Below are positions 1 to 64,000 of a stretch of 64,000 nucleotides of DNA, piece after piece (the stretch's first letter is position 1; each line of letters opens with the position of its first letter). The DNA comes from Devosia soli. Its GTDB lineage: Bacteria; Pseudomonadota; Alphaproteobacteria; Rhizobiales; Devosiaceae. Made by a program: the position numbers and the translations under genes. The stretch is from the NCBI RefSeq assembly GCF_000970455.1, contig NZ_LAJG01000014.1, positions 248,001-312,000 on the forward strand. The letters are read 5' to 3'. The notes under the pieces are model-generated. The model saw only the letters and a list, made by a program, of their open reading frames with translations, was not told the origin of the DNA and did no database searches.

Positions 1-86
1 GCACCCGCACCTATGATCGCAGTGGCGAGGTCAAGATGCCCCGCGCCGTTTCGGCTCGCGGCATCGCCATCAACCGCGCCCTCTGA
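1..86 (+). CDS. C-terminal end of an unidentified protein (partial)
   Basis: An open frame enters from the left edge (first full codon at base 3) and ends at TGA 84-86, giving a 27-residue tail that finishes GIAINRAL. It is followed by a strong hairpin terminator, which supports it being the end of a real gene. The tail is too short to name the protein, although the flagellar genes next to it make a motility role possible. Confidence 0.5.
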   Translation, partial: TRTYDRSGEVKMPRAVSARGIAINRAL

Positions 87-173
87 CGCGCAACCGAATC
101 GCCGCGGCGCTCTACCTCGATGGGAATAGGGGTAGGCTCTCCAGAAGGAGCGCCAGCATCGCTACCGGCTTTG

Positions 174-200
174 GGGCCCTCGCAGGAGCGAGGGCCCTTT
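174..200 (+). terminator. Rho-independent terminator
   Basis: A 10-bp perfect stem (174-183 with 188-197) with an AGGA loop is followed by a short T-rich tail. It closes the partial gene at the left edge. Confidence 0.75.
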
Positions 201-332
201 CATTTGCTCGACGTTAACGGAATGCTACCGGACTGGCCGTCTATCGCATCAAATACGCCCGTTTCATCCAATGGAGCGGAAGCAATCCTTCCGTAGCCTG
301 ACCTCGGCCAATTGTGGCTCCAGGACAGGATC

Positions 333-662
333 ATGAGCGCCAGAATAGCGCCGAGAACCGATACCATCGGTATCGCTTTCTCGCCGCATCTTCCAAGGTT
401 CAATCGTCCGCCCGGACGACGCGAACCCAAAACCCCGGAGGGGGATAACATTGCCGGAGAAGCCGATTCCCTGGGTTTGCCCAAAGAGTTCGGCGCGCTG
501 GAGACCGAGGGTAGTCTACCGCCCGAGACCATCTTCGAAGCCGCCCTCCTCGGACTTCAGCAGTCGATCGACCCGCTGACCCCTCAGGAAGTCGCCCGCC
601 GCCTCCGCAACGAATGGTCACCCCCCTCCTCGGGATTTCAGCTGACCGACAAGACCATCTGA
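333..662 (+). CDS. Hypothetical protein, 109 aa
   Basis: I do not recognise this protein. The ATG at 333 has an AGGA 7 bp upstream. An in-frame codon at 312 has no such support. The N-terminal half is Pro/Arg-rich and of uncertain coding quality. The C-terminal half (about residues 55-109) has the GC-rich third positions of its neighbours and an acidic, helical look (PPETIFEAALLGLQQSID). A strong T-tailed terminator begins 8 bp after the stop, which favours transcription on this strand. An antisense frame (200-532) contains a hydrophobic stretch but has a poor ribosome-binding site. No signal peptide or metal motif is visible. Confidence 0.5.
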   Translation: MSARIAPRTDTIGIAFSPHLPRFNRPPGRREPKTPEGDNIAGEADSLGLPKEFGALETEGSLPPETIFEAALLGLQQSIDPLTPQEVARRLRNEWSPPSSGFQLTDKTI

Positions 663-669
663 AAATCAA

Positions 670-700
670 AGCCCGGACCGCTCATCGGCCCGGGCTTTTT
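670..700 (+). terminator. Rho-independent terminator
   Basis: Stem AGCCCGG (670-676) pairs with CCGGGCT (690-696) and runs into TTTTT. It lies directly after the 109-aa gene. Confidence 0.8.
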
Positions 701-727
701 CTTGCCTAAACATCTGCAAAGACAAAC

Positions 728-754
728 AAAAAGGCCCGCCTCGAAAGGCGGGCC
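728..754 (-). terminator. Terminator of the first flagellin gene
   Basis: An 8-bp perfect GC stem (733-740 with 747-754) has a 6-base loop. Read on the minus strand it runs into TTTTT. It lies 25 bp after the flagellin stop codon. Confidence 0.85.
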
Positions 755-779
755 AAGTTCAGTGATGCAGTAAGACCTC

Positions 780-1883
780 TTACGAGATCAGGCGCAGAGC
801 GGTGGTTTCCGACGACTGCATGATCGACAGAGCGGTCGTCGCCATCTGCTGGCGGGTCTGGAGAGCAACGAGGTTCGCAGCTTCCTGATCCATGTCAGCG
901 GCGGTCAATGCCGAAGAGCTGGACTTGAGAATGTCCGACAGCGAAGCGTTGAATTCCTTGCGGGCATTGATGATCGACTGGTTCGAAGAGAACGAGGCGG
1001 CTGTGGCTTCCAGCGTATCGGCAGCGCCGATCAGGGCATCCAGCGAGTCGTTGATGTCATCGTCCGACTGCCATGTATTGGATGCAGCGGTAATGTTGAG
1101 CGACGTCGCGTTCACTGTGGTGCCGTCGATCGTCGTGGACGAAGAACCGTCTTCATTAAGCGCCAGCTTGATTTTGTCACCATTAAGCAGGTTGGTGCCA
1201 TTGATGCCAGCGTCCTTCGCGATCCGGTCGATTTCGGAGCGGAGGGCTTCGAACTGCTTGGACAGGGCCTCACGAGTTGCGTTTTTCGGCGGATTGGTGG
1301 TCCCAGCGGTCAAACCGGTCGCAGTCAGGCCAGTGCCGGTACCGGCAATCGTGATGTCGTCGTTATTGGAACCAGTCAGGGTGAGCTTGCCGTCGACCAA
1401 GGCCGCCTTCACACCGACGTCGGTGTCGGCATTGATGCCGTCGATGACGGTTTGAACAGTGTTGCCGGCTGCGGCGGTGAAGCTGTACGAACCGCTGCCC
1501 GTCGTGATCGTAAGAGTGTCGGCGGCTGTGATGGCCGTTGCGGCAGTGGTCGCAGTGCCAGTCACGGTGGCATTGGTAGCCGAAGAGGTCAGCGCCTGGC
1601 TGGTCAGGCCGCGAGCTTCCTTGATCAGGCCCTGGATGCCCTTGATACCTTCGGAAGCAGCCTTCATCGACGACTGGGCGGCATTGATGTTGTCCATCAG
1701 AGCATCAATCGAAGCAGCGCGGGTATCCATCGAAGAAGCAGTAAAAAACTTCGAGACATTGTCCAGCGGGCTGTTGACGGCCTTGCCGGTAACAAGACGG
1801 CTCTGGGTGGTGGCCATCTGATCTGCGACGTTACGGAGAACGGTGAGACCGGTACGGGCGTTTGCGGAGAGATTGATGCTCAT
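780..1883 (-). CDS. Flagellin (367 aa)
   Basis: This is a structural subunit of the flagellar filament, exported through the flagellar type III apparatus. The N-terminal D0/D1 helices start MSINLSANARTGLTVLRNV and carry the flagellin-typical stretch TTQSRLVTGKAVNSPLDN. The C-terminal helices end in the usual QTRQQMATTALSIMQSSE region. Between them (about residues 104-205) is a Thr/Ala/Gly-rich beta segment of the flagellin IN-motif kind (TLTITTGSGSYSFTAAAGN). AGGAAG lies 8 bp before the ATG. The gene is divergent from a second, much larger flagellin and has its own terminator. Its mRNA leader is a plausible target of the nearby FlbT. Confidence 0.95.
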   Translation of the reverse strand: MSINLSANARTGLTVLRNVADQMATTQSRLVTGKAVNSPLDNVSKFFTASSMDTRAASIDALMDNINAAQSSMKAASEGIKGIQGLIKEARGLTSQALTSSATNATVTGTATTAATAITAADTLTITTGSGSYSFTAAAGNTVQTVIDGINADTDVGVKAALVDGKLTLTGSNNDDITIAGTGTGLTATGLTAGTTNPPKNATREALSKQFEALRSEIDRIAKDAGINGTNLLNGDKIKLALNEDGSSSTTIDGTTVNATSLNITAASNTWQSDDDINDSLDALIGAADTLEATAASFSSNQSIINARKEFNASLSDILKSSSSALTAADMDQEAANLVALQTRQQMATTALSIMQSSETTALRLIS

Positions 1884-2599
1884 TGTTTGGACTTCCTGTT
1901 CCAGAGATTTGTTTTCTTCCGGCGTTTCTTGCCGGCGAGAACAGGTTTAGGGTCCAAACCCTGCGCCCCCCTTCCACGAAAGCGCGCAATTTATTTCAAA
2001 TTTTATCGAATGTCGGCGGAGGCAAATTTGGTCGACTTATCCATCTTCTCAACGCCCCCTCCCCACACGCTAATTTACTCATCCAACCCCGCACGGACGG
2101 TCTGCAGACGACAGTAGCGGGAGGGCCAACCGCGAGGAATCGTCTCCCACGCGCGTTCGGGACTGGCCGCCTTGCGACAAGCGATCAAAAAGGCGCTGCG
2201 AGACCCGTCCGAAAAATTGGCGCCCCGGGACGTCTGTCGTCTCACTTTCAAAAATCATCGAGGCGAAAGACGTCTCGGGGTCCGTCCACTCCTCGCCAAC
2301 CGGAAGCGGCCCGCGCTGTCCGGCGAACTCTGCTGCGCTTAGCCGATTCCCCTGCGCGCACCCCACAGCGCATATCGAAGGGCCCCAAATCCAATCCCGT
2401 AGGTGCGAATATTTAGGTGTCAGAGCGCAGGAACCACCCGGAAAACCCCAGCAAATCCAGGAAAAACCGTGGTGAATGAACGGCTTACGGACAAAGTAAA
2501 GATGTCGCCAATTTAAGAAGTTTTTAGCAAGTCCGGGGCATTCTGCAGGGGTCTCAAGAATTGAGGCAATGCACCACACGTCCAGAAGGAAAACCTAGT
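1884..2599. other. Divergent flagellin control region (no gene)
   Basis: This 716-bp stretch between the two flagellin start codons has no convincing reading frame. It should hold both promoters and both mRNA leaders. In the minus-strand leader, CGCCGG occurs twice 13 bp apart (about 1919-1938). I could not find a clear sigma-28 or sigma-54 core sequence here. The last 120 bp before the large flagellin are AT-rich compared with the surroundings. Confidence 0.6.
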
Positions 2600-5359
2600 A
2601 TGGGTTCCGATGTTTCTCTCTCGAAGGCCGTTCGCTCGAACCTTTTGAGCCTCCAGAATACCGCCTCGATGATGGACAAGACGCAGAACCGTCTTGCCAC
2701 CGGTAACAAGGTGAATTCTGCCCTCGACAATCCGTCGAACTTCTTCACGGCATCGGCGCTCAACAGCCGTGCTGCCGACATGAGCAATCTGCTCGACTCG
2801 ATGGCCTCGGGTATCAAGGTCATCGAAGCCGCCAACAACGGCATCACCGCCCTGACCAAGAACCTGGAATCCATGCAGTCGACCCTGCGCCAGGCCCGTC
2901 AGGACAAGTCCTTCCAGACCAAGTCTTTCGAAGTCAACGATAACACCAAGATCAAGCTTGGCGGCGGTCAGTTCGGCGATCTCGATGCCGACATTAGTCT
3001 TGCTGCAGCGACTGTTGCCGGTACGAAAGCCCAGATCACGACCGACGACGCAACCGCGTACCTGGGTCCGCAGTCCTCCACAGCCACCGCTCAGGGCGCA
3101 GGTGCCCGTTCAGTAATTTCCGGTTTGACTGGCTTCACCACCGGCGACCAATTCACGGTTGCTGGCGTAAACGTCACTGCCGGCGCTGACGTCACCGCTA
3201 CTGGCCTCAAGGCCACTATCGAGACCGCACTGGCTGGCAGCACCTCAACCGCCGGCAAGTACACGGTTTCGGTCGGTACCGGCGACAATGCCAACAAGCT
3301 TATCATCGAGACAGTCGATACTGCCGGCGCAGCTGCAGCCATCAACCTTGATCCCGATAACAACGCCGCAACGGGTGTGAACAACGCCACCAAGGGCGCT
3401 GTTTCGTTCAACTATTCTTCGGTGAGCACTTCGATCACCGCTGGTGGACAGACGATTCCCACCGGCGCGTCCTTCGACGACTTCGTTGCCAACCTGCAGG
3501 CTGGTGCTGAAGCCGGTGGCTACACTGTCGTTTCCGACAGCAGCACCAAGGATATCACGCTCACGAGCACGCAGTGGGGTGGCGCTGTCCCGACCGTTTC
3601 GGGCGTTCCGACCTACGCTGCCGGCACTGCAGCGACGAAGGCAAATACCACCTTCACGCTGAACACGGCCAATGGCGCCCAGAACTTGACCATCGCTGGC
3701 GCCACGGGTCCGATCGCTGTTGCCAGCGGCGCAACTGACGCAACGGTCCTTGCCGCTCTGCAGGCCGACACCAATCTCGCTGCTGCCTACGACATCACCA
3801 GCGACGGCTCGTTCGGTTTCACCCTCACGGCAAAGACTGCCGGTGCTGCCACGGCTGCGACGGTTACCTCCGACAAGACCTATGTTGCAGCCGCAACGGC
3901 GACCGACTCAGGTCCGCTGATGGCGGGTGTAGACTTCACGTCCGCCGGTACGGACCTTCAGGCCTATGCTGGGCAGACGATTTCCGTCGGCGCACAGAGC
4001 TTCACGTTCAACGGCACCGATGACAACGCCACACAGGCAGCAGCTCTGCAAACTGCTCTGCAAGGCGGTGGTAGCGGTCTGACGGTAACCCTCACGAACG
4101 CTGGCTTCTCTATTACGAAGGCAGACGGCACGGACTTCACCATCAACACGAGCGGCACCCTTGGCACCGCTATTGGTGCTACTGCCGGTTCGCTCGCCGT
4201 GACCAATGGTACCCCGGTTTCTTCGGGTCTCAGCGTTGCAGCTGCAGGCACCAACGGCACCGCAGCTGTTGCTGAAGTTGACGGCCTCCAGACTACGACT
4301 GCAACCGCTGCTGGTGCATCGGTTGAAACCGTTGCAGCAGCAGAAAACACCTTCACCGTCTCTTATGACGGCAAGACTGCCGACATTTCGATCGGTGGCG
4401 TGAAGGGTGGTGTGGGTTCGGCGGTAAATGCGCTCGATATCAAGAATTGGCAGGATTCGACCATTGCGGCCGTGAACTCCGATCTTGAAGCTGCTGGCAT
4501 CAACGGTGTCGAAGCCAAGTTCGATGCAGCCGGTAAGTTCCAGCTCGTTGCAAAGACCGCTGAAGCCAAGACCCTGGCTGTGTCGGGCGATGATGCTGTG
4601 TCCCTCTTCGGCACCAACGGTGTGAACACCGGTGTGGCTGAGAAGAGCCAGCTCAACGCGACCAAGACCGTCGATAAGTTCGTCGAACTGATCAACCGCG
4701 ACCATGGCGGCAAGGTTCGTGCTTCGAACGACAACGGCAAGCTGCGTATCGAAAACCTGTCGACCCAGGAACTCGATATCGGTGTCGATCTGAATGGCAA
4801 TGACGCCGTTACCGCCCTCAAGATTGATGGCAACACTGTCCGTGCCAACCTGTCCAAGCAGTTCAACGAACTGCGCGATCAGCTCGACAAGCTGGCTGAT
4901 GACTCGTCCTTCAACGGCATCAACCTGCTCCGTGGCGACAAGCTGAAGATCACCTTCAACGAGTCGGGCACGTCCTCGATCGACATCCAGGCCAAGGATG
5001 CCAACGGTAATGTTCGCGGCATCAACGCTTCGAACCTCAGCGTTGAAAGCCTTGTCGCTGAAGATCTCGACACCGACGAAAAGATCGACGCCTTCCTCGG
5101 CAAGCTGTCTTCGGCTCTGACCGAACTCCGCTCGCAGGCTTCGGCCTTCGGTTCGAACCTGTCGTCTGTCGAAAACCGTCAGTCGTTCACCAAGAACATG
5201 ATCAACACGCTCGAAACCGGCGCGGCGAACCTGACCTTGGCGGACACCAACGAAGAAGCTGCGAACCTTCTGGCTCTCCAGACCCGCCAGCAGCTCTCCT
5301 CGTCGGCTCTGTCGATGGCGTCGCAGCAGGATCAGGCTGTGCTGCAGCTCCTGCGTTAA
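2600..5359 (+). CDS. Giant flagellin (919 aa)
   Basis: This is a flagellar filament protein about two to three times the usual length. Residues 1-110 (MGSDVSLSKAVRSNLLSLQN onward) and about 749-919 (ANLSKQFNELRDQLDKL to the end) are conserved flagellin D0/D1 helices. The roughly 630 residues between them are Thr/Ala/Gly-rich and beta-like, with recurring segments such as QTISVGAQSFTFNG and FDDFVANLQAGAEAGGYTV that resemble flagellin IN modules. The ATG at 2600 was chosen because AAGGA lies 9 bp upstream and the product then begins like other flagellins; an earlier ATG at 2561 adds 13 unconserved residues. It is followed by a terminator, then flbT and flaF on the same strand. The insert would lie on the outer filament surface. 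Confidence 0.93.
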   Translation: MGSDVSLSKAVRSNLLSLQNTASMMDKTQNRLATGNKVNSALDNPSNFFTASALNSRAADMSNLLDSMASGIKVIEAANNGITALTKNLESMQSTLRQARQDKSFQTKSFEVNDNTKIKLGGGQFGDLDADISLAAATVAGTKAQITTDDATAYLGPQSSTATAQGAGARSVISGLTGFTTGDQFTVAGVNVTAGADVTATGLKATIETALAGSTSTAGKYTVSVGTGDNANKLIIETVDTAGAAAAINLDPDNNAATGVNNATKGAVSFNYSSVSTSITAGGQTIPTGASFDDFVANLQAGAEAGGYTVVSDSSTKDITLTSTQWGGAVPTVSGVPTYAAGTAATKANTTFTLNTANGAQNLTIAGATGPIAVASGATDATVLAALQADTNLAAAYDITSDGSFGFTLTAKTAGAATAATVTSDKTYVAAATATDSGPLMAGVDFTSAGTDLQAYAGQTISVGAQSFTFNGTDDNATQAAALQTALQGGGSGLTVTLTNAGFSITKADGTDFTINTSGTLGTAIGATAGSLAVTNGTPVSSGLSVAAAGTNGTAAVAEVDGLQTTTATAAGASVETVAAAENTFTVSYDGKTADISIGGVKGGVGSAVNALDIKNWQDSTIAAVNSDLEAAGINGVEAKFDAAGKFQLVAKTAEAKTLAVSGDDAVSLFGTNGVNTGVAEKSQLNATKTVDKFVELINRDHGGKVRASNDNGKLRIENLSTQELDIGVDLNGNDAVTALKIDGNTVRANLSKQFNELRDQLDKLADDSSFNGINLLRGDKLKITFNESGTSSIDIQAKDANGNVRGINASNLSVESLVAEDLDTDEKIDAFLGKLSSALTELRSQASAFGSNLSSVENRQSFTKNMINTLETGAANLTLADTNEEAANLLALQTRQQLSSSALSMASQQDQAVLQLLR

Positions 5360-5383
5360 TCGCTGGCGTCATAACGAAAAATG

Positions 5384-5415
5384 GAAGGCGGGCCACAAGC
5401 CCGCCTTCTTGTTTT
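5384..5415 (+). terminator. Terminator of the giant flagellin gene
   Basis: A 10-bp perfect stem (5384-5393 with 5399-5408) with a CACAA loop is followed by TTGTTTT. It separates the flagellin transcript from flbT. Confidence 0.85.
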
Positions 5416-5535
5416 GGCTGAGCTGCATCGAGGATTCGTTCCCCGCTCGCATCGCCAGGGTGTATGCTCAATGCGAACTTCCCACCCAAGCCCGCCAAAA
5501 GACCGGCGGCATTCCCAGAATAGGAAACACAACCG

Positions 5536-5973
5536 ATGTCTCTCAAAGTCGAACTCAAGCCCGGCGAGCGCCTGATCATCGGTGGCTGCATCATTACCAA
5601 TTCCGACCAGCGGACACGGCTTTTCATCGATGGCAAGGCCCCGATTCTGCGCGAAAAGGACATCCTGACGATCGCGACGGCCGATACGCCGGCCAAGCGC
5701 ATCTATCTGGCGGTACAGCTCATGTACCTGGCAGATGACACAACCGGACTGACCGAAGAATATTTCAGGCTTGTCAATGAGATAATCCAGGCGGCGCCCT
5801 CGATGATCACGCTGATCAACGCGATCAACAACGAGATTTTAACCGGCGCCCTGTACAAAGCTCTCAAGGCAGCCCGCAAGTTAATTCAGTACGAACAGGA
5901 CCTTCTTGCAAATGTACCATCAGGGAGCGCAGGCCTACCAGCAGGTGGCCCGCAAAACGGAAGCCCCGCGTGA
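5536..5973 (+). CDS. flbT: Flagellin translational regulator FlbT (145 aa)
   Basis: FlbT is a small alphaproteobacterial protein that acts on the 5' leader of flagellin mRNA; in Caulobacter it represses translation until the hook is complete. The whole sequence fits the family: an N-terminal beta-rich part (LKVELKPGERLIIGGCIITN) followed by helices around YLAVQLMYLADD and the C-terminal YKALKAARKLIQYEQDLL. AGGAAA lies 8 bp before the ATG. The 3' end overlaps flaF by 62 bp in another frame, so the two are probably translationally coupled, consistent with their opposing, paired roles in flagellin synthesis. Confidence 0.93.
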   Translation: MSLKVELKPGERLIIGGCIITNSDQRTRLFIDGKAPILREKDILTIATADTPAKRIYLAVQLMYLADDTTGLTEEYFRLVNEIIQAAPSMITLINAINNEILTGALYKALKAARKLIQYEQDLLANVPSGSAGLPAGGPQNGSPA

Positions 5974-6292
5974 TCGCGAAGCAAATCTGCTATCGCGGGC
6001 GGCTGCCAATCTCCAGCTTATCCACGATGCCTGGGAGCTGAAGCAGGATAGCCTGAACGAGGCACTTCTCTTCAACCGTCGCATCTGGAACATCTTCCTC
6101 ACCTCGGTTACCCGCGAGGATAACCCTCTTCCCGCACAGGTCCGCCAGAACATCGCCAATCTCGGCCTATTCGTCATGAACGAGACCCGCGAGCTCCACA
6201 TGGAGCCGATCAAGGCCAAGCTGCTGCCGCTGATCAACATCAACCGGCAGCTTGCCGCCGGTCTGCGCGGTTCTGAAGAAGCCGCCGCCTGA
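5912..6292 (+). CDS. flaF: Flagellin synthesis facilitator FlaF (126 aa)
   Basis: FlaF is an alphaproteobacterial regulator required for flagellin production and secretion that antagonises FlbT. The sequence is helical and matches the family from MYHQGAQAYQQVARKTEAP to the C-terminal NRQLAAGLRG. I start it at the ATG at 5912, because it gives the typical MY-start of the family and has AGGA 11 bp upstream; an in-frame TTG two codons earlier is less likely. It begins inside flbT and ends before a hairpin terminator, so flbT-flaF form a two-gene unit. Confidence 0.92.
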   Translation: MYHQGAQAYQQVARKTEAPRDREANLLSRAAANLQLIHDAWELKQDSLNEALLFNRRIWNIFLTSVTREDNPLPAQVRQNIANLGLFVMNETRELHMEPIKAKLLPLININRQLAAGLRGSEEAAA

Positions 6293-6330
6293 AGAACTCT
6301 TCAATACCGTCGCCTCGACGCGACACAACG

Positions 6331-6363
6331 AGCCTCCGGACCAAACCGGAGGCTTTCGTGTTT
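6331..6363 (+). terminator. Terminator of flbT-flaF
   Basis: Stem AGCCTCCGG (6331-6339) pairs with CCGGAGGCT (6346-6354). A T-rich tail follows. Confidence 0.75.
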
Positions 6364-6402
6364 CTGGGGTGAGAACAACAGGAGCGGTAGCAGCAACCGC
6401 GC

Positions 6403-6431
6403 AAAATGAAACGGGGCGCTTTCGCGCCCCG
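6403..6431 (-). terminator. Terminator of flgE-flgK-flgL
   Basis: The stem 6412-6419 with 6424-6431 has a TTTC loop. On the minus strand the stem is followed by a T-rich stretch. It lies about 40 bp past the flgL stop. Confidence 0.75.
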
Positions 6432-6473
6432 CTCTCATTCCGGCCTTCTGGCCTCTCCGCGCCTTCTGGCGGC

Positions 6474-8687
6474 TTACTTCAGGTAATTGACCAAGCTCAG
6501 ATTAGCCACGCTCGCCGTCGTCTGATAGCTGGCCTCGAGACGCGTCTTGAGCGCCAGAAGCTGCATGGCCGTTTCTTCCATGCTCACCGTCTCGACTTCG
6601 CTCAGCAGCGTCTCGATCTGACCGGCAAAGGCGGTGTTCCGCTCCTTCGCTCCGCCGACCGTCGCGCGTACCACGCCAAGTTCGAGACCGATCTGCTCGA
6701 CCGAGCCCTCGTGGGTTGCCGTGGAACTCGAGGTCGCCGCCATCTGCTTTTCGACCATGGCACTGAAGCGCGCCTTGGAGGTGCTATCGTTGATGTCGTA
6801 TTCCTGGCTGCTCATAGCGGCCAGCGTCTTGACCAGTTCGCGAAGTCCGGATTCGTTGGCGCGAACGCCATAGCCAACCTTGGTCGAGTCATCGACAGAC
6901 GCCGTGGCCGAGCGGCGGGGATTGTCTCCGGCCGCGCCCACTTCGCCGACATACCACTTTACCGTATCGCGAGTGCCCGGATTGGCGAAGACGGTTGCCG
7001 TTTCCGGGTCGCCACCGGTCATGTCGATGCGGCGCGCGACGCCGTCCGTGGTGAAGAAGTCGTCGGCCGCGGCATAGCTCGATGCGGCAACGAGATCGGT
7101 CTTGCTCGTCTGATCGAGCTGGATCTTGAGGGCCGCCTCGAAATTGGCTGCGGTCTCTTCCTTGTTGGCGCCGATCACGAACTGGCCGGTTGCCGGCTGC
7201 CGATCGACCGCCTGCAGGGTCATGGCCTTGCTCGTGCCGTCGGGCATTGTCAGGTTGATCGTCACGGATTCACCGGCCCGCGGCACGCCCATGAATTCGA
7301 CCGTCATGTTGGCCGGATTGCCGGCGACAGCGCTGACATTAATCCGGCTGCTGGTGGTCGACGCAGAGGCAAGCTTGTAGCCAAAAACAGTAGGCGGAGA
7401 CTGTTCCGCGATGCGCACCTTCTCGGGCGTCACCGCATCCACACCAGCCTCAAGCCTACCCGTCTTGATCGGCGCTTCGAGGCCGCCAAGATGGGCCTTG
7501 AGCGCGCCCTGAAGGTTTTTGAGGGTTTCTTCACGGCTCACACCGATCTGGTATTCCTTGGGGTTCGCAGCGGGGTCTGGCGTACCGGCGACGGCCTTAA
7601 AGGCGTAGTCGGTCGTTACACCCGTCTCGGCGTTCTTGATACCGATGGTGATGGTTTCACCATCAATCGGCTGCGTCTGGAACTTCACCGATACGGCCTT
7701 CATGCCATCGGAATAGCCGATGACCTTTACGTCGGCATCCGAGGACAGGAACTGCTTGAAATTGTCGAGATTGCCAAGCTTCTGTCCCATCAGATTTTCG
7801 AGGTTCTTGGCGGTATCTTCGAGCGTCGCGCCGATGGAATATTCGGGCGGCGTAGCCGAACTGTCCGGCACGCTCGGCGCAGCGACGGCCTTGGCCGTCA
7901 GCGTCTGCGTAGTGCCGTCGCGGCGGGTCATGTTGAACGTGACCAATTCGCCATCGAGCGGCTGGGTCGAAACCTGCACGGTGGGCGCCAGCGGGTCCGC
8001 CGTCGGGCCCATGGTCTGGGTCGAATCCGAATTGCCAGAGATCGAGGTGATCGAATAGCCGAAGCGCTCGAACTCGGCGGAAGAAAGAACGAGGTTGTTC
8101 TTCCATGGGCCAGTGATGGTCGTGCGTGGCAGCCCCACATTGGAGAGCGTATCCGAGGAATCCTTACCAAGGTCGGCCTTGCGGCGTTCTTCGGCGCCCC
8201 TTAGATAGCCGTCCGAGGTGCCATCCCCGTTCATGATCTGGTCGTAGGTGGCAACCGGTGCAGTCTCGGTCTTGTTGCCCCCCATCAGGTAGCGGCCGGC
8301 AACGCTCAGGTTCAGCGTTTCGAGCAACTGCGAAAGACGGTTCTGCGAGTCTTTCTGCAGGCTCACCATGGTGAGATTGTTTTCGCCATAGCTGGTCGGA
8401 GTAGCCGAAGTGCGGGTCTCTGACTTCAGCTTGCTCAGCGAAGTGAAGGCCTGGTCGAGGAAGTTGAGGCGCAGGTTCACCGTGTCGATATTGGCCGCAA
8501 AGGAATCTAGCTTGGTCAGCCGATTGCGCGAGGCCAGAGACACGGTCCGGTCGAACCCCATCTCCGAGAGCGTCTCGGCCTTCTGACCACTGCCCAGCTG
8601 GGTTTGAAGCTTTCCAAGTTGGGCCTGCATGGTCGAGATAGCGCTGTAGCCTGCCTTGACCGGATACATGGACTTATTGATCAGCAT
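6474..8687 (-). CDS. flgL: Flagellar hook-filament junction protein FlgL, enlarged (737 aa)
   Basis: FlgL sits between FlgK and the filament. The flagellin-like N-terminus (residues 1-135, with MQAQLGKLQTQLGSGQKAET) and C-terminus (about 640-737, ending ASYQTTASVANLSLVNYLK) are typical. The centre is not: three modules of about 65-70 residues follow one another at roughly 237-305, 332-400 and 461-525. Each has a strand pair around DGE.VTF or GESVTI, then a KAV or QAV turn, then EY.IG or QFVIG and an EETxxNL helix. Usual FlgL proteins are about 300-400 aa. AGGAG lies 8 bp before the ATG, and flgK ends 13 bp upstream, so both are co-transcribed. Confidence 0.9.
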   Translation of the reverse strand: MLINKSMYPVKAGYSAISTMQAQLGKLQTQLGSGQKAETLSEMGFDRTVSLASRNRLTKLDSFAANIDTVNLRLNFLDQAFTSLSKLKSETRTSATPTSYGENNLTMVSLQKDSQNRLSQLLETLNLSVAGRYLMGGNKTETAPVATYDQIMNGDGTSDGYLRGAEERRKADLGKDSSDTLSNVGLPRTTITGPWKNNLVLSSAEFERFGYSITSISGNSDSTQTMGPTADPLAPTVQVSTQPLDGELVTFNMTRRDGTTQTLTAKAVAAPSVPDSSATPPEYSIGATLEDTAKNLENLMGQKLGNLDNFKQFLSSDADVKVIGYSDGMKAVSVKFQTQPIDGETITIGIKNAETGVTTDYAFKAVAGTPDPAANPKEYQIGVSREETLKNLQGALKAHLGGLEAPIKTGRLEAGVDAVTPEKVRIAEQSPPTVFGYKLASASTTSSRINVSAVAGNPANMTVEFMGVPRAGESVTINLTMPDGTSKAMTLQAVDRQPATGQFVIGANKEETAANFEAALKIQLDQTSKTDLVAASSYAAADDFFTTDGVARRIDMTGGDPETATVFANPGTRDTVKWYVGEVGAAGDNPRRSATASVDDSTKVGYGVRANESGLRELVKTLAAMSSQEYDINDSTSKARFSAMVEKQMAATSSSTATHEGSVEQIGLELGVVRATVGGAKERNTAFAGQIETLLSEVETVSMEETAMQLLALKTRLEASYQTTASVANLSLVNYLK

Positions 8688-8700
8688 TGGTCAGGCTCCT

Positions 8701-10572
8701 TTAGGTGAACGACTGCATGAGGGTATCGAGCAATTCCTGCACGACGGACGCGACACGCGCATTGGCAGCATAGGCGTTCTGCAACTCCATAAGGCGCGCG
8801 ACTTCTTCGTTGATATCGACGCCATAGCTTTCATCCATGCGCGACGTGATCGCATCGAGTGTCTGGGTATTAGTCTGGCTGGTGGCGAGCGCAGTCTGGA
8901 TGGCGCTCCCCTGATACTCCATCACCTGGGAGACCATGTCGGTCAGCGAGCCCGATAGACGGAAGCCGCCGCTCTTGGTGCCGACCATGGTGTTCGAGCC
9001 GAAGCGCATGGTCTCGAACTGCTCGACAAGATAATCGACGCGCTTGCTATCGCCCGAAGCGGTAGTAGCCGTGTAATTCACCAAGGTCTTGTTGTCGGTC
9101 ACGACGCCCGGATTGACGACGATGCGGCCGGCAAAGCCGAGACGCTGACCGTTGCCACCCAAAGAATTGGTGAAAGCCTTGTTGCCATCGGAGTCGATAA
9201 AAAGCGGCATGCCGAGCGCGCCTGATGCGCTGGTCAGCTCATCGGCCGTCCAGCGGGTCATCGCCGAAACCGGCGTACTATTACCATTGCCGCGGATCGA
9301 AAGGTTCGCTCCAGACCCCGAGAAGCTGGGACCATAGGCCAAAGCGCTGTTGAGCGTGCTGGTGACAAAATTCATGTCGACCGTGCCAGCGGGACCGGTC
9401 CCTGCAAGGCGCAGGCCGACAACCTGATTACCGAAGCTGTCCGGGCTTTGAAGCGGCAGCTTGGACTCGTCGTCGACCCGAACGATGCGTGCGGTCCGCT
9501 CGACGCCGTCTTCGCCGCGATACTTGATCATCGCGTCGTCGCCGTCCTTGAGCTTGCTCAGGTCGATATCGTAGCCGGACGGCGGGCCGCTGATGGCCGT
9601 GCCCGGCTCCTGCACCGTCGAAAAGACCTGCGACAGCGCGGCGGCAACGTCGTCGAGCTGCTTTTGCGCATCCTGCAGGGTCACGTCGCGCATTTCGATC
9701 AGGGCGCCGAGCGTGCCGGTGCGAATCGCGCCTTCCTTGACCAGATCGACCTTGGTGCCATTCGGCGTTTCGAGGATGAACTTGCCGACGCCGCTCTGCT
9801 GGTCGTCGACGTTGAATTCGCTCGTCGGGGTCAGGGAGCCCGACTGCCCGAAGCGGACCACCGAAGGCTTGACGTCAATCAACGACGTACCGGACTTGGT
9901 CGAAAGACGCACGGTGCCATCGGGATTGTAGTCGACGCGAACGTCCATCATTTCCGAAATGCCGGAAACGATGCGGTCGCGCTGGTCGAGAAGGCTGTTG
10001 CGCGTGTTGTTGTCGACGCCGTAATCGGCCAGGACGAGGTTCACGTCGCGCAGCGAACCCAGCATCGAGTTAATCTGATCGACTGAGGACGCCATCCGCG
10101 TCTCGGTTTCGCGGCGCATGGCCTGCACTTCGAGCGAGAGGCGGTTGAGCGTATTGGCCATGTCGGTGGCCTTGGTCACGACATCAGCTCGCGTGGCATA
10201 ATTGTCGGGGCTCGTCCCAAGGGCATCGAGCGCGTTCTGCAGGGCGCCGAGCGAGGAGTCGAGCGAGCCGGCAGTACCGGGCTTGCCGAGCGCTGTCTGC
10301 AGCCGGTCCATGAAGGTCGCGCGCGTCGAGGAATACGCGGTCTCGGGAACTTGCTTGGTGTAATAATTCTGAAGGATGGAGTCGAAGGCGCGCTCGACGG
10401 TGCCGGCGCGGACATAGGAGTTGTCGCCGCGACCGACTTCCAGCGCGTTCAGCGTCTGCTTGTGATAGCCGGGGGTACCGGCATTCGAAATGTTGCGGGA
10501 TATGACTTCCAGCGCCGTCTGGCTGGCCTTGAGGCCCGAAAGTGCATTCCCGATCGCTACTGTCAAACCCAT
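8701..10572 (-). CDS. flgK: Flagellar hook-associated protein FlgK (623 aa)
   Basis: FlgK is the first hook-filament junction protein, capping the hook under FlgL. The N-terminus has the rod/hook family signature (ALEVISRNISNAGTPGYHKQ, near residues 20-40). The C-terminus (NEEVARLMELQNAYAANARV, near 590) matches the flagellar basal body/hook C-terminal domain. A long coiled-coil region spans about 140-220. Its length is close to normal, unlike FlgE and FlgL on either side. GGAG precedes the ATG. It lies between flgE and flgL on the minus strand, 212 bp from flgE, and that gap contains stable hairpins. Confidence 0.94.
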   Translation of the reverse strand: MGLTVAIGNALSGLKASQTALEVISRNISNAGTPGYHKQTLNALEVGRGDNSYVRAGTVERAFDSILQNYYTKQVPETAYSSTRATFMDRLQTALGKPGTAGSLDSSLGALQNALDALGTSPDNYATRADVVTKATDMANTLNRLSLEVQAMRRETETRMASSVDQINSMLGSLRDVNLVLADYGVDNNTRNSLLDQRDRIVSGISEMMDVRVDYNPDGTVRLSTKSGTSLIDVKPSVVRFGQSGSLTPTSEFNVDDQQSGVGKFILETPNGTKVDLVKEGAIRTGTLGALIEMRDVTLQDAQKQLDDVAAALSQVFSTVQEPGTAISGPPSGYDIDLSKLKDGDDAMIKYRGEDGVERTARIVRVDDESKLPLQSPDSFGNQVVGLRLAGTGPAGTVDMNFVTSTLNSALAYGPSFSGSGANLSIRGNGNSTPVSAMTRWTADELTSASGALGMPLFIDSDGNKAFTNSLGGNGQRLGFAGRIVVNPGVVTDNKTLVNYTATTASGDSKRVDYLVEQFETMRFGSNTMVGTKSGGFRLSGSLTDMVSQVMEYQGSAIQTALATSQTNTQTLDAITSRMDESYGVDINEEVARLMELQNAYAANARVASVVQELLDTLMQSFT

Positions 10573-10648
10573 TGCGGGTCTCCTTTGGCGCCGCGCCCCT
10601 CCCCGTCCCTAAGGACGGCGACCGCGCGAAGAATCTGAGAAACGGCGA

Positions 10649-10747
10649 GTCCCGGCGCGAGCGCCGGGACCATGAAGAAAAAGGGAATGTTGCTCAGTCG
10701 CCTGCCCAGGCGAGGCATTGACCGGCCAGACAGCCCGAAAGGCCGGT
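10649..10747 (-). other. Hairpins between flgE and flgK
   Basis: Two GC-rich stem-loops lie in the 212-bp gap: 10649-10657 with 10662-10670 (loop CGAG), and ACCGGCC 10721-10727 with GGCCGGT 10741-10747. Neither has a clean T-run in the direction of transcription, so they look more like partial terminators or mRNA-end stabilisers than full stops. They could lower flgK-flgL expression relative to the abundant hook protein. Confidence 0.45.
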
Positions 10748-10784
10748 AGGTGAATGAGCGACATTCCAAAAGCATCGGAGAACC

Positions 10785-13502
10785 TCAGCGGATCATGTTG
10801 AGGGCTTCTTTGAGCATCTCGTCAGCCGCCGTCACGATCTTGGTATTGGCTGAATAGGCCTGCTGGGTGACGATCAGCTTCGTGAATTCTTCCGAAATGT
10901 CGGTGTTGGAGGCTTCGGTAGAGCTCCCCACGATGCCAGCGCCGGACTGGTCGATGATCGGCTCTCCCGATTCAGTCGTGGCAGTGTAGGTGCCGCCGTC
11001 GCCGCGCTTGAGGGCATTGGCGTTGTTGAAGCTCGCCGTCACGATCTGCGCAACTTCGCGGGTTTCACCATTGGTGTACGAGGCGACGACGCGGCCCTCG
11101 TCGGAAATACCGACCGAGATGAATTCGCCGGCGCCAAAGCCGTTCTGCTTGAGCGCGGTGGTGCTGGCCGCACCGCTATTGTCGGCGAACTGCGTCATGC
11201 CCTTGAGGCCATGGTTGATGCTGATCTGGCCGAGAGACGTGCCGTTGACGGTCAGATTGCTGACGGTCAGCTGCTCGGTGCCGGTCGCCGTGGCCACGCC
11301 ACCTGCGGGCGCGATGCCGCTGAGGACGCCATTGTCATACGTGTAGTCAGCGAGCTTCGTCCAGGCGACAGAAGCGCCAGGACGGCTGTCGGAGGCGTAG
11401 AAGAGGCCCCAGGTTTCGTTGCCAGTGGTGCTGGTCATCTTTGCCCAGCGCATCTGCACGTTCACCGGCTCGCCGGTGTTCGAATAGAGCGTGATTCCGC
11501 CGCCCGAGATGGATTCGGAGACGAAGCGATCCGAGTCGGCCGAAAGGATATTGTCCACCGAACCGGAGGTCGCGTTGTAGCTTCCGGCGATATCGAGCTT
11601 GGCGGGGCCAGCGGCATTGCCGGAGATCATGACGTTCTGGGTGTAGTTGCCCGGGAAGGTCACGCTCAGGCGGCCGCCGACCATGTCGACGTCGACATTG
11701 GCTGCGCCCGGTCCACCATTGGCCTTGAGGTCGGCCTCGATGGACGCCAGCATATCGGCAACCGTGCCAGTCGCGTTGATGCGCGTTTCACCGGCCCCTA
11801 CCGCGAGCGAACCCGAAGTGTCGAGACGATAGGTGCGCGTGGTGCTGCCGACCTGGATCGAGAGCGTATCGCCATGGTCGATCAGGAGGCTAGCAAGCGT
11901 ATTGGTCGGCTTGACGTCGACGCCTGCCGCAGTGTCCGTGGTCAGGCTAAGGCCCAGAGCGTCGCCGCTGATGGAGCCGACCCGATCGGTGGTGAAGGAA
12001 AGCGACTGCGTGCTGGCATCGCCCATGACGACGGCGACGCGGCCATTGCGGATACCAACGGTCATGCCGGCGTCGCCGGTCAGGGCGCGCAGCTTGGTCT
12101 CCATATCGGCGAGCATCGTGGTGATGTTCCCATTGGCAGCCACTTCCGTGCCGGAGCCGGTCACCGTGGTATCGGCAACGCGAGCGCCGGCAGGATAGGT
12201 AATGGTCAGCTGACCGGTAACGGCGTCATAGGCGGCGGTTGCCGGAGCGATGGCGGTGTTCACCGAGGCCTGGAAGTCTGCCGGAGTGATTAGACCGGTT
12301 GCAGGCAGGATGGTGACGGAAGTGCCGTTGATATTGAAATTGCCAGCGGCGCGAAGGTTGGCGAGTTCTTCCTTCGGCACGGTGACGACGGTCATGGCTG
12401 ATGTCGCCAGGGTACCGGCACGGGTGCCCGGAGCATTGAGAGCGGTGCCGGCACCAGCAACCGACGTTTCTGCCGGAGATGCGCCGGCGGGATAGTCGAT
12501 GACCAACGATGCACCGGTGAGCACGGCAGAACCAGCGGGCAGCCCCAAAGCCGTTTCGATCGCCGACTGGAACTGAGCGTCCGTTGTGACGCCGGCGAGC
12601 GGAATGGCCGTCGAGCCGATGACGAAATCATCTGCAGTGACGAGTGCAGCGCGGCTTGCAACATCGATTGTGGTGCGCTTGGCGACTGCCGCGTTGCCCC
12701 CAGTAGCGCTTGTAAGCGTTGCCGCCGGCGTGGAAACGCCGTTGGTATTGAAGCGAATGCCGTAGGTAATGCCCCCAACGGTGACGTTCAGGCGGTCATT
12801 GTCCGTGACAATCGTATTGGCGGCAGCCGTGCCGTTGACCGTCGCGCCGAAAGCATAAGCCGGCGTTGTGGCAGGCAGCGTCGCGCCAGAACCGCTCGGG
12901 GTCTTGGGGAAAGACGGCGAGCCCTGGACGTTGGAATAGTTCCACGGCTTGAAGAGTTCGCTCCCCGGTGTCGTCGACACGTAGGACGAGGTTTTTGGAA
13001 CCTGCGGCAGGTTGAGCTGATAGTCGATGGTGGTCGAGCGGCGCGCCGGAAGGAACGAGTTGTCGATCTTGATGGCTTCGGCGACCGAACCAGTCACGAC
13101 CCCATTGTTCATGCCAAGGCCGGTCAAGCGATAGCCCGCACCGTTGACGAGGTAACCGTTGCGATCGATGTCGAAGTCGCCGCGACGAGTATAGAAGGTG
13201 CCGCCCGAGCCATCACCCTTTTCGGTGACGAAGAATCCATTGCCGTTAAGGGCCATATAAGTTTCGGTGTCGGCGTTCTGGATGTCGCCGCGCAGCGTGT
13301 TCATCGAGCGCGAATAGGAGGAGACCGCACCAGCAATCTGCTGCTTGACGGGCGCGTCGGGGATCATGTCGACAAAGCTGGTATCGATCCGCTTATAGCC
13401 GATGGTCTGCGAATTGGCGATGTTGCCGGAGATGTTCTCCATGGCATGCGACTGGGCCTTGAGGCCGGACACCGCACTTTGAAGAGCGCCAAAAATACCC
13501 AT
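10785..13502 (-). CDS. flgE: Flagellar hook protein FlgE, enlarged (905 aa)
   Basis: FlgE is the hook subunit. The N-terminal rod/hook signature (HAMENISGNIANSQTIGYKR, near residues 19-38), the TYMALNGNGFFV and GGTFYTRRGDF motifs (80-112) and the C-terminal EFTKLIVTQQAYSANTKIV are all present. Typical FlgE is about 400 aa; here about residues 180-650 form a Thr/Ala/Gly-rich insert. It includes two clear repeats at about 291-362 and 387-457 (both contain an ALV/FNI strand, a DFQAS or QFQSA helix and YPAGA) and a looser third at 544-630. GGAG lies 5 bp before the ATG. A sigma-54-like promoter lies about 55 bp upstream. Confidence 0.92.
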   Translation of the reverse strand: MGIFGALQSAVSGLKAQSHAMENISGNIANSQTIGYKRIDTSFVDMIPDAPVKQQIAGAVSSYSRSMNTLRGDIQNADTETYMALNGNGFFVTEKGDGSGGTFYTRRGDFDIDRNGYLVNGAGYRLTGLGMNNGVVTGSVAEAIKIDNSFLPARRSTTIDYQLNLPQVPKTSSYVSTTPGSELFKPWNYSNVQGSPSFPKTPSGSGATLPATTPAYAFGATVNGTAAANTIVTDNDRLNVTVGGITYGIRFNTNGVSTPAATLTSATGGNAAVAKRTTIDVASRAALVTADDFVIGSTAIPLAGVTTDAQFQSAIETALGLPAGSAVLTGASLVIDYPAGASPAETSVAGAGTALNAPGTRAGTLATSAMTVVTVPKEELANLRAAGNFNINGTSVTILPATGLITPADFQASVNTAIAPATAAYDAVTGQLTITYPAGARVADTTVTGSGTEVAANGNITTMLADMETKLRALTGDAGMTVGIRNGRVAVVMGDASTQSLSFTTDRVGSISGDALGLSLTTDTAAGVDVKPTNTLASLLIDHGDTLSIQVGSTTRTYRLDTSGSLAVGAGETRINATGTVADMLASIEADLKANGGPGAANVDVDMVGGRLSVTFPGNYTQNVMISGNAAGPAKLDIAGSYNATSGSVDNILSADSDRFVSESISGGGITLYSNTGEPVNVQMRWAKMTSTTGNETWGLFYASDSRPGASVAWTKLADYTYDNGVLSGIAPAGGVATATGTEQLTVSNLTVNGTSLGQISINHGLKGMTQFADNSGAASTTALKQNGFGAGEFISVGISDEGRVVASYTNGETREVAQIVTASFNNANALKRGDGGTYTATTESGEPIIDQSGAGIVGSSTEASNTDISEEFTKLIVTQQAYSANTKIVTAADEMLKEALNMIR

Positions 13503-13555
13503 TTATAACTCCAGTTCCCCAAACGACGAGGCAAGCGCCTGTTTGCTCACAGCAA

Positions 13556-13571
13556 TGCAAGGGCAATGCCA
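13556..13571 (-). promoter_or_regulatory. Candidate sigma-54 promoter of flgE
   Basis: On the minus strand the sequence reads TGGCAT, five bases, TTGCA. The GG and GC elements are separated by exactly 10 bp, as in the TGGCAC-N5-TTGC consensus; only the last base of the first block differs. The site is about 55-70 bp before the flgE ATG. Sigma-54 control of hook genes is known in Caulobacter. I saw no comparable site before the other flagellar genes here. Confidence 0.5.
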
Positions 13572-13739
13572 AGTCGATAGAGCATTGCTTTTGCTATGTT
13601 TTTGGACTTCCGGTGGCACGAGAGACCGTTGTCCACCGGCAGAAAAGGACGTGAGGCTGGCAAAAAATGCCGCCTGACTCGCGCGGATGGTTCGGCTATG
13701 GGATTGCGCTAGCAACGCTTCGAGACGAAAAGCCTTAAA

Positions 13740-14606
13740 ATGCTGTTTGATACGCCCGACCAGTTCATCAATACGCCGCGCCGCGCCGTCACGGTGTTCG
13801 GCATGGCGGGCGTGGGCAAGACGCGGCTGTCGAACCTTCTGCGCAAGAACCGCTGGTTCCACTACTCGGTCGATTATCGCATCGGCACCCGGCACATGGG
13901 CGAGTACATCGTCGACAATTTCAAGGCCGAAGCCATGAAGGTGACGTTCCTTGCCGAGCTGTTGCGGTCGGACTCGATCTATATCTCGTCCAACATCACC
14001 TTCGACAATCTCGACCCACTGTCGACTTACCTCGGCACGCCCGGCGATCCGACCAAAGGCGGGTTACCGTTGGCCGAATATCAGCGCCGTCAGGAGCAGC
14101 ATCGAGTGGCGGAAATTTCTGCCTTGCTCGACGTGCCGCATTTCATCAAGCGCGCCAAGACCCTCTATGACTACGATGACTTCATCGCCGACACCGGTGG
14201 CTCACTGATCGAAGTGATCGATCACGACAATGCCGATGATCCGGTCGTCAGGACGCTCGCCGACAATACTTTGCTGCTCTACATCCGCGGCACCGACAAA
14301 GACGCCGCCGAGCTCGTCCGCCGATTTAAGCGGAGCCCCAAGCCGATGTACTATCGTCCGCCTTTCCTCTTGGAAAAGTGGGCCGAGTTCAAGCACATGC
14401 ACGGCATTCTAGAAGACAACGACGTCGACCCGGCAAAATTCGGCGCCTGGGGGTTCGAGGCCCTGCTGCACGATCGCCTGCCCCGCTACCAGGCGCTGGC
14501 GGATAATTTCGGCTATACTGTCGAGGCCTCCGACCTGGCCCTCGTCCGGGATGGTGACGAATTCGTCGATCTCGTCGCGGCGGCCATTGAGAAGCGAATG
14601 CGTTAG
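13740..14606 (+). CDS. P-loop ATPase of unknown function (288 aa)
   Basis: A perfect Walker A motif (GMAGVGKT, residues 21-28) follows a short beta strand (AVTVFG), which is the arrangement of P-loop NTPases. Later, [12 protein letters not shown] (near 174-185) may hold the Walker B strand. No transmembrane segment or further domain is seen. It is the first gene on the plus strand after the flagellar block and ends 67 bp before metA, so it may be co-transcribed with metA. I know of similar proteins in Hyphomicrobiales only as uncharacterised ATPases, so function is unassigned. Confidence 0.8.
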
Positions 14607-14629
14607 CGCGTGCCCTTTGGGGACGCGCT
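14605..14629 (+). other. Hairpin between the ATPase gene and metA
   Basis: AGCGCGT-G-CCC (14605-14615) pairs with GGGACGCGCT (14620-14629), with one bulged G and a TTTG loop. The stem begins inside the upstream stop codon and has no T-tract, so it is not a simple terminator. It does not match a SAM-II riboswitch. Confidence 0.35.
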
Positions 14630-14673
14630 CAAACGCGACAGACGCTTCCGATCGTTCCTTTTACGAGGCTCCT

Positions 14674-15585
14674 ATGCCTATTCGAATTCCCGATAATCTG
14701 CCCGCCCGAAAGATCCTTGAAGACGAGGGCGTCAATGTCATGGATACCAGCCGCGCCGCGCGGCAGGATATCCGCCCGCTCGAGATCGGCCTCCTCAACC
14801 TGATGCCGAACAAGGAGCGCACCGAGACGCAGTTTTCGCGGCTGATCGGCGCGACGCCGCTTCAGGTCAATCTCTCGCTCGTGCGCATCACCGACCATCA
14901 GTCCAAGCACACGTCAGAGGACTATCTCAAGACCTTTTACCAGACCTGGGAAGAGGTAAAGGAGCGCAAGTTCGACGGCTTCATCGTTACCGGTGCGCCT
15001 ATCGCCCACATCCCGTTCGAAGACGTGCGCTACTGGAACGAAATGCTCGAGATCATGGCCTGGACGCGCACCAATGTGCACCGGACCATGTTCATCTGCT
15101 GGGGTGCGCAGGCCGCGCTTCACCATTTCCATGGCGTCAAGCGCTACCGCATGGACGAAAAGGCTTTCGGGGTCTTTCGTCATCGCATCGTCAATTCGCG
15201 CTCGCCTTATCTGCGCGGCATGTCCGATAGCCCGATGATTCCGGTCTCGCGCTACAACGACATGGACCGGGCGAGCGTCGGCGACGATCTCGAAGTTCTG
15301 GTCGATGGCGATATCGGGCTCTGCATGCTCGGCGACAGGGATGGACGAGCGGTCTATTTCCTCAATCATCTCGAATATGACAACCGCTCGCTCGCCGATG
15401 AATACGAGCGCGACATCAAGTCGGGCATCAACACGCCGCCACCGGCCAACCTGTTCCCCAACGGGGACACGTCCGTTGAGCCGGAAAACCGCTGGCGCAG
15501 CCACGCGCATCTCTTGTTTCAGAACTGGATCAACGAGATGTATCAGACGACCCCTTATGATCTCAATGAGATCGGCGCAAAATAG
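14674..15585 (+). CDS. metA: Homoserine O-acyltransferase MetA (303 aa)
   Basis: MetA activates homoserine by acylation, the first committed step of methionine synthesis. The family's catalytic Cys (C142 in [11 protein letters not shown]) and the His-Glu pair (H232, E234 in FLNHLEYDN) are present, and length is normal. Residue 111, which influences acetyl- versus succinyl-CoA choice (Glu versus Gly in characterised members), is Ala here (GAPIAHIPF), so the acyl donor is not clear from sequence. The ATG at 14674 has GAGG 5 bp upstream and gives the conserved [11 protein letters not shown] start. It sits between the ATPase gene and ycjX. Confidence 0.95.
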
Positions 15586-15597
15586 CAACAAGGGGCA

Positions 15598-17130
15598 ATG
15601 CGGCTCCGTCGCATTGCCTCCGCCCTTGCAAATGGTTCTCCAAGCCCTACCTTGCAGGAACCTCCGGGGATCCGACCTTTGCCGCAGCCGCCGACGACCA
15701 TCACCGACGAACTGGGCATAGCCCTCGCCAACCTTGCCGATAGCGCCACGGGCGTCTTGACGCCAACCTTGCGGCTGGGAGTCACCGGCCTCAGCCGCGC
15801 CGGCAAGACGATCTTCATCACCGCGCTGATCCATAACCTCCTTACGCAAGGACGCCTGCCCGGCTTCGCGCCGCTCGCCGAGGGGCGTTTTATCGGCGCC
15901 AAGCTCGCCGAATATCCGGACGCCACCATCCCGCGCTTCGCCTACGAGCAACATCTGGCGGCGCTGACCGGTCGCCCTGCCACCTGGCCCGAAAGCACGC
16001 GCCGTATCTCGCAGCTCCGGATCGTTCTGAAATATCAGTCCGCCAAGTGGTGGGGTGGGTTTTCAGGTCCGGCAACGCTCAATCTCGACATCGTCGATTA
16101 TCCCGGCGAATGGCTCCTCGACCTCCCGCTTCTGGGCAAGAGTTTTGCCGAATGGAGCGAGGAAGCTCTCGCCCGCGCGCGGCAACCGGGACATGCCGAC
16201 GAGGCCGGCGCTTTTTTAGCCGAACTCGACAAAACCGATCCCCTCAAGGACGCGAGCGATCCTGATGCCGAGCGCCTTGCGGCCGCCTTCGCCACCTATT
16301 TGCGTCGCAGCCGCGAACATGGCGCGCTTTCGACTTTGCCGCCGGGGCGCTTCCTGCTCCCCGGTGATCTCGAAGGCTCACCAGCCCTCACCTTCGCCCC
16401 CTTGCCGCGCCCGAACCAGCCGATCCGCGGCACCAGCCTCTACACCATGCTGGAGAACCGCTTCGAGGCCTATAAATCTCAGGTCATCCGGCCCTTTTTT
16501 CGCGATCATTTCGCGCGTCTTGATCGGCAGGTGGTTCTCGTGGATACGCTACGGGCCCTCAACACCGGTCCCGCCGCCGTCGCCGATCTCGAAACGGCGC
16601 TGACGGCTGTCATGGCATGCTTCCGCCAAGGAGAAGCCAACCCGCTGCTGCGCCCGTTCAGCCGCCGCATCGATCGCATCCTTTTTGCAGCGACGAAAGC
16701 CGATCACGTCCATCACACCAGTCACGATCGGCTGGAAGCTATCCTCAACCGGCTCGTTGCCAACGCCTCGAAGCGCGCCAGATTTGCCGGTGCCGAAACC
16801 AGATCTCTGGCTCTAGCCGCTATCCGCGCGACGAGCGAAGGCACCATTCGCGAGGCGGGCGAAACGCTGCCCACCTTGATCGGCACCCCGCAGGCCGGGG
16901 AAGAACTCGATGGCATCATCTATGATGGTAAGACCGAAATAGCCTTGTTTCCCGGTGACTTACCAGCAAAACCGGATTCACTTTACGAAGACGGCAAACC
17001 GGTCGCGCTTAATTTCCTCCGCTTCACGCCGCCCCAGCGGCTCGACACCAATGCCGATGGCGAGGTGGTCTTGCCTCATATCCGCTTCGACCGTGCCCTG
17101 GACTATCTCATCGGAGACTGGATGGCATGA
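15598..17130 (+). CDS. ycjX: YcjX-family P-loop protein (510 aa)
   Basis: This is a member of the DUF463/YcjX family of GTPase-like, stress-associated proteins. The nucleotide-binding loop GLSRAGKT lies near residues 64-71. The family signatures LNLDIVDYPGEWLLDLPLL (near 162-180) and the C-terminal LPHIRFDRALDYLIGDWM are clear. The start is uncertain: the ATG at 15598 has a purine run too close to it, and an in-frame TTG at 15679 would remove 27 unconserved residues. Its stop overlaps the next gene by ATGA, giving the usual ycjX-ycjF pair. It begins 12 bp after metA. Confidence 0.9.
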   Translation: MRLRRIASALANGSPSPTLQEPPGIRPLPQPPTTITDELGIALANLADSATGVLTPTLRLGVTGLSRAGKTIFITALIHNLLTQGRLPGFAPLAEGRFIGAKLAEYPDATIPRFAYEQHLAALTGRPATWPESTRRISQLRIVLKYQSAKWWGGFSGPATLNLDIVDYPGEWLLDLPLLGKSFAEWSEEALARARQPGHADEAGAFLAELDKTDPLKDASDPDAERLAAAFATYLRRSREHGALSTLPPGRFLLPGDLEGSPALTFAPLPRPNQPIRGTSLYTMLENRFEAYKSQVIRPFFRDHFARLDRQVVLVDTLRALNTGPAAVADLETALTAVMACFRQGEANPLLRPFSRRIDRILFAATKADHVHHTSHDRLEAILNRLVANASKRARFAGAETRSLALAAIRATSEGTIREAGETLPTLIGTPQAGEELDGIIYDGKTEIALFPGDLPAKPDSLYEDGKPVALNFLRFTPPQRLDTNADGEVVLPHIRFDRALDYLIGDWMA

Positions 17131-18155
17131 AGCGCCCCATTGCTCGCCCAACAGCAACCATGGACGAACCGTCTGCCCCGCTGCGAACGCCACGTGCTTT
17201 CGCACCGAGCGAAGCGGAATTGGTTGAGGCGTCTTTCGAGCCTGATCCCGAACCTGACCTCGTCGGCCCCATGCCGCGGACCATGGGCTGGATCGGTCGC
17301 TTCGCCTGGACCACAGGCGGTATTCTTGTATCCGCCGGCCTCGCGCTCGCGGCTGATCGGCTGATCCGGGACCTATTCGCAGCCCAGCCCTGGCTTGGCT
17401 ATATCGGCCTCGGCGTCCTCGGCGCTTTTATCATGGCGGTTCTGGCGCTTGGTGCCCGCGAGATTTTTGCGCTGCGCCGTCTGCGCGTTCTCGACGCTCT
17501 CAAGCGCGACGCTGCCGAGGCCCGCGCGAGCGACGACCACAAGCGCGCACAGCATGTGGCAAACCGTCTTGATGCAATCTATGCAGATCGCCCGGACTTG
17601 GCGCGCGGCCGCGAGACGGTCAAAGCCAACCTGCCCCATCTTTTCGATGGCACCGAAATCGTCACTCTCGCCGAGCGCAGCCTCATGGCGCAGCTCGACG
17701 CCCGGGCCAAGGCGTTGACGGCCTCATCAGCCCGCCGGGTCGCGCTAGTGACGGCCGTTTCGCCGCGCGCCCTGATCGACGTGGCTTTTGTCATCTATGA
17801 AAGTATCCGGCTCGCCGGTGCCATTGCAGCGCTTTACGGCGCCCGCCCCGGCTTCTTCGGCTTCTGGCGGCTGGCCGGCGCCATTCTCGCCCATCTCGCT
17901 GTAACCGGCGGGCTGGTGCTGACCGACGGGATCGTCGAGCAGCTGGTTGGCCAGGGCCTTGCTGCGAAACTTTCAGCACGGCTCGGCGAGGGGGTGGTCA
18001 ATGGACTGATGACGGTCCGTGTCGGCATTGCCGCCATGCGGGTCGTTCGTCCCCTGCCCTTTGACACACTTCCGCAACCAACGGTTCGGGATTTCATCCC
18101 CGAACTCGTTAAGGTCACAAGCGACGCCGGCCGCGGCTCAGGCAGCCAGACTTAG
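17127..18155 (+). CDS. ycjF: YcjF/TIGR01620-family membrane protein (342 aa)
   Basis: This is the usual partner of YcjX, an inner-membrane protein with a DUF697 domain. After a charged 50-residue N-terminus there are two transmembrane segments (near 57-77 and 90-110). These are followed by a helical soluble part and a second hydrophobic region (about 215-265). The 4-bp ATGA overlap with ycjX implies translational coupling. The 3' end overlaps the convergent EAL gene by 18 bp. The molecular function is unknown in the family. Confidence 0.88.
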   Translation: MKRPIARPTATMDEPSAPLRTPRAFAPSEAELVEASFEPDPEPDLVGPMPRTMGWIGRFAWTTGGILVSAGLALAADRLIRDLFAAQPWLGYIGLGVLGAFIMAVLALGAREIFALRRLRVLDALKRDAAEARASDDHKRAQHVANRLDAIYADRPDLARGRETVKANLPHLFDGTEIVTLAERSLMAQLDARAKALTASSARRVALVTAVSPRALIDVAFVIYESIRLAGAIAALYGARPGFFGFWRLAGAILAHLAVTGGLVLTDGIVEQLVGQGLAAKLSARLGEGVVNGLMTVRVGIAAMRVVRPLPFDTLPQPTVRDFIPELVKVTSDAGRGSGSQT

Positions 18156-18893
18156 GGTCGGCGCCTCGAACATTTCGACGCGCGGCTTGGCAAAATAATA
18201 GCCTTGGAACAGATCGATTCCGGCGGCATGAAGGACCATCAGCTCCGCTTCTGTCTCGACACCCTCGGCCAGCACCAGAATATCGAGCTGGCGAGCGATC
18301 CCGACGATGCCCGCAATAATTGCCTGCCGTGCTGCCGAGCCGTTGACGTCGCGCAGCAGTTCCATATCGATCTTGATCAAGTCCGGCTGGAACTTGGCCA
18401 AAAGGCCAAGACCGGCATATCCCGCACCGAAATCATCGAGCGCGGTCATGAAACCCATGCGTTTATATTCGGCGACGATATTAGCGACATGGTCGACATC
18501 GGGCATGCGCTCGTTTTCGGTAAATTCGAACATCAAGCGCTTAGGGTCGAATTGCACGCGAGCCGCTGCGCCAAGCGTTGCGCGGATGCAGGCGCGCGGC
18601 TCATAGACGGCATTGGGCATAAAATTGATCGATAGCCGCGCCGTAGACGACACGGGCAGGTTGGTGCCGGCTAGCTCGATGGCCTTCACCCGACAGGCCT
18701 GGTCGAAAACATAGCGGTTGGCATCGGTCACGGCTGACAGAACGCTCGCGGCCCCCTGCCCGTCGGCGCCGCGGACCAGCGCTTCGTAACCCCAGACCAC
18801 TTTATTGCTGACATCGACTATGGGCTGGAACGCCATAGTGAATGGCACCGGAAAACTTTCTCCGTTCCGACAGGCTTCGCAAGAAGCGCCCAT
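18138..18893 (-). CDS. EAL-domain cyclic-di-GMP phosphodiesterase (251 aa)
   Basis: This is a stand-alone EAL domain that should hydrolyse c-di-GMP to pGpG. The catalytic set appears complete: E37 in EALVRG, N90, E123/E126 in FEFTEN, D153-D154 in DDFGAGY, K174 in IKID, E210 in AEGVET and Q230. The short N-terminus has C5 and C8 (a CxxC pair), which might bind metal or sense redox state. There is no GGDEF, PAS or membrane domain. It converges on ycjF with an 18-bp overlap. The adjacent flagellar block makes motility control a reasonable guess. Confidence 0.92.
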   Translation of the reverse strand: MGASCEACRNGESFPVPFTMAFQPIVDVSNKVVWGYEALVRGADGQGAASVLSAVTDANRYVFDQACRVKAIELAGTNLPVSSTARLSINFMPNAVYEPRACIRATLGAAARVQFDPKRLMFEFTENERMPDVDHVANIVAEYKRMGFMTALDDFGAGYAGLGLLAKFQPDLIKIDMELLRDVNGSAARQAIIAGIVGIARQLDILVLAEGVETEAELMVLHAAGIDLFQGYYFAKPRVEMFEAPTLSLAA

Positions 18894-19027
18894 TTCAATT
18901 AACCTATGTTACTGTCATATATAGTATTTCCCCCAGTGTGACCGACGCTGATTAAAACAATGACAATAGCGACTAAGTCCTGCCACACCGGGAAGCGACG
19001 TTCACCGCGTTACCGTGGAGCCCGACG

Positions 19028-19351
19028 ATGAAAATCATTGCCATCCTTGCCCTCACAATCGCCTGTGTCTCAACCGCACATGCACAGGGCCTTAAGCAAT
19101 TTCCCAACGCATCGGAAACGACGCCGGAGCTGATTGATCTTTATGAGGATGCAAATGCCGTCTGCCGCGGGGCCAGCGGCAATGACGTAACGACTTGGGC
19201 CAATTGCGCCGCCCGCTCGGTTTATGGCACTGCACTCAATGAGCAGGACTGGTGCTTTGGCAAGGAAGATCAGGCCGGCGCCGAAATGGAATGGCACGAA
19301 TGCGAAGCGAGTTCGCTCCGCTTTAAGCCGATCGATATCAACGCGCTCTAG
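19028..19351 (+). CDS. Small secreted cysteine-containing protein (107 aa)
   Basis: A clear signal peptide (MKIIAILALTIACVSTAHA, cut after residue 19) leads a mature chain of about 88 residues. It has four cysteines (C46, C60, C76, C92), an even number that suggests two disulfides in the periplasm. I do not recognise a named family. GGAG lies 7 bp before the ATG. Its stop overlaps that of the convergent ferredoxin gene by 4 bp. The promoter region is shared with the divergent EAL gene (134 bp). Confidence 0.8.
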   Translation: MKIIAILALTIACVSTAHAQGLKQFPNASETTPELIDLYEDANAVCRGASGNDVTTWANCAARSVYGTALNEQDWCFGKEDQAGAEMEWHECEASSLRFKPIDINAL

Positions 19352-19671
19352 GCGTCCTTGGCAGCGCTCGGCGCAAGAGTCAGCTTGAGGCCGTCGAGAT
19401 CGTCCGAGCAGAGGATCTGGCACGAGAGGCGCGAGTTCGACTTCACGTCGCCGACGCTGTCGAGCATGTCCTCTTCCTCGTCGCTCGGCGCACCGACTGC
19501 TTCAAGCCAGTCATTGTCGACATAGACATGGCACGTGGCGCAGCTCAGCGCGCCGCCGCACTCCGCCTTGATGTTAAGGCCCCAGTCGCGAATGACCTCC
19601 ATGACGCGCCAGCCTTCAAGCCCTTCGAGCTCGTGCACATCGCCTGCCTGGTCGGTAACGGAAATCTTCAT
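19348..19671 (-). CDS. [2Fe-2S] ferredoxin, adrenodoxin type (107 aa)
   Basis: This is a small electron carrier. The cluster ligands are C38, C44, C47 and C84 (C-x5-C-x2-C-x36-C), as in the bacterial adrenodoxin-like ferredoxins. An acidic patch (DEEEDML, 65-71) is the usual partner-docking surface. It lies downstream of a ferredoxin-NADP reductase and the cys genes on the same strand, with a dispersed palindromic element between, so electron supply to sulfite reductase is a likely role. A second ferredoxin of the same type lies at 25835-26155. Confidence 0.92.
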   Translation of the reverse strand: MKISVTDQAGDVHELEGLEGWRVMEVIRDWGLNIKAECGGALSCATCHVYVDNDWLEAVGAPSDEEEDMLDSVGDVKSNSRLSCQILCSDDLDGLKLTLAPSAAKDA

Positions 19672-19739
19672 GGGGCGCTCCTCAACAGCGCGATGGGGAT
19701 AGCGGGTTGAAGACCTGCTCGCAAGCGCATCAATTCCTT

Positions 19740-19812
19740 CGTCACCACCCGCTTGTCCGGGTGGTCCATTGGATCGCTAAGATGGATCGCCCGAACAAGT
19801 CGCGCAATGACG
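19740..19812. repeat. Dispersed palindromic element, family B
   Basis: Inverted arms of about 30 bp (19740-19770 and 19781-19812) begin with CGTCA and end with TGACG; both contain a CTTGTCCGGG-like core and GGATCG or ATCCAT. It lies in the 171-bp gap between the ferredoxin and ferredoxin reductase genes. The same design is seen at 58331-58400. Confidence 0.65.
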
Positions 19813-19842
19813 GCGAAGGAAGGGATGGCGCAGGCTGAAGGC

Positions 19843-20964
<1,122 letters not shown>

Positions 20965-21017
20965 TCACCAGCGCCCCCGGCTTGCCCTTCAAAGGCGACT
21001 AACGCGCTCCACTTATC

Positions 21018-22292
21018 TTAGGAGACACGGCGAAGGAAGGGCCGAGTGCCGAGCGGAACTTCGGTGACCCCTACAGGCTGATAGAACAGCGCCATTTCCG
21101 GCAGACGATTTTCGATCAGCGCCTGGCGGGTCGGCCCATGGGTCACCACAAGCGCATTGAAGCCACAGCGGCGCATGTGCGGAATCTGATCCTGAAGGAC
21201 ATCGCCGAGAGCCCTGATTTCGCCGGCATATTTGAATCGCTCGACCAGGAGCCGCGCGGTGGAATAACCGCGTCCATCCGTAAAGGCGGGAAATTTGATG
21301 GCAATGGAGGCGAAACGCCCGAGGTCATCGGCAACGTCCTCGATCTTTTCTCCAGGCGACACCAAGAGACCGAGCGGATGCTGGCTGGCGAGATACTCAT
21401 CGCGGTGACCCAAAAATTCAGGCAGCGGCACGTGGGTATAACGAGCCTCGGCTGGTGCAGTGCCTTCGACCCATTCCTTGAACGGATCGGCGATAAAGGC
21501 ACCGTCTTTCCAGAGCGTATGGCGGGCAGCAGCAGTCATCGGGTTCGCGATCGCTCCAGAAAAATCGTAGTGGATGCCGCATTCCTTCTTATTGAGGCCG
21601 CGCCACCGTCCGGCGCGCGGATCCTCGCCCTCGGCAACGACCGAGGTGCAGGGCGCGCAACCGATTGACTTGTAGCCTTTGGCATAGAGCGGATGCTCGG
21701 GCAAGTTATGCTTCTGGCGGTATTCGACGACATCCGTGTCGGAGAAATAGGCCAGTGGATTGACCTTGATGCGATCATCGCTCGTCAGCTCGAAATGCGG
21801 CAGCACGCCACGTTCCTTGGTCTGGTAGCGCTTGCGGCCCGTGACCCAGCCGCCATATTGCTCGGTGATCGGCTCAAGCGGCTCAGTCTTGCGGATATGG
21901 CAGCAGGAGTCCGGATCAGTCTCCCAAAGGTCGCCATTAGGATCGAACCGGGCAACATCCTTCGGGTCAGGATGAATCGCATGGACGTTGATCAGGCCGA
22001 ACTGCTTTTTTAGCGTTTCGACATAGTCGAGCGTCTCGGCAAAGTGCTTGCCCGTCTCGAGGAAATAGACCGGCATGGATGGATCGACCTGCGCCACCAT
22101 ATGGAGCAGCACCGCCGAGTCTGCCCCGAAAGACGAGACGATGGCGAGGTCACCGGGGAGCACGTCGGAGACGGCATAGCGCAGGACGCCGACCGCATCC
22201 ATTTCGTCGAACATGCCGTTGAGCGCCAGAATCCCCAGCGCCTTGAGCTTGTCATGTGCCGCTTGGGCGGGTGCGAGTTTAGGCAGTCCCAT
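21018..22292 (-). CDS. cysH: Adenylyl-sulfate reductase CysH fused to DUF934 (424 aa)
   Basis: Residues 1-245 are a CysH that reduces adenylyl sulfate to sulfite. It has the PP-loop-like SSFGADSA (53-60), the [4Fe-4S] cysteine pairs C130-C131 and C212/C215 (GCAPC) that mark the APS-type enzyme, and the catalytic C238 in ECGIH. Residues about 246-424 are a DUF934 domain (PLPEFLGHRDEYLAS through FKYAGEIRALGDVLQDQI), which in most relatives is a separate gene next to cysH. There is no stop or start between them. The ATG at 22292 overlaps cysI by 14 bp, so the operon is tightly coupled. Confidence 0.92.
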   Translation of the reverse strand: MGLPKLAPAQAAHDKLKALGILALNGMFDEMDAVGVLRYAVSDVLPGDLAIVSSFGADSAVLLHMVAQVDPSMPVYFLETGKHFAETLDYVETLKKQFGLINVHAIHPDPKDVARFDPNGDLWETDPDSCCHIRKTEPLEPITEQYGGWVTGRKRYQTKERGVLPHFELTSDDRIKVNPLAYFSDTDVVEYRQKHNLPEHPLYAKGYKSIGCAPCTSVVAEGEDPRAGRWRGLNKKECGIHYDFSGAIANPMTAAARHTLWKDGAFIADPFKEWVEGTAPAEARYTHVPLPEFLGHRDEYLASQHPLGLLVSPGEKIEDVADDLGRFASIAIKFPAFTDGRGYSTARLLVERFKYAGEIRALGDVLQDQIPHMRRCGFNALVVTHGPTRQALIENRLPEMALFYQPVGVTEVPLGTRPFLRRVS

Positions 22293-23937
22293 AAAGCGCC
22301 TCCTTGAACGGCGCTTCACCCAGGCGCCGATAGGCTTCAATGAACGTCTCGTCAGCGTCCTCGCGCTGGGCGATGTAGAAATCGACCAGCTTCTCGATCG
22401 CACCCGGCACCTGCTCGGCCTCAAAGCCTGGCCCGATGATCTTTCCCACCGAAGCATGCTCGGTGGCATCACCGCCCAGCGTAATCTGATAGAGCTCGCC
22501 ACCCTTCTTCTCGACGCCGAGAATGCCGATGTGGCCCACATGATGGTGCCCGCAGGCATTTATGCAGCCGGAAATCTTGATCTTGAGCTCGCCGATTTCC
22601 TTCTGTCGCGCCGGCTCGGCGAACTTGCGAGAAATCTCCTGAGCGATCGGGATCGAGCGGGCATTGGCGAGCGCACAGAAATCGAGGCCCGGGCAGCAGA
22701 TCATGTCGGCGATGGTATTGGTGTTCCCCTCGGCCAGACCGGCTTCCACCAGCGCATCATAGACCGTCCGTAAATCCTTCAGCGCCACATGTGGCAACAC
22801 GAGGTTCTGCTCGTGGGTAACGCGCAGCTCGTCATAAGAGAATTTCTCCGCCAGATCCGCCACGACCTCCATCTGCGTGTCCGTCGCATCGCCCGGTGCG
22901 CCACCGACAGGCTTGAGCGAAATTGTCACCGAGGCATAACCCGGCTGACGGTGTGCATGGATATTGTTGTCGAGCCAGCGACCATAGGCTGGGTCGATGA
23001 TCGACTCGTAGGCGACATCGAGCTTGGTCACGTCCTGCGGCGTAAAGTCAGGCGCGGCGAAATAGGCGCTGATGCGGTCGACCTCAGCTTCCGGCAGCGT
23101 CAGCACGCCGCCGCGCACTTCGGCAAATTCCGCTTCGACTTGGCCCTTGATTGTCTCGAGACCCTCTTCGTGCACGAGGATCTTGATCCGGGCTTTGTAC
23201 TTGTTGTCCCGGCGGCCATAGCGGTTGTAAACGCGCATGATGCTTTCGAGATAGGCCAGCAGATGCTCGTTGGGCACGAAGCTGTTGATCAGCTTGGCGA
23301 TCATCGGCGTACGGCCCAGGCCACCACCAACCCAAACTTCCCAGCCGATCTCGCCCGACGCGTTCACCGCGGCCTGAAGACCGATATCATGGAACCGGAT
23401 AGCAGCACGGTCATGCGGCGCGCCAGTGATGGCGATCTTGAATTTACGCGGCAGATACGAGAATTCCGGGTGGAGGCTCGACCATTGGCGCAGGATTTCG
23501 GCAACCGGACGCGGGTCGATGATCTCGTCGCCTGCAGCGCCGGCAAATTGATCCGTCGTGACGTTGCGGATGCAATTGCCCGAAGTCTGGATCGCGTGCA
23601 TCTCGACCGATGCCAGCTCTTCCAGGATGACCGGAATGTCCTTGAGCTTGGGCCAGTTGTACTGGATGTTCTGGCGCGTCGTAAAATGACCATAGCCGCG
23701 GTCATAGACGCGGGCGATATGAGCGAGCTTGCGCATCTGCCGCGACGACAGCGTGCCATAGGGCACAGCGACGCGAAGCATATAGGCGTGAAGCTGCAGA
23801 TAGAGCCCGTTCATCAGCCGCAGGGGCCGGAACTGATCTTCGCTCAGCTCGCCAGACAGGCGGCGCTTCACTTGATCCGCAAATTGCGCCGTGCGACCCG
23901 CAACGAAAGCCGCGTCGAATTCATCATATCGATACAT
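22279..23937 (-). CDS. cysI: Sulfite reductase hemoprotein CysI (552 aa)
   Basis: CysI carries out the six-electron reduction of sulfite to sulfide. Two nitrite/sulfite reductase half-repeats are seen: FTTRQNIQYNWPKL near 105-118 is a siroheme-binding segment. The [4Fe-4S]-siroheme cysteines are in ICCPGLDFCALA and SGCINACGHHH near the C-terminal third. The ATG at 23937 overlaps DUF2849 by 14 bp. No cysJ flavoprotein is present, but two ferredoxins and a ferredoxin reductase flank the operon, so this is probably a ferredoxin-dependent enzyme. Confidence 0.94.
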   Translation of the reverse strand: MYRYDEFDAAFVAGRTAQFADQVKRRLSGELSEDQFRPLRLMNGLYLQLHAYMLRVAVPYGTLSSRQMRKLAHIARVYDRGYGHFTTRQNIQYNWPKLKDIPVILEELASVEMHAIQTSGNCIRNVTTDQFAGAAGDEIIDPRPVAEILRQWSSLHPEFSYLPRKFKIAITGAPHDRAAIRFHDIGLQAAVNASGEIGWEVWVGGGLGRTPMIAKLINSFVPNEHLLAYLESIMRVYNRYGRRDNKYKARIKILVHEEGLETIKGQVEAEFAEVRGGVLTLPEAEVDRISAYFAAPDFTPQDVTKLDVAYESIIDPAYGRWLDNNIHAHRQPGYASVTISLKPVGGAPGDATDTQMEVVADLAEKFSYDELRVTHEQNLVLPHVALKDLRTVYDALVEAGLAEGNTNTIADMICCPGLDFCALANARSIPIAQEISRKFAEPARQKEIGELKIKISGCINACGHHHVGHIGILGVEKKGGELYQITLGGDATEHASVGKIIGPGFEAEQVPGAIEKLVDFYIAQREDADETFIEAYRRLGEAPFKEALYGTA

Positions 23938-24253
23938 GACCGTCCTCACCCATATGTTGGCGGTCGTAGGCCTGCCCGTTGAGAGTAAGCGGCGCGGTGG
24001 GGCCCGCCGCACGAATACGTTCGCGAAGCCGCTTGGGCACGATCTGCCCATCGACGACATCGACCTCCTCGATTTCTAGGCTGATGATTCGACCCGTCGC
24101 CTTGGTCGCTGCCAGCGCCGCATCGCGCTCAGCCGCGTCCTCCTTGGCAAACAAGCGCGCCGCAGAGAGCGCCTCAACCCAGTCCCCCGAGACCGACAGA
24201 TAAACCGTCGCCCCCGAGGTCAATTCGTTCCCCGTAAGGATTTCCTTGCTCAT
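23924..24253 (-). CDS. DUF2849 protein of the cys operon (109 aa)
   Basis: This small soluble protein (SKEILTGNELTSGATVYLS start) belongs to DUF2849, a family found between cysG and cysI in alphaproteobacteria. No catalytic motif is visible. It overlaps cysG by ATGA (4 bp) and cysI by 14 bp. Its invariant position suggests an accessory role in siroheme delivery or sulfite reductase assembly, but that is inference. Confidence 0.88.
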   Translation of the reverse strand: MSKEILTGNELTSGATVYLSVSGDWVEALSAARLFAKEDAAERDAALAATKATGRIISLEIEEVDVVDGQIVPKRLRERIRAAGPTAPLTLNGQAYDRQHMGEDGHVSI

Positions 24254-25644
24254 GCTACCTTGAAACTTTCCAACTCTCCGGCGACGGCCTCAACCCATTC
24301 ACCAAATGCCACGGCCCGGCCGACGAGAATGACGGCAGGACCGTCCTCGAATGCGACCGCACCACGCGCCAATTCACCCAGATTTCCCGCATACGATCGG
24401 CTGTTCGCCCGCCCTGCATTGACGACGATACCGATCGGCAGGTCTGCCTCGGCTCCCGCCGCCAGCAGCCGCCCTGCGGTCTCCGCCGCAATCGATTTGC
24501 CCATGTAGAGCGCCAGGGTCAGTCCCGTCAGTGACAGCGCCGCCCAGTGCGCCAGTTCGCTATCTTCGGCCCCATGTGCCGTTGCGACGACGAGGCCAGT
24601 CGAAACTTTCCGCAACGTCACCGGCGTCGCAGTATCGGCCGCAGCCGCCAAAGCCGACGTGACGCCCGGCACGATCTCAAAGCCGATGCCGGCCGCGCGC
24701 AGCGCTTCGATCTCTTCGCCTGCGCGCCCGAAAACCATCGGGTCGCCCGACTTGAGCCGCGCCACGCGCTTGCCCTCACCGGCCAGCCGGACGATCAGCG
24801 CGTTGATCTGTCCTTGCGTGAAACTGTGATTGCCCTTGGATTTACCGACTGAAATCTGTTCAGCATCACGCCGACCCATCTGCACGACTTCGGCCGGCAC
24901 AAGCTGATCATAGACCACTACATCGGCCTGTTGCAGATAGCGCTGCGCGCGAAGGGTCAGCAGATCAGCTGATCCCGGCCCTGCCCCGATCAGCCAGACG
25001 ACGCCAGCACCGGAACCGGTCGCGACGTGGCTCTCCAGCAGCTTAACCGCTTCACTCACGCCTTGCCCCTGTGCCAAGGCGCGCTCGACGGCGGGCGAGG
25101 TCACCAGATCTTCGTAATAGCGCCGACGGGCCGCGCCGTCGTGAATCAAGCTCTCAACCTTCTGACGCAAACCACCGGCGAGGCTTGCAATTTTGCCAAC
25201 ACCCGGCGCCAGAAGCGCCTCGATCTGCGCCCGAACGAGCCGGGCCAAAACTGGCGCATCGCCCTCGCTCGAAATCGCAACCGAAAGCGGCGCGCGATCA
25301 ACGATTGACGGCGTGTAAAAATCGCACTGGTCCGGAACGTCGACGACATTCAGCGGAATATTCAGCCGCCTCGCCTCGGCAGCGGCGAATTCGCCATCCG
25401 GGCCTTCATCGGCCACGAAGACCAGCGCCGCGCCGTCGATATCCCCGACAGCGAGCGGTCGTTCGAAAACGATTAGGTCATAACCGGTAAAATCGGTCTC
25501 AACCTGCCGCGCATAAATCTCTATAGAAGCAGTCGTCTTAGCGACCAACCGGACTTTGTTCAGGGCCTCGTCGGTGCCGCCGACGATGATGATGCGCTTG
25601 CCCTTGACCTTATAGCTCAACGGAAATGTGTTGAGACGAGTCAT
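24250..25644 (-). CDS. cysG: Siroheme synthase CysG (464 aa)
   Basis: CysG makes siroheme for CysI. The N-terminal part (1-150) is the NAD-dependent precorrin-2 dehydrogenase/ferrochelatase domain (KRIIIVGGTDEALNKVRLV). From about 215 to 455 is the uroporphyrinogen-III methyltransferase domain (VVWLIGAGPGSADLLTLRA, the KSGDPMVFGRAGEE loop, EIVPGVTSALAAAA). The ATG at 25644 has AGGA 5 bp upstream and gives MTRLNTFPLSYKVKGKR; upstream codons are not supported. It is the first gene of the cysG-DUF2849-cysI-cysH run. Confidence 0.94.
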   Translation of the reverse strand: MTRLNTFPLSYKVKGKRIIIVGGTDEALNKVRLVAKTTASIEIYARQVETDFTGYDLIVFERPLAVGDIDGAALVFVADEGPDGEFAAAEARRLNIPLNVVDVPDQCDFYTPSIVDRAPLSVAISSEGDAPVLARLVRAQIEALLAPGVGKIASLAGGLRQKVESLIHDGAARRRYYEDLVTSPAVERALAQGQGVSEAVKLLESHVATGSGAGVVWLIGAGPGSADLLTLRAQRYLQQADVVVYDQLVPAEVVQMGRRDAEQISVGKSKGNHSFTQGQINALIVRLAGEGKRVARLKSGDPMVFGRAGEEIEALRAAGIGFEIVPGVTSALAAAADTATPVTLRKVSTGLVVATAHGAEDSELAHWAALSLTGLTLALYMGKSIAAETAGRLLAAGAEADLPIGIVVNAGRANSRSYAGNLGELARGAVAFEDGPAVILVGRAVAFGEWVEAVAGELESFKVA

Positions 25645-25703
25645 ACTAGTCCTGTTCCAATCGTGCGCCAAAATAGTCGCAGGCAAGGGACTGGAGCAAG
25701 GCG

Positions 25704-25714
25704 TTGAAATTCAA
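25704..25714. promoter_or_regulatory. Short inverted repeat before cysG
   Basis: TTGAA-A-TTCAA lies about 60 bp upstream of the cysG start, in the AT-rich part of the 190-bp gap. It could be an operator for the sulfur operon, but a match this short can be chance. Confidence 0.25.
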
Positions 25715-25834
25715 TCGCTTTTATATTTCCCTTGGCAGGGTTACCTTAGAATGACGCCAAGGTGAATTGGCGGTGGCAGGCAAAAAAATGCGGCCAACCG
25801 CCTCTGCGCGAAATGCTGGAATTGCCTGGGGCGC

Positions 25835-26155
25835 TCAGCCTTGCCGCGTCGGTACGTGAACGACGAGCCCATCCAGATCATCTTTGACCTTTATCTGGCA
25901 TGACAACCGGCTCGCGTCCTTCACGTCGAAGGCGAAGTCGAGCATGTCTTCTTCCATCATCGACGGCCCGCCAACAGTCTCGCGCCAGGCATCGTCGACA
26001 TAGACATGGCAGGTCGCGCAGGTGCAGGCGCCGCCGCATTCGGCGACGATGCCCGGCACGGCATTGATGATAGCCGTTTCCATAACGGTCGCGCCGTTCT
26101 CGGCTTCAGTTTCGATCCGTTCGCCGCTGGCAGTAACAAAGGTGATCTTGGTCAT
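25835..26155 (-). CDS. [2Fe-2S] ferredoxin, second copy (106 aa)
   Basis: This is an adrenodoxin-type ferredoxin with ligands C40, C46, C49 and C86 (AECGGACTCATCHVYV), plus an extra C44 inside the cluster loop. The acidic docking patch MMEEDMLDF (66-74) is present. It resembles the ferredoxin at 19348-19671 through the whole length, so the two are paralogues flanking the sulfur operon. AAGG lies 6 bp before the ATG. It lies upstream of cysG in the same direction, 190 bp away. Confidence 0.92.
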   Translation of the reverse strand: MTKITFVTASGERIETEAENGATVMETAIINAVPGIVAECGGACTCATCHVYVDDAWRETVGGPSMMEEDMLDFAFDVKDASRLSCQIKVKDDLDGLVVHVPTRQG

Positions 26156-26227
26156 GGGGACCTTTTAGGCTTGCTGGTACAAGAGGATATAGGCCACCGG
26201 CGTCGACTTGGGTAGGCGCCTGGCAAC

Positions 26228-27397
26228 CTAAAGCCCCAGCAACCGCTCAAGATAGTGCCGCTCGATCCCGAACATGGTCTTGACCTCAGCCACCTTCTTT
26301 AGCGCCGCCTCACGCGAACCCGCCTTGCCTTTCTGCGCAACGATCAGATTGTTCTTCGGCGTATGGGCGTCAGAGACAAACTCAAACACCTTGGTCCGGT
26401 AGCCCGACGCTTCGAGCAACAGCGCGCGCAGCCCGTCGGTCACCATTTCCGCCTGCTTTTCCATGAACGTGCCATGGCGTAGCAAGAAGTCCAGCCGATT
26501 GTCCGAAGACCCCTGCTCCATCTGGCGCCGCACCTGCTTGTGGCAGCATGGCGCCACCGCGATCAGCTCAGCACCGGCTGAAATCCCCTTAAAGATGGCG
26601 TCGTCAGTGGCGGTATCGCAGGCATGTAGCGCAATGACTGCATCGGCACCGCTCGCGTCGTAATCGAGGATCGAGGCAGGCACGAAACGCAGCGTCTGGA
26701 ATCCGCTCCTCTCCGCCAGCCTGTTCCCATCTTCGACGAGCTTCGGACGCATCTCGACGCCGATCACCTCAGCCGTTTTGCCTTCGCCGTTAAGATAATC
26801 GAACAGCGCAAAATCGAGATAGCCCTTGCCCGCGCCCATATCGACGATGCGCGGCGTCCTAGCCGAAAGCTCATGAATCAACGGGGCAAAAATCTCGACC
26901 ATCTTGTTGATCTGTCGAAACTTATCCTGCGACGCCGCCAGCACCTTCCCGTCCGCGCCGGAAATGCCGAGCGCCTGCATCCAGACCTTGTCGCCCAAAG
27001 CCAGCGGCCGGTTCTTGACCCGGTCATGTCCGCCCTGCACTGCTTCTCGCCCGGCGACCTCGGTCTTTTTCAGCCGGAATTTGTCGCCCTGCCGCTCGAA
27101 TTGCAGATCAAAATCCACCGTCTCGAGCCGCGCGCTGCGATACTCTTTCATCAGCCCGTCGCGGACAAAGCTCATCGCTTCGTCGATGATCAGATTTTTG
27201 GTGATGTCGCGCGTCTTGTAGCGGAAAACAAAGCTCATCCGCTCCCCCGCCTTAAGCGCGACTTTCCGCGCCTCGACGCTCTTCAGGTCAACCTCGGCAC
27301 CATGATAGCCGCCGAGTTTGAGCTTCGTGATCGACCCGTCGATAAAGCCGGTCTGCAGAGCGAGGACAAATTCCTCTATGCGATCGGGCGCGCTCAA
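26228..27397 (-). CDS. SAM-dependent methyltransferase, Methyltransf_32 type (389 aa)
   Basis: This class I methyltransferase fits the METTL25-like family. The SAM loop IVDMGAGKGYLDFAL lies about mid-chain, followed by an acidic strand (VIGVEMRPKLVE) and the family stretch IALHACDTATDDAIF with APCCHKQVRRQM. The N-terminal 170 residues carry no recognised domain. I start it at TTG 27397, which overlaps the prfC stop by four bases (ATTGA) and has AAGGA 6 bp upstream. The substrate is unknown. Coupling to prfC suggests a translation-related target, but this is weak. Confidence 0.82.
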   Translation of the reverse strand: MSAPDRIEEFVLALQTGFIDGSITKLKLGGYHGAEVDLKSVEARKVALKAGERMSFVFRYKTRDITKNLIIDEAMSFVRDGLMKEYRSARLETVDFDLQFERQGDKFRLKKTEVAGREAVQGGHDRVKNRPLALGDKVWMQALGISGADGKVLAASQDKFRQINKMVEIFAPLIHELSARTPRIVDMGAGKGYLDFALFDYLNGEGKTAEVIGVEMRPKLVEDGNRLAERSGFQTLRFVPASILDYDASGADAVIALHACDTATDDAIFKGISAGAELIAVAPCCHKQVRRQMEQGSSDNRLDFLLRHGTFMEKQAEMVTDGLRALLLEASGYRTKVFEFVSDAHTPKNNLIVAQKGKAGSREAALKKVAEVKTMFGIERHYLERLLGL

Positions 27398-28995
27398 TGC
27401 CGTTCCTTGGTGGTGAGGAACCGGATTTTTGGCCAATCCTGCTTGGCCCGATCCGCCCACCACGCATTCTGCGCCAGGAACACGGGCGCATTGGCCCGGT
27501 CCTCGGCCATATTGGTTTTTTGGGCCGCAATGAAGCGCTTCAATTCATCCGGATCATCGCTCTCGACCCAGCGCGCCACTTCAAAGCCCATGGGCTCGAA
27601 GGTGATCGGAACGCCATATTCTTTCGCGACGCGGCTCGCCAGAACTTCAAGCTGCAGCTGGCCCACGACGCCAACGATCCAGTCCGCGCCAACCATGCGG
27701 CGGAACACCTGGGTAACGCCTTCCTCGGCAAGGTCCGACAGCGCCTTGGACATCTGCTTGGTCTTCATCGCATCAGTCAGGCGCACGCGGCGGATGATTT
27801 CGGGCGCGAAATTCGGGATGCCAGTCACATTGATCGTCGCGCCCTCGGTCAGCGTATCCCCCACCGACAGCGTTCCGTGATTGGGAATGCCGACGATATC
27901 GCCTGCCACGGCCTCTTCGGCCAGCTCGCGATTATTGCCGAAAAAGAACATCGGATTGGCCACAGCCATATCCTTGCCCGACCGCACGTTCTTCAGGCGC
28001 ATCCCGCGCGTAAAGGTCCCCGAGCAGAGGCGCACGAAAGCGATACGGTCGCGATGGTTCGCGTCCATGTTCGCCTGCACCTTGAAGACGAAACCCGACA
28101 CCTTCTTTTCGTCGGGCGCAATCGGCGCTGGCAGCGCCGGCTGAGGTCGCGGCTCCGGACCCCAGTCGCCCAGCGTACGCAGCAGTTCCGCCACGCCAAT
28201 GCCCTTGAGTGCCGAGCCGAATAGCACCGGGCTCATATGGCCCTCATGGAAAACCTTAAGATCGAACGCGGGCAACATCGCCCGCGCCAATTCGAGCGTT
28301 TCCAGCGCCGTCATGAATACCGGGTTGTCGACTAGGCTCTCCACATCGAGCAGATCATCGATCGCCTCGAACTCGGCGAGTGTCTTGCCCTGCGGCGTGA
28401 CAACCCGCTTCTCGAGAAGGTCGATGTAGCCGCCAAAATCGACGCCCTGCCCGATCGGCCAGAGCACCGGAGTCAGGTCGAGCGCCAGTTTGCCCTGGAT
28501 CTCGTCGATAAGGTCGAGCGGCGCCAGGCCCTCGCGGTCCACCTTATTGATAAAGGTGATAATCGGAATATCGCGCAACCGGCAGACTTCGAAAAGCTTC
28601 AGCGTCTGGCTTTCGATGCCTTTGGCCGCGTCGATCACCATGATGGCCGCGTCGACGGCCGTCAGCGTGCGATAGGTGTCTTCTGAAAAGTCCGAGTGAC
28701 CCGGCGTATCGAGCAAGTTCATGGTGAGCCCGTCGAATTCGAAGGTCATCACCGAGGACGAGATGGAAATCCCGCGTTGCTGCTCCATTTCCATCCAGTC
28801 AGAACGCGTCGAGCGCTGGCCGGCCTTGCCGCGCACGGCGCCCGCTTGCTGGATGGCGCCGGCGGCTGAAAGCAAGCGCTCGGTCAGCGTCGTCTTACCG
28901 GCGTCGGGGTGCGAAATGATCGCAAAAGTCCGTCGGGTGCGAAACGGTTCGAGATGAGACCGAGACGGCGCCTCGGCGGCATGGGCAAGGGACAT
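27394..28995 (-). CDS. prfC: Peptide chain release factor 3 (533 aa)
   Basis: RF3 is the GTPase that recycles RF1/RF2 from the ribosome. The G1 loop SHPDAGKTTL (28-37), G3 DTPGHSDF (near 96) and G4 NKVD (near 148) are intact. The RF3 hallmarks RGKAGQRSTRSDWMEMEQQRGISISSS (broken here into RGKAGQRSTRSDWMEM and QQRGISIS) occupy the switch region, and the C-terminal domain is complete. Length matches the family. The 3' end overlaps a methyltransferase gene by four bases. Confidence 0.95.
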   Translation of the reverse strand: MSLAHAAEAPSRSHLEPFRTRRTFAIISHPDAGKTTLTERLLSAAGAIQQAGAVRGKAGQRSTRSDWMEMEQQRGISISSSVMTFEFDGLTMNLLDTPGHSDFSEDTYRTLTAVDAAIMVIDAAKGIESQTLKLFEVCRLRDIPIITFINKVDREGLAPLDLIDEIQGKLALDLTPVLWPIGQGVDFGGYIDLLEKRVVTPQGKTLAEFEAIDDLLDVESLVDNPVFMTALETLELARAMLPAFDLKVFHEGHMSPVLFGSALKGIGVAELLRTLGDWGPEPRPQPALPAPIAPDEKKVSGFVFKVQANMDANHRDRIAFVRLCSGTFTRGMRLKNVRSGKDMAVANPMFFFGNNRELAEEAVAGDIVGIPNHGTLSVGDTLTEGATINVTGIPNFAPEIIRRVRLTDAMKTKQMSKALSDLAEEGVTQVFRRMVGADWIVGVVGQLQLEVLASRVAKEYGVPITFEPMGFEVARWVESDDPDELKRFIAAQKTNMAEDRANAPVFLAQNAWWADRAKQDWPKIRFLTTKERH

Positions 28996-29132
28996 GGAAA
29001 CTGCTGATGGCTAGGCCACCCGCAAACGAAGCGAGGCGGCGACAAGTGTCATATGGGGCGCTCTATAGAATCTGCCAACTCTGCGGTCAAACCGCGAGTG
29101 CCCCTATCTGTCCCGCACTCAGCGCATGAACG

Positions 29133-29528
29133 TTACGCTGCCTCGTTGGTGACCATCCGCGCAATGAAGCCGCGCACGTCTTCGACCATCAGGCCCAGAT
29201 CGGCAATGCGTTCCTGCGTCAACGGGCGGCCGCTGCGCATTTCGTGTTCCATCGCCTTGGCGATGTCGGCGATGGACCATGCGCCAACACCCGAGGCCGC
29301 TCCTTTGATCGAATGCAGCACCAAGGCAATATCGTCAAAGCTCGCAGCCAGCTGCAGCTTTTCATAGTAAGTCTTAAGCGTGGTATCGAAAAGTCGCAGC
29401 ACTTCCAGCTCCAGCGACTCATCGCCCAGACATTGCTTGGCAAGGTGCACGAGATCGACCGGTCGAACGGCGCGGGTTGTGGTTTCGGTGAGCGTTTCGG
29501 TTTTCGCAGCCGGGCTGGCGGGGGGCAT
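29133..29528 (-). CDS. Stand-alone Hpt phosphotransfer protein (131 aa)
   Basis: This is a histidine phosphotransfer domain that would pass phosphoryl groups between response regulators. The phospho-accepting H72 sits in VLHSIKGAASGVGAW, the standard HxxKG motif, inside a four-helix bundle from about residue 24 to 125. The ATG at 29528 is preferred because GGAG lies 8 bp upstream; an earlier ATG at 29558 has no such support. No kinase or receiver gene is nearby, so its partners are elsewhere. Confidence 0.9.
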   Translation of the reverse strand: MPPASPAAKTETLTETTTRAVRPVDLVHLAKQCLGDESLELEVLRLFDTTLKTYYEKLQLAASFDDIALVLHSIKGAASGVGAWSIADIAKAMEHEMRSGRPLTQERIADLGLMVEDVRGFIARMVTNEAA

Positions 29529-29882
29529 TTCGGTTGCTCCAAGCACGCGGCTGCGCATCGGCAGCCGACAATTCTTTTGCCAGAGCCTAGAGTGACCTCA
29601 TGAACAGGCTGTTAAGCCCCAACTTCGCCTTTGTTTGCCGCCTATGTGCGCCGGTTTCCACGGCAAAAATTAACCTTTAGGTAGGAAATCGTTCGGATTG
29701 CATCAAATTGAATGTAATAGTGAACGCTGAACCAGCGCGCGGCGGCGAAGGGTTCGGGAACTGGCGATCATTTGCATCGAATTGTTCCGGTTTGACCACG
29801 GGGCCAGAAACGCCTCCGGGGGTAAATCTACTCCTGAAGTCCGCTTTGTCGCTGCACTGCCGACGCGAGAGTTGTAGAGAGT
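29529..29882. other. Gap before the growth-pole-ring-like gene (no gene)
   Basis: This 354-bp stretch has no plausible gene. It is AT-rich around 29665-29725 and probably contains the promoter of the giant gene and that of the divergent Hpt gene. A TTAACC half-site occurs near 29671, but no second TTAA at the 7-bp spacing needed for a full CtrA box. Confidence 0.5.
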
Positions 29883-32800
29883 ATGGCCAATAATCAGAAT
29901 AACCAGAACGATCCGGCGGCGCTGGCCTTTTCTGCGGTAGAAGACGCTCTCAAGGATTCGGTGTTCAGCCTCGATCCGGCCAACCGCGCCAAGACTGAGA
30001 AGAAGCCCGAGCAGCCCCGCTCCGAACGTTTACGCGCTGCCGATAAGATCGCGCAGCAGGCCGGCTCCGTCGCCAATGACGATCGCGCCTCCGCTGCACG
30101 GCTTCTCTATGGTCTACAGAATCGCTCCTCCGCCGCGCCCACCTGGCTTGCCCTACTCCTCTCGCTCCTCTGGGTCGGCGTCGCCGGCACTGTGGGCGCA
30201 GTGCGTTATGGCGCGCAGATGGCCAATTTCGGTCAGTTCGCCGGCACGATCGAATTCATCTCTCTAGTCGCCATTATCGTTCTGCCGGTCCTCGGCTTCT
30301 TTGCTGTCGCGACGCTGATCCGTCGCGCGCAAGATCTGCGCAATGCTGCCTCCTCCATCACCCAGGCCGCTATCCGCCTCGCCGAGCCTGAAGTGACTGC
30401 CGCTGATAAGGTCGCTTCCGTGGGCCAAGCCGTGCGCCGCGAAGTCAATGCTCTCGGCGATGGCCTCGAACGCGCGCTCTCCCGCGCCGGCGAGCTCGAA
30501 GTGATGATCCATAACGAGGTCACCGCGCTCGAACGCACCTATTCGGACAACGAGTCGCGCATGCGCGCCCTCATCGCCGAACTCGCCAACCAGCGCGAGA
30601 GCGTTCTCACCAATACCGAGCGCGTGCGCGAAGCGATCACCGAGAGCCACACCGGCCTCGTCTTCGACCTCGACATGATCAGCCAGCGCATCGCTGGCAC
30701 CATCGTCGAAAGCGGCGGCAATCTCGCCCGCGCTCTCGAAAGCGGTGGCGAAGCGATCAATGCCTCCTTCTCGGAACGCGCTGATAACTTTGCCCAGTTG
30801 ATGGACAATCGCACCACCGATTTTCTCAGCGCGCTCGATGAAAGCGCCGGCCGCGTCTCCGGCGTCGTCGAAGACAGTACCGCCTTGGTCAATTCGAGCT
30901 TTGAGAATCGTACCCGCGACTTCCAGGCCAATATCGAACGTCATATCGAAAGCCTGACCGAGGCGCTCGATGCCCGCGCCGGCACAATCGGCTCTTCGCT
31001 CGATAGCCAGACGCTGATGCTGACAGCCGCCATCCAGGACAAGACTGATGCGCTTGCCAATCTCCTGGCCATCAATTCGACCAAGCTTATCGAGCAGTGG
31101 GGTCAGCGCGGTGATCTGATCAACCGTGCGCTTGAGGATCTCGGTAGCCGTGTGGGCGAAGACGTCACCGGTCGCGCTCGCGAGGCCGAAACCATGCTGA
31201 GCCAGCTCTCGCGCCAGCTCGATGAGTCGGTGTCGATCCAGCTCAACGCTCTCGAAAGCCGCCTCCAGTCGGCGATCATCGAAATCAACGGCGCTCTCGA
31301 CGATACCGCCGAGCGTGCGCGCGTCACCGTTTCGACCGCGGGCCAGGAGTCGCTCGGTCAGTTCGATACGCGTCTCACCGAAATCACCGGCCTCCTCGAT
31401 GAACGTCTGTCGGCGCTCGACAACGTCATCGGCGACAAGGGCGACCAGCTGCTCAACCGCCTCGACCAGCACGGCACGAGCTTCCAGACGCGCGCCAACG
31501 TCCTCGAAATGGCGCTCAACGAAGAGTCCGGCCGCTTCAACGATATCGTTTCCGAGCGCACGCGCGAGATGAACGAGGTCATCGGGGCCAAGGCCGCTGC
31601 CATCACCGAGAGCCTGACCAATCGCACCCGCGACATTTCCGAACGTCTCGACACCTACGCCGAGAGCCTCGGTGAAACGCTCGATTCACGCACGAGCCGG
31701 ATCGACGAAGTTCTGACGAGCCGTTCCGAAACGCTCGCTAACCGCCTCGATAGCTATGTTGGCGCAATCGATACGAGCCTCGATAGCCGCACGGCCCGCA
31801 TCGACGACGTCCTCTCGAACCGGTCGCAATCGCTGACCACGCGTCTGGACTCCTATGCCGAAACGCTCAATCTCGACCTCGACAGCCGCACAAGTCAGAT
31901 CGACGAGGTCCTGACGAGCCGTTCCGAGACCTTGGCAAACCGCCTCGATAGCCACGCGGAGACACTTCGCAGCGATCTCGACGGCAGGACCAATCAGATC
32001 GACCAAGTGCTGACCAGCCGGTCCCAGACCCTGGCAGACCGCCTCGACACGCATGCCGAGACACTCCGCGGCGATCTCGACAGCCGGACCAATCAGATCG
32101 ATCAGGTCCTGCTCAACCGGTCACAGACCTTGGCGAACCGCCTCGATTCCTATGCCGAGACGCTGAACCTCGATCTCGAAGGCCGCGCCGGCCAGATCGA
32201 AGAAGTGCTCGCAAGCCGCGTCGGCGAGATCGGCAATGCCATCGCCGCGGGTGCGGAGGCGCTCGAAAACACCCTGTCCGGCCGCAGCGTCGAACTGTCC
32301 GAAGCCATCCGTCAGCGTTCGCAAGAACTCGGCCAGACGCTCACCACCAGCACCCAGGCGTTCGACCAGGCCATTGCCGGCCGCACCCAGCGCCTCGCCG
32401 ATACTCTTTCGGAGCGAACCAACACGCTTTCGCTCGAAATCGAAAGCCGCACCGGTGCACTTTCGGGCCAGCTCGAAGAGCGCACGCAGACCCTCGCGGC
32501 AACGCTCGACGAAAAGCAGAGCGAATTTGCCGCTGCGCTTGATCAGCGCCAAGGCGTTTTCGCCTCGGCCATCGAAGAACGCGCCGGCCGCTTCGTTGCC
32601 GATCTCGAAGCGCGCACCGCCACAATGGCGGGCGCTCTCGATACCCGCACGAGCGAACTCAACGCTTCCTTCGAGCGCCAGACCGGCGCCCTCTCCGAAG
32701 CCATCTCGCGCGAAGGCGCCGCCCTCACCGAAGCGCTCGACGCACGCACCCAGGAACTCGCCTCGACCGTCGGCACTCGCACACAGCAGCTGTCCGCCGC

Positions 32801-35756
32801 TCTTGCGGCCCGCACCCAGGCTCTGTCCGATACCCTGGCGACGCAAACGAGCTCCATGGGCGAAACCATCGGCCTTCACACGGCCGAACTCGCCCAGACG
32901 CTCGACCAGCACAGCGCCGCTGCACGCGAGTCGGTCGATGCCTCGCTGCGCAACGCCACGGAAACCATGTCGAGCCGTCTCGGTGAACTGTCGTCGGCGG
33001 TTGCCGGCAAGGTGGCCGATATCGGCACGGCCATGTCCGAACAGCTCAACACCGCGCTCACCCGCGTCGATGAAGCACAGTCGGGCGTCACTGGCCGCAT
33101 CGACGCCGCCAGCGCCAGTTTCGACGACAGCGTCCGCCGCGCCACGGAAATCGTGGAAACCGGCGTCAATGCCGCCCGTCAGTCGATGGTCGACCTCGTC
33201 GACAAGCGCCTCGGCACCCTGCCCGAAGCCATCACGGCTCGTGCAGACATCACAGCCGAGCGCCTTGCCGCGCTTAACGCGTCGATCAATACGTCCATCA
33301 CCCAGTCGATGGCCGATCTCGAAGCCGGCGCCGATCGGATCGAGGAAACCATCTCGACGCGCATCACCGCCGCAACCCACGCCATCTCCGACGACGTGGC
33401 CAATACGGCCAATCGGATGGACTCGGCCGTTCGCTCTGCTCTCGAGCAAATCCGCCTCGCGGCCGGTACCATCGACGACATCGTCTCGGTCCGTGCCGTG
33501 AACACGGTCGATTCCATCGAGCGCCGCCTGTCGGACATCAACCAGTCGGTCGAAAGCCACACCTCCGAATTCGCTGCTCTCGTCGATCAGAAGTCGAGCG
33601 AACTGCAATCGGCCCTGCGCAGCCATGGCAACCTCCTGAGCCAGGCGCTCGCCGACAACGCCCGCGGCGCCGAAGAGCTGATGTCGGTTTCCACCAGCCG
33701 CATCCTCACGGACGTTACCGCGGCCCTCAACAAGCTCAACGATTCCAATCTGCTGCTCCAGCGCGTCCTCGACGCCTCGACCACCAACCTTGCCACGCTT
33801 GAAACCAGCATCGCCCAGCAGACCGCCAGCTATGCCGGCACCATGCGTGATGCCATGGGCCAGACCGAGCAGGCTGGTGAACTGGTCAGCCGCCATGTCG
33901 GCGCGCTGCAGAACACCATTCGTGGCATGGTCGAAGAGTTTTCCAGCATCCTCGGCAAGCTCGACATGGAAGTCGTCAGCATGTCCCAGGCGTCCCGCGC
34001 CCTCGAATCGACCAGCGAAAACGCGCTGGAATCGCTCGAGGAACGTCGTGCCGCCATGGACGCTCTGGCCCACAGCTTCGCCACGCGCGCCGACGACATC
34101 GACGGCCGCATGCGCATGTTCGCCCAGTCGATCGCCGACACGGTCAACGACACGGAACGCCGCATGATTGCCGCGCGCCGCGCCATGGATGACGCGCTGC
34201 AGTCGACCTCGGCCAATGTCAATGACGCGCTCACGACCACTACGAGCGCCATTACCGAGGCCCTGTCCAGCGCCACTTCGAACGTCAGCGATGCGCTTTA
34301 CGTCACCAACGAGCGGTTCACCTCGACGATCAACGAGCGTACCTCGCAGGTCGACAATGTCGTCCAGCGCGCTGCAGAAGCTGCCGCCGCCGCCCTTGGG
34401 CAGACGGCATCGACTGTCCGCGCTGCCCTCTCGAGCCAGACCGAGCAGGTCAACACCGCGCTCGAGGACAATGCCGCCCGCGTCAGCGATCTCCTCGCCT
34501 CGACCGCCGGCAGCGTCACCGACGTTCTGACCTCCACTACCAGCACCCTGGCGGACACGATCAACGACTCGACCAACACGGTCCGCTCCGCCATCGCGTC
34601 CAACACCAGCCAGCTGCGCCAGGCCGTCGATCAATCGACTGCGGTTTTCCGCCAGTCGCTCGACCAGACCTCGGAGGACGTTACCTCCAAGCTTGGCGAT
34701 TTCCGCGAAACGGCCGACGGCGAAAGCCGTCGCACGAATGCCGTTCTCCAGGACGCACAGCGTCGCCTGGTCAGCGAAATGCAGCAGGCCATCGAGGAAG
34801 CCACCCAGCGCTTCAGCGAAACGGCCCGCGCCATGCGCGAAACGGCCCGCGAAGTCGGCCACGAGCTCGAAGCGACGCGCGCCGAACTGGCTCGCGGCGT
34901 CAATGAGCTGCCCGAAGAAACCCGCGCCAGCGCCGCAGCCATGCGTCGTGTCGTGGCCGAGCAGATCGAGGCCCTCAGCGAACTCAACGCCATCGTCCGC
35001 AACCAGCCGGCGACGCACGATCTCACCGACCGTCGCAGCACTCAGCCGCGCCAGTCGGCCCCGGCCCGCCAACCCGAGCCGGCGCCGTACCAGCCACGCC
35101 AGCCAGAACCCGCGCCCGAGACCTACCGTACCGAGCCACAGCCCACCCAGACGCTTGTCGATCCGATCCGCACACGTCCCGCTATCGACACTGTGCGGCC
35201 GACTGTTCGTGCTGCTGCACCGGTTCAGCAACCTGCCCCGGCTCGCGCCGACGTGCAGCCGCGCCAGGCCGATCCGATCCGCACCGAACCCGTGCGCACT
35301 GCGCCGGCTACCCCAGCCCCTGCACCCCGTCAGGAGCCGGAAGCTGGCGAAGGCAGCGGATGGCTGCGGGACGTTTTGCGCAACGCATCAGCAAGCCAGG
35401 CCGGCGCCCAGCCGGCCCAACAAGGTCTTTCGACGCTGACTGAGGAAATCGCCCGCGCCATCGACGATAGTGCCCTGGCAGACGCCTGGGCCCGCTATCA
35501 GGCCGGGGAATCTAACGTCTTCTCGCGCCGCATCTATTCGCTGACGGGCCAGAGCACCTATGACGAAGTCCGCAAGCGCCTGCAGCGCGATCAGGATTTC
35601 GCCCGCACCGCGCAGGCCTATATGAGCGATTTCGAGCAACTCCTTAAGCGCGCCGCCGCCGGCCCGCGTCCGGCTGCCGAAACCCGCGAATACCTGTTGT
35701 CCGATCGTGGCAAGGTCTACACCACCCTCGCCCATGCGAGCGGCCGCCTCAGCTGA
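29883..35756 (+). CDS. gpr: Giant coiled-coil membrane protein, growth pole ring (GPR/RgsE)-like (1957 aa)
   Basis: In Agrobacterium (GPR) and Sinorhizobium (RgsE), giant apolipoprotein-like proteins of this design form a ring at the growing pole and are needed for unipolar growth. The same layout is seen here: a polar N-terminus, two transmembrane segments (about 86-108 and 124-146), then about 1,500 residues of Ala/Ser/Thr/Glu-rich helix in 11- and 33-residue repeats. A Pro/Gln-rich linker (about 1715-1815) and a compact C-terminal domain (about 1820-1957, GWLRDVLRNAS and LTEEIARAIDD) follow. Residues 600-764 are five exact 33-residue repeats. It is monocistronic, ending in a strong terminator. 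The assignment rests on architecture and recalled family features, not a database search. Confidence 0.82.
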   Translation: MANNQNNQNDPAALAFSAVEDALKDSVFSLDPANRAKTEKKPEQPRSERLRAADKIAQQAGSVANDDRASAARLLYGLQNRSSAAPTWLALLLSLLWVGVAGTVGAVRYGAQMANFGQFAGTIEFISLVAIIVLPVLGFFAVATLIRRAQDLRNAASSITQAAIRLAEPEVTAADKVASVGQAVRREVNALGDGLERALSRAGELEVMIHNEVTALERTYSDNESRMRALIAELANQRESVLTNTERVREAITESHTGLVFDLDMISQRIAGTIVESGGNLARALESGGEAINASFSERADNFAQLMDNRTTDFLSALDESAGRVSGVVEDSTALVNSSFENRTRDFQANIERHIESLTEALDARAGTIGSSLDSQTLMLTAAIQDKTDALANLLAINSTKLIEQWGQRGDLINRALEDLGSRVGEDVTGRAREAETMLSQLSRQLDESVSIQLNALESRLQSAIIEINGALDDTAERARVTVSTAGQESLGQFDTRLTEITGLLDERLSALDNVIGDKGDQLLNRLDQHGTSFQTRANVLEMALNEESGRFNDIVSERTREMNEVIGAKAAAITESLTNRTRDISERLDTYAESLGETLDSRTSRIDEVLTSRSETLANRLDSYVGAIDTSLDSRTARIDDVLSNRSQSLTTRLDSYAETLNLDLDSRTSQIDEVLTSRSETLANRLDSHAETLRSDLDGRTNQIDQVLTSRSQTLADRLDTHAETLRGDLDSRTNQIDQVLLNRSQTLANRLDSYAETLNLDLEGRAGQIEEVLASRVGEIGNAIAAGAEALENTLSGRSVELSEAIRQRSQELGQTLTTSTQAFDQAIAGRTQRLADTLSERTNTLSLEIESRTGALSGQLEERTQTLAATLDEKQSEFAAALDQRQGVFASAIEERAGRFVADLEARTATMAGALDTRTSELNASFERQTGALSEAISREGAALTEALDARTQELASTVGTRTQQLSAALAARTQALSDTLATQTSSMGETIGLHTAELAQTLDQHSAAARESVDASLRNATETMSSRLGELSSAVAGKVADIGTAMSEQLNTALTRVDEAQSGVTGRIDAASASFDDSVRRATEIVETGVNAARQSMVDLVDKRLGTLPEAITARADITAERLAALNASINTSITQSMADLEAGADRIEETISTRITAATHAISDDVANTANRMDSAVRSALEQIRLAAGTIDDIVSVRAVNTVDSIERRLSDINQSVESHTSEFAALVDQKSSELQSALRSHGNLLSQALADNARGAEELMSVSTSRILTDVTAALNKLNDSNLLLQRVLDASTTNLATLETSIAQQTASYAGTMRDAMGQTEQAGELVSRHVGALQNTIRGMVEEFSSILGKLDMEVVSMSQASRALESTSENALESLEERRAAMDALAHSFATRADDIDGRMRMFAQSIADTVNDTERRMIAARRAMDDALQSTSANVNDALTTTTSAITEALSSATSNVSDALYVTNERFTSTINERTSQVDNVVQRAAEAAAAALGQTASTVRAALSSQTEQVNTALEDNAARVSDLLASTAGSVTDVLTSTTSTLADTINDSTNTVRSAIASNTSQLRQAVDQSTAVFRQSLDQTSEDVTSKLGDFRETADGESRRTNAVLQDAQRRLVSEMQQAIEEATQRFSETARAMRETAREVGHELEATRAELARGVNELPEETRASAAAMRRVVAEQIEALSELNAIVRNQPATHDLTDRRSTQPRQSAPARQPEPAPYQPRQPEPAPETYRTEPQPTQTLVDPIRTRPAIDTVRPTVRAAAPVQQPAPARADVQPRQADPIRTEPVRTAPATPAPAPRQEPEAGEGSGWLRDVLRNASASQAGAQPAQQGLSTLTEEIARAIDDSALADAWARYQAGESNVFSRRIYSLTGQSTYDEVRKRLQRDQDFARTAQAYMSDFEQLLKRAAAGPRPAAETREYLLSDRGKVYTTLAHASGRLS
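31680..32174 (+). repeat. Five tandem 99-bp in-frame repeats
   Basis: Unit starts are at 31680, 31779, 31878, 31977 and 32076, with a degenerate sixth unit from 32175. Each encodes 33 residues of the form LDSRTxQIDxVLxxRSxTLA followed by xRLDSxAETLxxD. The spacing is exactly 99 bp each time, with high DNA similarity between units, which points to fairly recent duplication. Thirty-three residues are three 11-residue turns, so copy-number change alters rod length without breaking the helix. Confidence 0.93.
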
Positions 35757-35774
35757 GGGCGACCAGCTCATGCG

Positions 35775-35807
35775 AAAGGCCCCGGAGCGATCCGGGGCCT
35801 TTTTTTA
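35775..35807 (+). terminator. Terminator of the GPR-like gene
   Basis: A 12-bp perfect stem (35775-35786 with 35791-35802) with a GCGA loop runs into a T-tract of seven or more bases, 18 bp after the stop codon. Confidence 0.93.
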
Positions 35808-35882
35808 TATCTTGAGAACGGCGAGATCTGGAACGTCATCCTCCAGCCCATGCCACTGATATCATCAGTGCATCCAGATATT

Positions 35883-37066
35883 TCAGCTCGCCCGGGCAGC
35901 CTTCATCTGCATCGACACCCAGATGCATCCCGCCCCTGCCAGTGCGAACCCTGCAGCCACGAAATAGGCTTGTCCCCCCATGGACGGCACCAGCCAGCCG
36001 AACCCAACCAGAGCCACCGCCGACAATAGCTGTTGTCCGACGACGAATAGGCTTTGGGTTTCCGCCGCGATATTCTCGCTGGTCCAATTGGCGATGAAGT
36101 GAACGCAGCCAAGATATCCTACGGCAAAGGTGATGCCGTGCGAAAGCTGCAGCGCAATGAGCACGGCGACATTGGGCTCGAACCCCATCAGCAGCCACCG
36201 GAAGACCGATGCCACGGCAGATACGAGCATGATGCCACGAGCCGAAATCCGCCCGCCGAGCCGCTTCCACAAAAACATCACTGCCGCCTCCGAAGCTGCG
36301 CCCAGCGCAATCAGCGGTCCGATCACATCCTCTGGGATACCCTGTGCCTTCCAGAGGAGTGAGCCGAAGGCATTGAGCACGGTGTGCGTGCCATAGATCA
36401 TGCAAAAGCCGAAGAGAGGCAGGATGAACCATGGTTTCGCAACCTCCCGCAGGCTGCCGGTTTTGGGAGCGGCAGCAGCAACCGATATAGTCAGCTGCTC
36501 CGCCGGCGCGCGAAACGGGGGCAGTTGCAAGGACGCTGCCGCTCGCAGGATGGCCAGCCCGACAAAGAGCGGCACGAAGATTGCCGCGCCGAACCAGACG
36601 ACAAGATAACCCGTCAAGCCGTTGAAGAGCATGTAGCCGACCGTACCCCAGGCCCGCATGACGCCAAAATCGGTGCCGTTGCGCCGCGCCAGTCGCATGC
36701 TTGCGGCATCGAGCACGGGGCCGATCGCGCCGCCAGGAAGGCTGGCCAGCGTCCAGAACAGCAGGATGCCCCAGAATTCGTTGACGAAGAACAATCCTAT
36801 GGGGACGATGCCGCCAATCAGCGCCCCGATAACGATCACTTGCCGCCAGTCCCTGGCGCGATCCGCCACGCGACCAACGATCAGGTTGAAGGCAAGGATG
36901 ACGATGATCGGCACCGCATTGATGAGTCCTGTCTGCTCGGCGTGATGCCCTTGCCACTCAGCCAGATCGGCAGAAACATCACGGCTGCGCCGCTGCCGGT
37001 GAAGAAAGTGCCATAGAAGATTGACGTGCGGACTTCGGGCGTCAGGCGGGCGGAGCTCTGGCTCAT
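35883..37066 (-). pseudogene. Frameshifted MFS transporter (3-phenylpropionate/nucleoside symporter-like)
   Basis: Two frames together make one transporter of the MFS_1_like family. The N-terminus (MSQSSARLTPEVRTSIFYGT through WLSGKGIT) is in one frame; from AEQTGLINAVPIIVILAFNL to the end it is in another. Comparison with the intact neighbour (GIPADQIGLINALPMLG) places the break at 36941-36946, where one base is missing (ATCACGCC instead of ATCACnGCC). The N-terminal frame stops after about 61 codons. With the base restored the product would be about 394 aa with 12 membrane segments. It could be a true decay mutation or a sequencing error. Confidence 0.85.
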
Positions 37067-37111
37067 GCGTATGACCGGCAGGTGAGGTTCGAGGCGATGC
37101 TGCCTCGGCAA

Positions 37112-38317
37112 TCAATTGGCGCGAACAGCGTCCTTGGGGGGACGGAGCCGCAGCGAGACGATCACGCAGACCATGGCGATCGAACACGTCACCGTTGAAG
37201 CGAAGAACGCTCCAGAGCCAAACCACTCCATCAGCCAGCCAAAACAGATCAGCATGACCATGGCTGCGCCCTGGTTGAGCATATTCGCAAAGCCCTGTGC
37301 TTCGGCTGCATTGGATTCGTGAGTCCAGTTGGCGATGAAGTGGACGACCCCGAAATAGCCCATGCCGAACGTGAAGGCGTGAAGAAGCTGCACAACGAAG
37401 AGAATCTGAACCGGCGGCGCAAACGCCAGGATGGTGAAACGCAGGACACCCGCGACTGCAGCGGCAAGAATCATGTTTCGTGCCGTGACGCGCCCACCAA
37501 AGCGCCGCCAGCCGAGCATTAGCGCAGCTTCGCCCACGGCCGCAATGCCGAGCAGCGGACCGAGGAAGTAGCTCGGCACGCCATGCTGATTCCAGAGCAG
37601 CGCGCCAAAGCTGCCGATCACCGCATTGCTCGAGTTGACGAGCGAAAAAGCCACGAGTGGCAGTACGAACCAGAGCTGCAGGGAATCCTTGAGCCGCGGC
37701 CGTGCCACGGGCGACGCCGCCGGCACGTCTGCAAGAGTCACTTCTGGTGCCGGGGCACGAAAACGGGGCAGCAAAAAGCCGAGCAGAGCCCGCAGGATCG
37801 TCATGATTAGGTAGAGCGTGACGAACGCTCCGGCCCCCAAGAAGGTGATGGACGCACCGATACCCGCAGCACCAACCACATAGCCGATCGTGGCCCAGGC
37901 ACGGACGGCGCCGAAATCGGTGCCATTGCGGCGCGTCATACGGACGGTCGCTGCGTCGATGATCGGAGCTATGAGGCCGTTCGACATGGCTGTCAGCGCC
38001 CAGATCAGCAAGATCCCCCAGAATTCCGAAACAAAGTAGAGTCCGACAGGCGCGAGCGATGCGACAAGCGAAAGCGCGATGATGGCCGTACGCCAGTCGT
38101 CTGCCCGGTCGGCAATCCGCCCTATGACCATGTTGAGCAGCAGGAGCCCAAGCATCGGCAAGGCATTGATGAGACCGATCTGATCGGCAGGAATGCCATG
38201 CTGGCTGAGCCAGATCCCAAGAAAAACGGACTGCACCGCGCCCGGAAGATAGACCGAAAATTGGTATAGCGATGCGCGCGCTTCGGGCGTCGTGAAGCGC
38301 GATAAGACGGCGGACAT
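37112..38317 (-). CDS. MFS transporter, MFS_1_like family (401 aa)
   Basis: This is an inner-membrane transporter with 12 predicted helices, similar to 3-phenylpropionate (HcaT) and nucleoside symporters. The loop motif GRIADRADDWR follows helix 2, and RNGTDFGAVRAWATIGYVVG is the second-half family signature shared with its neighbour. GGAG lies 8 bp before the ATG at 38317; an in-frame GTG at 38335 is less likely. It lies 45 bp upstream of a frameshifted paralogue, so the pair arose by tandem duplication and was probably one operon. The substrate cannot be read from sequence. Confidence 0.88.
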   Translation of the reverse strand: MSAVLSRFTTPEARASLYQFSVYLPGAVQSVFLGIWLSQHGIPADQIGLINALPMLGLLLLNMVIGRIADRADDWRTAIIALSLVASLAPVGLYFVSEFWGILLIWALTAMSNGLIAPIIDAATVRMTRRNGTDFGAVRAWATIGYVVGAAGIGASITFLGAGAFVTLYLIMTILRALLGFLLPRFRAPAPEVTLADVPAASPVARPRLKDSLQLWFVLPLVAFSLVNSSNAVIGSFGALLWNQHGVPSYFLGPLLGIAAVGEAALMLGWRRFGGRVTARNMILAAAVAGVLRFTILAFAPPVQILFVVQLLHAFTFGMGYFGVVHFIANWTHESNAAEAQGFANMLNQGAAMVMLICFGWLMEWFGSGAFFASTVTCSIAMVCVIVSLRLRPPKDAVRAN

Positions 38318-38525
38318 GGAAAAGACTCCGGGCACAATAGCGCCCCGAAACTCTCAGTGCCTCGCTAGAGCACACATTGCAAGCAGCAAATGCCCACACT
38401 GTGCAACGATACAAAAAGCGCGACGGGCTGTGGCCCGCGGGCGACAAAAGGCGCGATATCAGCCGGCTTGTCCTCGCGCCACCAACGCGGCAATCTTTGC
38501 TCGCGAGGACGAAGCCAACCGGACT

Positions 38526-39326
38526 CTACTCGGTGGCAGCCCGACGAAGTCTGGCCTTGCGCGGCTCGCCGACGATCATTTCGGTCCATTTGATCATCTC
38601 GAAATGCCCGTCGTGATTTTCGACCACTGCCGTGCAGCTCTCCACCCAATCGCCGGTATTGATGTAATGGATACCGAGGCGATCGTGCATGTCGGCAAAG
38701 TGGATATGGCCACAGATGACGCCATGAACGCCTGACTCCTTGGCCTCGTGCACCAGCGCTTCCTCGAAGCGCCCGATAACGGAGACGGCGTTTTTGACCT
38801 TCTGCTTGGCCCAGGCGCTGAGCGACCAATATTGAAGCCCCAGCCGCCGCCTCACCCAGTTGATCAGGATGTTGACGCGAAGCGCAAAGTTGTAGGCCCA
38901 GTCACCCACATGGGCGAGCCACTTGGCGTTCATGACGACGACGTCGAACTGATCGCCGTGAATAACGAGATAGGTCCGCCCTGTCGCCGAGGTGTGTACG
39001 GTTCGGTCCACGAGCTCGATCTCGCCAAAGTAGGTGCCGAGATATTCACGCAGAAATTCATCGTGATTGCCGGGCAGATAGACGACGCGCGTTCCAGCCG
39101 TGGCCTTATCGAGAAGAATACGCGCCAGCACATTGTAGTCCTCGGGCCAGTGCCAGGCCTTGGCCAGGCGCCAGCCATCCAGGATGTCGCCGACGAGATA
39201 AATCGTCTCGGCATCATGAACACGGAGGAATTCGATAAGCTGCTTGATCCTGGTTGGCTTCATGCCCAGGTGCACGTCGGAGAGGAACAACGCCCGGACT
39301 TGCCGGACCTCGCGGTCATCCGTCAT
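38526..39326 (-). CDS. Metallophosphoesterase, UDP-2,3-diacylglucosamine diphosphatase-like (266 aa)
   Basis: This is a calcineurin-like phosphoesterase. All metal motifs are present in order: LFLSDVHLG (near 14-22), VGDILDGW, PGNHDE, HGDQFD and GHIHFAD. The LpxH-type family cleaves the pyrophosphate of UDP-2,3-diacylglucosamine in lipid A synthesis, but this longer COG2908-type branch with an RRLGLQYWSL insert may have another substrate. GGAGGA lies about 10 bp before the ATG at 39326. It is probably transcribed alone. Confidence 0.85.
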   Translation of the reverse strand: MTDDREVRQVRALFLSDVHLGMKPTRIKQLIEFLRVHDAETIYLVGDILDGWRLAKAWHWPEDYNVLARILLDKATAGTRVVYLPGNHDEFLREYLGTYFGEIELVDRTVHTSATGRTYLVIHGDQFDVVVMNAKWLAHVGDWAYNFALRVNILINWVRRRLGLQYWSLSAWAKQKVKNAVSVIGRFEEALVHEAKESGVHGVICGHIHFADMHDRLGIHYINTGDWVESCTAVVENHDGHFEMIKWTEMIVGEPRKARLRRAATE

Positions 39327-39416
39327 TGCCCTCAAGTCCTCCAAATCGCCCGCGCACCTTAGCTTCGGACGTTGCAGGAGGAAACTGGCATCATTAGAAA
39401 GACGTGGAAAGCCAGG

Positions 39417-40499
39417 CTATTTCAGCCTTTCCTTGAGCGCCACGATCCGTCCATAGCTTTCCTCGATCCGCGCTTTGAATGCTGGATCGGCTGCAGCTTG
39501 CGTGAGAAGAATGTCCAAAACTTCCTTTGACAGGGTCGGGCGCTGATAGCCGGTGTTGGAAAACAGCAGGATATCCATTCCCGCCCTCACACCCTCGACC
39601 ACAGTCTGTTTCAGCGTGAAATGATCGCGGATAGCACCCATTTCGAGATCGTCGCTGATCACCACACCATCGAATCCGAGATCGGTCCGCAGAACGCCGT
39701 CGATCCAGCGCTTCGATAAGGACGATGGCGTCTGTTCGGCACCATCGGCGTAGTCCGCATGATAAAGGTGACCGACCATCACCATATCCACAACCCCCTC
39801 GCCGATCAGCGCGCGATAAGGTTCCAGTTCGTCCTCGCTCCAGGTCTTGGTGATATCGACGAAGCCCTCATGGCTATCGGCCGTCGAGGATCCGTGTCCC
39901 GGAAAATGCTTGAGCGCCGTGGCCAATCCGACCGCATGGTGCGCCGCGATAAAGGCCCGATCGTAATCGACGACCGTCTTGGGATCGGCACTGAAAGCCC
40001 GGCCAAACTTGGCGATGACCTGATTATCCGGGTTGCTGTTGAGGTCCGCCACCGGCCCGAAATTGACGGTGAAACCCTCTTTGACGATCCCCTCCGCCAT
40101 CTTGCGATAGATCGCCTCGGCCTCATCCGGCGTATTTTCGGCGGCGATGACGACGGCGCGCGGAATTTCGGTAAAGCCGACATCCTCGGTCAGCCGCTCC
40201 ACCGCCCCGCCTTCCTGATCGAGCGTAATGAATGGCGGCAAGTCCGGCGAGGCGCCACGGAAAGCCGCATTCATCTGCTCGACCGCAGCAAGGCTCGCGA
40301 CATTCTTCTTGAGATACATGACGCCGCCTAGCCGCCCGGCCTTCAGCTCCGCCGCAACGGCCTTGACGCTCGCGTCTCCAGCGTCATCGCCGTCAAAGCC
40401 CACGACGATCATCTGCCCCGCCATCTCCTCGAGCGTTGCAGCATGTGCAGGCACCGCAACGGTCAGGCATGCAAGGGCGGCAAAAAATAGCGTGCGCAA
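39417..40499 (-). CDS. nagZ: Beta-N-acetylhexosaminidase NagZ-like, GH3, exported (360 aa)
   Basis: This GH3 enzyme removes N-acetylglucosamine from peptidoglycan fragments. It carries the KHFPGHGSSTADSH loop (catalytic His/Asp dyad) and the nucleophile Asp in VISDDLEMGAI. I start it at TTG 40499, where GGAG lies 7 bp upstream and the product begins with a signal peptide (MRTLFFAALACLTVAVPAHA). Earlier in-frame codons give 50 implausible residues through a repeat element. Many NagZ are cytoplasmic, so the signal peptide implies a periplasmic version. Confidence 0.88.
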   Translation of the reverse strand: MRTLFFAALACLTVAVPAHAATLEEMAGQMIVVGFDGDDAGDASVKAVAAELKAGRLGGVMYLKKNVASLAAVEQMNAAFRGASPDLPPFITLDQEGGAVERLTEDVGFTEIPRAVVIAAENTPDEAEAIYRKMAEGIVKEGFTVNFGPVADLNSNPDNQVIAKFGRAFSADPKTVVDYDRAFIAAHHAVGLATALKHFPGHGSSTADSHEGFVDITKTWSEDELEPYRALIGEGVVDMVMVGHLYHADYADGAEQTPSSLSKRWIDGVLRTDLGFDGVVISDDLEMGAIRDHFTLKQTVVEGVRAGMDILLFSNTGYQRPTLSKEVLDILLTQAAADPAFKARIEESYGRIVALKERLK

Positions 40500-40587
40500 A
40501 TCAGGGCTCCGGCAATCGAATCTGCCCGCACATTGCTCACGGAAAGCGGGCGAGACAATGACTGAGGTGACCGACCCAAGGCCACCC

Positions 40588-40694
40588 AAGTCCAGCCTCG
40601 CCCCAAAGGGGGAGGTGCACATCACGTTTTGGATGAGATCGAGTCCCAATCACCGGCCGACACCTCCCTCCTAGATCGGGTAGGCTGGCAGGAG
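40588..40694. repeat. Dispersed palindromic element, family A (diverged copy)
   Basis: The left arm CCAGCCTCGCCCCAAAGGGG (continuing GAGGTGC, 40592-40618) and right arm CACCTCCCTCCTAGATCGGG (continuing TAGGCTGG, 40661-40688) are inverted copies of one sequence with a 42-bp centre. The same arm layout is seen in the better copy at 56213-56328. It lies between nagZ and acs. Confidence 0.65.
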
Positions 40695-40710
40695 ATGATG
40701 GCCCATCGAC

Positions 40711-42654
<1,944 letters not shown>

Positions 42655-42813
42655 TGTCGTCCTCCTAGTCTCTCCCGGCCCCCGTTCTAAAGAGCCCGGC
42701 AACTGCCCGCAACCCCTTGACCATTCGAGGCAAAGCTGCGGGCAAATGCCACGGTCCATTAACGGCCCTCGGCTATTCTTGCCTCTCGCAGGTATGCGCA
42801 AGGGAAGAGATCA

Positions 42814-43380
42814 ATGGCAGAAATGACCATCCGGGCCGCCGAGCCCAAAGATATCGACCTCATTCACGCCGAACTGGAAGACGTCATCGCGACCTCCCCA
42901 TTCTATAATGACCGCTTCAAGGCCTATGAAACGGCACGGCTCAACAAGACCTATCTGCAAAATCTTCTCGCCATCGATCCCTGGCACATCATGATCATGT
43001 GCGCCGATGGCGTCCCCGGCGGCGCGATGGTTTCCGGCCCCGAATTCGGCGCCGTCTTCCGCTATTGGAGCTGGGTGTTTCCATCCCATCGCCAGACAAA
43101 GCTGGGCATGTTCGGCATGCGCGCCTTCGACGAGCACTGGAACGAAAACCGCTTCCATAAGGCCTTCACCTTCGTACGTCCCGAAAACGAAGTCGCCCGC
43201 ATGCTCCTCAAGCGCTACGGCTACAGGGAAACGGCACTGCTCGAGCAGCATATTTTCGGCCAGGATTATCTCTTGATCGAAAAATTCTACACCAAGGTCG
43301 GCGACGACTACGACAACGGCGTCAACATCGGTCGCCTCGGACGCTTGAGAAACAGCATCAAGGGTTTGGTGGGAGCCTAA
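42814..43380 (+). CDS. GNAT-family acetyltransferase (188 aa)
   Basis: The chain has a GNAT-like fold order: an N-terminal strand-helix (MTIRAAEPKDIDLIHAELED), central strands around FGAVFRYWSWVF, and a late helix with FTFVRPENEVARMLLKRYGY, a typical acetyl-CoA-side region. The Q/RxxGxG/A loop is weak (SHRQTKLGMFGM), so activity is likely but not certain. A purine-rich GGGAAGAG precedes the ATG. It is divergent from acs by 159 bp. No substrate can be assigned. Confidence 0.78.
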   Translation: MAEMTIRAAEPKDIDLIHAELEDVIATSPFYNDRFKAYETARLNKTYLQNLLAIDPWHIMIMCADGVPGGAMVSGPEFGAVFRYWSWVFPSHRQTKLGMFGMRAFDEHWNENRFHKAFTFVRPENEVARMLLKRYGYRETALLEQHIFGQDYLLIEKFYTKVGDDYDNGVNIGRLGRLRNSIKGLVGA

Positions 43381-43456
43381 GCACTTCCCGGCGCAGCCGC
43401 GCACATCCCTGGATCCATAAAAGTACTCACGAGAGGTGGCTTTAACGCTGTCTCAA

Positions 43457-43485
43457 GATCGATCCCAGCCTCCGCCGGCATGAAA
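43457..43485. repeat. Decayed half copy of palindromic element family B
   Basis: GATCGATCCCAGCCTCCGCC and the following nine bases match the right arm of the element at 58331-58400 at about 24 of 29 positions. No good left arm is left. Confidence 0.4.
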
Positions 43486-43500
43486 CCTAGTCAGCTCCCG

Positions 43501-44823
43501 CTACTCGGCAGCTACCACGACGCGACGGGTTCTGAACCACTGCATGATCGACACATCGACATGCGCGGTCCGCAACGCTGTTAGCCACAGCACCACCGAC
43601 CAGATGCTGATCGCCAGGATCGCCGCCAGCGACGCGCCAATCAGCCCGAATTTCGGCACCAGCACCAGATTGCAGACGAACAGCGAAACGATTCCCATAG
43701 CGATCGCCGGCAGGCTCGCCCATGGCCGATCATGGATCGACAGCACGATGGCAGCCGGCCCAGTCACAGAACGCACCACCAGCGATAGACAAAGAATCGC
43801 CAGCGGCATTGCGCCGGCCGCAAATTCCGGTCCGAAAAGCGTCAGGGCGATAGGCGCCCCGATGATGGTTATAAGGAACAGCATGATAGCCACGCCGCTC
43901 GCCACCGCATTGGCCTCTCCCACCTTGCGGTTGAACGCCAGGCGATCGGCCTTTGCTTCGCTTTCGAACATATCCGGCATAGTCACGGCATAGACCGCCG
44001 CGACGCCGAATGACGCCAGCGAGAAGATGCGGGTGCAGACCCCGAAAATCGCGAGGTCCTCGCGGCTCAGTTGATGGCTGAGCAGCAGCAGGTCGATATC
44101 GAAAAAAAAATCCGTCGCAAGGCTGATGATCACCCATGGCAACGCGAAGCGCCACCAGCGCCGGCTTTCCGCCGTCTGCCCCGCTTCAGCTTCCGGAATG
44201 GTCTTGAGCCCGCTTAGCACGAACCCAAACTGAACCAGGGACACCACTATATAGCCGACCCCGATGATCCAGAGCATCTGGGTAAAGCCGGCATCGGCCA
44301 CGCCGGCGCCAAGCGCGATAAGAAAAGCGCCAAGCACGATCATTGGCCGCAAGAGAGTGTCGGCAAAGAAGCCGGCAAACGGACGCTTGATACCCACCAG
44401 CACGGCGCCATTCACGTAAACGATCGCCGTCCCGAACGTCAGGAGCGCAAACGGCACGAAGTGCAGCGCCACCGCGCCCTGCCCCTGACCGATCCATTCG
44501 AGCAACATCGGTCCGGCAACGACCAGTCCGGCAAAGGCAAGGACCACATAGCCGTAAGCTCGGATCAGGAATGCGATAAGCTGTTGCCTGTTGCCGCGTG
44601 CCCGGTACTCGGCCGCAAAATAGGTACCGACGGTATGAAAGCCGAGCGGCATGACCACCGACACGAGATTGACCGTTGCTACCACCAGCAGGAATTCGCC
44701 CAGAAGTTCGGCGCCCCAGAGCCGCGCGATCAGCGCCTGCGTGACGAAGATCAGGCCAGCGCCGAACAATCGCGCGCCGAAAATGACCGAGGATTGCGAC
44801 GCCAGTTTCCGCGCAAGACTCAT
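43501..44823 (-). CDS. Oligosaccharide flippase, Wzx/MATE-like superfamily (440 aa)
   Basis: This polytopic membrane protein has 12 to 14 hydrophobic segments (first at about 13-33), typical of polysaccharide biosynthesis flippases that move lipid-linked sugars to the outer face. It starts with SLARKLASQSSVIFGARLFG, a normal flippase N-terminus. The ATG overlaps the stop of the upstream FemAB-like gene (ATGA), so the two are translated together. There are no glycosyltransferases in the window, so the substrate is made elsewhere. Confidence 0.87.
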   Translation of the reverse strand: MSLARKLASQSSVIFGARLFGAGLIFVTQALIARLWGAELLGEFLLVVATVNLVSVVMPLGFHTVGTYFAAEYRARGNRQQLIAFLIRAYGYVVLAFAGLVVAGPMLLEWIGQGQGAVALHFVPFALLTFGTAIVYVNGAVLVGIKRPFAGFFADTLLRPMIVLGAFLIALGAGVADAGFTQMLWIIGVGYIVVSLVQFGFVLSGLKTIPEAEAGQTAESRRWWRFALPWVIISLATDFFFDIDLLLLSHQLSREDLAIFGVCTRIFSLASFGVAAVYAVTMPDMFESEAKADRLAFNRKVGEANAVASGVAIMLFLITIIGAPIALTLFGPEFAAGAMPLAILCLSLVVRSVTGPAAIVLSIHDRPWASLPAIAMGIVSLFVCNLVLVPKFGLIGASLAAILAISIWSVVLWLTALRTAHVDVSIMQWFRTRRVVVAAE

Positions 44824-45992
44824 TTGAGGTACTCGGGCCAGACATAGGGCGTCTGGTCCGCCCGCGCCTTGCTGCTGATGAGGCCGTTGATGTGCCGCCG
44901 CGCATGCTGGGCCACATCGCGCGCCGTGAAGGCGGCAGTGCCGAGGAGGCCCGACCACTCCGATCCGGCATAATTGAGCACCGGTGGCACGGGGCGGATG
45001 ATTCCCGCAGTACCCACCATCCCCGTCTTGAATTGATGGAGGCCTTGGAACCCATCGGTTCCACCCAAGTCATACCATTGCGCCCGTGTATGGTCGCGCA
45101 GCCAGCGGATCACCTGCCAGTGGAGGAAGTAGCCTGCCCGAAGCGGCAAGGCCTTATCGTTGGTCGCCCCATAAAGGTAAACGGCCCGCTCGCCAGCCTT
45201 GAAGATCAGTGCGCCGGCGACAGTCTCATTGCCTTGCCTAACGAAAAACAGCTCGGGCCGCAGTGGCTCGTCGAGCGTCATCAGAGCATCGATGGTCTCG
45301 TAGGCGGAATGATCTGGAAATTGCTTCCGCTCGGTCATTGCCGCATAGAGCGCCTTGAACGCACCGATCTGATCCGGCTCGGCCCGGCTGAACTCAAGCC
45401 CGGCTTTGTCTGCCTTATTGAGCTGGCGGCGCCACGTCTGGTGGAAGCTTTTCCGCTGCTCTTCGTCTGAAAGCCTGAGTTTGACCAAATAGCGATCGGG
45501 AAACAGCAGGGTCGAGCCGCGCTTGAATCCGCGTGCCCGCAAATCGAGGTAGCCTTGGTTGATGTCGCCCGGCGCGGCATGCAGCAGCACCGAAAGCATC
45601 ATCCGCCGCTTTTCGGCATAATCGGCGACCAGTGCTTCTGCCATGGCGAGCCTCAGGGCATCCGCATCGGGCTGGCGGCTGGACGCCAGCATCGGCGCCC
45701 ACTTGACCACGGCAATCTCGCCGAGCCCGAGAGGCAATGGCTGGATCATCACAAGGACGCCACCGACGACAGCGCCGTTGCGCGAAAAGATCAGCGGCTC
45801 CTGGCGCACGCCTGGCCAGCGGATGGAGGCGAAAGCGTGCATCTGCTCCTGGCACACCTCGTCGAAGCTGCCGATGATCGCATCCCATTCGGTGCCGGAA
45901 ACCTGCTTGACCCCCAGCATCAGTCCAGCGCTCGCAGCGCGCGGCTGCGCAAAAGGTAGCGGCTCCAGCGTTTGTTCGGCGATGACGGACAT
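44820..45992 (-). CDS. FemAB-like GNAT acyltransferase (390 aa)
   Basis: This has a double-GNAT layout: a first half around SFDEVCQEQMHAFASIRWPG and a second half (PELFFVRQGNETVAGALIFK, then AVYLYGATND, LHWQVIRWLRD and YDLGGTDG). It fits the acetyltransferase-6/FemAB group, which modify peptidoglycan bridges or exopolysaccharides. The segment FHQTWRRQLNKADKAGLEF is typical of the linker. GGGGA lies 6 bp before the ATG. It is coupled by ATGA to a flippase, which favours a role in a surface polysaccharide over peptidoglycan. Confidence 0.82.
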   Translation of the reverse strand: MSVIAEQTLEPLPFAQPRAASAGLMLGVKQVSGTEWDAIIGSFDEVCQEQMHAFASIRWPGVRQEPLIFSRNGAVVGGVLVMIQPLPLGLGEIAVVKWAPMLASSRQPDADALRLAMAEALVADYAEKRRMMLSVLLHAAPGDINQGYLDLRARGFKRGSTLLFPDRYLVKLRLSDEEQRKSFHQTWRRQLNKADKAGLEFSRAEPDQIGAFKALYAAMTERKQFPDHSAYETIDALMTLDEPLRPELFFVRQGNETVAGALIFKAGERAVYLYGATNDKALPLRAGYFLHWQVIRWLRDHTRAQWYDLGGTDGFQGLHQFKTGMVGTAGIIRPVPPVLNYAGSEWSGLLGTAAFTARDVAQHARRHINGLISSKARADQTPYVWPEYLK

Positions 45993-46066
45993 GAAAATCC
46001 CCGCAGCGTAGATATCTGTGGGGACGCTAATGGGTGCAGGTGTGCAAATCCCTATCGCCAAATGCG

Positions 46067-46091
46067 CACGGGGCCAAAACTCGGCCCCGTG
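46067..46091 (-). terminator. Hairpin after the TerC-family gene
   Basis: CACGGGGCC (46067-46075) pairs perfectly with GGCCCCGTG (46083-46091), with an AAAACTC loop. It lies 36 bp after the stop codon, but the T-run is weak, so termination may be partial. Confidence 0.55.
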
Positions 46092-46126
46092 GTTAGCGAA
46101 AGATCAAACGCTGGCCGGTAATTGCA

Positions 46127-46822
46127 TCAATGCGCCGCGGCTGCCGTTGCGTGCGGCGTGTAGAGCAACGGAATTTCCGGAATGGTCACGAAGGCTCCAG
46201 CGCCCTCAAGCACCATGCGCACGGCAACGAACAGGATGATGAGCAGGCCGATCCAGGCAATCCAGCGGAACCGATGCAGCAACCGCGCAATGAACGTTGC
46301 CGCAACGCCCATCATGACGACAGACAACGCCAGACCGAAAATCAGCGCTTCGGTGTGGTGCTGCGCAGCGCCGGCGACGGCCAGCACATTGTCGAGCGAC
46401 ATCGAGACGTCGGCGATGATGATCTGGGTGACTGCCTGGCGCAGCGTTTTGCGCGGAGCCTTGCCGGCAACGGTGCCATCGGCGTTGAGATCGTTGCCCG
46501 AAAGCGCTTCGGTGGCCTCGCCCTCTTCTTCGTGGCTGACGCTCAGCTCGCGATACATCTTCCAGCAAACCCAGAGCAGCAGGATGCCGCCGGCGATCAA
46601 TAAGCCGCCGCCGAGCGCCAGAAGCTGGGAAGTGATGAGGGCGAAGATGATGCGCAGGACGGTTGCGGCAGCGATACCGACGAGAATGGCCTTGCGGCGC
46701 AGGTCGGCCGGAAGCCCGGCAGCCGCGAGACCGATGACCACGGCATTGTCCCCCGCCAGCACCAGGTCAATCATGATGACCTGCAGCAGCGAGCTGAAGA
46801 AACTCGGATCGAGACCGAACAT
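46127..46822 (-). CDS. TerC-family integral membrane protein, YjbE-like (231 aa)
   Basis: This predicted cation exporter of the TerC family has about seven hydrophobic segments. The two acidic motifs of the family are present and inversely repeated: IDLVLAGDNAVVIGLAAAG (near 18-36) and IIIADVSMSLDNVLAVAGAA (near 133-152), each with DN residues that probably bind the metal. A charged cytoplasmic loop (about 92-125, EEEGEATEALS) separates the halves. Homologues are linked to manganese export. The 200-bp leader shows a long GC hairpin, but I could not match it to the yybP-ykoY manganese riboswitch. Confidence 0.88.
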   Translation of the reverse strand: MFGLDPSFFSSLLQVIMIDLVLAGDNAVVIGLAAAGLPADLRRKAILVGIAAATVLRIIFALITSQLLALGGGLLIAGGILLLWVCWKMYRELSVSHEEEGEATEALSGNDLNADGTVAGKAPRKTLRQAVTQIIIADVSMSLDNVLAVAGAAQHHTEALIFGLALSVVMMGVAATFIARLLHRFRWIAWIGLLIILFVAVRMVLEGAGAFVTIPEIPLLYTPHATAAAAH

Positions 46823-47021
46823 ATGAAGATGACTTTCAGGTGAGCTAATCTGTTGCGGCTATACGACGCGCGATCCGCTGAGAAAAGCGCCACCTGGCCG
46901 AATTAGCCCAATTATCTATCTGCAAGGTCAGATGTGAACAGGCAAAGGCGGCCCGAAGGCCACCCAAGTGACCCCGCCTGTTACGGCAAGATTTTCCACG
47001 ATAATGGAAATTGGGAGACTT

Positions 47022-47097
<76 letters not shown>

Positions 47098-47243
47098 GTC
47101 TTTGAAGACCGGCACCAAAGTGGCGCCTCTCTACCAAGCGAGTTTTCGCCTGTCCAGCCCATACCGTCACATTCTGTGGATAAAATTCTGGGAGTGTTCT
47201 TCTCCCGGCTCACGCAGCGAGGCCCGCCCCCAGCGCTGTCGCT

Positions 47244-47279
47244 AAAAATCCCCAACCTGACGCTTCTTTCGGGCTGGGG
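47244..47279 (-). terminator. Terminator of the 65-aa gene
   Basis: On the minus strand CCCCAGCC pairs with GGTTGGGG across a 13-base loop and runs into ATTTTTA. It lies 10 bp past the stop codon of the small gene. Confidence 0.7.
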
Positions 47280-47288
47280 ATAAATGTT

Positions 47289-47486
47289 TCAGCTGCGCAG
47301 ATGGCGGTATTCGGAGAACTGGTAAACATTGGCGGGCGGTTTGGGCTCGTCTGGCAGGGCATCTTCCATCAGCCCGATCGTGCGCTCGATAATGTGGCGC
47401 AACTGGCGGGATCGCTGATCCGCGCCCTGCAGGATGACCGCTGCGCGCTGTAGGTGGTCGCGTGCGAGCAGGTAAGTTGGGTTCAC
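47289..47486 (-). CDS. Small hypothetical protein (65 aa)
   Basis: This is a short helical, basic protein (LLARDHLQRAAVILQGADQ, then HIIERTIGLMEDALPDE and a C-terminal YQFSEYRHLRS). It starts at GTG 47486 with a perfect AGGAG 6 bp upstream and ends before a terminator, so it has all signals of a real gene. I do not recognise the family. It lies alone between tRNA-Lys and a divergent aminotransferase gene. Confidence 0.7.
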   Translation of the reverse strand: MNPTYLLARDHLQRAAVILQGADQRSRQLRHIIERTIGLMEDALPDEPKPPANVYQFSEYRHLRS

Positions 47487-47750
47487 GCTATGCTCCTTTC
47501 TGTCCGGCTGAGAATCGGCCGTTGTCCGGCGCCCTTTGAGGGTGAACCCGCATAGTTGTCGGTAACTTGCTGAATTGTTGGGGTTTTATTTCAAATGCCA
47601 GATATCGCCAGACGCCCACCCCATGCGGCTCTCGCGGGTCTCCACAGGTTTCGCGCCTGTGCAGAACCCATCGGGCTCGTCCAATATTCTCCTCTCCACC
47701 CGGAGCGAAGATGGGCTAGAACACACCAAGCCCTAGTGCGGAGCAGCCGA

Positions 47751-48863
47751 GTGACTGGCCCCAGACTGACCGATATTGCCGAAAACCTGCCCGAAACCGT
47801 GCCCTTCGTCGGCCCGGAAGCGATCGAAAGGCGCACCGGCATCAGGACCCGCGCGCGAATCGGCGCCAACGAGTCCGGCTTCGGCCCGAGCCCCAAAGTC
47901 ATCGAAGCGATCAAAGCCGCGACCGAGTGGATCTGGAAATATCCCGACCCGGAAAACTATGACCTCCGCGTCGCCATCGCCGATTTCCATAACGTCTCGC
48001 CCGATGAAGTCGCCATCGGCGAAGGCGTCGATGGGTTAATGGGCCTGATCGTCCGGCTTTTCATCGCTCCCGGCGAAACGCTTCTTACTTCGCTTGGCGC
48101 CTACCCGACCCTCAATTACCACGTCATCGGCCACGGCGGCCGCCTCGAATTCGTGCCCTATCGCGGCCCCTTTGAAGATCTCGACGCGCTCGCCGAGGCG
48201 GCCAGGCGCCTGAAGCCGCGAATCGTCTATGTCGCCAATCCCGACAATCCCATGGGCTCCTTCTGGTCTGCGGCTGATATCGAACGGTTCATAGCCGCCG
48301 TGCCGGATGAAACGCTCATCATGCTCGATGAAGCCTATGGCGAACTGGCGCCCGACGGCGCCCTCCCGGCCATCGATACCGGCAAGGCAAACCTCCTCCG
48401 CCTCCGCAGCTTCTCAAAGGCCTACGGGCTCGCTGGCATTCGTGTGGGTTATGCCATCGGCCCCAAGCGCCTCATCGGCGCCTTCAACCGCATCCGCAAT
48501 CACTTCGGGGTCAATCGCCTCGCCCAGGCCGCCGCCATCGCCGCCCTTGCCGATCAGGACTATCTCCAGTCAGCCAGAGCCTCGATCAGCGCCGCCCGCG
48601 AACGCATCGCCGGCATCACGCGGGCGAACGGCCTCACCCCACTGCCCTCCGCCACCAACTTCGTCGCCGTCGATTGCGGCCGCGATGGCGCCTATGCGCT
48701 AAAAATCCTCGAAGGCCTCGCGCAGCAGGGCGTCTTCATCCGCAAGCCGGGCACGCCCGGCCTCGATCACCATATCCGCATCAGCGTCGGCCCGGAGCCC
48801 GATATGGCACTGCTCGAAGCGGCGCTGCCAAAGGCCATCGAGGCGGCTCAGGGCGCTGCGTAA
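47751..48863 (+). CDS. PLP-dependent aminotransferase, HisC-like (370 aa)
   Basis: This class I/II fold-type I aminotransferase resembles histidinol-phosphate aminotransferase. It has the PLP lysine K223 in SFSKAYGLAGIRVGYAIG, the YVANPDNPMGSFW loop (the Asn that contacts PLP), DEAYGE, and the C-terminal Arg in HHIRISVG that binds the substrate carboxylate. I start at GTG 47751 with GGAG 7 bp upstream; in-frame ATG 47595 adds 52 implausible residues. No his genes are nearby, so the role could equally be another aminotransferase step. The 3' end overlaps the convergent gene by 16 bp. Confidence 0.88.
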   Translation: MTGPRLTDIAENLPETVPFVGPEAIERRTGIRTRARIGANESGFGPSPKVIEAIKAATEWIWKYPDPENYDLRVAIADFHNVSPDEVAIGEGVDGLMGLIVRLFIAPGETLLTSLGAYPTLNYHVIGHGGRLEFVPYRGPFEDLDALAEAARRLKPRIVYVANPDNPMGSFWSAADIERFIAAVPDETLIMLDEAYGELAPDGALPAIDTGKANLLRLRSFSKAYGLAGIRVGYAIGPKRLIGAFNRIRNHFGVNRLAQAAAIAALADQDYLQSARASISAARERIAGITRANGLTPLPSATNFVAVDCGRDGAYALKILEGLAQQGVFIRKPGTPGLDHHIRISVGPEPDMALLEAALPKAIEAAQGAA

Positions 48864-49795
48864 AGTCCGATCTTGGCGAGCAGATAGCGGTGGTTCGAGC
48901 CGAAACTGTTCTCGCCAGCCGCGATCTCGAGAATGCGCGCTTCACCCTTGGTGAAAATGTTGTCGATCGGCACGCCGAGCGCACCAAGCTCTACCGGCCA
49001 GGTCGCCGGATAAGACGGTCCAGGAATGAGATCCTGCGTCCGCCCCAGCCGCGCCAACGGCGCCGACCAGATCGACGCATTGAAATCGCCTGAAAGAATA
49101 ATCGGCCCTGTGATTTTCGACAGCACGTAGCGCAAATAGCCAAGCTCTTGCAGCGACGCCTCGTCGAAATACGGCTTTGAGAGGTGGATGCCGACCACGG
49201 TCACCTTGGTCCCCTCGATCGTCATCGGCGCAATCACGAGACGCGATCGGTTAAAGGGCGGTATCGTCCGCAGCTCTCCGTTCTCGATCGGAAAGCGCGA
49301 GAACAGCGAAATATCGCAGGACGCGACCCGATCGCAGCCGAGCCGATTGGGCATGGCCCTCTCGATCTCGGGCAAGTATTCGACGACGCCCGGCGTCTCG
49401 AGAATCAGAGCCACATCCGGCGCTGACCTTACGATAAACTCAGCCGCCTGATCCGCTGTCTGGTTGGATGCGAGTACGTTGTAATTGAGAAACTTAATCT
49501 CGGCCTTGAGCGGCCCCACCGGCGCCTCGCGCCGCATCTGGAACTCGCGGACGTAATAGGCGCCATGCACGAAGGCGCCTGCCAGGAAAACGAGGAACAA
49601 CATCGCGCGCCAACGCGCGCCAAACAGCGCCATGGCGAGCGCCAGAACCACACCCAGTGCCACAAGATGGAACCGCAGCGTCTGCAACAGCAATTCGCCG
49701 GGAATACCCGGCGAAAACGAAGTGATCAGAAGAATGACGGCAAGCACGCCACTCAGGGCGAGGGCCGCGCCTCGAAACTCTGCCCGGCCCCACAT
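48848..49795 (-). CDS. Membrane-bound endonuclease/exonuclease/phosphatase-family protein (315 aa)
   Basis: Three N-terminal transmembrane segments (about 10-28, 38-58, 64-84) anchor an EEP domain. Its motifs are FLNYNVLAS (Asn of motif 1), ILETPG (metal Glu), GIHLSKP (His), LSGDFNAS (Asp-Asn) and FGSNHRYLLA (Asp/Asn-His pair, here SNHR). The active-site SDH of most members is SNH here. The ATG lies 7 bp after leuA, so it is co-transcribed with leuA. The substrate is unknown. Confidence 0.83.
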   Translation of the reverse strand: MWGRAEFRGAALALSGVLAVILLITSFSPGIPGELLLQTLRFHLVALGVVLALAMALFGARWRAMLFLVFLAGAFVHGAYYVREFQMRREAPVGPLKAEIKFLNYNVLASNQTADQAAEFIVRSAPDVALILETPGVVEYLPEIERAMPNRLGCDRVASCDISLFSRFPIENGELRTIPPFNRSRLVIAPMTIEGTKVTVVGIHLSKPYFDEASLQELGYLRYVLSKITGPIILSGDFNASIWSAPLARLGRTQDLIPGPSYPATWPVELGALGVPIDNIFTKGEARILEIAAGENSFGSNHRYLLAKIGLYAAP

Positions 49796-49802
49796 GCCCC
49801 GT

Positions 49803-51362
49803 CTAACCGGCCAGCGCGCCTTGTGCGGCCGCGCCGCGTTCTATCATCACGCGGTTGAGCGCATTGAGATAGGCGCGGGCAGAAGCCACCAGCGTATCCG
49901 GCTCGGCGGCATTGCCCGAAGCGATCCGGCCGTTCATTTCGAGACGCACATGCGCCGAAGCCTGGGCATCGGTGCCGCCGGTAACGCCATCGACGGCATA
50001 GAGCACGAGGTGCGGATCCTGTCCGGACGCTTCCTTGATGGCATTGAAGATCGCATCGACCGACCCGGTGCCTTCATAGGATACGCTGGTCTCGACCCCA
50101 TCGATCGTCACCACCAGGTTACACTTGTGCACGCCGCCGGTCTTTGAAACGACTTCCATATCGACGAGCTTGATGCGATCACCCACCGACCCCACTTCGT
50201 CGTCGACCAGCGCGATAATATCAGCGTCATAGACGTGCTTCTTGCGGTCGGCGAGGTCCTTGAAGCGCTGGAAGGCTTCCTGGAAGGCGTTGTCGCCCAG
50301 TTCGTAGCCCAGTTCCTTGAGCTTGTCCTTGAAGGCGGCGCGGCCGGAATGCTTGCCCATCACCAAGGTCGTTTCCTTGATGCCGACGCTTGCCGGGGTC
50401 ATGATCTCGTAGGTTTCGGCATTCTTCAGCATACCGTCCTGGTGGATGCCGCTCTCATGCGCAAAGGCATTCTTGCCCACGATCGCCTTGTTGTATTGCA
50501 CGGGGAAGTTCGACGCGGCCGAAACGATGCGGCTGGCGCGCGAGAGCTGAGTCGTCTCGATCTCGGTGAAATACGGCATGGCATCGCCGCGTGTCCGCAG
50601 CGCCATCACCACTTCTTCGAGCGCCGCATTGCCTGCTCGTTCGCCCAGGCCATTGATCGTGCATTCGATCTGGCGCGCGCCGCCGGCAACACCGGCCAGC
50701 GAATTGGCGACAGCCATGCCCAGGTCATCGTGGCAGTGCACCGAGAAGATGGCCTTGTCAGCGTTCGGCACGCTTTCGATGATCGTCTTGAACATGCGGA
50801 AGTGCTCTTCCGGCACCGCATATCCCACCGTGTCGGGCAGGTTGATCGTCGTCGCGCCGGCCTTGATCGCGGTATCCACGCAGCGCTTGAGGAATTCGAG
50901 CGGCGTGCGCGTCGCGTCCATTGCCGACCACTCGACATCGTCGACGAGGTTCCGCGCCTGCGCCACGGTGCGCGCAATGATCTCGATCACCTCGTCCTCG
51001 GTCTTTTTCATCTGGTGAGCCAGATGGATCGGGGATGTCGAAACGAAGGTATGAATGCGCCCCTTCTGCGCATGACGCACGGCCTCTCCAGCGCGGTCGA
51101 TATCGGCAGTGATTGCACGTGCGAGGCCGGCAACGGTCGCGTTCTTCACCTGCTTGGCAACGGCGACAACGGCTTCGAAGTCACCATTGGACGCGATCGG
51201 GAAACCGGCTTCGATGATATCGACGCCCATTTCGTCGAGCGCGTCGGCAACCTGCAGCTTTTCTTCCAGCGTCATCGTCGCGCCGGGCGATTGCTCGCCG
51301 TCGCGCAGCGTGGTGTCGAAGATGAAAACGCGTTCTTTGTTGGAGTTCGCGGTAGCGGTCAT
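49803..51362 (-). CDS. leuA: 2-isopropylmalate synthase (519 aa)
   Basis: LeuA condenses acetyl-CoA with 2-ketoisovalerate, committing carbon to leucine. It has the FDTTLRDGEQSPGATM signature (15-30), metal ligands H209 and H211 (SVHCHDDLGMA), NGLGERAGN, and the C-terminal allosteric LeuA-dimer domain (about 390-519) that senses leucine. The ATG at 51362 is favoured because GAAAGAG precedes it and upstream codons read through the leader. A leucine-rich short reading frame 115 bp upstream suggests transcript-level control. Confidence 0.95.
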   Translation of the reverse strand: MTATANSNKERVFIFDTTLRDGEQSPGATMTLEEKLQVADALDEMGVDIIEAGFPIASNGDFEAVVAVAKQVKNATVAGLARAITADIDRAGEAVRHAQKGRIHTFVSTSPIHLAHQMKKTEDEVIEIIARTVAQARNLVDDVEWSAMDATRTPLEFLKRCVDTAIKAGATTINLPDTVGYAVPEEHFRMFKTIIESVPNADKAIFSVHCHDDLGMAVANSLAGVAGGARQIECTINGLGERAGNAALEEVVMALRTRGDAMPYFTEIETTQLSRASRIVSAASNFPVQYNKAIVGKNAFAHESGIHQDGMLKNAETYEIMTPASVGIKETTLVMGKHSGRAAFKDKLKELGYELGDNAFQEAFQRFKDLADRKKHVYDADIIALVDDEVGSVGDRIKLVDMEVVSKTGGVHKCNLVVTIDGVETSVSYEGTGSVDAIFNAIKEASGQDPHLVLYAVDGVTGGTDAQASAHVRLEMNGRIASGNAAEPDTLVASARAYLNALNRVMIERGAAAQGALAG

Positions 51363-51477
51363 GTCAGGCTCTTTCCTATCGGCCCCGAGGCAATGGCTCG
51401 TCGGACCGGACATTTTTGATGTTCGGTTTGTGGCGATATCCCCTGACGACCCGCTCGCTAATCCGAGCTGCCGGTGA
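51363..51477 (-). promoter_or_regulatory. Structured leuA leader (candidate attenuator)
   Basis: The RNA can fold so that the last bases of the leader frame (51478-51484) pair with 51440-51446 (CCCCTGA with TCAGGGG), enclosing a GCTCG/CGAGC hairpin (51453-51468). A second stem pairs 51405-51413 with 51419-51427. No T-tract terminator is visible, so if this is attenuation it may act on translation or through Rho. Confidence 0.4.
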
Positions 51478-51603
51478 TCAGGGGCTGATAAGAAGGAGGA
51501 GAAGCGCGGCCGGAAGCAGCAACATGCCGGCAGCAATCATCAAGGCGCGGTTACGCTCCTGAGTCTGTGCGATGGCAATAGCTTTGGCGCGGCGGCGCTG
51601 CAT
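51478..51603 (-). CDS. Candidate leucine leader peptide or small membrane protein (41 aa)
   Basis: The frame from ATG 51603 to TGA 51478-51480 encodes a basic N-terminus (MQRRRAKAIAIAQTQERNRA) and a leucine-rich end (GMLLLPAALLLLLISP, with runs of three and five Leu). It lies just upstream of leuA on the same strand, with pairing potential at its end, which is the design of a leucine attenuator. The alternative is a real single-span membrane peptide. The ribosome-binding site is weak. Confidence 0.55.
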   Translation of the reverse strand: MQRRRAKAIAIAQTQERNRALMIAAGMLLLPAALLLLLISP

Positions 51604-51704
51604 GGAGAAACTCTCGATTTGTGAATACAATGATCCAAATCACTGTCTGAGGCAAGTGCGGAGACACCAAAGACTTTGATTTTATCTATCGGCACCAGAC
51701 CCCG

Positions 51705-52586
51705 TCAGAGGTCGAGCGCCCCTTCCCCGACAATGACCGCATAACCACCGATCGCCCCATGCGTCAGCATTTCGGCTTCCTTCCGCAGCTGCAGGGTAAT
51801 GCGGCAAAGTCGGCCCATTTCCTTGCCTTGCCGCAAAATATAGTCCGCCTGCCCCGTGCCAAAATCGGCGTTGTCCGAGAGAAGTCCGATCAGCGCCGCG
51901 GCAGCAGAGCCCGTGCCGGGGTCTTCCCCCAGATTCATCCCGAACATGCGCGCCGCGATATCGTTGTCCCTTTCCTCCGGCGTCAGCGTGAACAGGTAGG
52001 CCGAGTTGTGGTCATGCGAGAAAATAGTCTTGAATAGGGCCTGGTTCGGCTTGGCTCGCGCTAGCACTCGGGCATTGCGCACCGGCACCAGGTGAAACGT
52101 CACGCCGGCCGTGTAGACCGCCGGCGCAAACACGTCGCAGCCGATATCTTCCGGTTCGATTCCCAGCGCCTGGGCCATTCCGAGACGATCATCGAGATCG
52201 GCCAGCTTGAGCGGCAAGCGCGGAAGCGTAAACCGCGCCTCGCCGGAGCGCTTGTCGGCCTTTTCGAACAGCGCCGTGACGAGCCCGACCTTTTCTTCCA
52301 TGCGCAGCGCCGTCCGCTCGCCCTGCAATCCGAGCACCACGGCAGCTCCCACCGTCGGATGCCCAGCAAACGGCAGCTCCTGATAGGGCGTAAAAATGCG
52401 AACGCCGGCCGAATTGCGCTCGTTCTTGGGCCTGGTCAAAAACACGGTTTCGCTGAGGTTGAATTCCCGCGCGATTGCCTGCATTTCATTGTCCAAGAGG
52501 CCATCCCCCTTCAGCACGACGGCAAGGGCATTGCCCTGCAGCCGTTCACGCGTAAAGACGTCGAGCAAGAGATAGTCGAGCTTCAT
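51705..52586 (-). CDS. PhzF-family isomerase/epimerase (293 aa)
   Basis: This has the phenazine-biosynthesis PhzF fold with two similar halves: DVFTRERLQGNALAVV at the N-terminus, the catalytic Glu in NLSETVFL, the ELPFAGHPTVGAA loop, and GEDPGTGSAAAALIG in the second half. Most PhzF homologues outside phenazine producers are of unknown substrate. GAGG lies about 7 bp before the ATG. It starts one base after the stop of the UPF0303 gene, so it is the third gene of a three-gene run. Confidence 0.92.
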   Translation of the reverse strand: MKLDYLLLDVFTRERLQGNALAVVLKGDGLLDNEMQAIAREFNLSETVFLTRPKNERNSAGVRIFTPYQELPFAGHPTVGAAVVLGLQGERTALRMEEKVGLVTALFEKADKRSGEARFTLPRLPLKLADLDDRLGMAQALGIEPEDIGCDVFAPAVYTAGVTFHLVPVRNARVLARAKPNQALFKTIFSHDHNSAYLFTLTPEERDNDIAARMFGMNLGEDPGTGSAAAALIGLLSDNADFGTGQADYILRQGKEMGRLCRITLQLRKEAEMLTHGAIGGYAVIVGEGALDL

Positions 52587-52587
52587 T

Positions 52588-53079
52588 TCAGGCCTCAGGC
52601 AAAGCAAAATCGGCGCGGTTGCGGCCGAGATGGTCGCAGAGGGCGTCCACAGCCACGGCGTGGTCTTTCCGTCCGGGAAGCCCGGAAATCGTCAGCGCGC
52701 CGATGACGCCTGCGCCGGGCACGCGGAGCGGGAAACCGCCGCCAGCAATCACATAGTCTGCCGGATCGGCACCCGACTGCGGCGAAAAAGGCGCCTCGCC
52801 ACGTTCCAGCACCATGCGGTAGCTCGCCCGGTGAAAGCGCTTGACCGTATTGATCTTGCGCCGCACCCATTCGGCATTGTCCGCGCTTGTGCCCGCCGTT
52901 GCGGCAAAGAAAAGCTGCCGATCCCAGGTGCGAATGTCGACCACGAGCGACAGACCCTCAGCCTGGGCTCGCGCGCGGATTGCGGAGCCGATTTCGAAAG
53001 CGACGGTCTCGTCGAGCGCCGGCAGAACCAGCTCCATTTCCTGGCGCTTCACCTGCGCGATATCGTCTTCGGTGCTCAT
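52588..53079 (-). CDS. UPF0303 / heme-degrading-domain protein (163 aa)
   Basis: This is a GlcG/HbpS-like fold protein of the UPF0303 family. The typical stretch (DETVAFEIGSAIRARA, FFAATAGTSADNAEWVRRK, IAGGGFPLRVPGAGVIGALT, SGLPGRKDHAV) runs the full length. The family is annotated as heme-degrading by homology, but activity is not established for most members. It begins 3 bp after the GFA-family gene and ends one base before phzF, so the three form an operon. Confidence 0.88.
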   Translation of the reverse strand: MSTEDDIAQVKRQEMELVLPALDETVAFEIGSAIRARAQAEGLSLVVDIRTWDRQLFFAATAGTSADNAEWVRRKINTVKRFHRASYRMVLERGEAPFSPQSGADPADYVIAGGGFPLRVPGAGVIGALTISGLPGRKDHAVAVDALCDHLGRNRADFALPEA

Positions 53080-53082
53080 CGA

Positions 53083-53547
53083 TCAGTCCTGATGCAAACG
53101 GGTAAAGGCTTCGAATAAAGGTGTCCGGTCCACTGCGCCTTTTGAAAATTTGACCTGCGCCGGGTCGATCTTGGCCCATGCAGCCTTGCTGTCGGTCCAG
53201 ATATTGCCCACCGGCTCGGCCCAGTCGATATCGTCGAGCGTTCCAGCGCGCACGACCTTGATGCCTGGCGCGGGTGGGTCGTTCCAGAGCCAGCCGTGGC
53301 AATGCGCGCAAAAGTTCATGACAATGATATTGCCGCTGTCGGCTTTGCGATCGTACTGGTCAATATCGCCCGAAATCAGCTCGAAATTTTCTTCGGTCAC
53401 GATCATCGACGTCGACCAGCCCGCGCCCGAAAAGCGCTGACAGTCCTTGCAGTGACAATTATAGACCGAGCGTGGCGCGGCAGTCAGCCGATAGCGCGCC
53501 TGGCCGCATTGGCAGCCGCCTTCGACCGGAAAATTCGGCAGAGTCAT
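53083..53547 (-). CDS. GFA-family zinc protein (154 aa)
   Basis: This belongs to the glutathione-dependent formaldehyde-activating enzyme/CENP-V family. Zinc ligands are visible as GGCQCGQARY near the start, NCHCKDCQR (near 32-40) and NFCAHCHGWLW (near 77-87). Members bind glutathione or other thiols, but few have proven activity. AGGAG lies 5 bp before the ATG at 53547. It leads a three-gene run with UPF0303 and phzF. Confidence 0.9.
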   Translation of the reverse strand: MTLPNFPVEGGCQCGQARYRLTAAPRSVYNCHCKDCQRFSGAGWSTSMIVTEENFELISGDIDQYDRKADSGNIIVMNFCAHCHGWLWNDPPAPGIKVVRAGTLDDIDWAEPVGNIWTDSKAAWAKIDPAQVKFSKGAVDRTPLFEAFTRLHQD

Positions 53548-53609
53548 CCGTACTCCTCCCCACCTGCTTGCAGCAGTTTTACTGCAAGCGTCCATTGAGG
53601 CAAGCGCGC

Positions 53610-54329
53610 TTAAAGCGCGATCCGTCCATCCTGCCAGGCATCGAGAATTTCCGCAGCATAGGCCATCACGTGTCCCCTGCTCGCGGCATCGGCAGCGCGT
53701 CGAAGCGCCACGACGTCGGCAAGCTCACGGTGCTCCTGCTGCTCGAGATTGGCCCTGATCCGCATGACCAGTTCGTCAGCGGTATCGCTGAAATGAAAGG
53801 CCTGGCCGATCGAGATGCGTGGACCATCGAGAACAGCCACAAGATTGCCCCGGCGTGCCTCGGCGTGATCGAGTCCCGTTTCCTCTTTCAGTTCCCATTC
53901 TGTCGATCGCGCCACATCGATCCTCCCGTCGGGTAGAACGTCGCGCGGCTCCAGTGATCCGCCGGCCGGATAGATTCGTCCGGCATTGGCGGTATTCTTC
54001 CCCATCAACCCATAGAGCATGAAACCGTCCGACGAAATGATCAGCGCCGACCCGAAGAGATTGCGAATGCCGATCTCGGGAAACCCGGCTTCGCGCCAGG
54101 TCAGGAACGCGGAAAAGGCATCTTCCCGCGCCGATGCGCGCAAATGGCCATCCTCGTCGATGACAGGTGGCGTCACCCCGATAATCCGCCCATCCCAAAG
54201 GTGTGGATTTTCGGCCAGCATGGCCGCCCAGCGCTCGCCGACGGAGGCCCGCAGATCTCGGGGCAGTTCCCACGTCCCTTCGACAAAGCGGATGTCGACG
54301 CCCTTGATGGGGACGATGCTGATGCTCAT
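53610..54329 (-). CDS. Nudix-family hydrolase-like protein (239 aa)
   Basis: The Nudix segment GRIYPAGGSLEPRD is followed by an insert (VLPDGRIDVARS) and EWELKEETGL. The usual box is GX5EX7REUXEEXGU; here the position of the Arg is a Trp (TEWELKEETGL) and the glycine-to-helix spacing is longer. The Glu residues that bind metal are kept, so activity is possible but changed. The N-terminal 110 residues are unrelated to a known domain. AGGTGA lies 6 bp before the ATG at 54329. Confidence 0.82.
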   Translation of the reverse strand: MSISIVPIKGVDIRFVEGTWELPRDLRASVGERWAAMLAENPHLWDGRIIGVTPPVIDEDGHLRASAREDAFSAFLTWREAGFPEIGIRNLFGSALIISSDGFMLYGLMGKNTANAGRIYPAGGSLEPRDVLPDGRIDVARSTEWELKEETGLDHAEARRGNLVAVLDGPRISIGQAFHFSDTADELVMRIRANLEQQEHRELADVVALRRAADAASRGHVMAYAAEILDAWQDGRIAL

Positions 54330-54349
54330 GAAATCACCTGGCTGAGAAA

Positions 54350-54374
54350 CAAAAACGGGGGCCGAGGCCCCCGT
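54350..54374 (-). terminator. Terminator of ilvC
   Basis: ACGGGGGCC (54355-54363) pairs with GGCCCCCGT (54366-54374). On the minus strand it runs into TTTTTG, 22 bp after the ilvC stop. Confidence 0.88.
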
Positions 54375-54396
54375 CGCTAATGACCAATTATGGCAA

Positions 54397-55428
<1,032 letters not shown>

Positions 55429-55441
55429 TCAACTGCGATTT

Positions 55442-56089
55442 TTAGATGTTTGCCTTGGCCCCGTAGAGGGCCAAAAATTGATCCGTCGCGGCCTTCACAT
55501 CGGCTTCGATATTGGCTTCGACATTGGATTGGGTCAGCGCCTTGTCCCCGAGCAGCAGACGGATCTGTACGTCGCGGACGACCAGGCCGAAAAAAGTGCG
55601 ATAGGCATCTTCGCTGGAATTGAAGCGCAGCAGCCGCGCATCCCGCGCCGCCTCGAGGATCGGCTTCAGCCGCCGGCGAATAGCCAGCGGCCCATTCTCG
55701 AGCACGATATTGCCCAGGCTATCCTTCTCCTGCGCCGCATGCGTAATCGCCGTGCGATTGAGCGTAATGGAAACCTCGCCGACAATCGTCGTGAGAAGAT
55801 CGCGCGCAAACTGCTCGAGGCTTTCGCGCAGCACTTTCGCGCTGAGATGGCTCCGGTCGACCGTCGGCATACGCACCTTGGCCGCCTGCCACTGCACGGT
55901 CGCCGTGAGCAGCCCATCGCGATCGCCGAACCACTTATAGAGCGTTTCCTTCGAGCACGAAGCCCGCCGCGCCACCGCGGTCATAGTCAGCCCATCGCCA
56001 TTCTCGACCAAAAGATCGAGCGCTGCCGTCAGCACCGCCTGCTGGCGGGGCGTGAAGGTCTCTTCACTGATCTTGATCTGCACAGGCAC
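55442..56089 (-). CDS. TetR-family transcriptional regulator (215 aa)
   Basis: The N-terminal helix-turn-helix is clear (AALDLLVENGDGLTMTAVAR, then CSKETLYKWFGDRDGLL). The C-terminal half is a ligand domain without a recognisable signature. I start it at GTG 56089: GAGGG lies 6 bp upstream, better than TTG 56095, which abuts it. A perfect 14-bp palindrome lies 53 bp upstream and is the likely autoregulatory operator. The closeness to ilvC suggests it may affect ilvC, for example by read-through, but ilvC could have its own promoter. Confidence 0.9.
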   Translation of the reverse strand: MPVQIKISEETFTPRQQAVLTAALDLLVENGDGLTMTAVARRASCSKETLYKWFGDRDGLLTATVQWQAAKVRMPTVDRSHLSAKVLRESLEQFARDLLTTIVGEVSITLNRTAITHAAQEKDSLGNIVLENGPLAIRRRLKPILEAARDARLLRFNSSEDAYRTFFGLVVRDVQIRLLLGDKALTQSNVEANIEADVKAATDQFLALYGAKANI

Positions 56090-56141
56090 GCGCAACCCTC
56101 AACGAACAGCCGAACGTTTTCGGCATTTTCCGTCCGCTGGC

Positions 56142-56155
56142 GTACCGTACGGTAC
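56142..56155. promoter_or_regulatory. Probable TetR operator (perfect palindrome)
   Basis: GTACCGTACGGTAC is a 14-bp perfect palindrome (with CGTACCGTACGGTACGG around it), 53 bp upstream of the TetR GTG start. Its form and position fit an autoregulatory TetR operator. Confidence 0.7.
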
Positions 56156-56212
56156 GGTTCCGCGCAAGAGGGATTCTGCGTCGGCTCGATAGATTTTGGT
56201 GGGTGCCGAAGT

Positions 56213-56328
56213 CACCCCCTCCCAGCCTCCCCCATTATGGGGAGGTGCAGGAACAGAGTTCTTGGCGAGATACTGCGTAAGACTCGATGCGGCACCTCCC
56301 CCTGGATGGGGGAGGCTGGGAGGGGGTG
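56213..56328. repeat. Dispersed palindromic element, family A (best copy)
   Basis: The left arm 56213-56248 (CACCCCCTCCCAGCCTCCCC onward) and the right arm 56292-56328 are inverted copies with about 33 of 36 matches, separated by 43 bp. It lies downstream of the GH127 gene and upstream of the TetR gene. Single arms or full copies are at 40588-40694 and 61254-61289. Confidence 0.85.
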
Positions 56329-56362
56329 TCGGCACACACAGCGGTGCGGGACTGCCCAGACC

Positions 56363-58270
56363 TCACACCACCTCCGGTATCCACACCACCATGCTACCCC
56401 GCCCGCGATTGGCCCAGAGATAATACGGAATCGCCGTCAGGCTCGACTCCCTCTCGACCGGCGGCTTGCTCCGGTAGAGGCCTGACCACTCACTCTCGTC
56501 GATCGCGGTCGCCGGAGCCTTGAGCGTCACGACACCATCGAACAGGCCCGGATCGGTCTTCACTTCCACTTCAGCATCGCGCTTGATCTTGAGCCGCTGC
56601 ACGCGTCCGCCCGGGTTGTCTGCCTCCTCGATGCAATAAACGAGCGGTCCACGCTTCAGCGCCACGCGCCCGGCATTCATGATCACGCCCGGATGCGAAT
56701 AAAGCCGCTCCGCCGGCATCGGCTGGTCCAGCGCAATCGTATCGCCCTTGGCCCAGGTGCGGTGAATGGTGACATACCCCTTCTCCGCCTTCTCTTCGAC
56801 CGCCTGCCCATTCACCGAAATGGTCGCCCCATGGCACCACCCCGGAATGCGCAGTTTTACGTCGAACGCCGCCGGCGTCTCCGGATCGAGCGAAATCCTG
56901 ATGTCGCCCGACCACGGATAGTTCGACACCTCCTTGAGCGCCACGCGCGTCCCGCCGATTTCGACCGTGGAGCCGATCCCACCATAAAGGTGGAACGCCA
57001 CGCCGTCCTCGGACGTCGACAGAAAATACCCGCCCACCGACGCCACCAGCCGCGACACGTTCATCGTGCAACACGGGCAGGTGTGCCATTCCCACCGCGT
57101 CGGCGTGCCGTCGCTTTCGAGCGGATTGGCATAAAAATAGTGCTCGCCATCCCGGCTCAGTCCCGAAAGCGCGCCATTGAACATGGCAAGCTCGAGAATG
57201 TCTGCATACTTCCCGTCGAGATCGAGATGCAGCATCCGCTGCGCCCAGAAGATCAGCGCCACCGAGGCACAGGTCTCGGCATAGGCCGTCTGGTTCGGCA
57301 GGTCGAAATCATCGGTAAAACCCTCGTTATGCGCCGAGGGCCCAAGGCCCGCCGTCACATACATCTTGGTTTCCATTACATCGTCCCACAGCACCTCGCA
57401 GGCCCGCTTCAGCGCCGGATCGTTGAGTTCGGCCGCCAGATCCGCCATTGCCGTATAAAGATACATGGCGCGCACCGCGTGCCCCACGACCTTATCCTGC
57501 TCGCGCACCGGCTTGTGGCTCTGCGAATATTCGTAATTCGCAAAGACATAGCGCTGCTTGGCTTCTGCCCCCTCGCGCGCCTCCCGCTCGATGTCGAAAT
57601 AGTGCGGCGGCTGCTGCCCGCGCTCGTTGATGAGGTAGGTGGCGAAGTCGAGGTGCTTCCGCTCCCCAGTGAGGTAGTAGAGCTTCATCAGCGCCAGCTC
57701 GATTTCCTCGTGCCCGTCATAGCCGCGCTTCTTGCCCGGCTCGGTGCCGAAGGTGGCATAGATGTGCTCGAGATAGCGCTCCATCACGTCGAGAAACCGT
57801 CGCCGTCCGGTTACGCGAAAATAGGCGATGGCGCCTTCGAGCAGGTGCCCGGCATTATACATCTCGTGATTATCGCGCAGGTTCGTCCAGCGGTTCTCCG
57901 GCTCGTGGCCGAGATACCAGCAGTTAAGATAGCCATCCGGTGCCTGCGCCTTTTCAAGATCATCGATCGCCGCCTCGATCTTGGCCTCGATATCCTCATT
58001 GCGTCGATGCGCCAGCGCGTAACTTGCCGCCTCGATCCACTTGCCCACGTCGCTGTCCCAGAAGACCTGCACCGTAAAGCCATTGGCATGGCGCGGAAAA
58101 CGCAGTGGCGGCGGCGGATTGGGCAGCTTCAGCGAGTCGAGAATGCCAACCTCGGCCAGCTTCTTGTGCTGGCTCGGCACTGTGCGGTCGAGCACCGTTT
58201 CGAGCCGCTCGTGCCAGAATTGACCTTCCAGCCGCACATCGGGAAAGGGAACGGGCGAATAGCGAGACAT
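56363..58270 (-). CDS. Glycoside hydrolase family 127, beta-L-arabinofuranosidase-like (635 aa)
   Basis: This is a GH127 enzyme of the HypBA1 type. The zinc-thiolate active site is visible: E332 and C334 in YAETCASVAL, and C400/C401 in HTCPCCTMN, of which the first Cys of the CC pair is the family nucleophile. The (alpha/alpha)6-barrel spans about 20-430 and the C-terminus is beta-rich. There is no signal peptide, so it acts in the cytoplasm on imported sugars. It is the last gene of the ABC operon, with a LacI-like palindrome against its start codon. Likely substrates are beta-L-arabinofuranosides from plant walls. Confidence 0.93.
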   Translation of the reverse strand: MSRYSPVPFPDVRLEGQFWHERLETVLDRTVPSQHKKLAEVGILDSLKLPNPPPPLRFPRHANGFTVQVFWDSDVGKWIEAASYALAHRRNEDIEAKIEAAIDDLEKAQAPDGYLNCWYLGHEPENRWTNLRDNHEMYNAGHLLEGAIAYFRVTGRRRFLDVMERYLEHIYATFGTEPGKKRGYDGHEEIELALMKLYYLTGERKHLDFATYLINERGQQPPHYFDIEREAREGAEAKQRYVFANYEYSQSHKPVREQDKVVGHAVRAMYLYTAMADLAAELNDPALKRACEVLWDDVMETKMYVTAGLGPSAHNEGFTDDFDLPNQTAYAETCASVALIFWAQRMLHLDLDGKYADILELAMFNGALSGLSRDGEHYFYANPLESDGTPTRWEWHTCPCCTMNVSRLVASVGGYFLSTSEDGVAFHLYGGIGSTVEIGGTRVALKEVSNYPWSGDIRISLDPETPAAFDVKLRIPGWCHGATISVNGQAVEEKAEKGYVTIHRTWAKGDTIALDQPMPAERLYSHPGVIMNAGRVALKRGPLVYCIEEADNPGGRVQRLKIKRDAEVEVKTDPGLFDGVVTLKAPATAIDESEWSGLYRSKPPVERESSLTAIPYYLWANRGRGSMVVWIPEVV

Positions 58271-58286
58271 GAGAAAACCTTTTCTC
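58271..58286. promoter_or_regulatory. LacI-type operator on the GH127 ribosome-binding site
   Basis: GAGAAAA-CC-TTTTCTC is a perfect 7-bp-arm palindrome ending next to the GH127 ATG. It matches the operator pair at the LacI promoter (GAGAAACCGTTTTCTC). On the minus strand its AAGG doubles as the Shine-Dalgarno sequence. Confidence 0.7.
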
Positions 58287-58330
58287 TTTCAGACCTTTAG
58301 ACGTGAAGTTCCAAACAACCCGCCCCCGAT

Positions 58331-58400
58331 TGTCACCCCGGTGAAGGCCGGGGCCCATCTTGAAATCTCAGGATGGATCCCGGCCTTCGCCGGGATGACA
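58331..58400. repeat. Dispersed palindromic element, family B
   Basis: The arms TGTCACCCCGGTGAAGGCCG (58331-58359) and GGATGGATCCCGGCCTTCGC (58371-58400) are inverted, with an 11-bp centre, and end in TGTCA/TGACA. It lies between the ABC ATPase and GH127 genes. Similar elements are at 19740-19812 and, as a half copy, at 43457-43485. Confidence 0.8.
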
Positions 58401-58424
58401 CGCGGTGGGAGTTAAAAACTGTAG

Positions 58425-59480
58425 CTAAATCCGCTTCCCACTCTGCGGATCGAAAAGATGGATCTGCGCCGGATCGATCGACACGCCAACCCGATCGCCC
58501 ACGGCGCGATTGGCACGCTCGCTCTGCACCAATTGCAATGCGCCATCGTCCGACGTCAGATACGTCGCAGACCCGGTCGACTCGATATTGCCGATGGTAA
58601 AGTGGAAGCTCGGCGGTCCATTGGCAATCGTCAGGTTTTCCGGACGCATGCCGGCGGTCACCGCTCGATTGGGCTCGACCTGTCGCGGCAGTGCGATCCT
58701 TTCGCCGGTCTTGAGCACCAACGTCGTTCCGTCTTCGGCAATTTGCGCCTCGACGAAATTCATGGCCGGCGAACCGATGAACCCAGCAACGAACCGATTG
58801 ACCGGGTGATCGTAGAGATCGAGCGGCCGCCCCTGCTGTTCGATGATGCCATCGCGCATGACGACGACCCAGTCCGCCATGGTCATGGCCTCGATCTGAT
58901 CATGCGTCACATAAACCGACGTCGCCCCCAGCCGGTCGTGCAGCGCCCGGATTTCCTTTCGCATCTGCACGCGCAGCGCCGCATCGAGATTGGAGAGCGG
59001 CTCATCGAAAAGGAAGGCCTTGGGGTTGCGGATGATCGCCCGCCCCATCGCCACGCGCTGCCTCTGCCCGCCCGAAAGCTGGCGCGGATAACGCGGCAGC
59101 AATTGCGAGAGGCCCGTTGTCTGTGCCACCTCGGCGGCCTTTGCCTTAGCCTCGGCTTTCCCAACGCCATGTAGTCGTAGCGAATAGGTCAGGTTTTCTT
59201 CCACTGTCATGTGCGGATAGAGCGCATAGCTCTGGAACACCATGGCAATGTCGCGATGGCGCGGCGGCACGCCGGTCATGGTCTTGCCCGCGATGGACAG
59301 TTCGCCAGAGCTGATGGTTTCGAGCCCGGCAATCGAGCGCAGCAGCGTTGATTTCCCACAGCCAGAAGGCCCGACCAGCGCGACGAAGCTTCCCTTCTCG
59401 ATCCTCAGGCTCACGTCTTTGAGGGCGTGAAACGACCCATAGTGTTTCTGGATATGCGAAAGTTCGATCTGGGCAGTCAT
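58425..59480 (-). CDS. Sugar ABC transporter ATP-binding protein, UgpC/MsmK-type (351 aa)
   Basis: This is the ATPase of a carbohydrate importer. It has Walker [10 protein letters not shown] (37-45), the Q-loop [10 protein letters not shown], signature [15 protein letters not shown] (near 136-150), Walker [13 protein letters not shown], and H-loop THDQ. A C-terminal TOBE region (about 240-351, GMRPENLTI) is present, typical of the CUT1 subfamily. Its ATG overlaps the stop of the permease by ATGA. It is the third component after the two permeases in this operon. Confidence 0.95.
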
Positions 59481-60304
59481 TTGAGGGCTCCCGAGGTGAG
59501 GCCGGAAACGATGCGGCGCTGCAGCAGCACGAAGACAGCAAGGATCGGCGTCACATAGATCGCCGAGTAGGCCATGATGGAGTTCCAGTCGGTCGAATTA
59601 GGTCCGAGGAAGCCGGAAAGCCCGACGCTCGCCGGCTGCAAGGCTGGGCTCTGGATAATCGACTTGGAATAGATGTATTCGCCGAAAGAGCTCATAAAGG
59701 TGAGGATGGCGCAGACCAGAATGCCGTTCCGCGCTAGCGGCAGGACGATGGAAAAGAACGCGCCGACGCGCGAATTACCATCCACCAGTGCCGCCTCTTC
59801 GAGCTCGCGCGGCACGGTCATGAAGGTCGCACGGACGAGGACGACGAAGAACGGCATGGCCTTGGCCGCAGCTGCCAACACCACCGCCGTCCGCGGATAG
59901 TTGAGCAGGCCGAATTGGTTGAAGGCCACAAAGAGCGGCGTCACCATCACGGATGCCGGCAAAACCTGAAGCATCAGGATCGAGAAAAGCCCGATATCGA
60001 CCCACACATTGCGATAGCGCGCCAGCACATAGGCGCATCCCGTGCCGAAGATCACCGTGATGGCGGTGACGCCGGCAGCGATCAGCGTCGAGTTCCAGAG
60101 AAACACGTGCATCGTTCGCCGCGTCCACACGTCGGGATAGATCGACGCATCGATGTCGCGCGGCCAGAAGGTCGGTGGATTGGCGAAGATTTCCGAGCCC
60201 GATTTGAAGCTCGTGACATACATCCAGTAGAGCGGGAAAAGGTAGACGGCGGCCAGCGCCAAAGCGACGGCAAGCAGCAGCCAGGGAATAAAAGGCCGGG
60301 TCAT
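59477..60304 (-). CDS. Sugar ABC transporter permease, MalG-type (275 aa)
   Basis: Six transmembrane segments are seen (first at about 9-29). The cytoplasmic EAA loop is RELEEAALVDGNSRVGAFFS followed by IVLPLARNGI, which docks to the ATPase. The protein matches MalG-like CUT1 permeases in length. It overlaps the ATPase gene by 4 bp (59477-59480) and the other permease by 4 bp (60301-60304), showing a compact operon. Confidence 0.94.
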   Translation of the reverse strand: MTRPFIPWLLLAVALALAAVYLFPLYWMYVTSFKSGSEIFANPPTFWPRDIDASIYPDVWTRRTMHVFLWNSTLIAAGVTAITVIFGTGCAYVLARYRNVWVDIGLFSILMLQVLPASVMVTPLFVAFNQFGLLNYPRTAVVLAAAAKAMPFFVVLVRATFMTVPRELEEAALVDGNSRVGAFFSIVLPLARNGILVCAILTFMSSFGEYIYSKSIIQSPALQPASVGLSGFLGPNSTDWNSIMAYSAIYVTPILAVFVLLQRRIVSGLTSGALK

Positions 60305-61203
60305 CCGCGCACCTCATGGCGGGTCGAGCGCACATAGATGATCGAGGCGAAGAGCACGAGCACCAGCATCATCACCGAGATCGTCGCGCCCTTGGCGAAA
60401 TCGTAAAGCTGGAAGCTCATTTGCCAGGACCAATATTGGGCCACCGTCGAGGTATTGGCGGGGCCACCCTCGGTGATGGCGGGAAAGAGGTCGAACTGCT
60501 GCAGCGTGCCGATCAGCCCGAGAGAGAGCACTGCGCCAATGGTCGATCGCATCATTGGCAAGGTGATGGTCCAGAAGCGCTGGAAGGCATTGGCGCCATC
60601 GAGTTCGGCAGCCTCATAAAGGTCGCGGGGAATAGCGGCGAGCCCGACCGAGAGGAGCAACATGTTGAAGGCAAGACCCAGCCAGATATTGGCGATGACC
60701 ACGGCCCAGATGGAAAACGCCGGGTCCGACTTCCAGAAGACGGTCGATTGGATGATCCCGAGGTTTCTGAGGATCGTGTTCAGCACGCCAAAATCGCCAG
60801 CCAGGATCCAGCTCCAGATAGCGCCGACGACCAGCCCAGGCATAACCCAGGAGACGAGAAACAATCCGCGAATGGTCGAGGCACCCGGAAAATTCTGCGC
60901 AAAGAACAGCGCCAGCGCAAAGCCGAGAACGAATTGCCCGGCCATGGAGAAGAACACGAAGATGACCGTATTGCGCGTCACGAGCCAGAACTCGGGTGCC
61001 CGCACCACGTCGATATAGTTCTGGATTCCTGCAAAGGGACGAATGAACGAGCCCAGGGTGAACATGTCCACCTGCTGAAAGCTCATCAGCACGTTATAGA
61101 TCAGCGGTAGGCCAGCCATGGCGACGAGAAAGATCATCGCAACGGTCACCAGCAAGATATCGAACCCGACGCCGTCGCGCAGGCCAGCAAAAAATCGTCC
61201 CAC
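60301..61203 (-). CDS. Sugar ABC transporter permease, MalF-type (300 aa)
   Basis: Six transmembrane segments are seen (first at about 15-37 from the start used). The EAA loop is RDLYEAAELDGANAFQRFWT and ITLPMM. I start it at GTG 61203, where AGGAGAGGA lies just upstream; the longer frame from 61257 would run through a palindromic element and is not supported. It follows the binding-protein gene after a 122-bp gap that contains palindromes, and overlaps the next permease gene by 4 bp. Confidence 0.93.
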   Translation of the reverse strand: MGRFFAGLRDGVGFDILLVTVAMIFLVAMAGLPLIYNVLMSFQQVDMFTLGSFIRPFAGIQNYIDVVRAPEFWLVTRNTVIFVFFSMAGQFVLGFALALFFAQNFPGASTIRGLFLVSWVMPGLVVGAIWSWILAGDFGVLNTILRNLGIIQSTVFWKSDPAFSIWAVVIANIWLGLAFNMLLLSVGLAAIPRDLYEAAELDGANAFQRFWTITLPMMRSTIGAVLSLGLIGTLQQFDLFPAITEGGPANTSTVAQYWSWQMSFQLYDFAKGATISVMMLVLVLFASIIYVRSTRHEVRG

Positions 61204-61253
61204 AAATCCTCTCCTGATCGGTTGATCGCGCAATCGCGTCACAGGCGCGATCG

Positions 61254-61303
61254 GCACCTCCCCTTGATGGGGGAAGATGGGAGGGGGTGTTGCCGCGGCA
61301 ACA
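61254..61303. repeat. Palindromic element between binding protein and permease genes
   Basis: 61254-61289 matches the family A arm (GCACCTCCCCTTGATGGGGG and the following 16 bp). It runs into a 16-bp perfect palindrome TGTTGCCGCGGCAACA (61288-61303). Its position inside an operon resembles REP sequences of mal operons and could protect the binding-protein mRNA or reduce permease expression. Confidence 0.7.
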
Positions 61304-61325
61304 ATCCCCTCTCACGTTGCAACCG

Positions 61326-62555
61326 TTACTTCCCGAGAATGCCGTCGATCGTGGCCTGGGCTTGGTTGAGTGCGTCCATGGACGACATCTGGCCGGTCAA
61401 GGCAGCCTGCTCGGCGTCATAGATCGCCTTGGAGATCTTCTGCCATTCCGGATGCGGACCGCGCGGCTGGGCATATTGAAGCTGGTCGAGGAACACCTTG
61501 AGCGCCGCGTCCTTCTTCTCGTTGCCGGTCACCGGCAGGTCGATGTCGCTGCGTGCCGGGATCGAACCGAATTCTTCAAAGATGCGGTTGTCCTGGGCAG
61601 CAAAGTATTCGAGCGCGCGGAAGGCTTCATCCGGGTGCTGGGTGGTAGACATGATGCCCCAATCGAACCCACCGAGAGCCGACGAACGCTCGCCGCCTTC
61701 AGTGATGGTCGGCAACAGCGCCACGCCCCAGTCAAACTTGGCGTCTTCCGACATGCGGTCCACTTCCCAAGGGCCGGAAATCGCCATGGCGGCATTGCCC
61801 GAGTTGAACACACCGGTCGAGTCCCACTGGCCAAGGCTCAGCACATCGCGCGAAGCATAACCCTTGTCGATCAGGCCCTTCCAAAGGTCCAGTACTTGAG
61901 CTGCGCCTTCGGTGTTGACCTTATCGTAGCCGCCGCCGGACATCTGGATGATCGGCAGGAACTGGAATGTGCCTTCTTCGCCGGCACGCGCCGAGAAAGT
62001 CACGCCATAGACGTTGTTGGCCGGGTCGGTCAGCTTTTCGGCGTATTCTGCCAGCTGCGCCCAGGTCTTCGGTGGCTCGGTGATGCCGGCCTTGGCAAAC
62101 AGGTCCTTGTTGTAGAAGACGCCGATCGTGTCGGTATATTTCGGAATGCCGAAGAGCTTGCCGTCCCATTTGACCGAGTTCAGCGGGCCTTCGAAATAGT
62201 TGGCTTCCTTAATCACGCTCGAATTGGCGACGCGATCGGTGATGTCGAGCATGGCGCCGCGCGAGGAGAAGAGCGCGAAGTCCGGATTGTCGAACGAAAC
62301 GATATCGGGCGCGTTGCCGGTTGCGAAGGCGCGCAGCGTTTCCTGCACCAGATCGTCGAACGGGACGGCGCGATATTCGACGACGATGTCGTCATTGGCC
62401 TCATCGAACTCCTTGGAGAACGTATCGGCGATGCCGACGCGGTCGACGCCGTCGATCGACCAGATCTTCAGCGTCACCTGCGCGAAAGCGGGCGATGCCA
62501 GTGTCATCGCGCCAATGCTGGCGGCAGCCATAAGAGCAGCTAGATGCAGTTTCAT
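61326..62555 (-). CDS. Sugar ABC transporter substrate-binding protein (409 aa)
   Basis: This is a periplasmic family 1 solute-binding protein. It has a signal peptide of 25 residues (MKLHLAALMAAASIGAMTLA, then SPAFA before Q26). The fold signatures include GNAPDIVSFDNPDFALFSSR, LFGIPKYTDTIGVFYNKDLF and AAMAISGPWEVDRM. It has no lipobox cysteine. It is the first transport gene after lacI and would set the substrate range. The linked GH127 gene suggests L-arabinose-containing oligosaccharides. Confidence 0.94.
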   Translation of the reverse strand: MKLHLAALMAAASIGAMTLASPAFAQVTLKIWSIDGVDRVGIADTFSKEFDEANDDIVVEYRAVPFDDLVQETLRAFATGNAPDIVSFDNPDFALFSSRGAMLDITDRVANSSVIKEANYFEGPLNSVKWDGKLFGIPKYTDTIGVFYNKDLFAKAGITEPPKTWAQLAEYAEKLTDPANNVYGVTFSARAGEEGTFQFLPIIQMSGGGYDKVNTEGAAQVLDLWKGLIDKGYASRDVLSLGQWDSTGVFNSGNAAMAISGPWEVDRMSEDAKFDWGVALLPTITEGGERSSALGGFDWGIMSTTQHPDEAFRALEYFAAQDNRIFEEFGSIPARSDIDLPVTGNEKKDAALKVFLDQLQYAQPRGPHPEWQKISKAIYDAEQAALTGQMSSMDALNQAQATIDGILGK

Positions 62556-62626
62556 GTGGTTCCTCTCCCAAGCGGCACAAGCGCCGCGAAATGCGCTGAA
62601 ACGGGCCCTCCTGCCCTGCCCAGCCT

Positions 62627-63673
62627 TTACTCGACGGTGGCTTCTACCCCTCCGCGTCGATGCGTAACCGCGGCGCTACCGCCGCATGATTGTCTGACAA
62701 CGAGACTGCACGGCAGCTTCCGGATCCCCGGCTCGACTGCCCTGCCCTCCGCCAATTCCAAAACCAGCCGCCCGGCCTCACGCCCGATGGCCTTGAGATT
62801 CATGTCGACCGAAGTCATCGGCGGCCGTGTCTGGCTCGCAACGATGTCCCAATTGTCGAAGCCGACCACAGCGACATCCTCCGGCACCCCGACGCCGCGC
62901 TCGCGCAAAGCATCGACGACGCCGCGCCCAATCTGGTCATTGCCGCAAAAAATCGCATCCGGCCGCGCGCCTTCCGCGGTCCACAACAGGTCGACCGCCG
63001 CATGCCCCCAATGCTCGGACCACTCCCCATGGAGCACGATACCCTCGCCGCCCACAGCCGCCCGATACGCCGCCGCACGCTCCCGAACCGAAGCAAAACT
63101 TTCAGGACCCGTAACATGCACGATACGCTTCCGCCCGAGCCGCTTGAGGTGTTCGACCGCTTCGGTCGACCCCTGCGCATCGTCGGACACCAGCGTCACC
63201 GATCCCTCATGCCCCTCGGTAAAGGCATAGACCACCGGCACCGGCAGATTGCTGAGATCGACCGGCAACTTCCGATCCACGCGCTTGCCCGAGGCGATGA
63301 TCCCATCAACCTGCTTGTCGAGCATGGCATCGAGATGCAGCTTTCCAAGCGCCGGGTCATCATCGACCCCACAAAGGAAAACCGACACGCCCTGATCGAC
63401 CAGTGCCTCCGAAATCCCCGCCATCACCGGCAGCGTAAAGCGGCCATAGGTGTCATTGGTCAGTAGCCCGATGGTAAAGCTCCGGCGCTGGATCAGCCCC
63501 CGCGCCATGGCGTTCGGCCGGAACCCCAACTGCGTCGCCGCAGCCTTCACCTTGGCCCGCGTTTCATCGGTCATCCGTCCGGTGTCGTTAAGCGCCTTGG
63601 AGGCCGTCGCAACGCTCACGCCAGCGAGGTGCGCGACATCGTAAATGCGAACTCGACCTCCCCCAGCGCTCAC
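62627..63673 (-). CDS. LacI-family transcriptional regulator (348 aa)
   Basis: The N-terminal LacI helix-turn-helix (VRIYDVAHLAGVSVATASKA, residues 8-27) and hinge (MARGLIQRRSFTIGLL) are followed by a periplasmic-binding-protein-like effector domain (about 65-325, with DAIFCGNDQIGRGVVDALRE). It lies between a TIM-barrel gene and the binding-protein gene in one direction. Two operator-like palindromes lie before its start, and a third at GH127, so it probably represses itself and the operon until the sugar is present. Confidence 0.95.
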   Translation of the reverse strand: MSAGGGRVRIYDVAHLAGVSVATASKALNDTGRMTDETRAKVKAAATQLGFRPNAMARGLIQRRSFTIGLLTNDTYGRFTLPVMAGISEALVDQGVSVFLCGVDDDPALGKLHLDAMLDKQVDGIIASGKRVDRKLPVDLSNLPVPVVYAFTEGHEGSVTLVSDDAQGSTEAVEHLKRLGRKRIVHVTGPESFASVRERAAAYRAAVGGEGIVLHGEWSEHWGHAAVDLLWTAEGARPDAIFCGNDQIGRGVVDALRERGVGVPEDVAVVGFDNWDIVASQTRPPMTSVDMNLKAIGREAGRLVLELAEGRAVEPGIRKLPCSLVVRQSCGGSAAVTHRRGGVEATVE

Positions 63674-63684
63674 GACATCCTCCC

Positions 63685-63700
63685 GAGAAACCGTTTTCTC
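63685..63700. promoter_or_regulatory. LacI operator-like site 1
   Basis: GAGAAACCGTTTTCTC is nearly palindromic with the central CG of LacI-family sites. Its edge is 11 bp before the LacI start codon. Confidence 0.7.
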
Positions 63701-63707
63701 AATGCAG

Positions 63708-63722
63708 AGAAAACGTTTTTCT
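63708..63722. promoter_or_regulatory. LacI operator-like site 2
   Basis: AGAAAACGTTTTTCT is a second LacI-type palindrome centred about 22 bp (two helical turns) from site 1, which would favour cooperative binding. Confidence 0.65.
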
Positions 63723-63746
63723 TGCCCACGTCAAGTTAAGTATGAC

Positions 63747-64000
63747 TTATCCTGCGACAAATTCTCCACCCCGGCTCGCCTTGAGATAATTGAGCGCGTG
63801 CACCTGCCCCGTCATCTCAAGCTCGCCGCGATAAACCGGGTCATGCCAGCCCTCGATATCGATCGAGCCCTGGTATCCCGCGAGCCGCAATTCCGAGATC
63901 ACATCGGTCCAGTTGCTATCGCCAAAACCCGGTGTGCGCATGAACACGAACTTTTCCTTGCCGAAGACGCCATGCTCCTTGATGACCTCCCAGCGGATCG
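63747..64000 (-). CDS. Sugar phosphate isomerase/epimerase-like TIM-barrel protein (partial, C-terminus)
   Basis: The gene continues beyond the right edge. The visible 84 residues (IRWEVIKEHGVFGKEKFVFM onward, with FMRTPGFGDSNW, GYQGSIDIEGWHDPVY and a C-terminal LNYLKASRGG) fit the last strands of a xylose-isomerase-like TIM barrel. It lies upstream of lacI with only 73 bp between, all in one direction, so it may belong to the same sugar locus. Its substrate cannot be read. Confidence 0.82.
   Translation of the reverse strand, partial: IRWEVIKEHGVFGKEKFVFMRTPGFGDSNWTDVISELRLAGYQGSIDIEGWHDPVYRGELEMTGQVHALNYLKASRGGEFVAG

What the first reader, a model, noticed from the sequence alone, without database searches (positions are those of the whole stretch)
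780..13502. Parallel module expansion in flagellin, FlgL and FlgE of one cluster
Three axial proteins built from different genes carry the same style of Thr/Ala-rich beta modules, while FlgK stays normal. This suggests a shared selective pressure such as an outer sheath, adhesion or phage/predator shielding, or exchange of a module between these genes. I know of no named system for this.
Basis: inference. Interest (0 to 1): 0.65.

Follow-up and report, generated by a model that had tools for sequence, protein, structure and literature searches.

The report
Shared outer modules in flagellar axial proteins
In this Devosia bacterium the flagellar filament, junction and hook proteins have grown by adding small outer modules, and across its order (Hyphomicrobiales) the same modules have repeatedly been copied from one of these genes into another, which suggests one source for the extremely variable surface of bacterial flagella.

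Summary
In a Devosia genome the flagellins (367 and 919 aa), FlgL (737 aa) and FlgE (905 aa) carry large outer inserts between conserved ends, while FlgK (623 aa) is ordinary. FlgL holds three copies of an order-wide FlgL module with no significant similarity to the FlgE or flagellin inserts. FlgE and flagellin modules are related to each other through relatives, and the flaA module scores above Pfam's cut-off for Flagellin_IN. Across about 196 Hyphomicrobiales clusters, lengths move in steps of roughly 80-150 aa while FlgK stays near 620 aa. Exchange between genes is direct in relatives: FlgE and FlgL inserts are 72% identical over 208 aa within one cluster (75% at DNA level), the tree forces at least two separate moves of an FlgE-type module into FlgL in Bradyrhizobium and kin, and FlgE-flagellin, FlgL-flagellin and FlgK-flagellin matches occur. 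Reversed-sequence controls give nothing below 1e-4. FlgE length covaries with flagellin length after phylogenetic correction; FlgL does so only weakly. Coupled outer-domain growth is known from Campylobacter. Copying modules between axial genes was not found in the papers searched. Function (thicker, reinforced or re-surfaced flagella) is inferred.

The parts
780..1883 (-). flaA, short flagellin (367 aa)
   Evidence: Pfam Flagellin_N 2e-11, Flagellin_C 4e-5
1311..1571 (-). flaA outer module (residues 105-191); Flagellin_IN match at 1365-1517
   Evidence: PF07196 24.7 bits against cut-off 22.7; own-family HMM 1e-19; 39% identity over 94 aa to a Pelagibacterium FlgE module
2600..5359 (+). flaB, large flagellin (919 aa)
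   Evidence: Flagellin_N 2e-14, Flagellin_C 4e-10; start codon ATG 2600
2930..4864 (+). flaB outer region (residues 111-755); the last conserved module is residues 614-755 (4439-4864)
   Evidence: HMM 2e-41 for residues 614-755; flaA and flaB module profiles match at 96% probability
6474..8687 (-). FlgL, hook-filament junction protein (737 aa)
   Evidence: NCBIfam FlgL families; AF2 model pLDDT 84; FlgL structures rank among the top fold matches, Z up to 18.7
7758..8003 (-). FlgL module 1 (residues 229-310)
   Evidence: FlgL-module HMM 4e-19
7476..7706 (-). FlgL module 2 (residues 328-404)
   Evidence: FlgL-module HMM 6e-18
7050..7325 (-). FlgL module 3 (residues 455-546), the copy kept in the whole order
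   Evidence: HMM 1e-35; aligned single copy in other families
8701..10572 (-). FlgK, hook-filament junction protein, ordinary length (623 aa)
   Evidence: FlgK_D1 3e-42, TIGR02492 4e-77; length at the order's norm
10785..13502 (-). FlgE, hook protein (905 aa)
   Evidence: FlgE families 4e-75; hook structures
12717..12857 (-). FlgE module 1, first half (residues 216-262)
   Evidence: aligned to the unsplit module of Devosia sp. Root685; matching half found by HMM in L067 and L073
12426..12671 (-). FlgE module 2 (residues 278-359), nested inside module 1
   Evidence: HMM 5e-30
12129..12383 (-). FlgE module 3 (residues 374-458), nested inside module 1
   Evidence: HMM 8e-33
11982..12128 (-). FlgE module 1, second half (about residues 459-507)
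   Evidence: HMM 1e-10, model positions 33-97
11616..11900 (-). FlgE module 4 (residues 535-629)
   Evidence: HMM 4e-28; the family also occurs in a flagellin of L059 (1e-10)

Best explanation
The inserts are outer-surface modules of about 80-120 aa, hung between the conserved D0/D1 parts that assemble the flagellum. In Hyphomicrobiales they behave as cassettes that spread in three ways: tandem duplication inside one gene (FlgL, three copies here), insertion of one module into a loop of another (FlgE modules 2 and 3 inside module 1), and copying between different axial genes (FlgE to FlgL or flagellin, flagellin and FlgK), followed by replacement between species. The cores do the export and assembly, so extra modules are tolerated and project outward. 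The most likely use is mechanical and surface-related: thicker hook and filament with extra subunit-subunit contacts, matched between hook and filament. Shown: module anatomy, step-wise lengths, cross-gene copies in relatives, hook-filament covariation. Inferred: the recombination route, the direction of some copies, and the function.
For: Step-wise lengths with FlgK constant. Cross-gene matches at E<1e-8: 107 FlgE-FlgL pairs, 150 FlgE-flagellin, 8 FlgL-flagellin, 5 FlgK-flagellin; best reversed-sequence hit 1e-4; most remain with SEG masking. Same-cluster copies: L139 FlgE/FlgL 72% over 208 aa and 75% DNA over 660 bp, while its nearest relative in the set (FlgK 60%) has base-length genes; L184 59% over 271 aa and 67% DNA over 833 bp, absent from the FlgL of an 87%-FlgK relative in its two-module form; L146 66% over 118 aa; L171 FlgE/flagellin 51% over 197 aa. 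The tree forces at least two separate moves of the module into FlgL. Nested FlgE architecture in the window, Leaf420, L067 and L073. FlgE insert 43% identical to Root685 while the cores are 79-92%. FlgE-flagellin length contrasts r 0.43-0.48, rank permutation P 0.001-0.004. Modules under purifying selection, dN/dS 0.05-0.15 against Leaf420.
Against: In the window itself no module is shared between FlgL and the other two, so FlgL growth here needs only duplication. FlgL triplication is older than the FlgE growth: L041 and L042 have FlgL of 738 and 721 aa but FlgE of 455 and 444 aa. The FlgE-flagellin correlation weakens without its three largest contrasts (r 0.17-0.32). No flagellum of this organism has been imaged. 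The FlgE model is only moderate (pLDDT 71).
Confidence: 0.68

Rival explanations
1. Each gene grew on its own: FlgL by tandem duplication of its own D2 module, FlgE and flagellin by separate gains. The likeness is convergence on a common fold, with no exchange.
For: FlgL modules form their own family. FlgL growth predates FlgE growth in this clade. FlgL length contrasts correlate only weakly with the others.
Against: It cannot explain 72% protein and 75% DNA identity between FlgE and FlgL inserts in one cluster, nor the Bradyrhizobium and Pseudolabrys-type cases, nor FlgE-type modules in flagellins of L059 and L067.
Confidence: 0.2
2. Surface diversification: phages, predators or plant immunity that recognise flagella favour frequent replacement of the exposed modules; length is a by-product.
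For: The modules change faster than the cores, and whole inserts are replaced between close species (FlgE insert 43% against core 79-92%). Such selection is the usual explanation for flagellin variable regions (PMC7018530).
Against: dN/dS of the modules between close species is low (0.05-0.15), so no positive selection was seen. The hook and the junction are small targets compared with the filament. No phage test was possible.
Confidence: 0.35
3. Mechanical or viscosity adaptation with matched hook, junction and filament diameter.
For: FlgE and flagellin lengths covary after phylogenetic correction. In Campylobacter extra FlgE domains go with a very long FlgL and a remodelled FlgK, and were linked to the swimming environment (PMC5069557, PMC5691160).
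Against: FlgL and FlgK barely covary with the others. FlgK stays ordinary here although it sits between FlgE and FlgL.
Confidence: 0.45
4. The modules form an adhesive coat or outer sheath.
For: Thr/Ala/Gly-rich beta modules with almost no Cys or Trp in FlgE and flagellin.
Against: No Pfam adhesin or sheath domain was found in the modules, and a search of the rest of the genome with the FlgE modules found no copy outside the flagellar genes.
Confidence: 0.1

Closest known systems
Flagellin hook IN motif (Pfam PF07196, Flagellin_IN)
   Same: The window flaA module scores 24.7 bits against a cut-off of 22.7; a Pseudolabrys-like flagellin (L171) scores 28.6 and the matching FlgE 22.3 bits, just under the cut-off. 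Same strand-strand-helix-strand-strand pattern around a central IN.
   Different: Window FlgE and FlgL modules do not reach the family's cut-off; the FlgL modules show no sequence link to it.
Campylobacter enlarged hook and junction (FlgE D3/D4, FlgL 750-950 aa, divergent FlgK)
   Same: Coupled growth of outer domains in several axial proteins with a conserved core; long FlgL (PMC5691160, PMC5069557, PMC12221982).
   Different: The Campylobacter FlgE D3/D4 domains were reported as having no match in the PDB; copying of a module between genes is not described there. FlgK stays ordinary in the Devosia window.
Giant flagellins with tandem DE regions (Oceanospirillales)
   Same: Outer region enlarged by tandem duplication of a domain (PMC6248924).
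   Different: Only flagellin is described there; here hook and junction proteins are enlarged as well and modules cross between genes.
Flagellin hypervariable regions (HVR) acquired by horizontal transfer
   Same: Exposed central region replaced while the ends stay conserved (PMC7018530).
   Different: That work concludes that HVRs come from outside, with donors not yet sequenced; here sources can be seen in neighbouring hook and junction genes.
D2 domains shared by FlgL and FlgK (Xanthomonas FlgL)
   Same: Related outer domains in two different axial proteins (PMC6155364).
   Different: That is a structural likeness; here sequence identity is 50-75% between genes of one genome in relatives.

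Membership tests
Flagellin_IN (PF07196) | Score above the Pfam gathering cut-off of 22.7 bits | tested here: met
   Met for the flaA module only, 24.7 bits; the proteins' own Pfam scan did not list it at E up to 1
Flagellin_IN (PF07196) | FlgE and FlgL modules of the window score above the cut-off | tested here: not met
   No PF07196 match in FlgE or FlgL
Shared module family between FlgE and flagellin | A profile of one gene's modules significantly finds the other gene, above reversed and shuffled controls | tested here: met
   FlgE_m4 finds an L059 flagellin at 1e-10, FlgE_m23 an L067 flagellin at 8e-7; control best 0.005-0.02
Shared module family between FlgL and the other two in the window | The FlgL-module profile finds FlgE or flagellin inserts above controls | tested here: not met
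   Best other-gene hit 2e-4 against a reversed control of 9e-5 to 2e-4; hhalign at most 38% probability
Exchange of modules between axial genes (in the order) | High identity between inserts of different genes of one genome, absent from close relatives | tested here: met
   L139, L184 and the Bradyrhizobium-type clusters
FliD D2-D3 / phage-sheath-like fold for FlgE module 1 | Structural match that stands above unrelated rows | tested here: inconclusive
   Z 8.4 to a phage E217 sheath and 7.2 to E. coli FliD D2-D3 for residues 212-526, on a model with pLDDT 71
Giant flagellin (>1000 aa) | Length above 1000 aa | tested here: not met
   919 aa in the window, 779 aa at the second locus

The most novel reading that the evidence does not exclude
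In Hyphomicrobiales the exposed parts of hook, junction and filament proteins draw on one shared, interchangeable pool of modules that is copied between these genes within a genome, so that hook and junction genes are donors of new flagellin surfaces and the reverse.
Probability: 0.5. Interest if true: 0.68.

Novelty: new variant of a known kind. Interest (0 to 1): 0.52.

Why it matters
Flagellin variable regions are among the most diverse protein segments known, and the large survey of them found no donors for new forms (PMC7018530). Copies of the same module in hook, junction and filament genes of one cluster point to an origin next door, and give natural series (FlgE 455, 590, 705, 905 aa; FlgL 500, 630-660, 737 aa with FlgK unchanged) to test how outer domains change hook and filament mechanics and recognition by phages.

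Tried and rejected
A first iterated profile from the flaA module seemed to hit 25 FlgL proteins. On inspection it had drifted onto the FlgL helical core after including a hit at E 0.0016; this was discarded and replaced by within-gene profiles with reversed and shuffled controls. Tandem DNA repeats inside the flagellar genes: none found, so the duplications are old at DNA level. Modules elsewhere in the genome: a 369-aa query covering FlgE modules 2-4 found nothing outside FlgE (its first five residues were mistyped and did not align). A phage search with FlgL modules failed through a wrong reading frame and was not repeated. The FlgL model against viral structures gave no match at E below 0.001, and the FlgL sequence had no significant solved relative by phmmer. 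No positive selection was seen in the modules. No paper on copying of modules between axial genes was found in nine searches of an open-access library, which is not proof of absence.
Full report
WHAT IS THERE. The window lies in a Devosia genome (order Hyphomicrobiales; closest named relative Devosia sp. Leaf420, FlgK 92% identical). The cluster holds flaA (367 aa), flaB (919 aa from ATG 2600), FlbT, FlaF, FlgL (737 aa), FlgK (623 aa) and FlgE (905 aa). A second large flagellin (779 aa) lies on another contig. All the enlarged proteins keep ordinary conserved ends; the extra length sits in the middle.

IS THE ENLARGEMENT UNUSUAL. I fetched flagellar clusters of about 196 Hyphomicrobiales genomes. 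Base lengths are FlgE 441-470, FlgL 494-514 and FlgK 597-632 aa, and lengths move in steps rather than smoothly: FlgE near 455, 590, 660, 705, 750 and 905; FlgL near 500, 540, 630-660 and 730. The window is near the top for FlgE (maximum 915), in the highest group for FlgL (a few reach 797 and 919), and near the top for flagellin (maximum 956). FlgK is constant except in eight loci at 713-863 aa, so 'FlgK stays normal' is a tendency and not a rule.

ANATOMY IN THE WINDOW. FlgL has three copies (residues 229-310, 328-404, 455-546) of a module present once in most other FlgL of the order; the copies are 26-36% identical. FlgE has an unsplit module 4 (535-629) and a module 1 of the same family that is cut in two by two modules of a second family (278-359, 374-458). 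The same nested arrangement occurs in Leaf420 and in two distant Devosia (L067; L073 with one inner module), while closer relatives have unsplit module 1 (705-709 aa), one module (582 aa) or none (444-455 aa). Between the window and Root685 the FlgE cores are 79-92% identical but the insert only 43%, so the insert was replaced, not merely lengthened. FlgL triplication is shared by the whole clade, also where FlgE has no insert (L041, L042), so the growth was not simultaneous.

I built profiles from the modules of each gene separately and searched the other genes with reversed and shuffled controls. The FlgL profile finds only FlgL; two flagellin hits at 2e-4 equal the reversed control. The FlgE module-4 profile finds a flagellin of L059 at 1e-10, the FlgE module-2/3 profile a flagellin of L067 at 8e-7. 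The flaA module matches a Pelagibacterium FlgE at 39% over 94 aa. Profile-profile comparison gives 96% probability for flaA against flaB, and at most 38% for FlgL against anything else. So in this window FlgE and flagellin modules are kin, and FlgL's are not detectably so. An earlier iterated profile that seemed to include FlgL had drifted and was discarded.

EXCHANGE IN RELATIVES. Searching all outer regions against each other gives 107 FlgE-FlgL, 150 FlgE-flagellin, 8 FlgL-flagellin and 5 FlgK-flagellin pairs at E<1e-8; the best reversed-sequence hit is 1e-4, and 99, 90, 8 and 1 pairs remain with SEG masking. In L139 (a Hyphomicrobiales MAG) FlgE 252-455 and FlgL 210-417 are 72% identical (DNA 75% over 660 bp), while its nearest relative in the set has base-length FlgE and FlgL. 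In Bradyrhizobium and kin, seven FlgL carry one extra module 50-68% identical to the FlgE module of the same clusters, and L184 carries two in both genes (59% over 271 aa), although a relative with 87% identical FlgK has only one in FlgL; the module tree forces at least two moves. A Pseudolabrys-like flagellin (L171) matches FlgE of its own cluster (51% over 197 aa), a Hansschlegelia flagellin matches Bradyrhizobium FlgE and FlgL (about 50%), and one FlgK (L059) matches a flagellin (46% over 145 aa). Several of these genomes are isolates, so misassembly is unlikely as a general explanation.

DO THE PROTEINS GROW TOGETHER. Independent contrasts on an FlgK tree (126 clusters) give r 0.43-0.48 between FlgE and largest flagellin length (rank permutation P 0.001-0.004), falling to 0.17-0.32 without the three largest contrasts. 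FlgL correlates weakly with either (rank P 0.015-0.07); FlgK shows no stable relation. Only flagellins inside the fetched stretch were counted.

STRUCTURE. The FlgL model is good (pLDDT 84) and its top matches are known FlgL structures. Its modules follow strands, helix, strands. The FlgE model is moderate (71); split module 1 aligns with a phage sheath domain (Z 8.4) and FliD D2-D3 (7.2), and module 3 with a Sphingomonas-type cell-surface flagellin (about 5). These are leads, not proof of a common fold. The flaA module passes the Flagellin_IN cut-off.

SELECTION. Against Leaf420, module dN/dS is 0.05-0.15, low though often above the cores: the modules are maintained, functional parts and not decaying filler.

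WHAT IT MEANS. Best reading: outer modules are cassettes that duplicate within a gene, insert into each other and are copied between axial genes, tolerated because assembly depends on the conserved ends. The use is inferred: thicker, reinforced and re-surfaced hooks and filaments. Coupled outer-domain growth is known in Campylobacter (PMC5691160, PMC5069557, PMC12221982), tandem outer repeats in giant flagellins (PMC6248924), and like D2 domains in FlgL and FlgK (PMC6155364). What I did not find described is module copying between hook, junction and filament genes; the large flagellin survey found no donors for new variable regions (PMC7018530).

Noticed in passing
L008 5813-8224 (contig C15 of the same genome): A second large flagellin (779 aa) outside the cluster; its ends are 94% and 91% identical to flaB but its outer region only 39-55%, as if the ends were homogenised and the outer part exchanged.
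   Followed up: partly
whole genome: No FliD_N (filament cap) match in the genome, although E. coli and B. subtilis controls ring; Caulobacter also does not ring.
   Followed up: no
window 2600-5359 against L082 and L080: flaB outer region is closer to Devosia sp. Root685 (86%) than to Leaf420 (80%), although FlgK says the opposite (80% against 92%): a sign of replacement between species.
   Followed up: partly
window 29883-35756, repeats at 31855-32179: A 1957-aa open frame with a 99-bp (33-aa) tandem repeat of coiled-coil-like sequence.
   Followed up: no
L225 FlgL (919 aa): A FlgL with what look like repeated Flagellin_IN-like stretches, the longest FlgL seen in the set.
   Followed up: no
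L231 and L232: FlgK of 863 and 857 aa, the longest in the sample; the source of the extra part was not examined.
   Followed up: no
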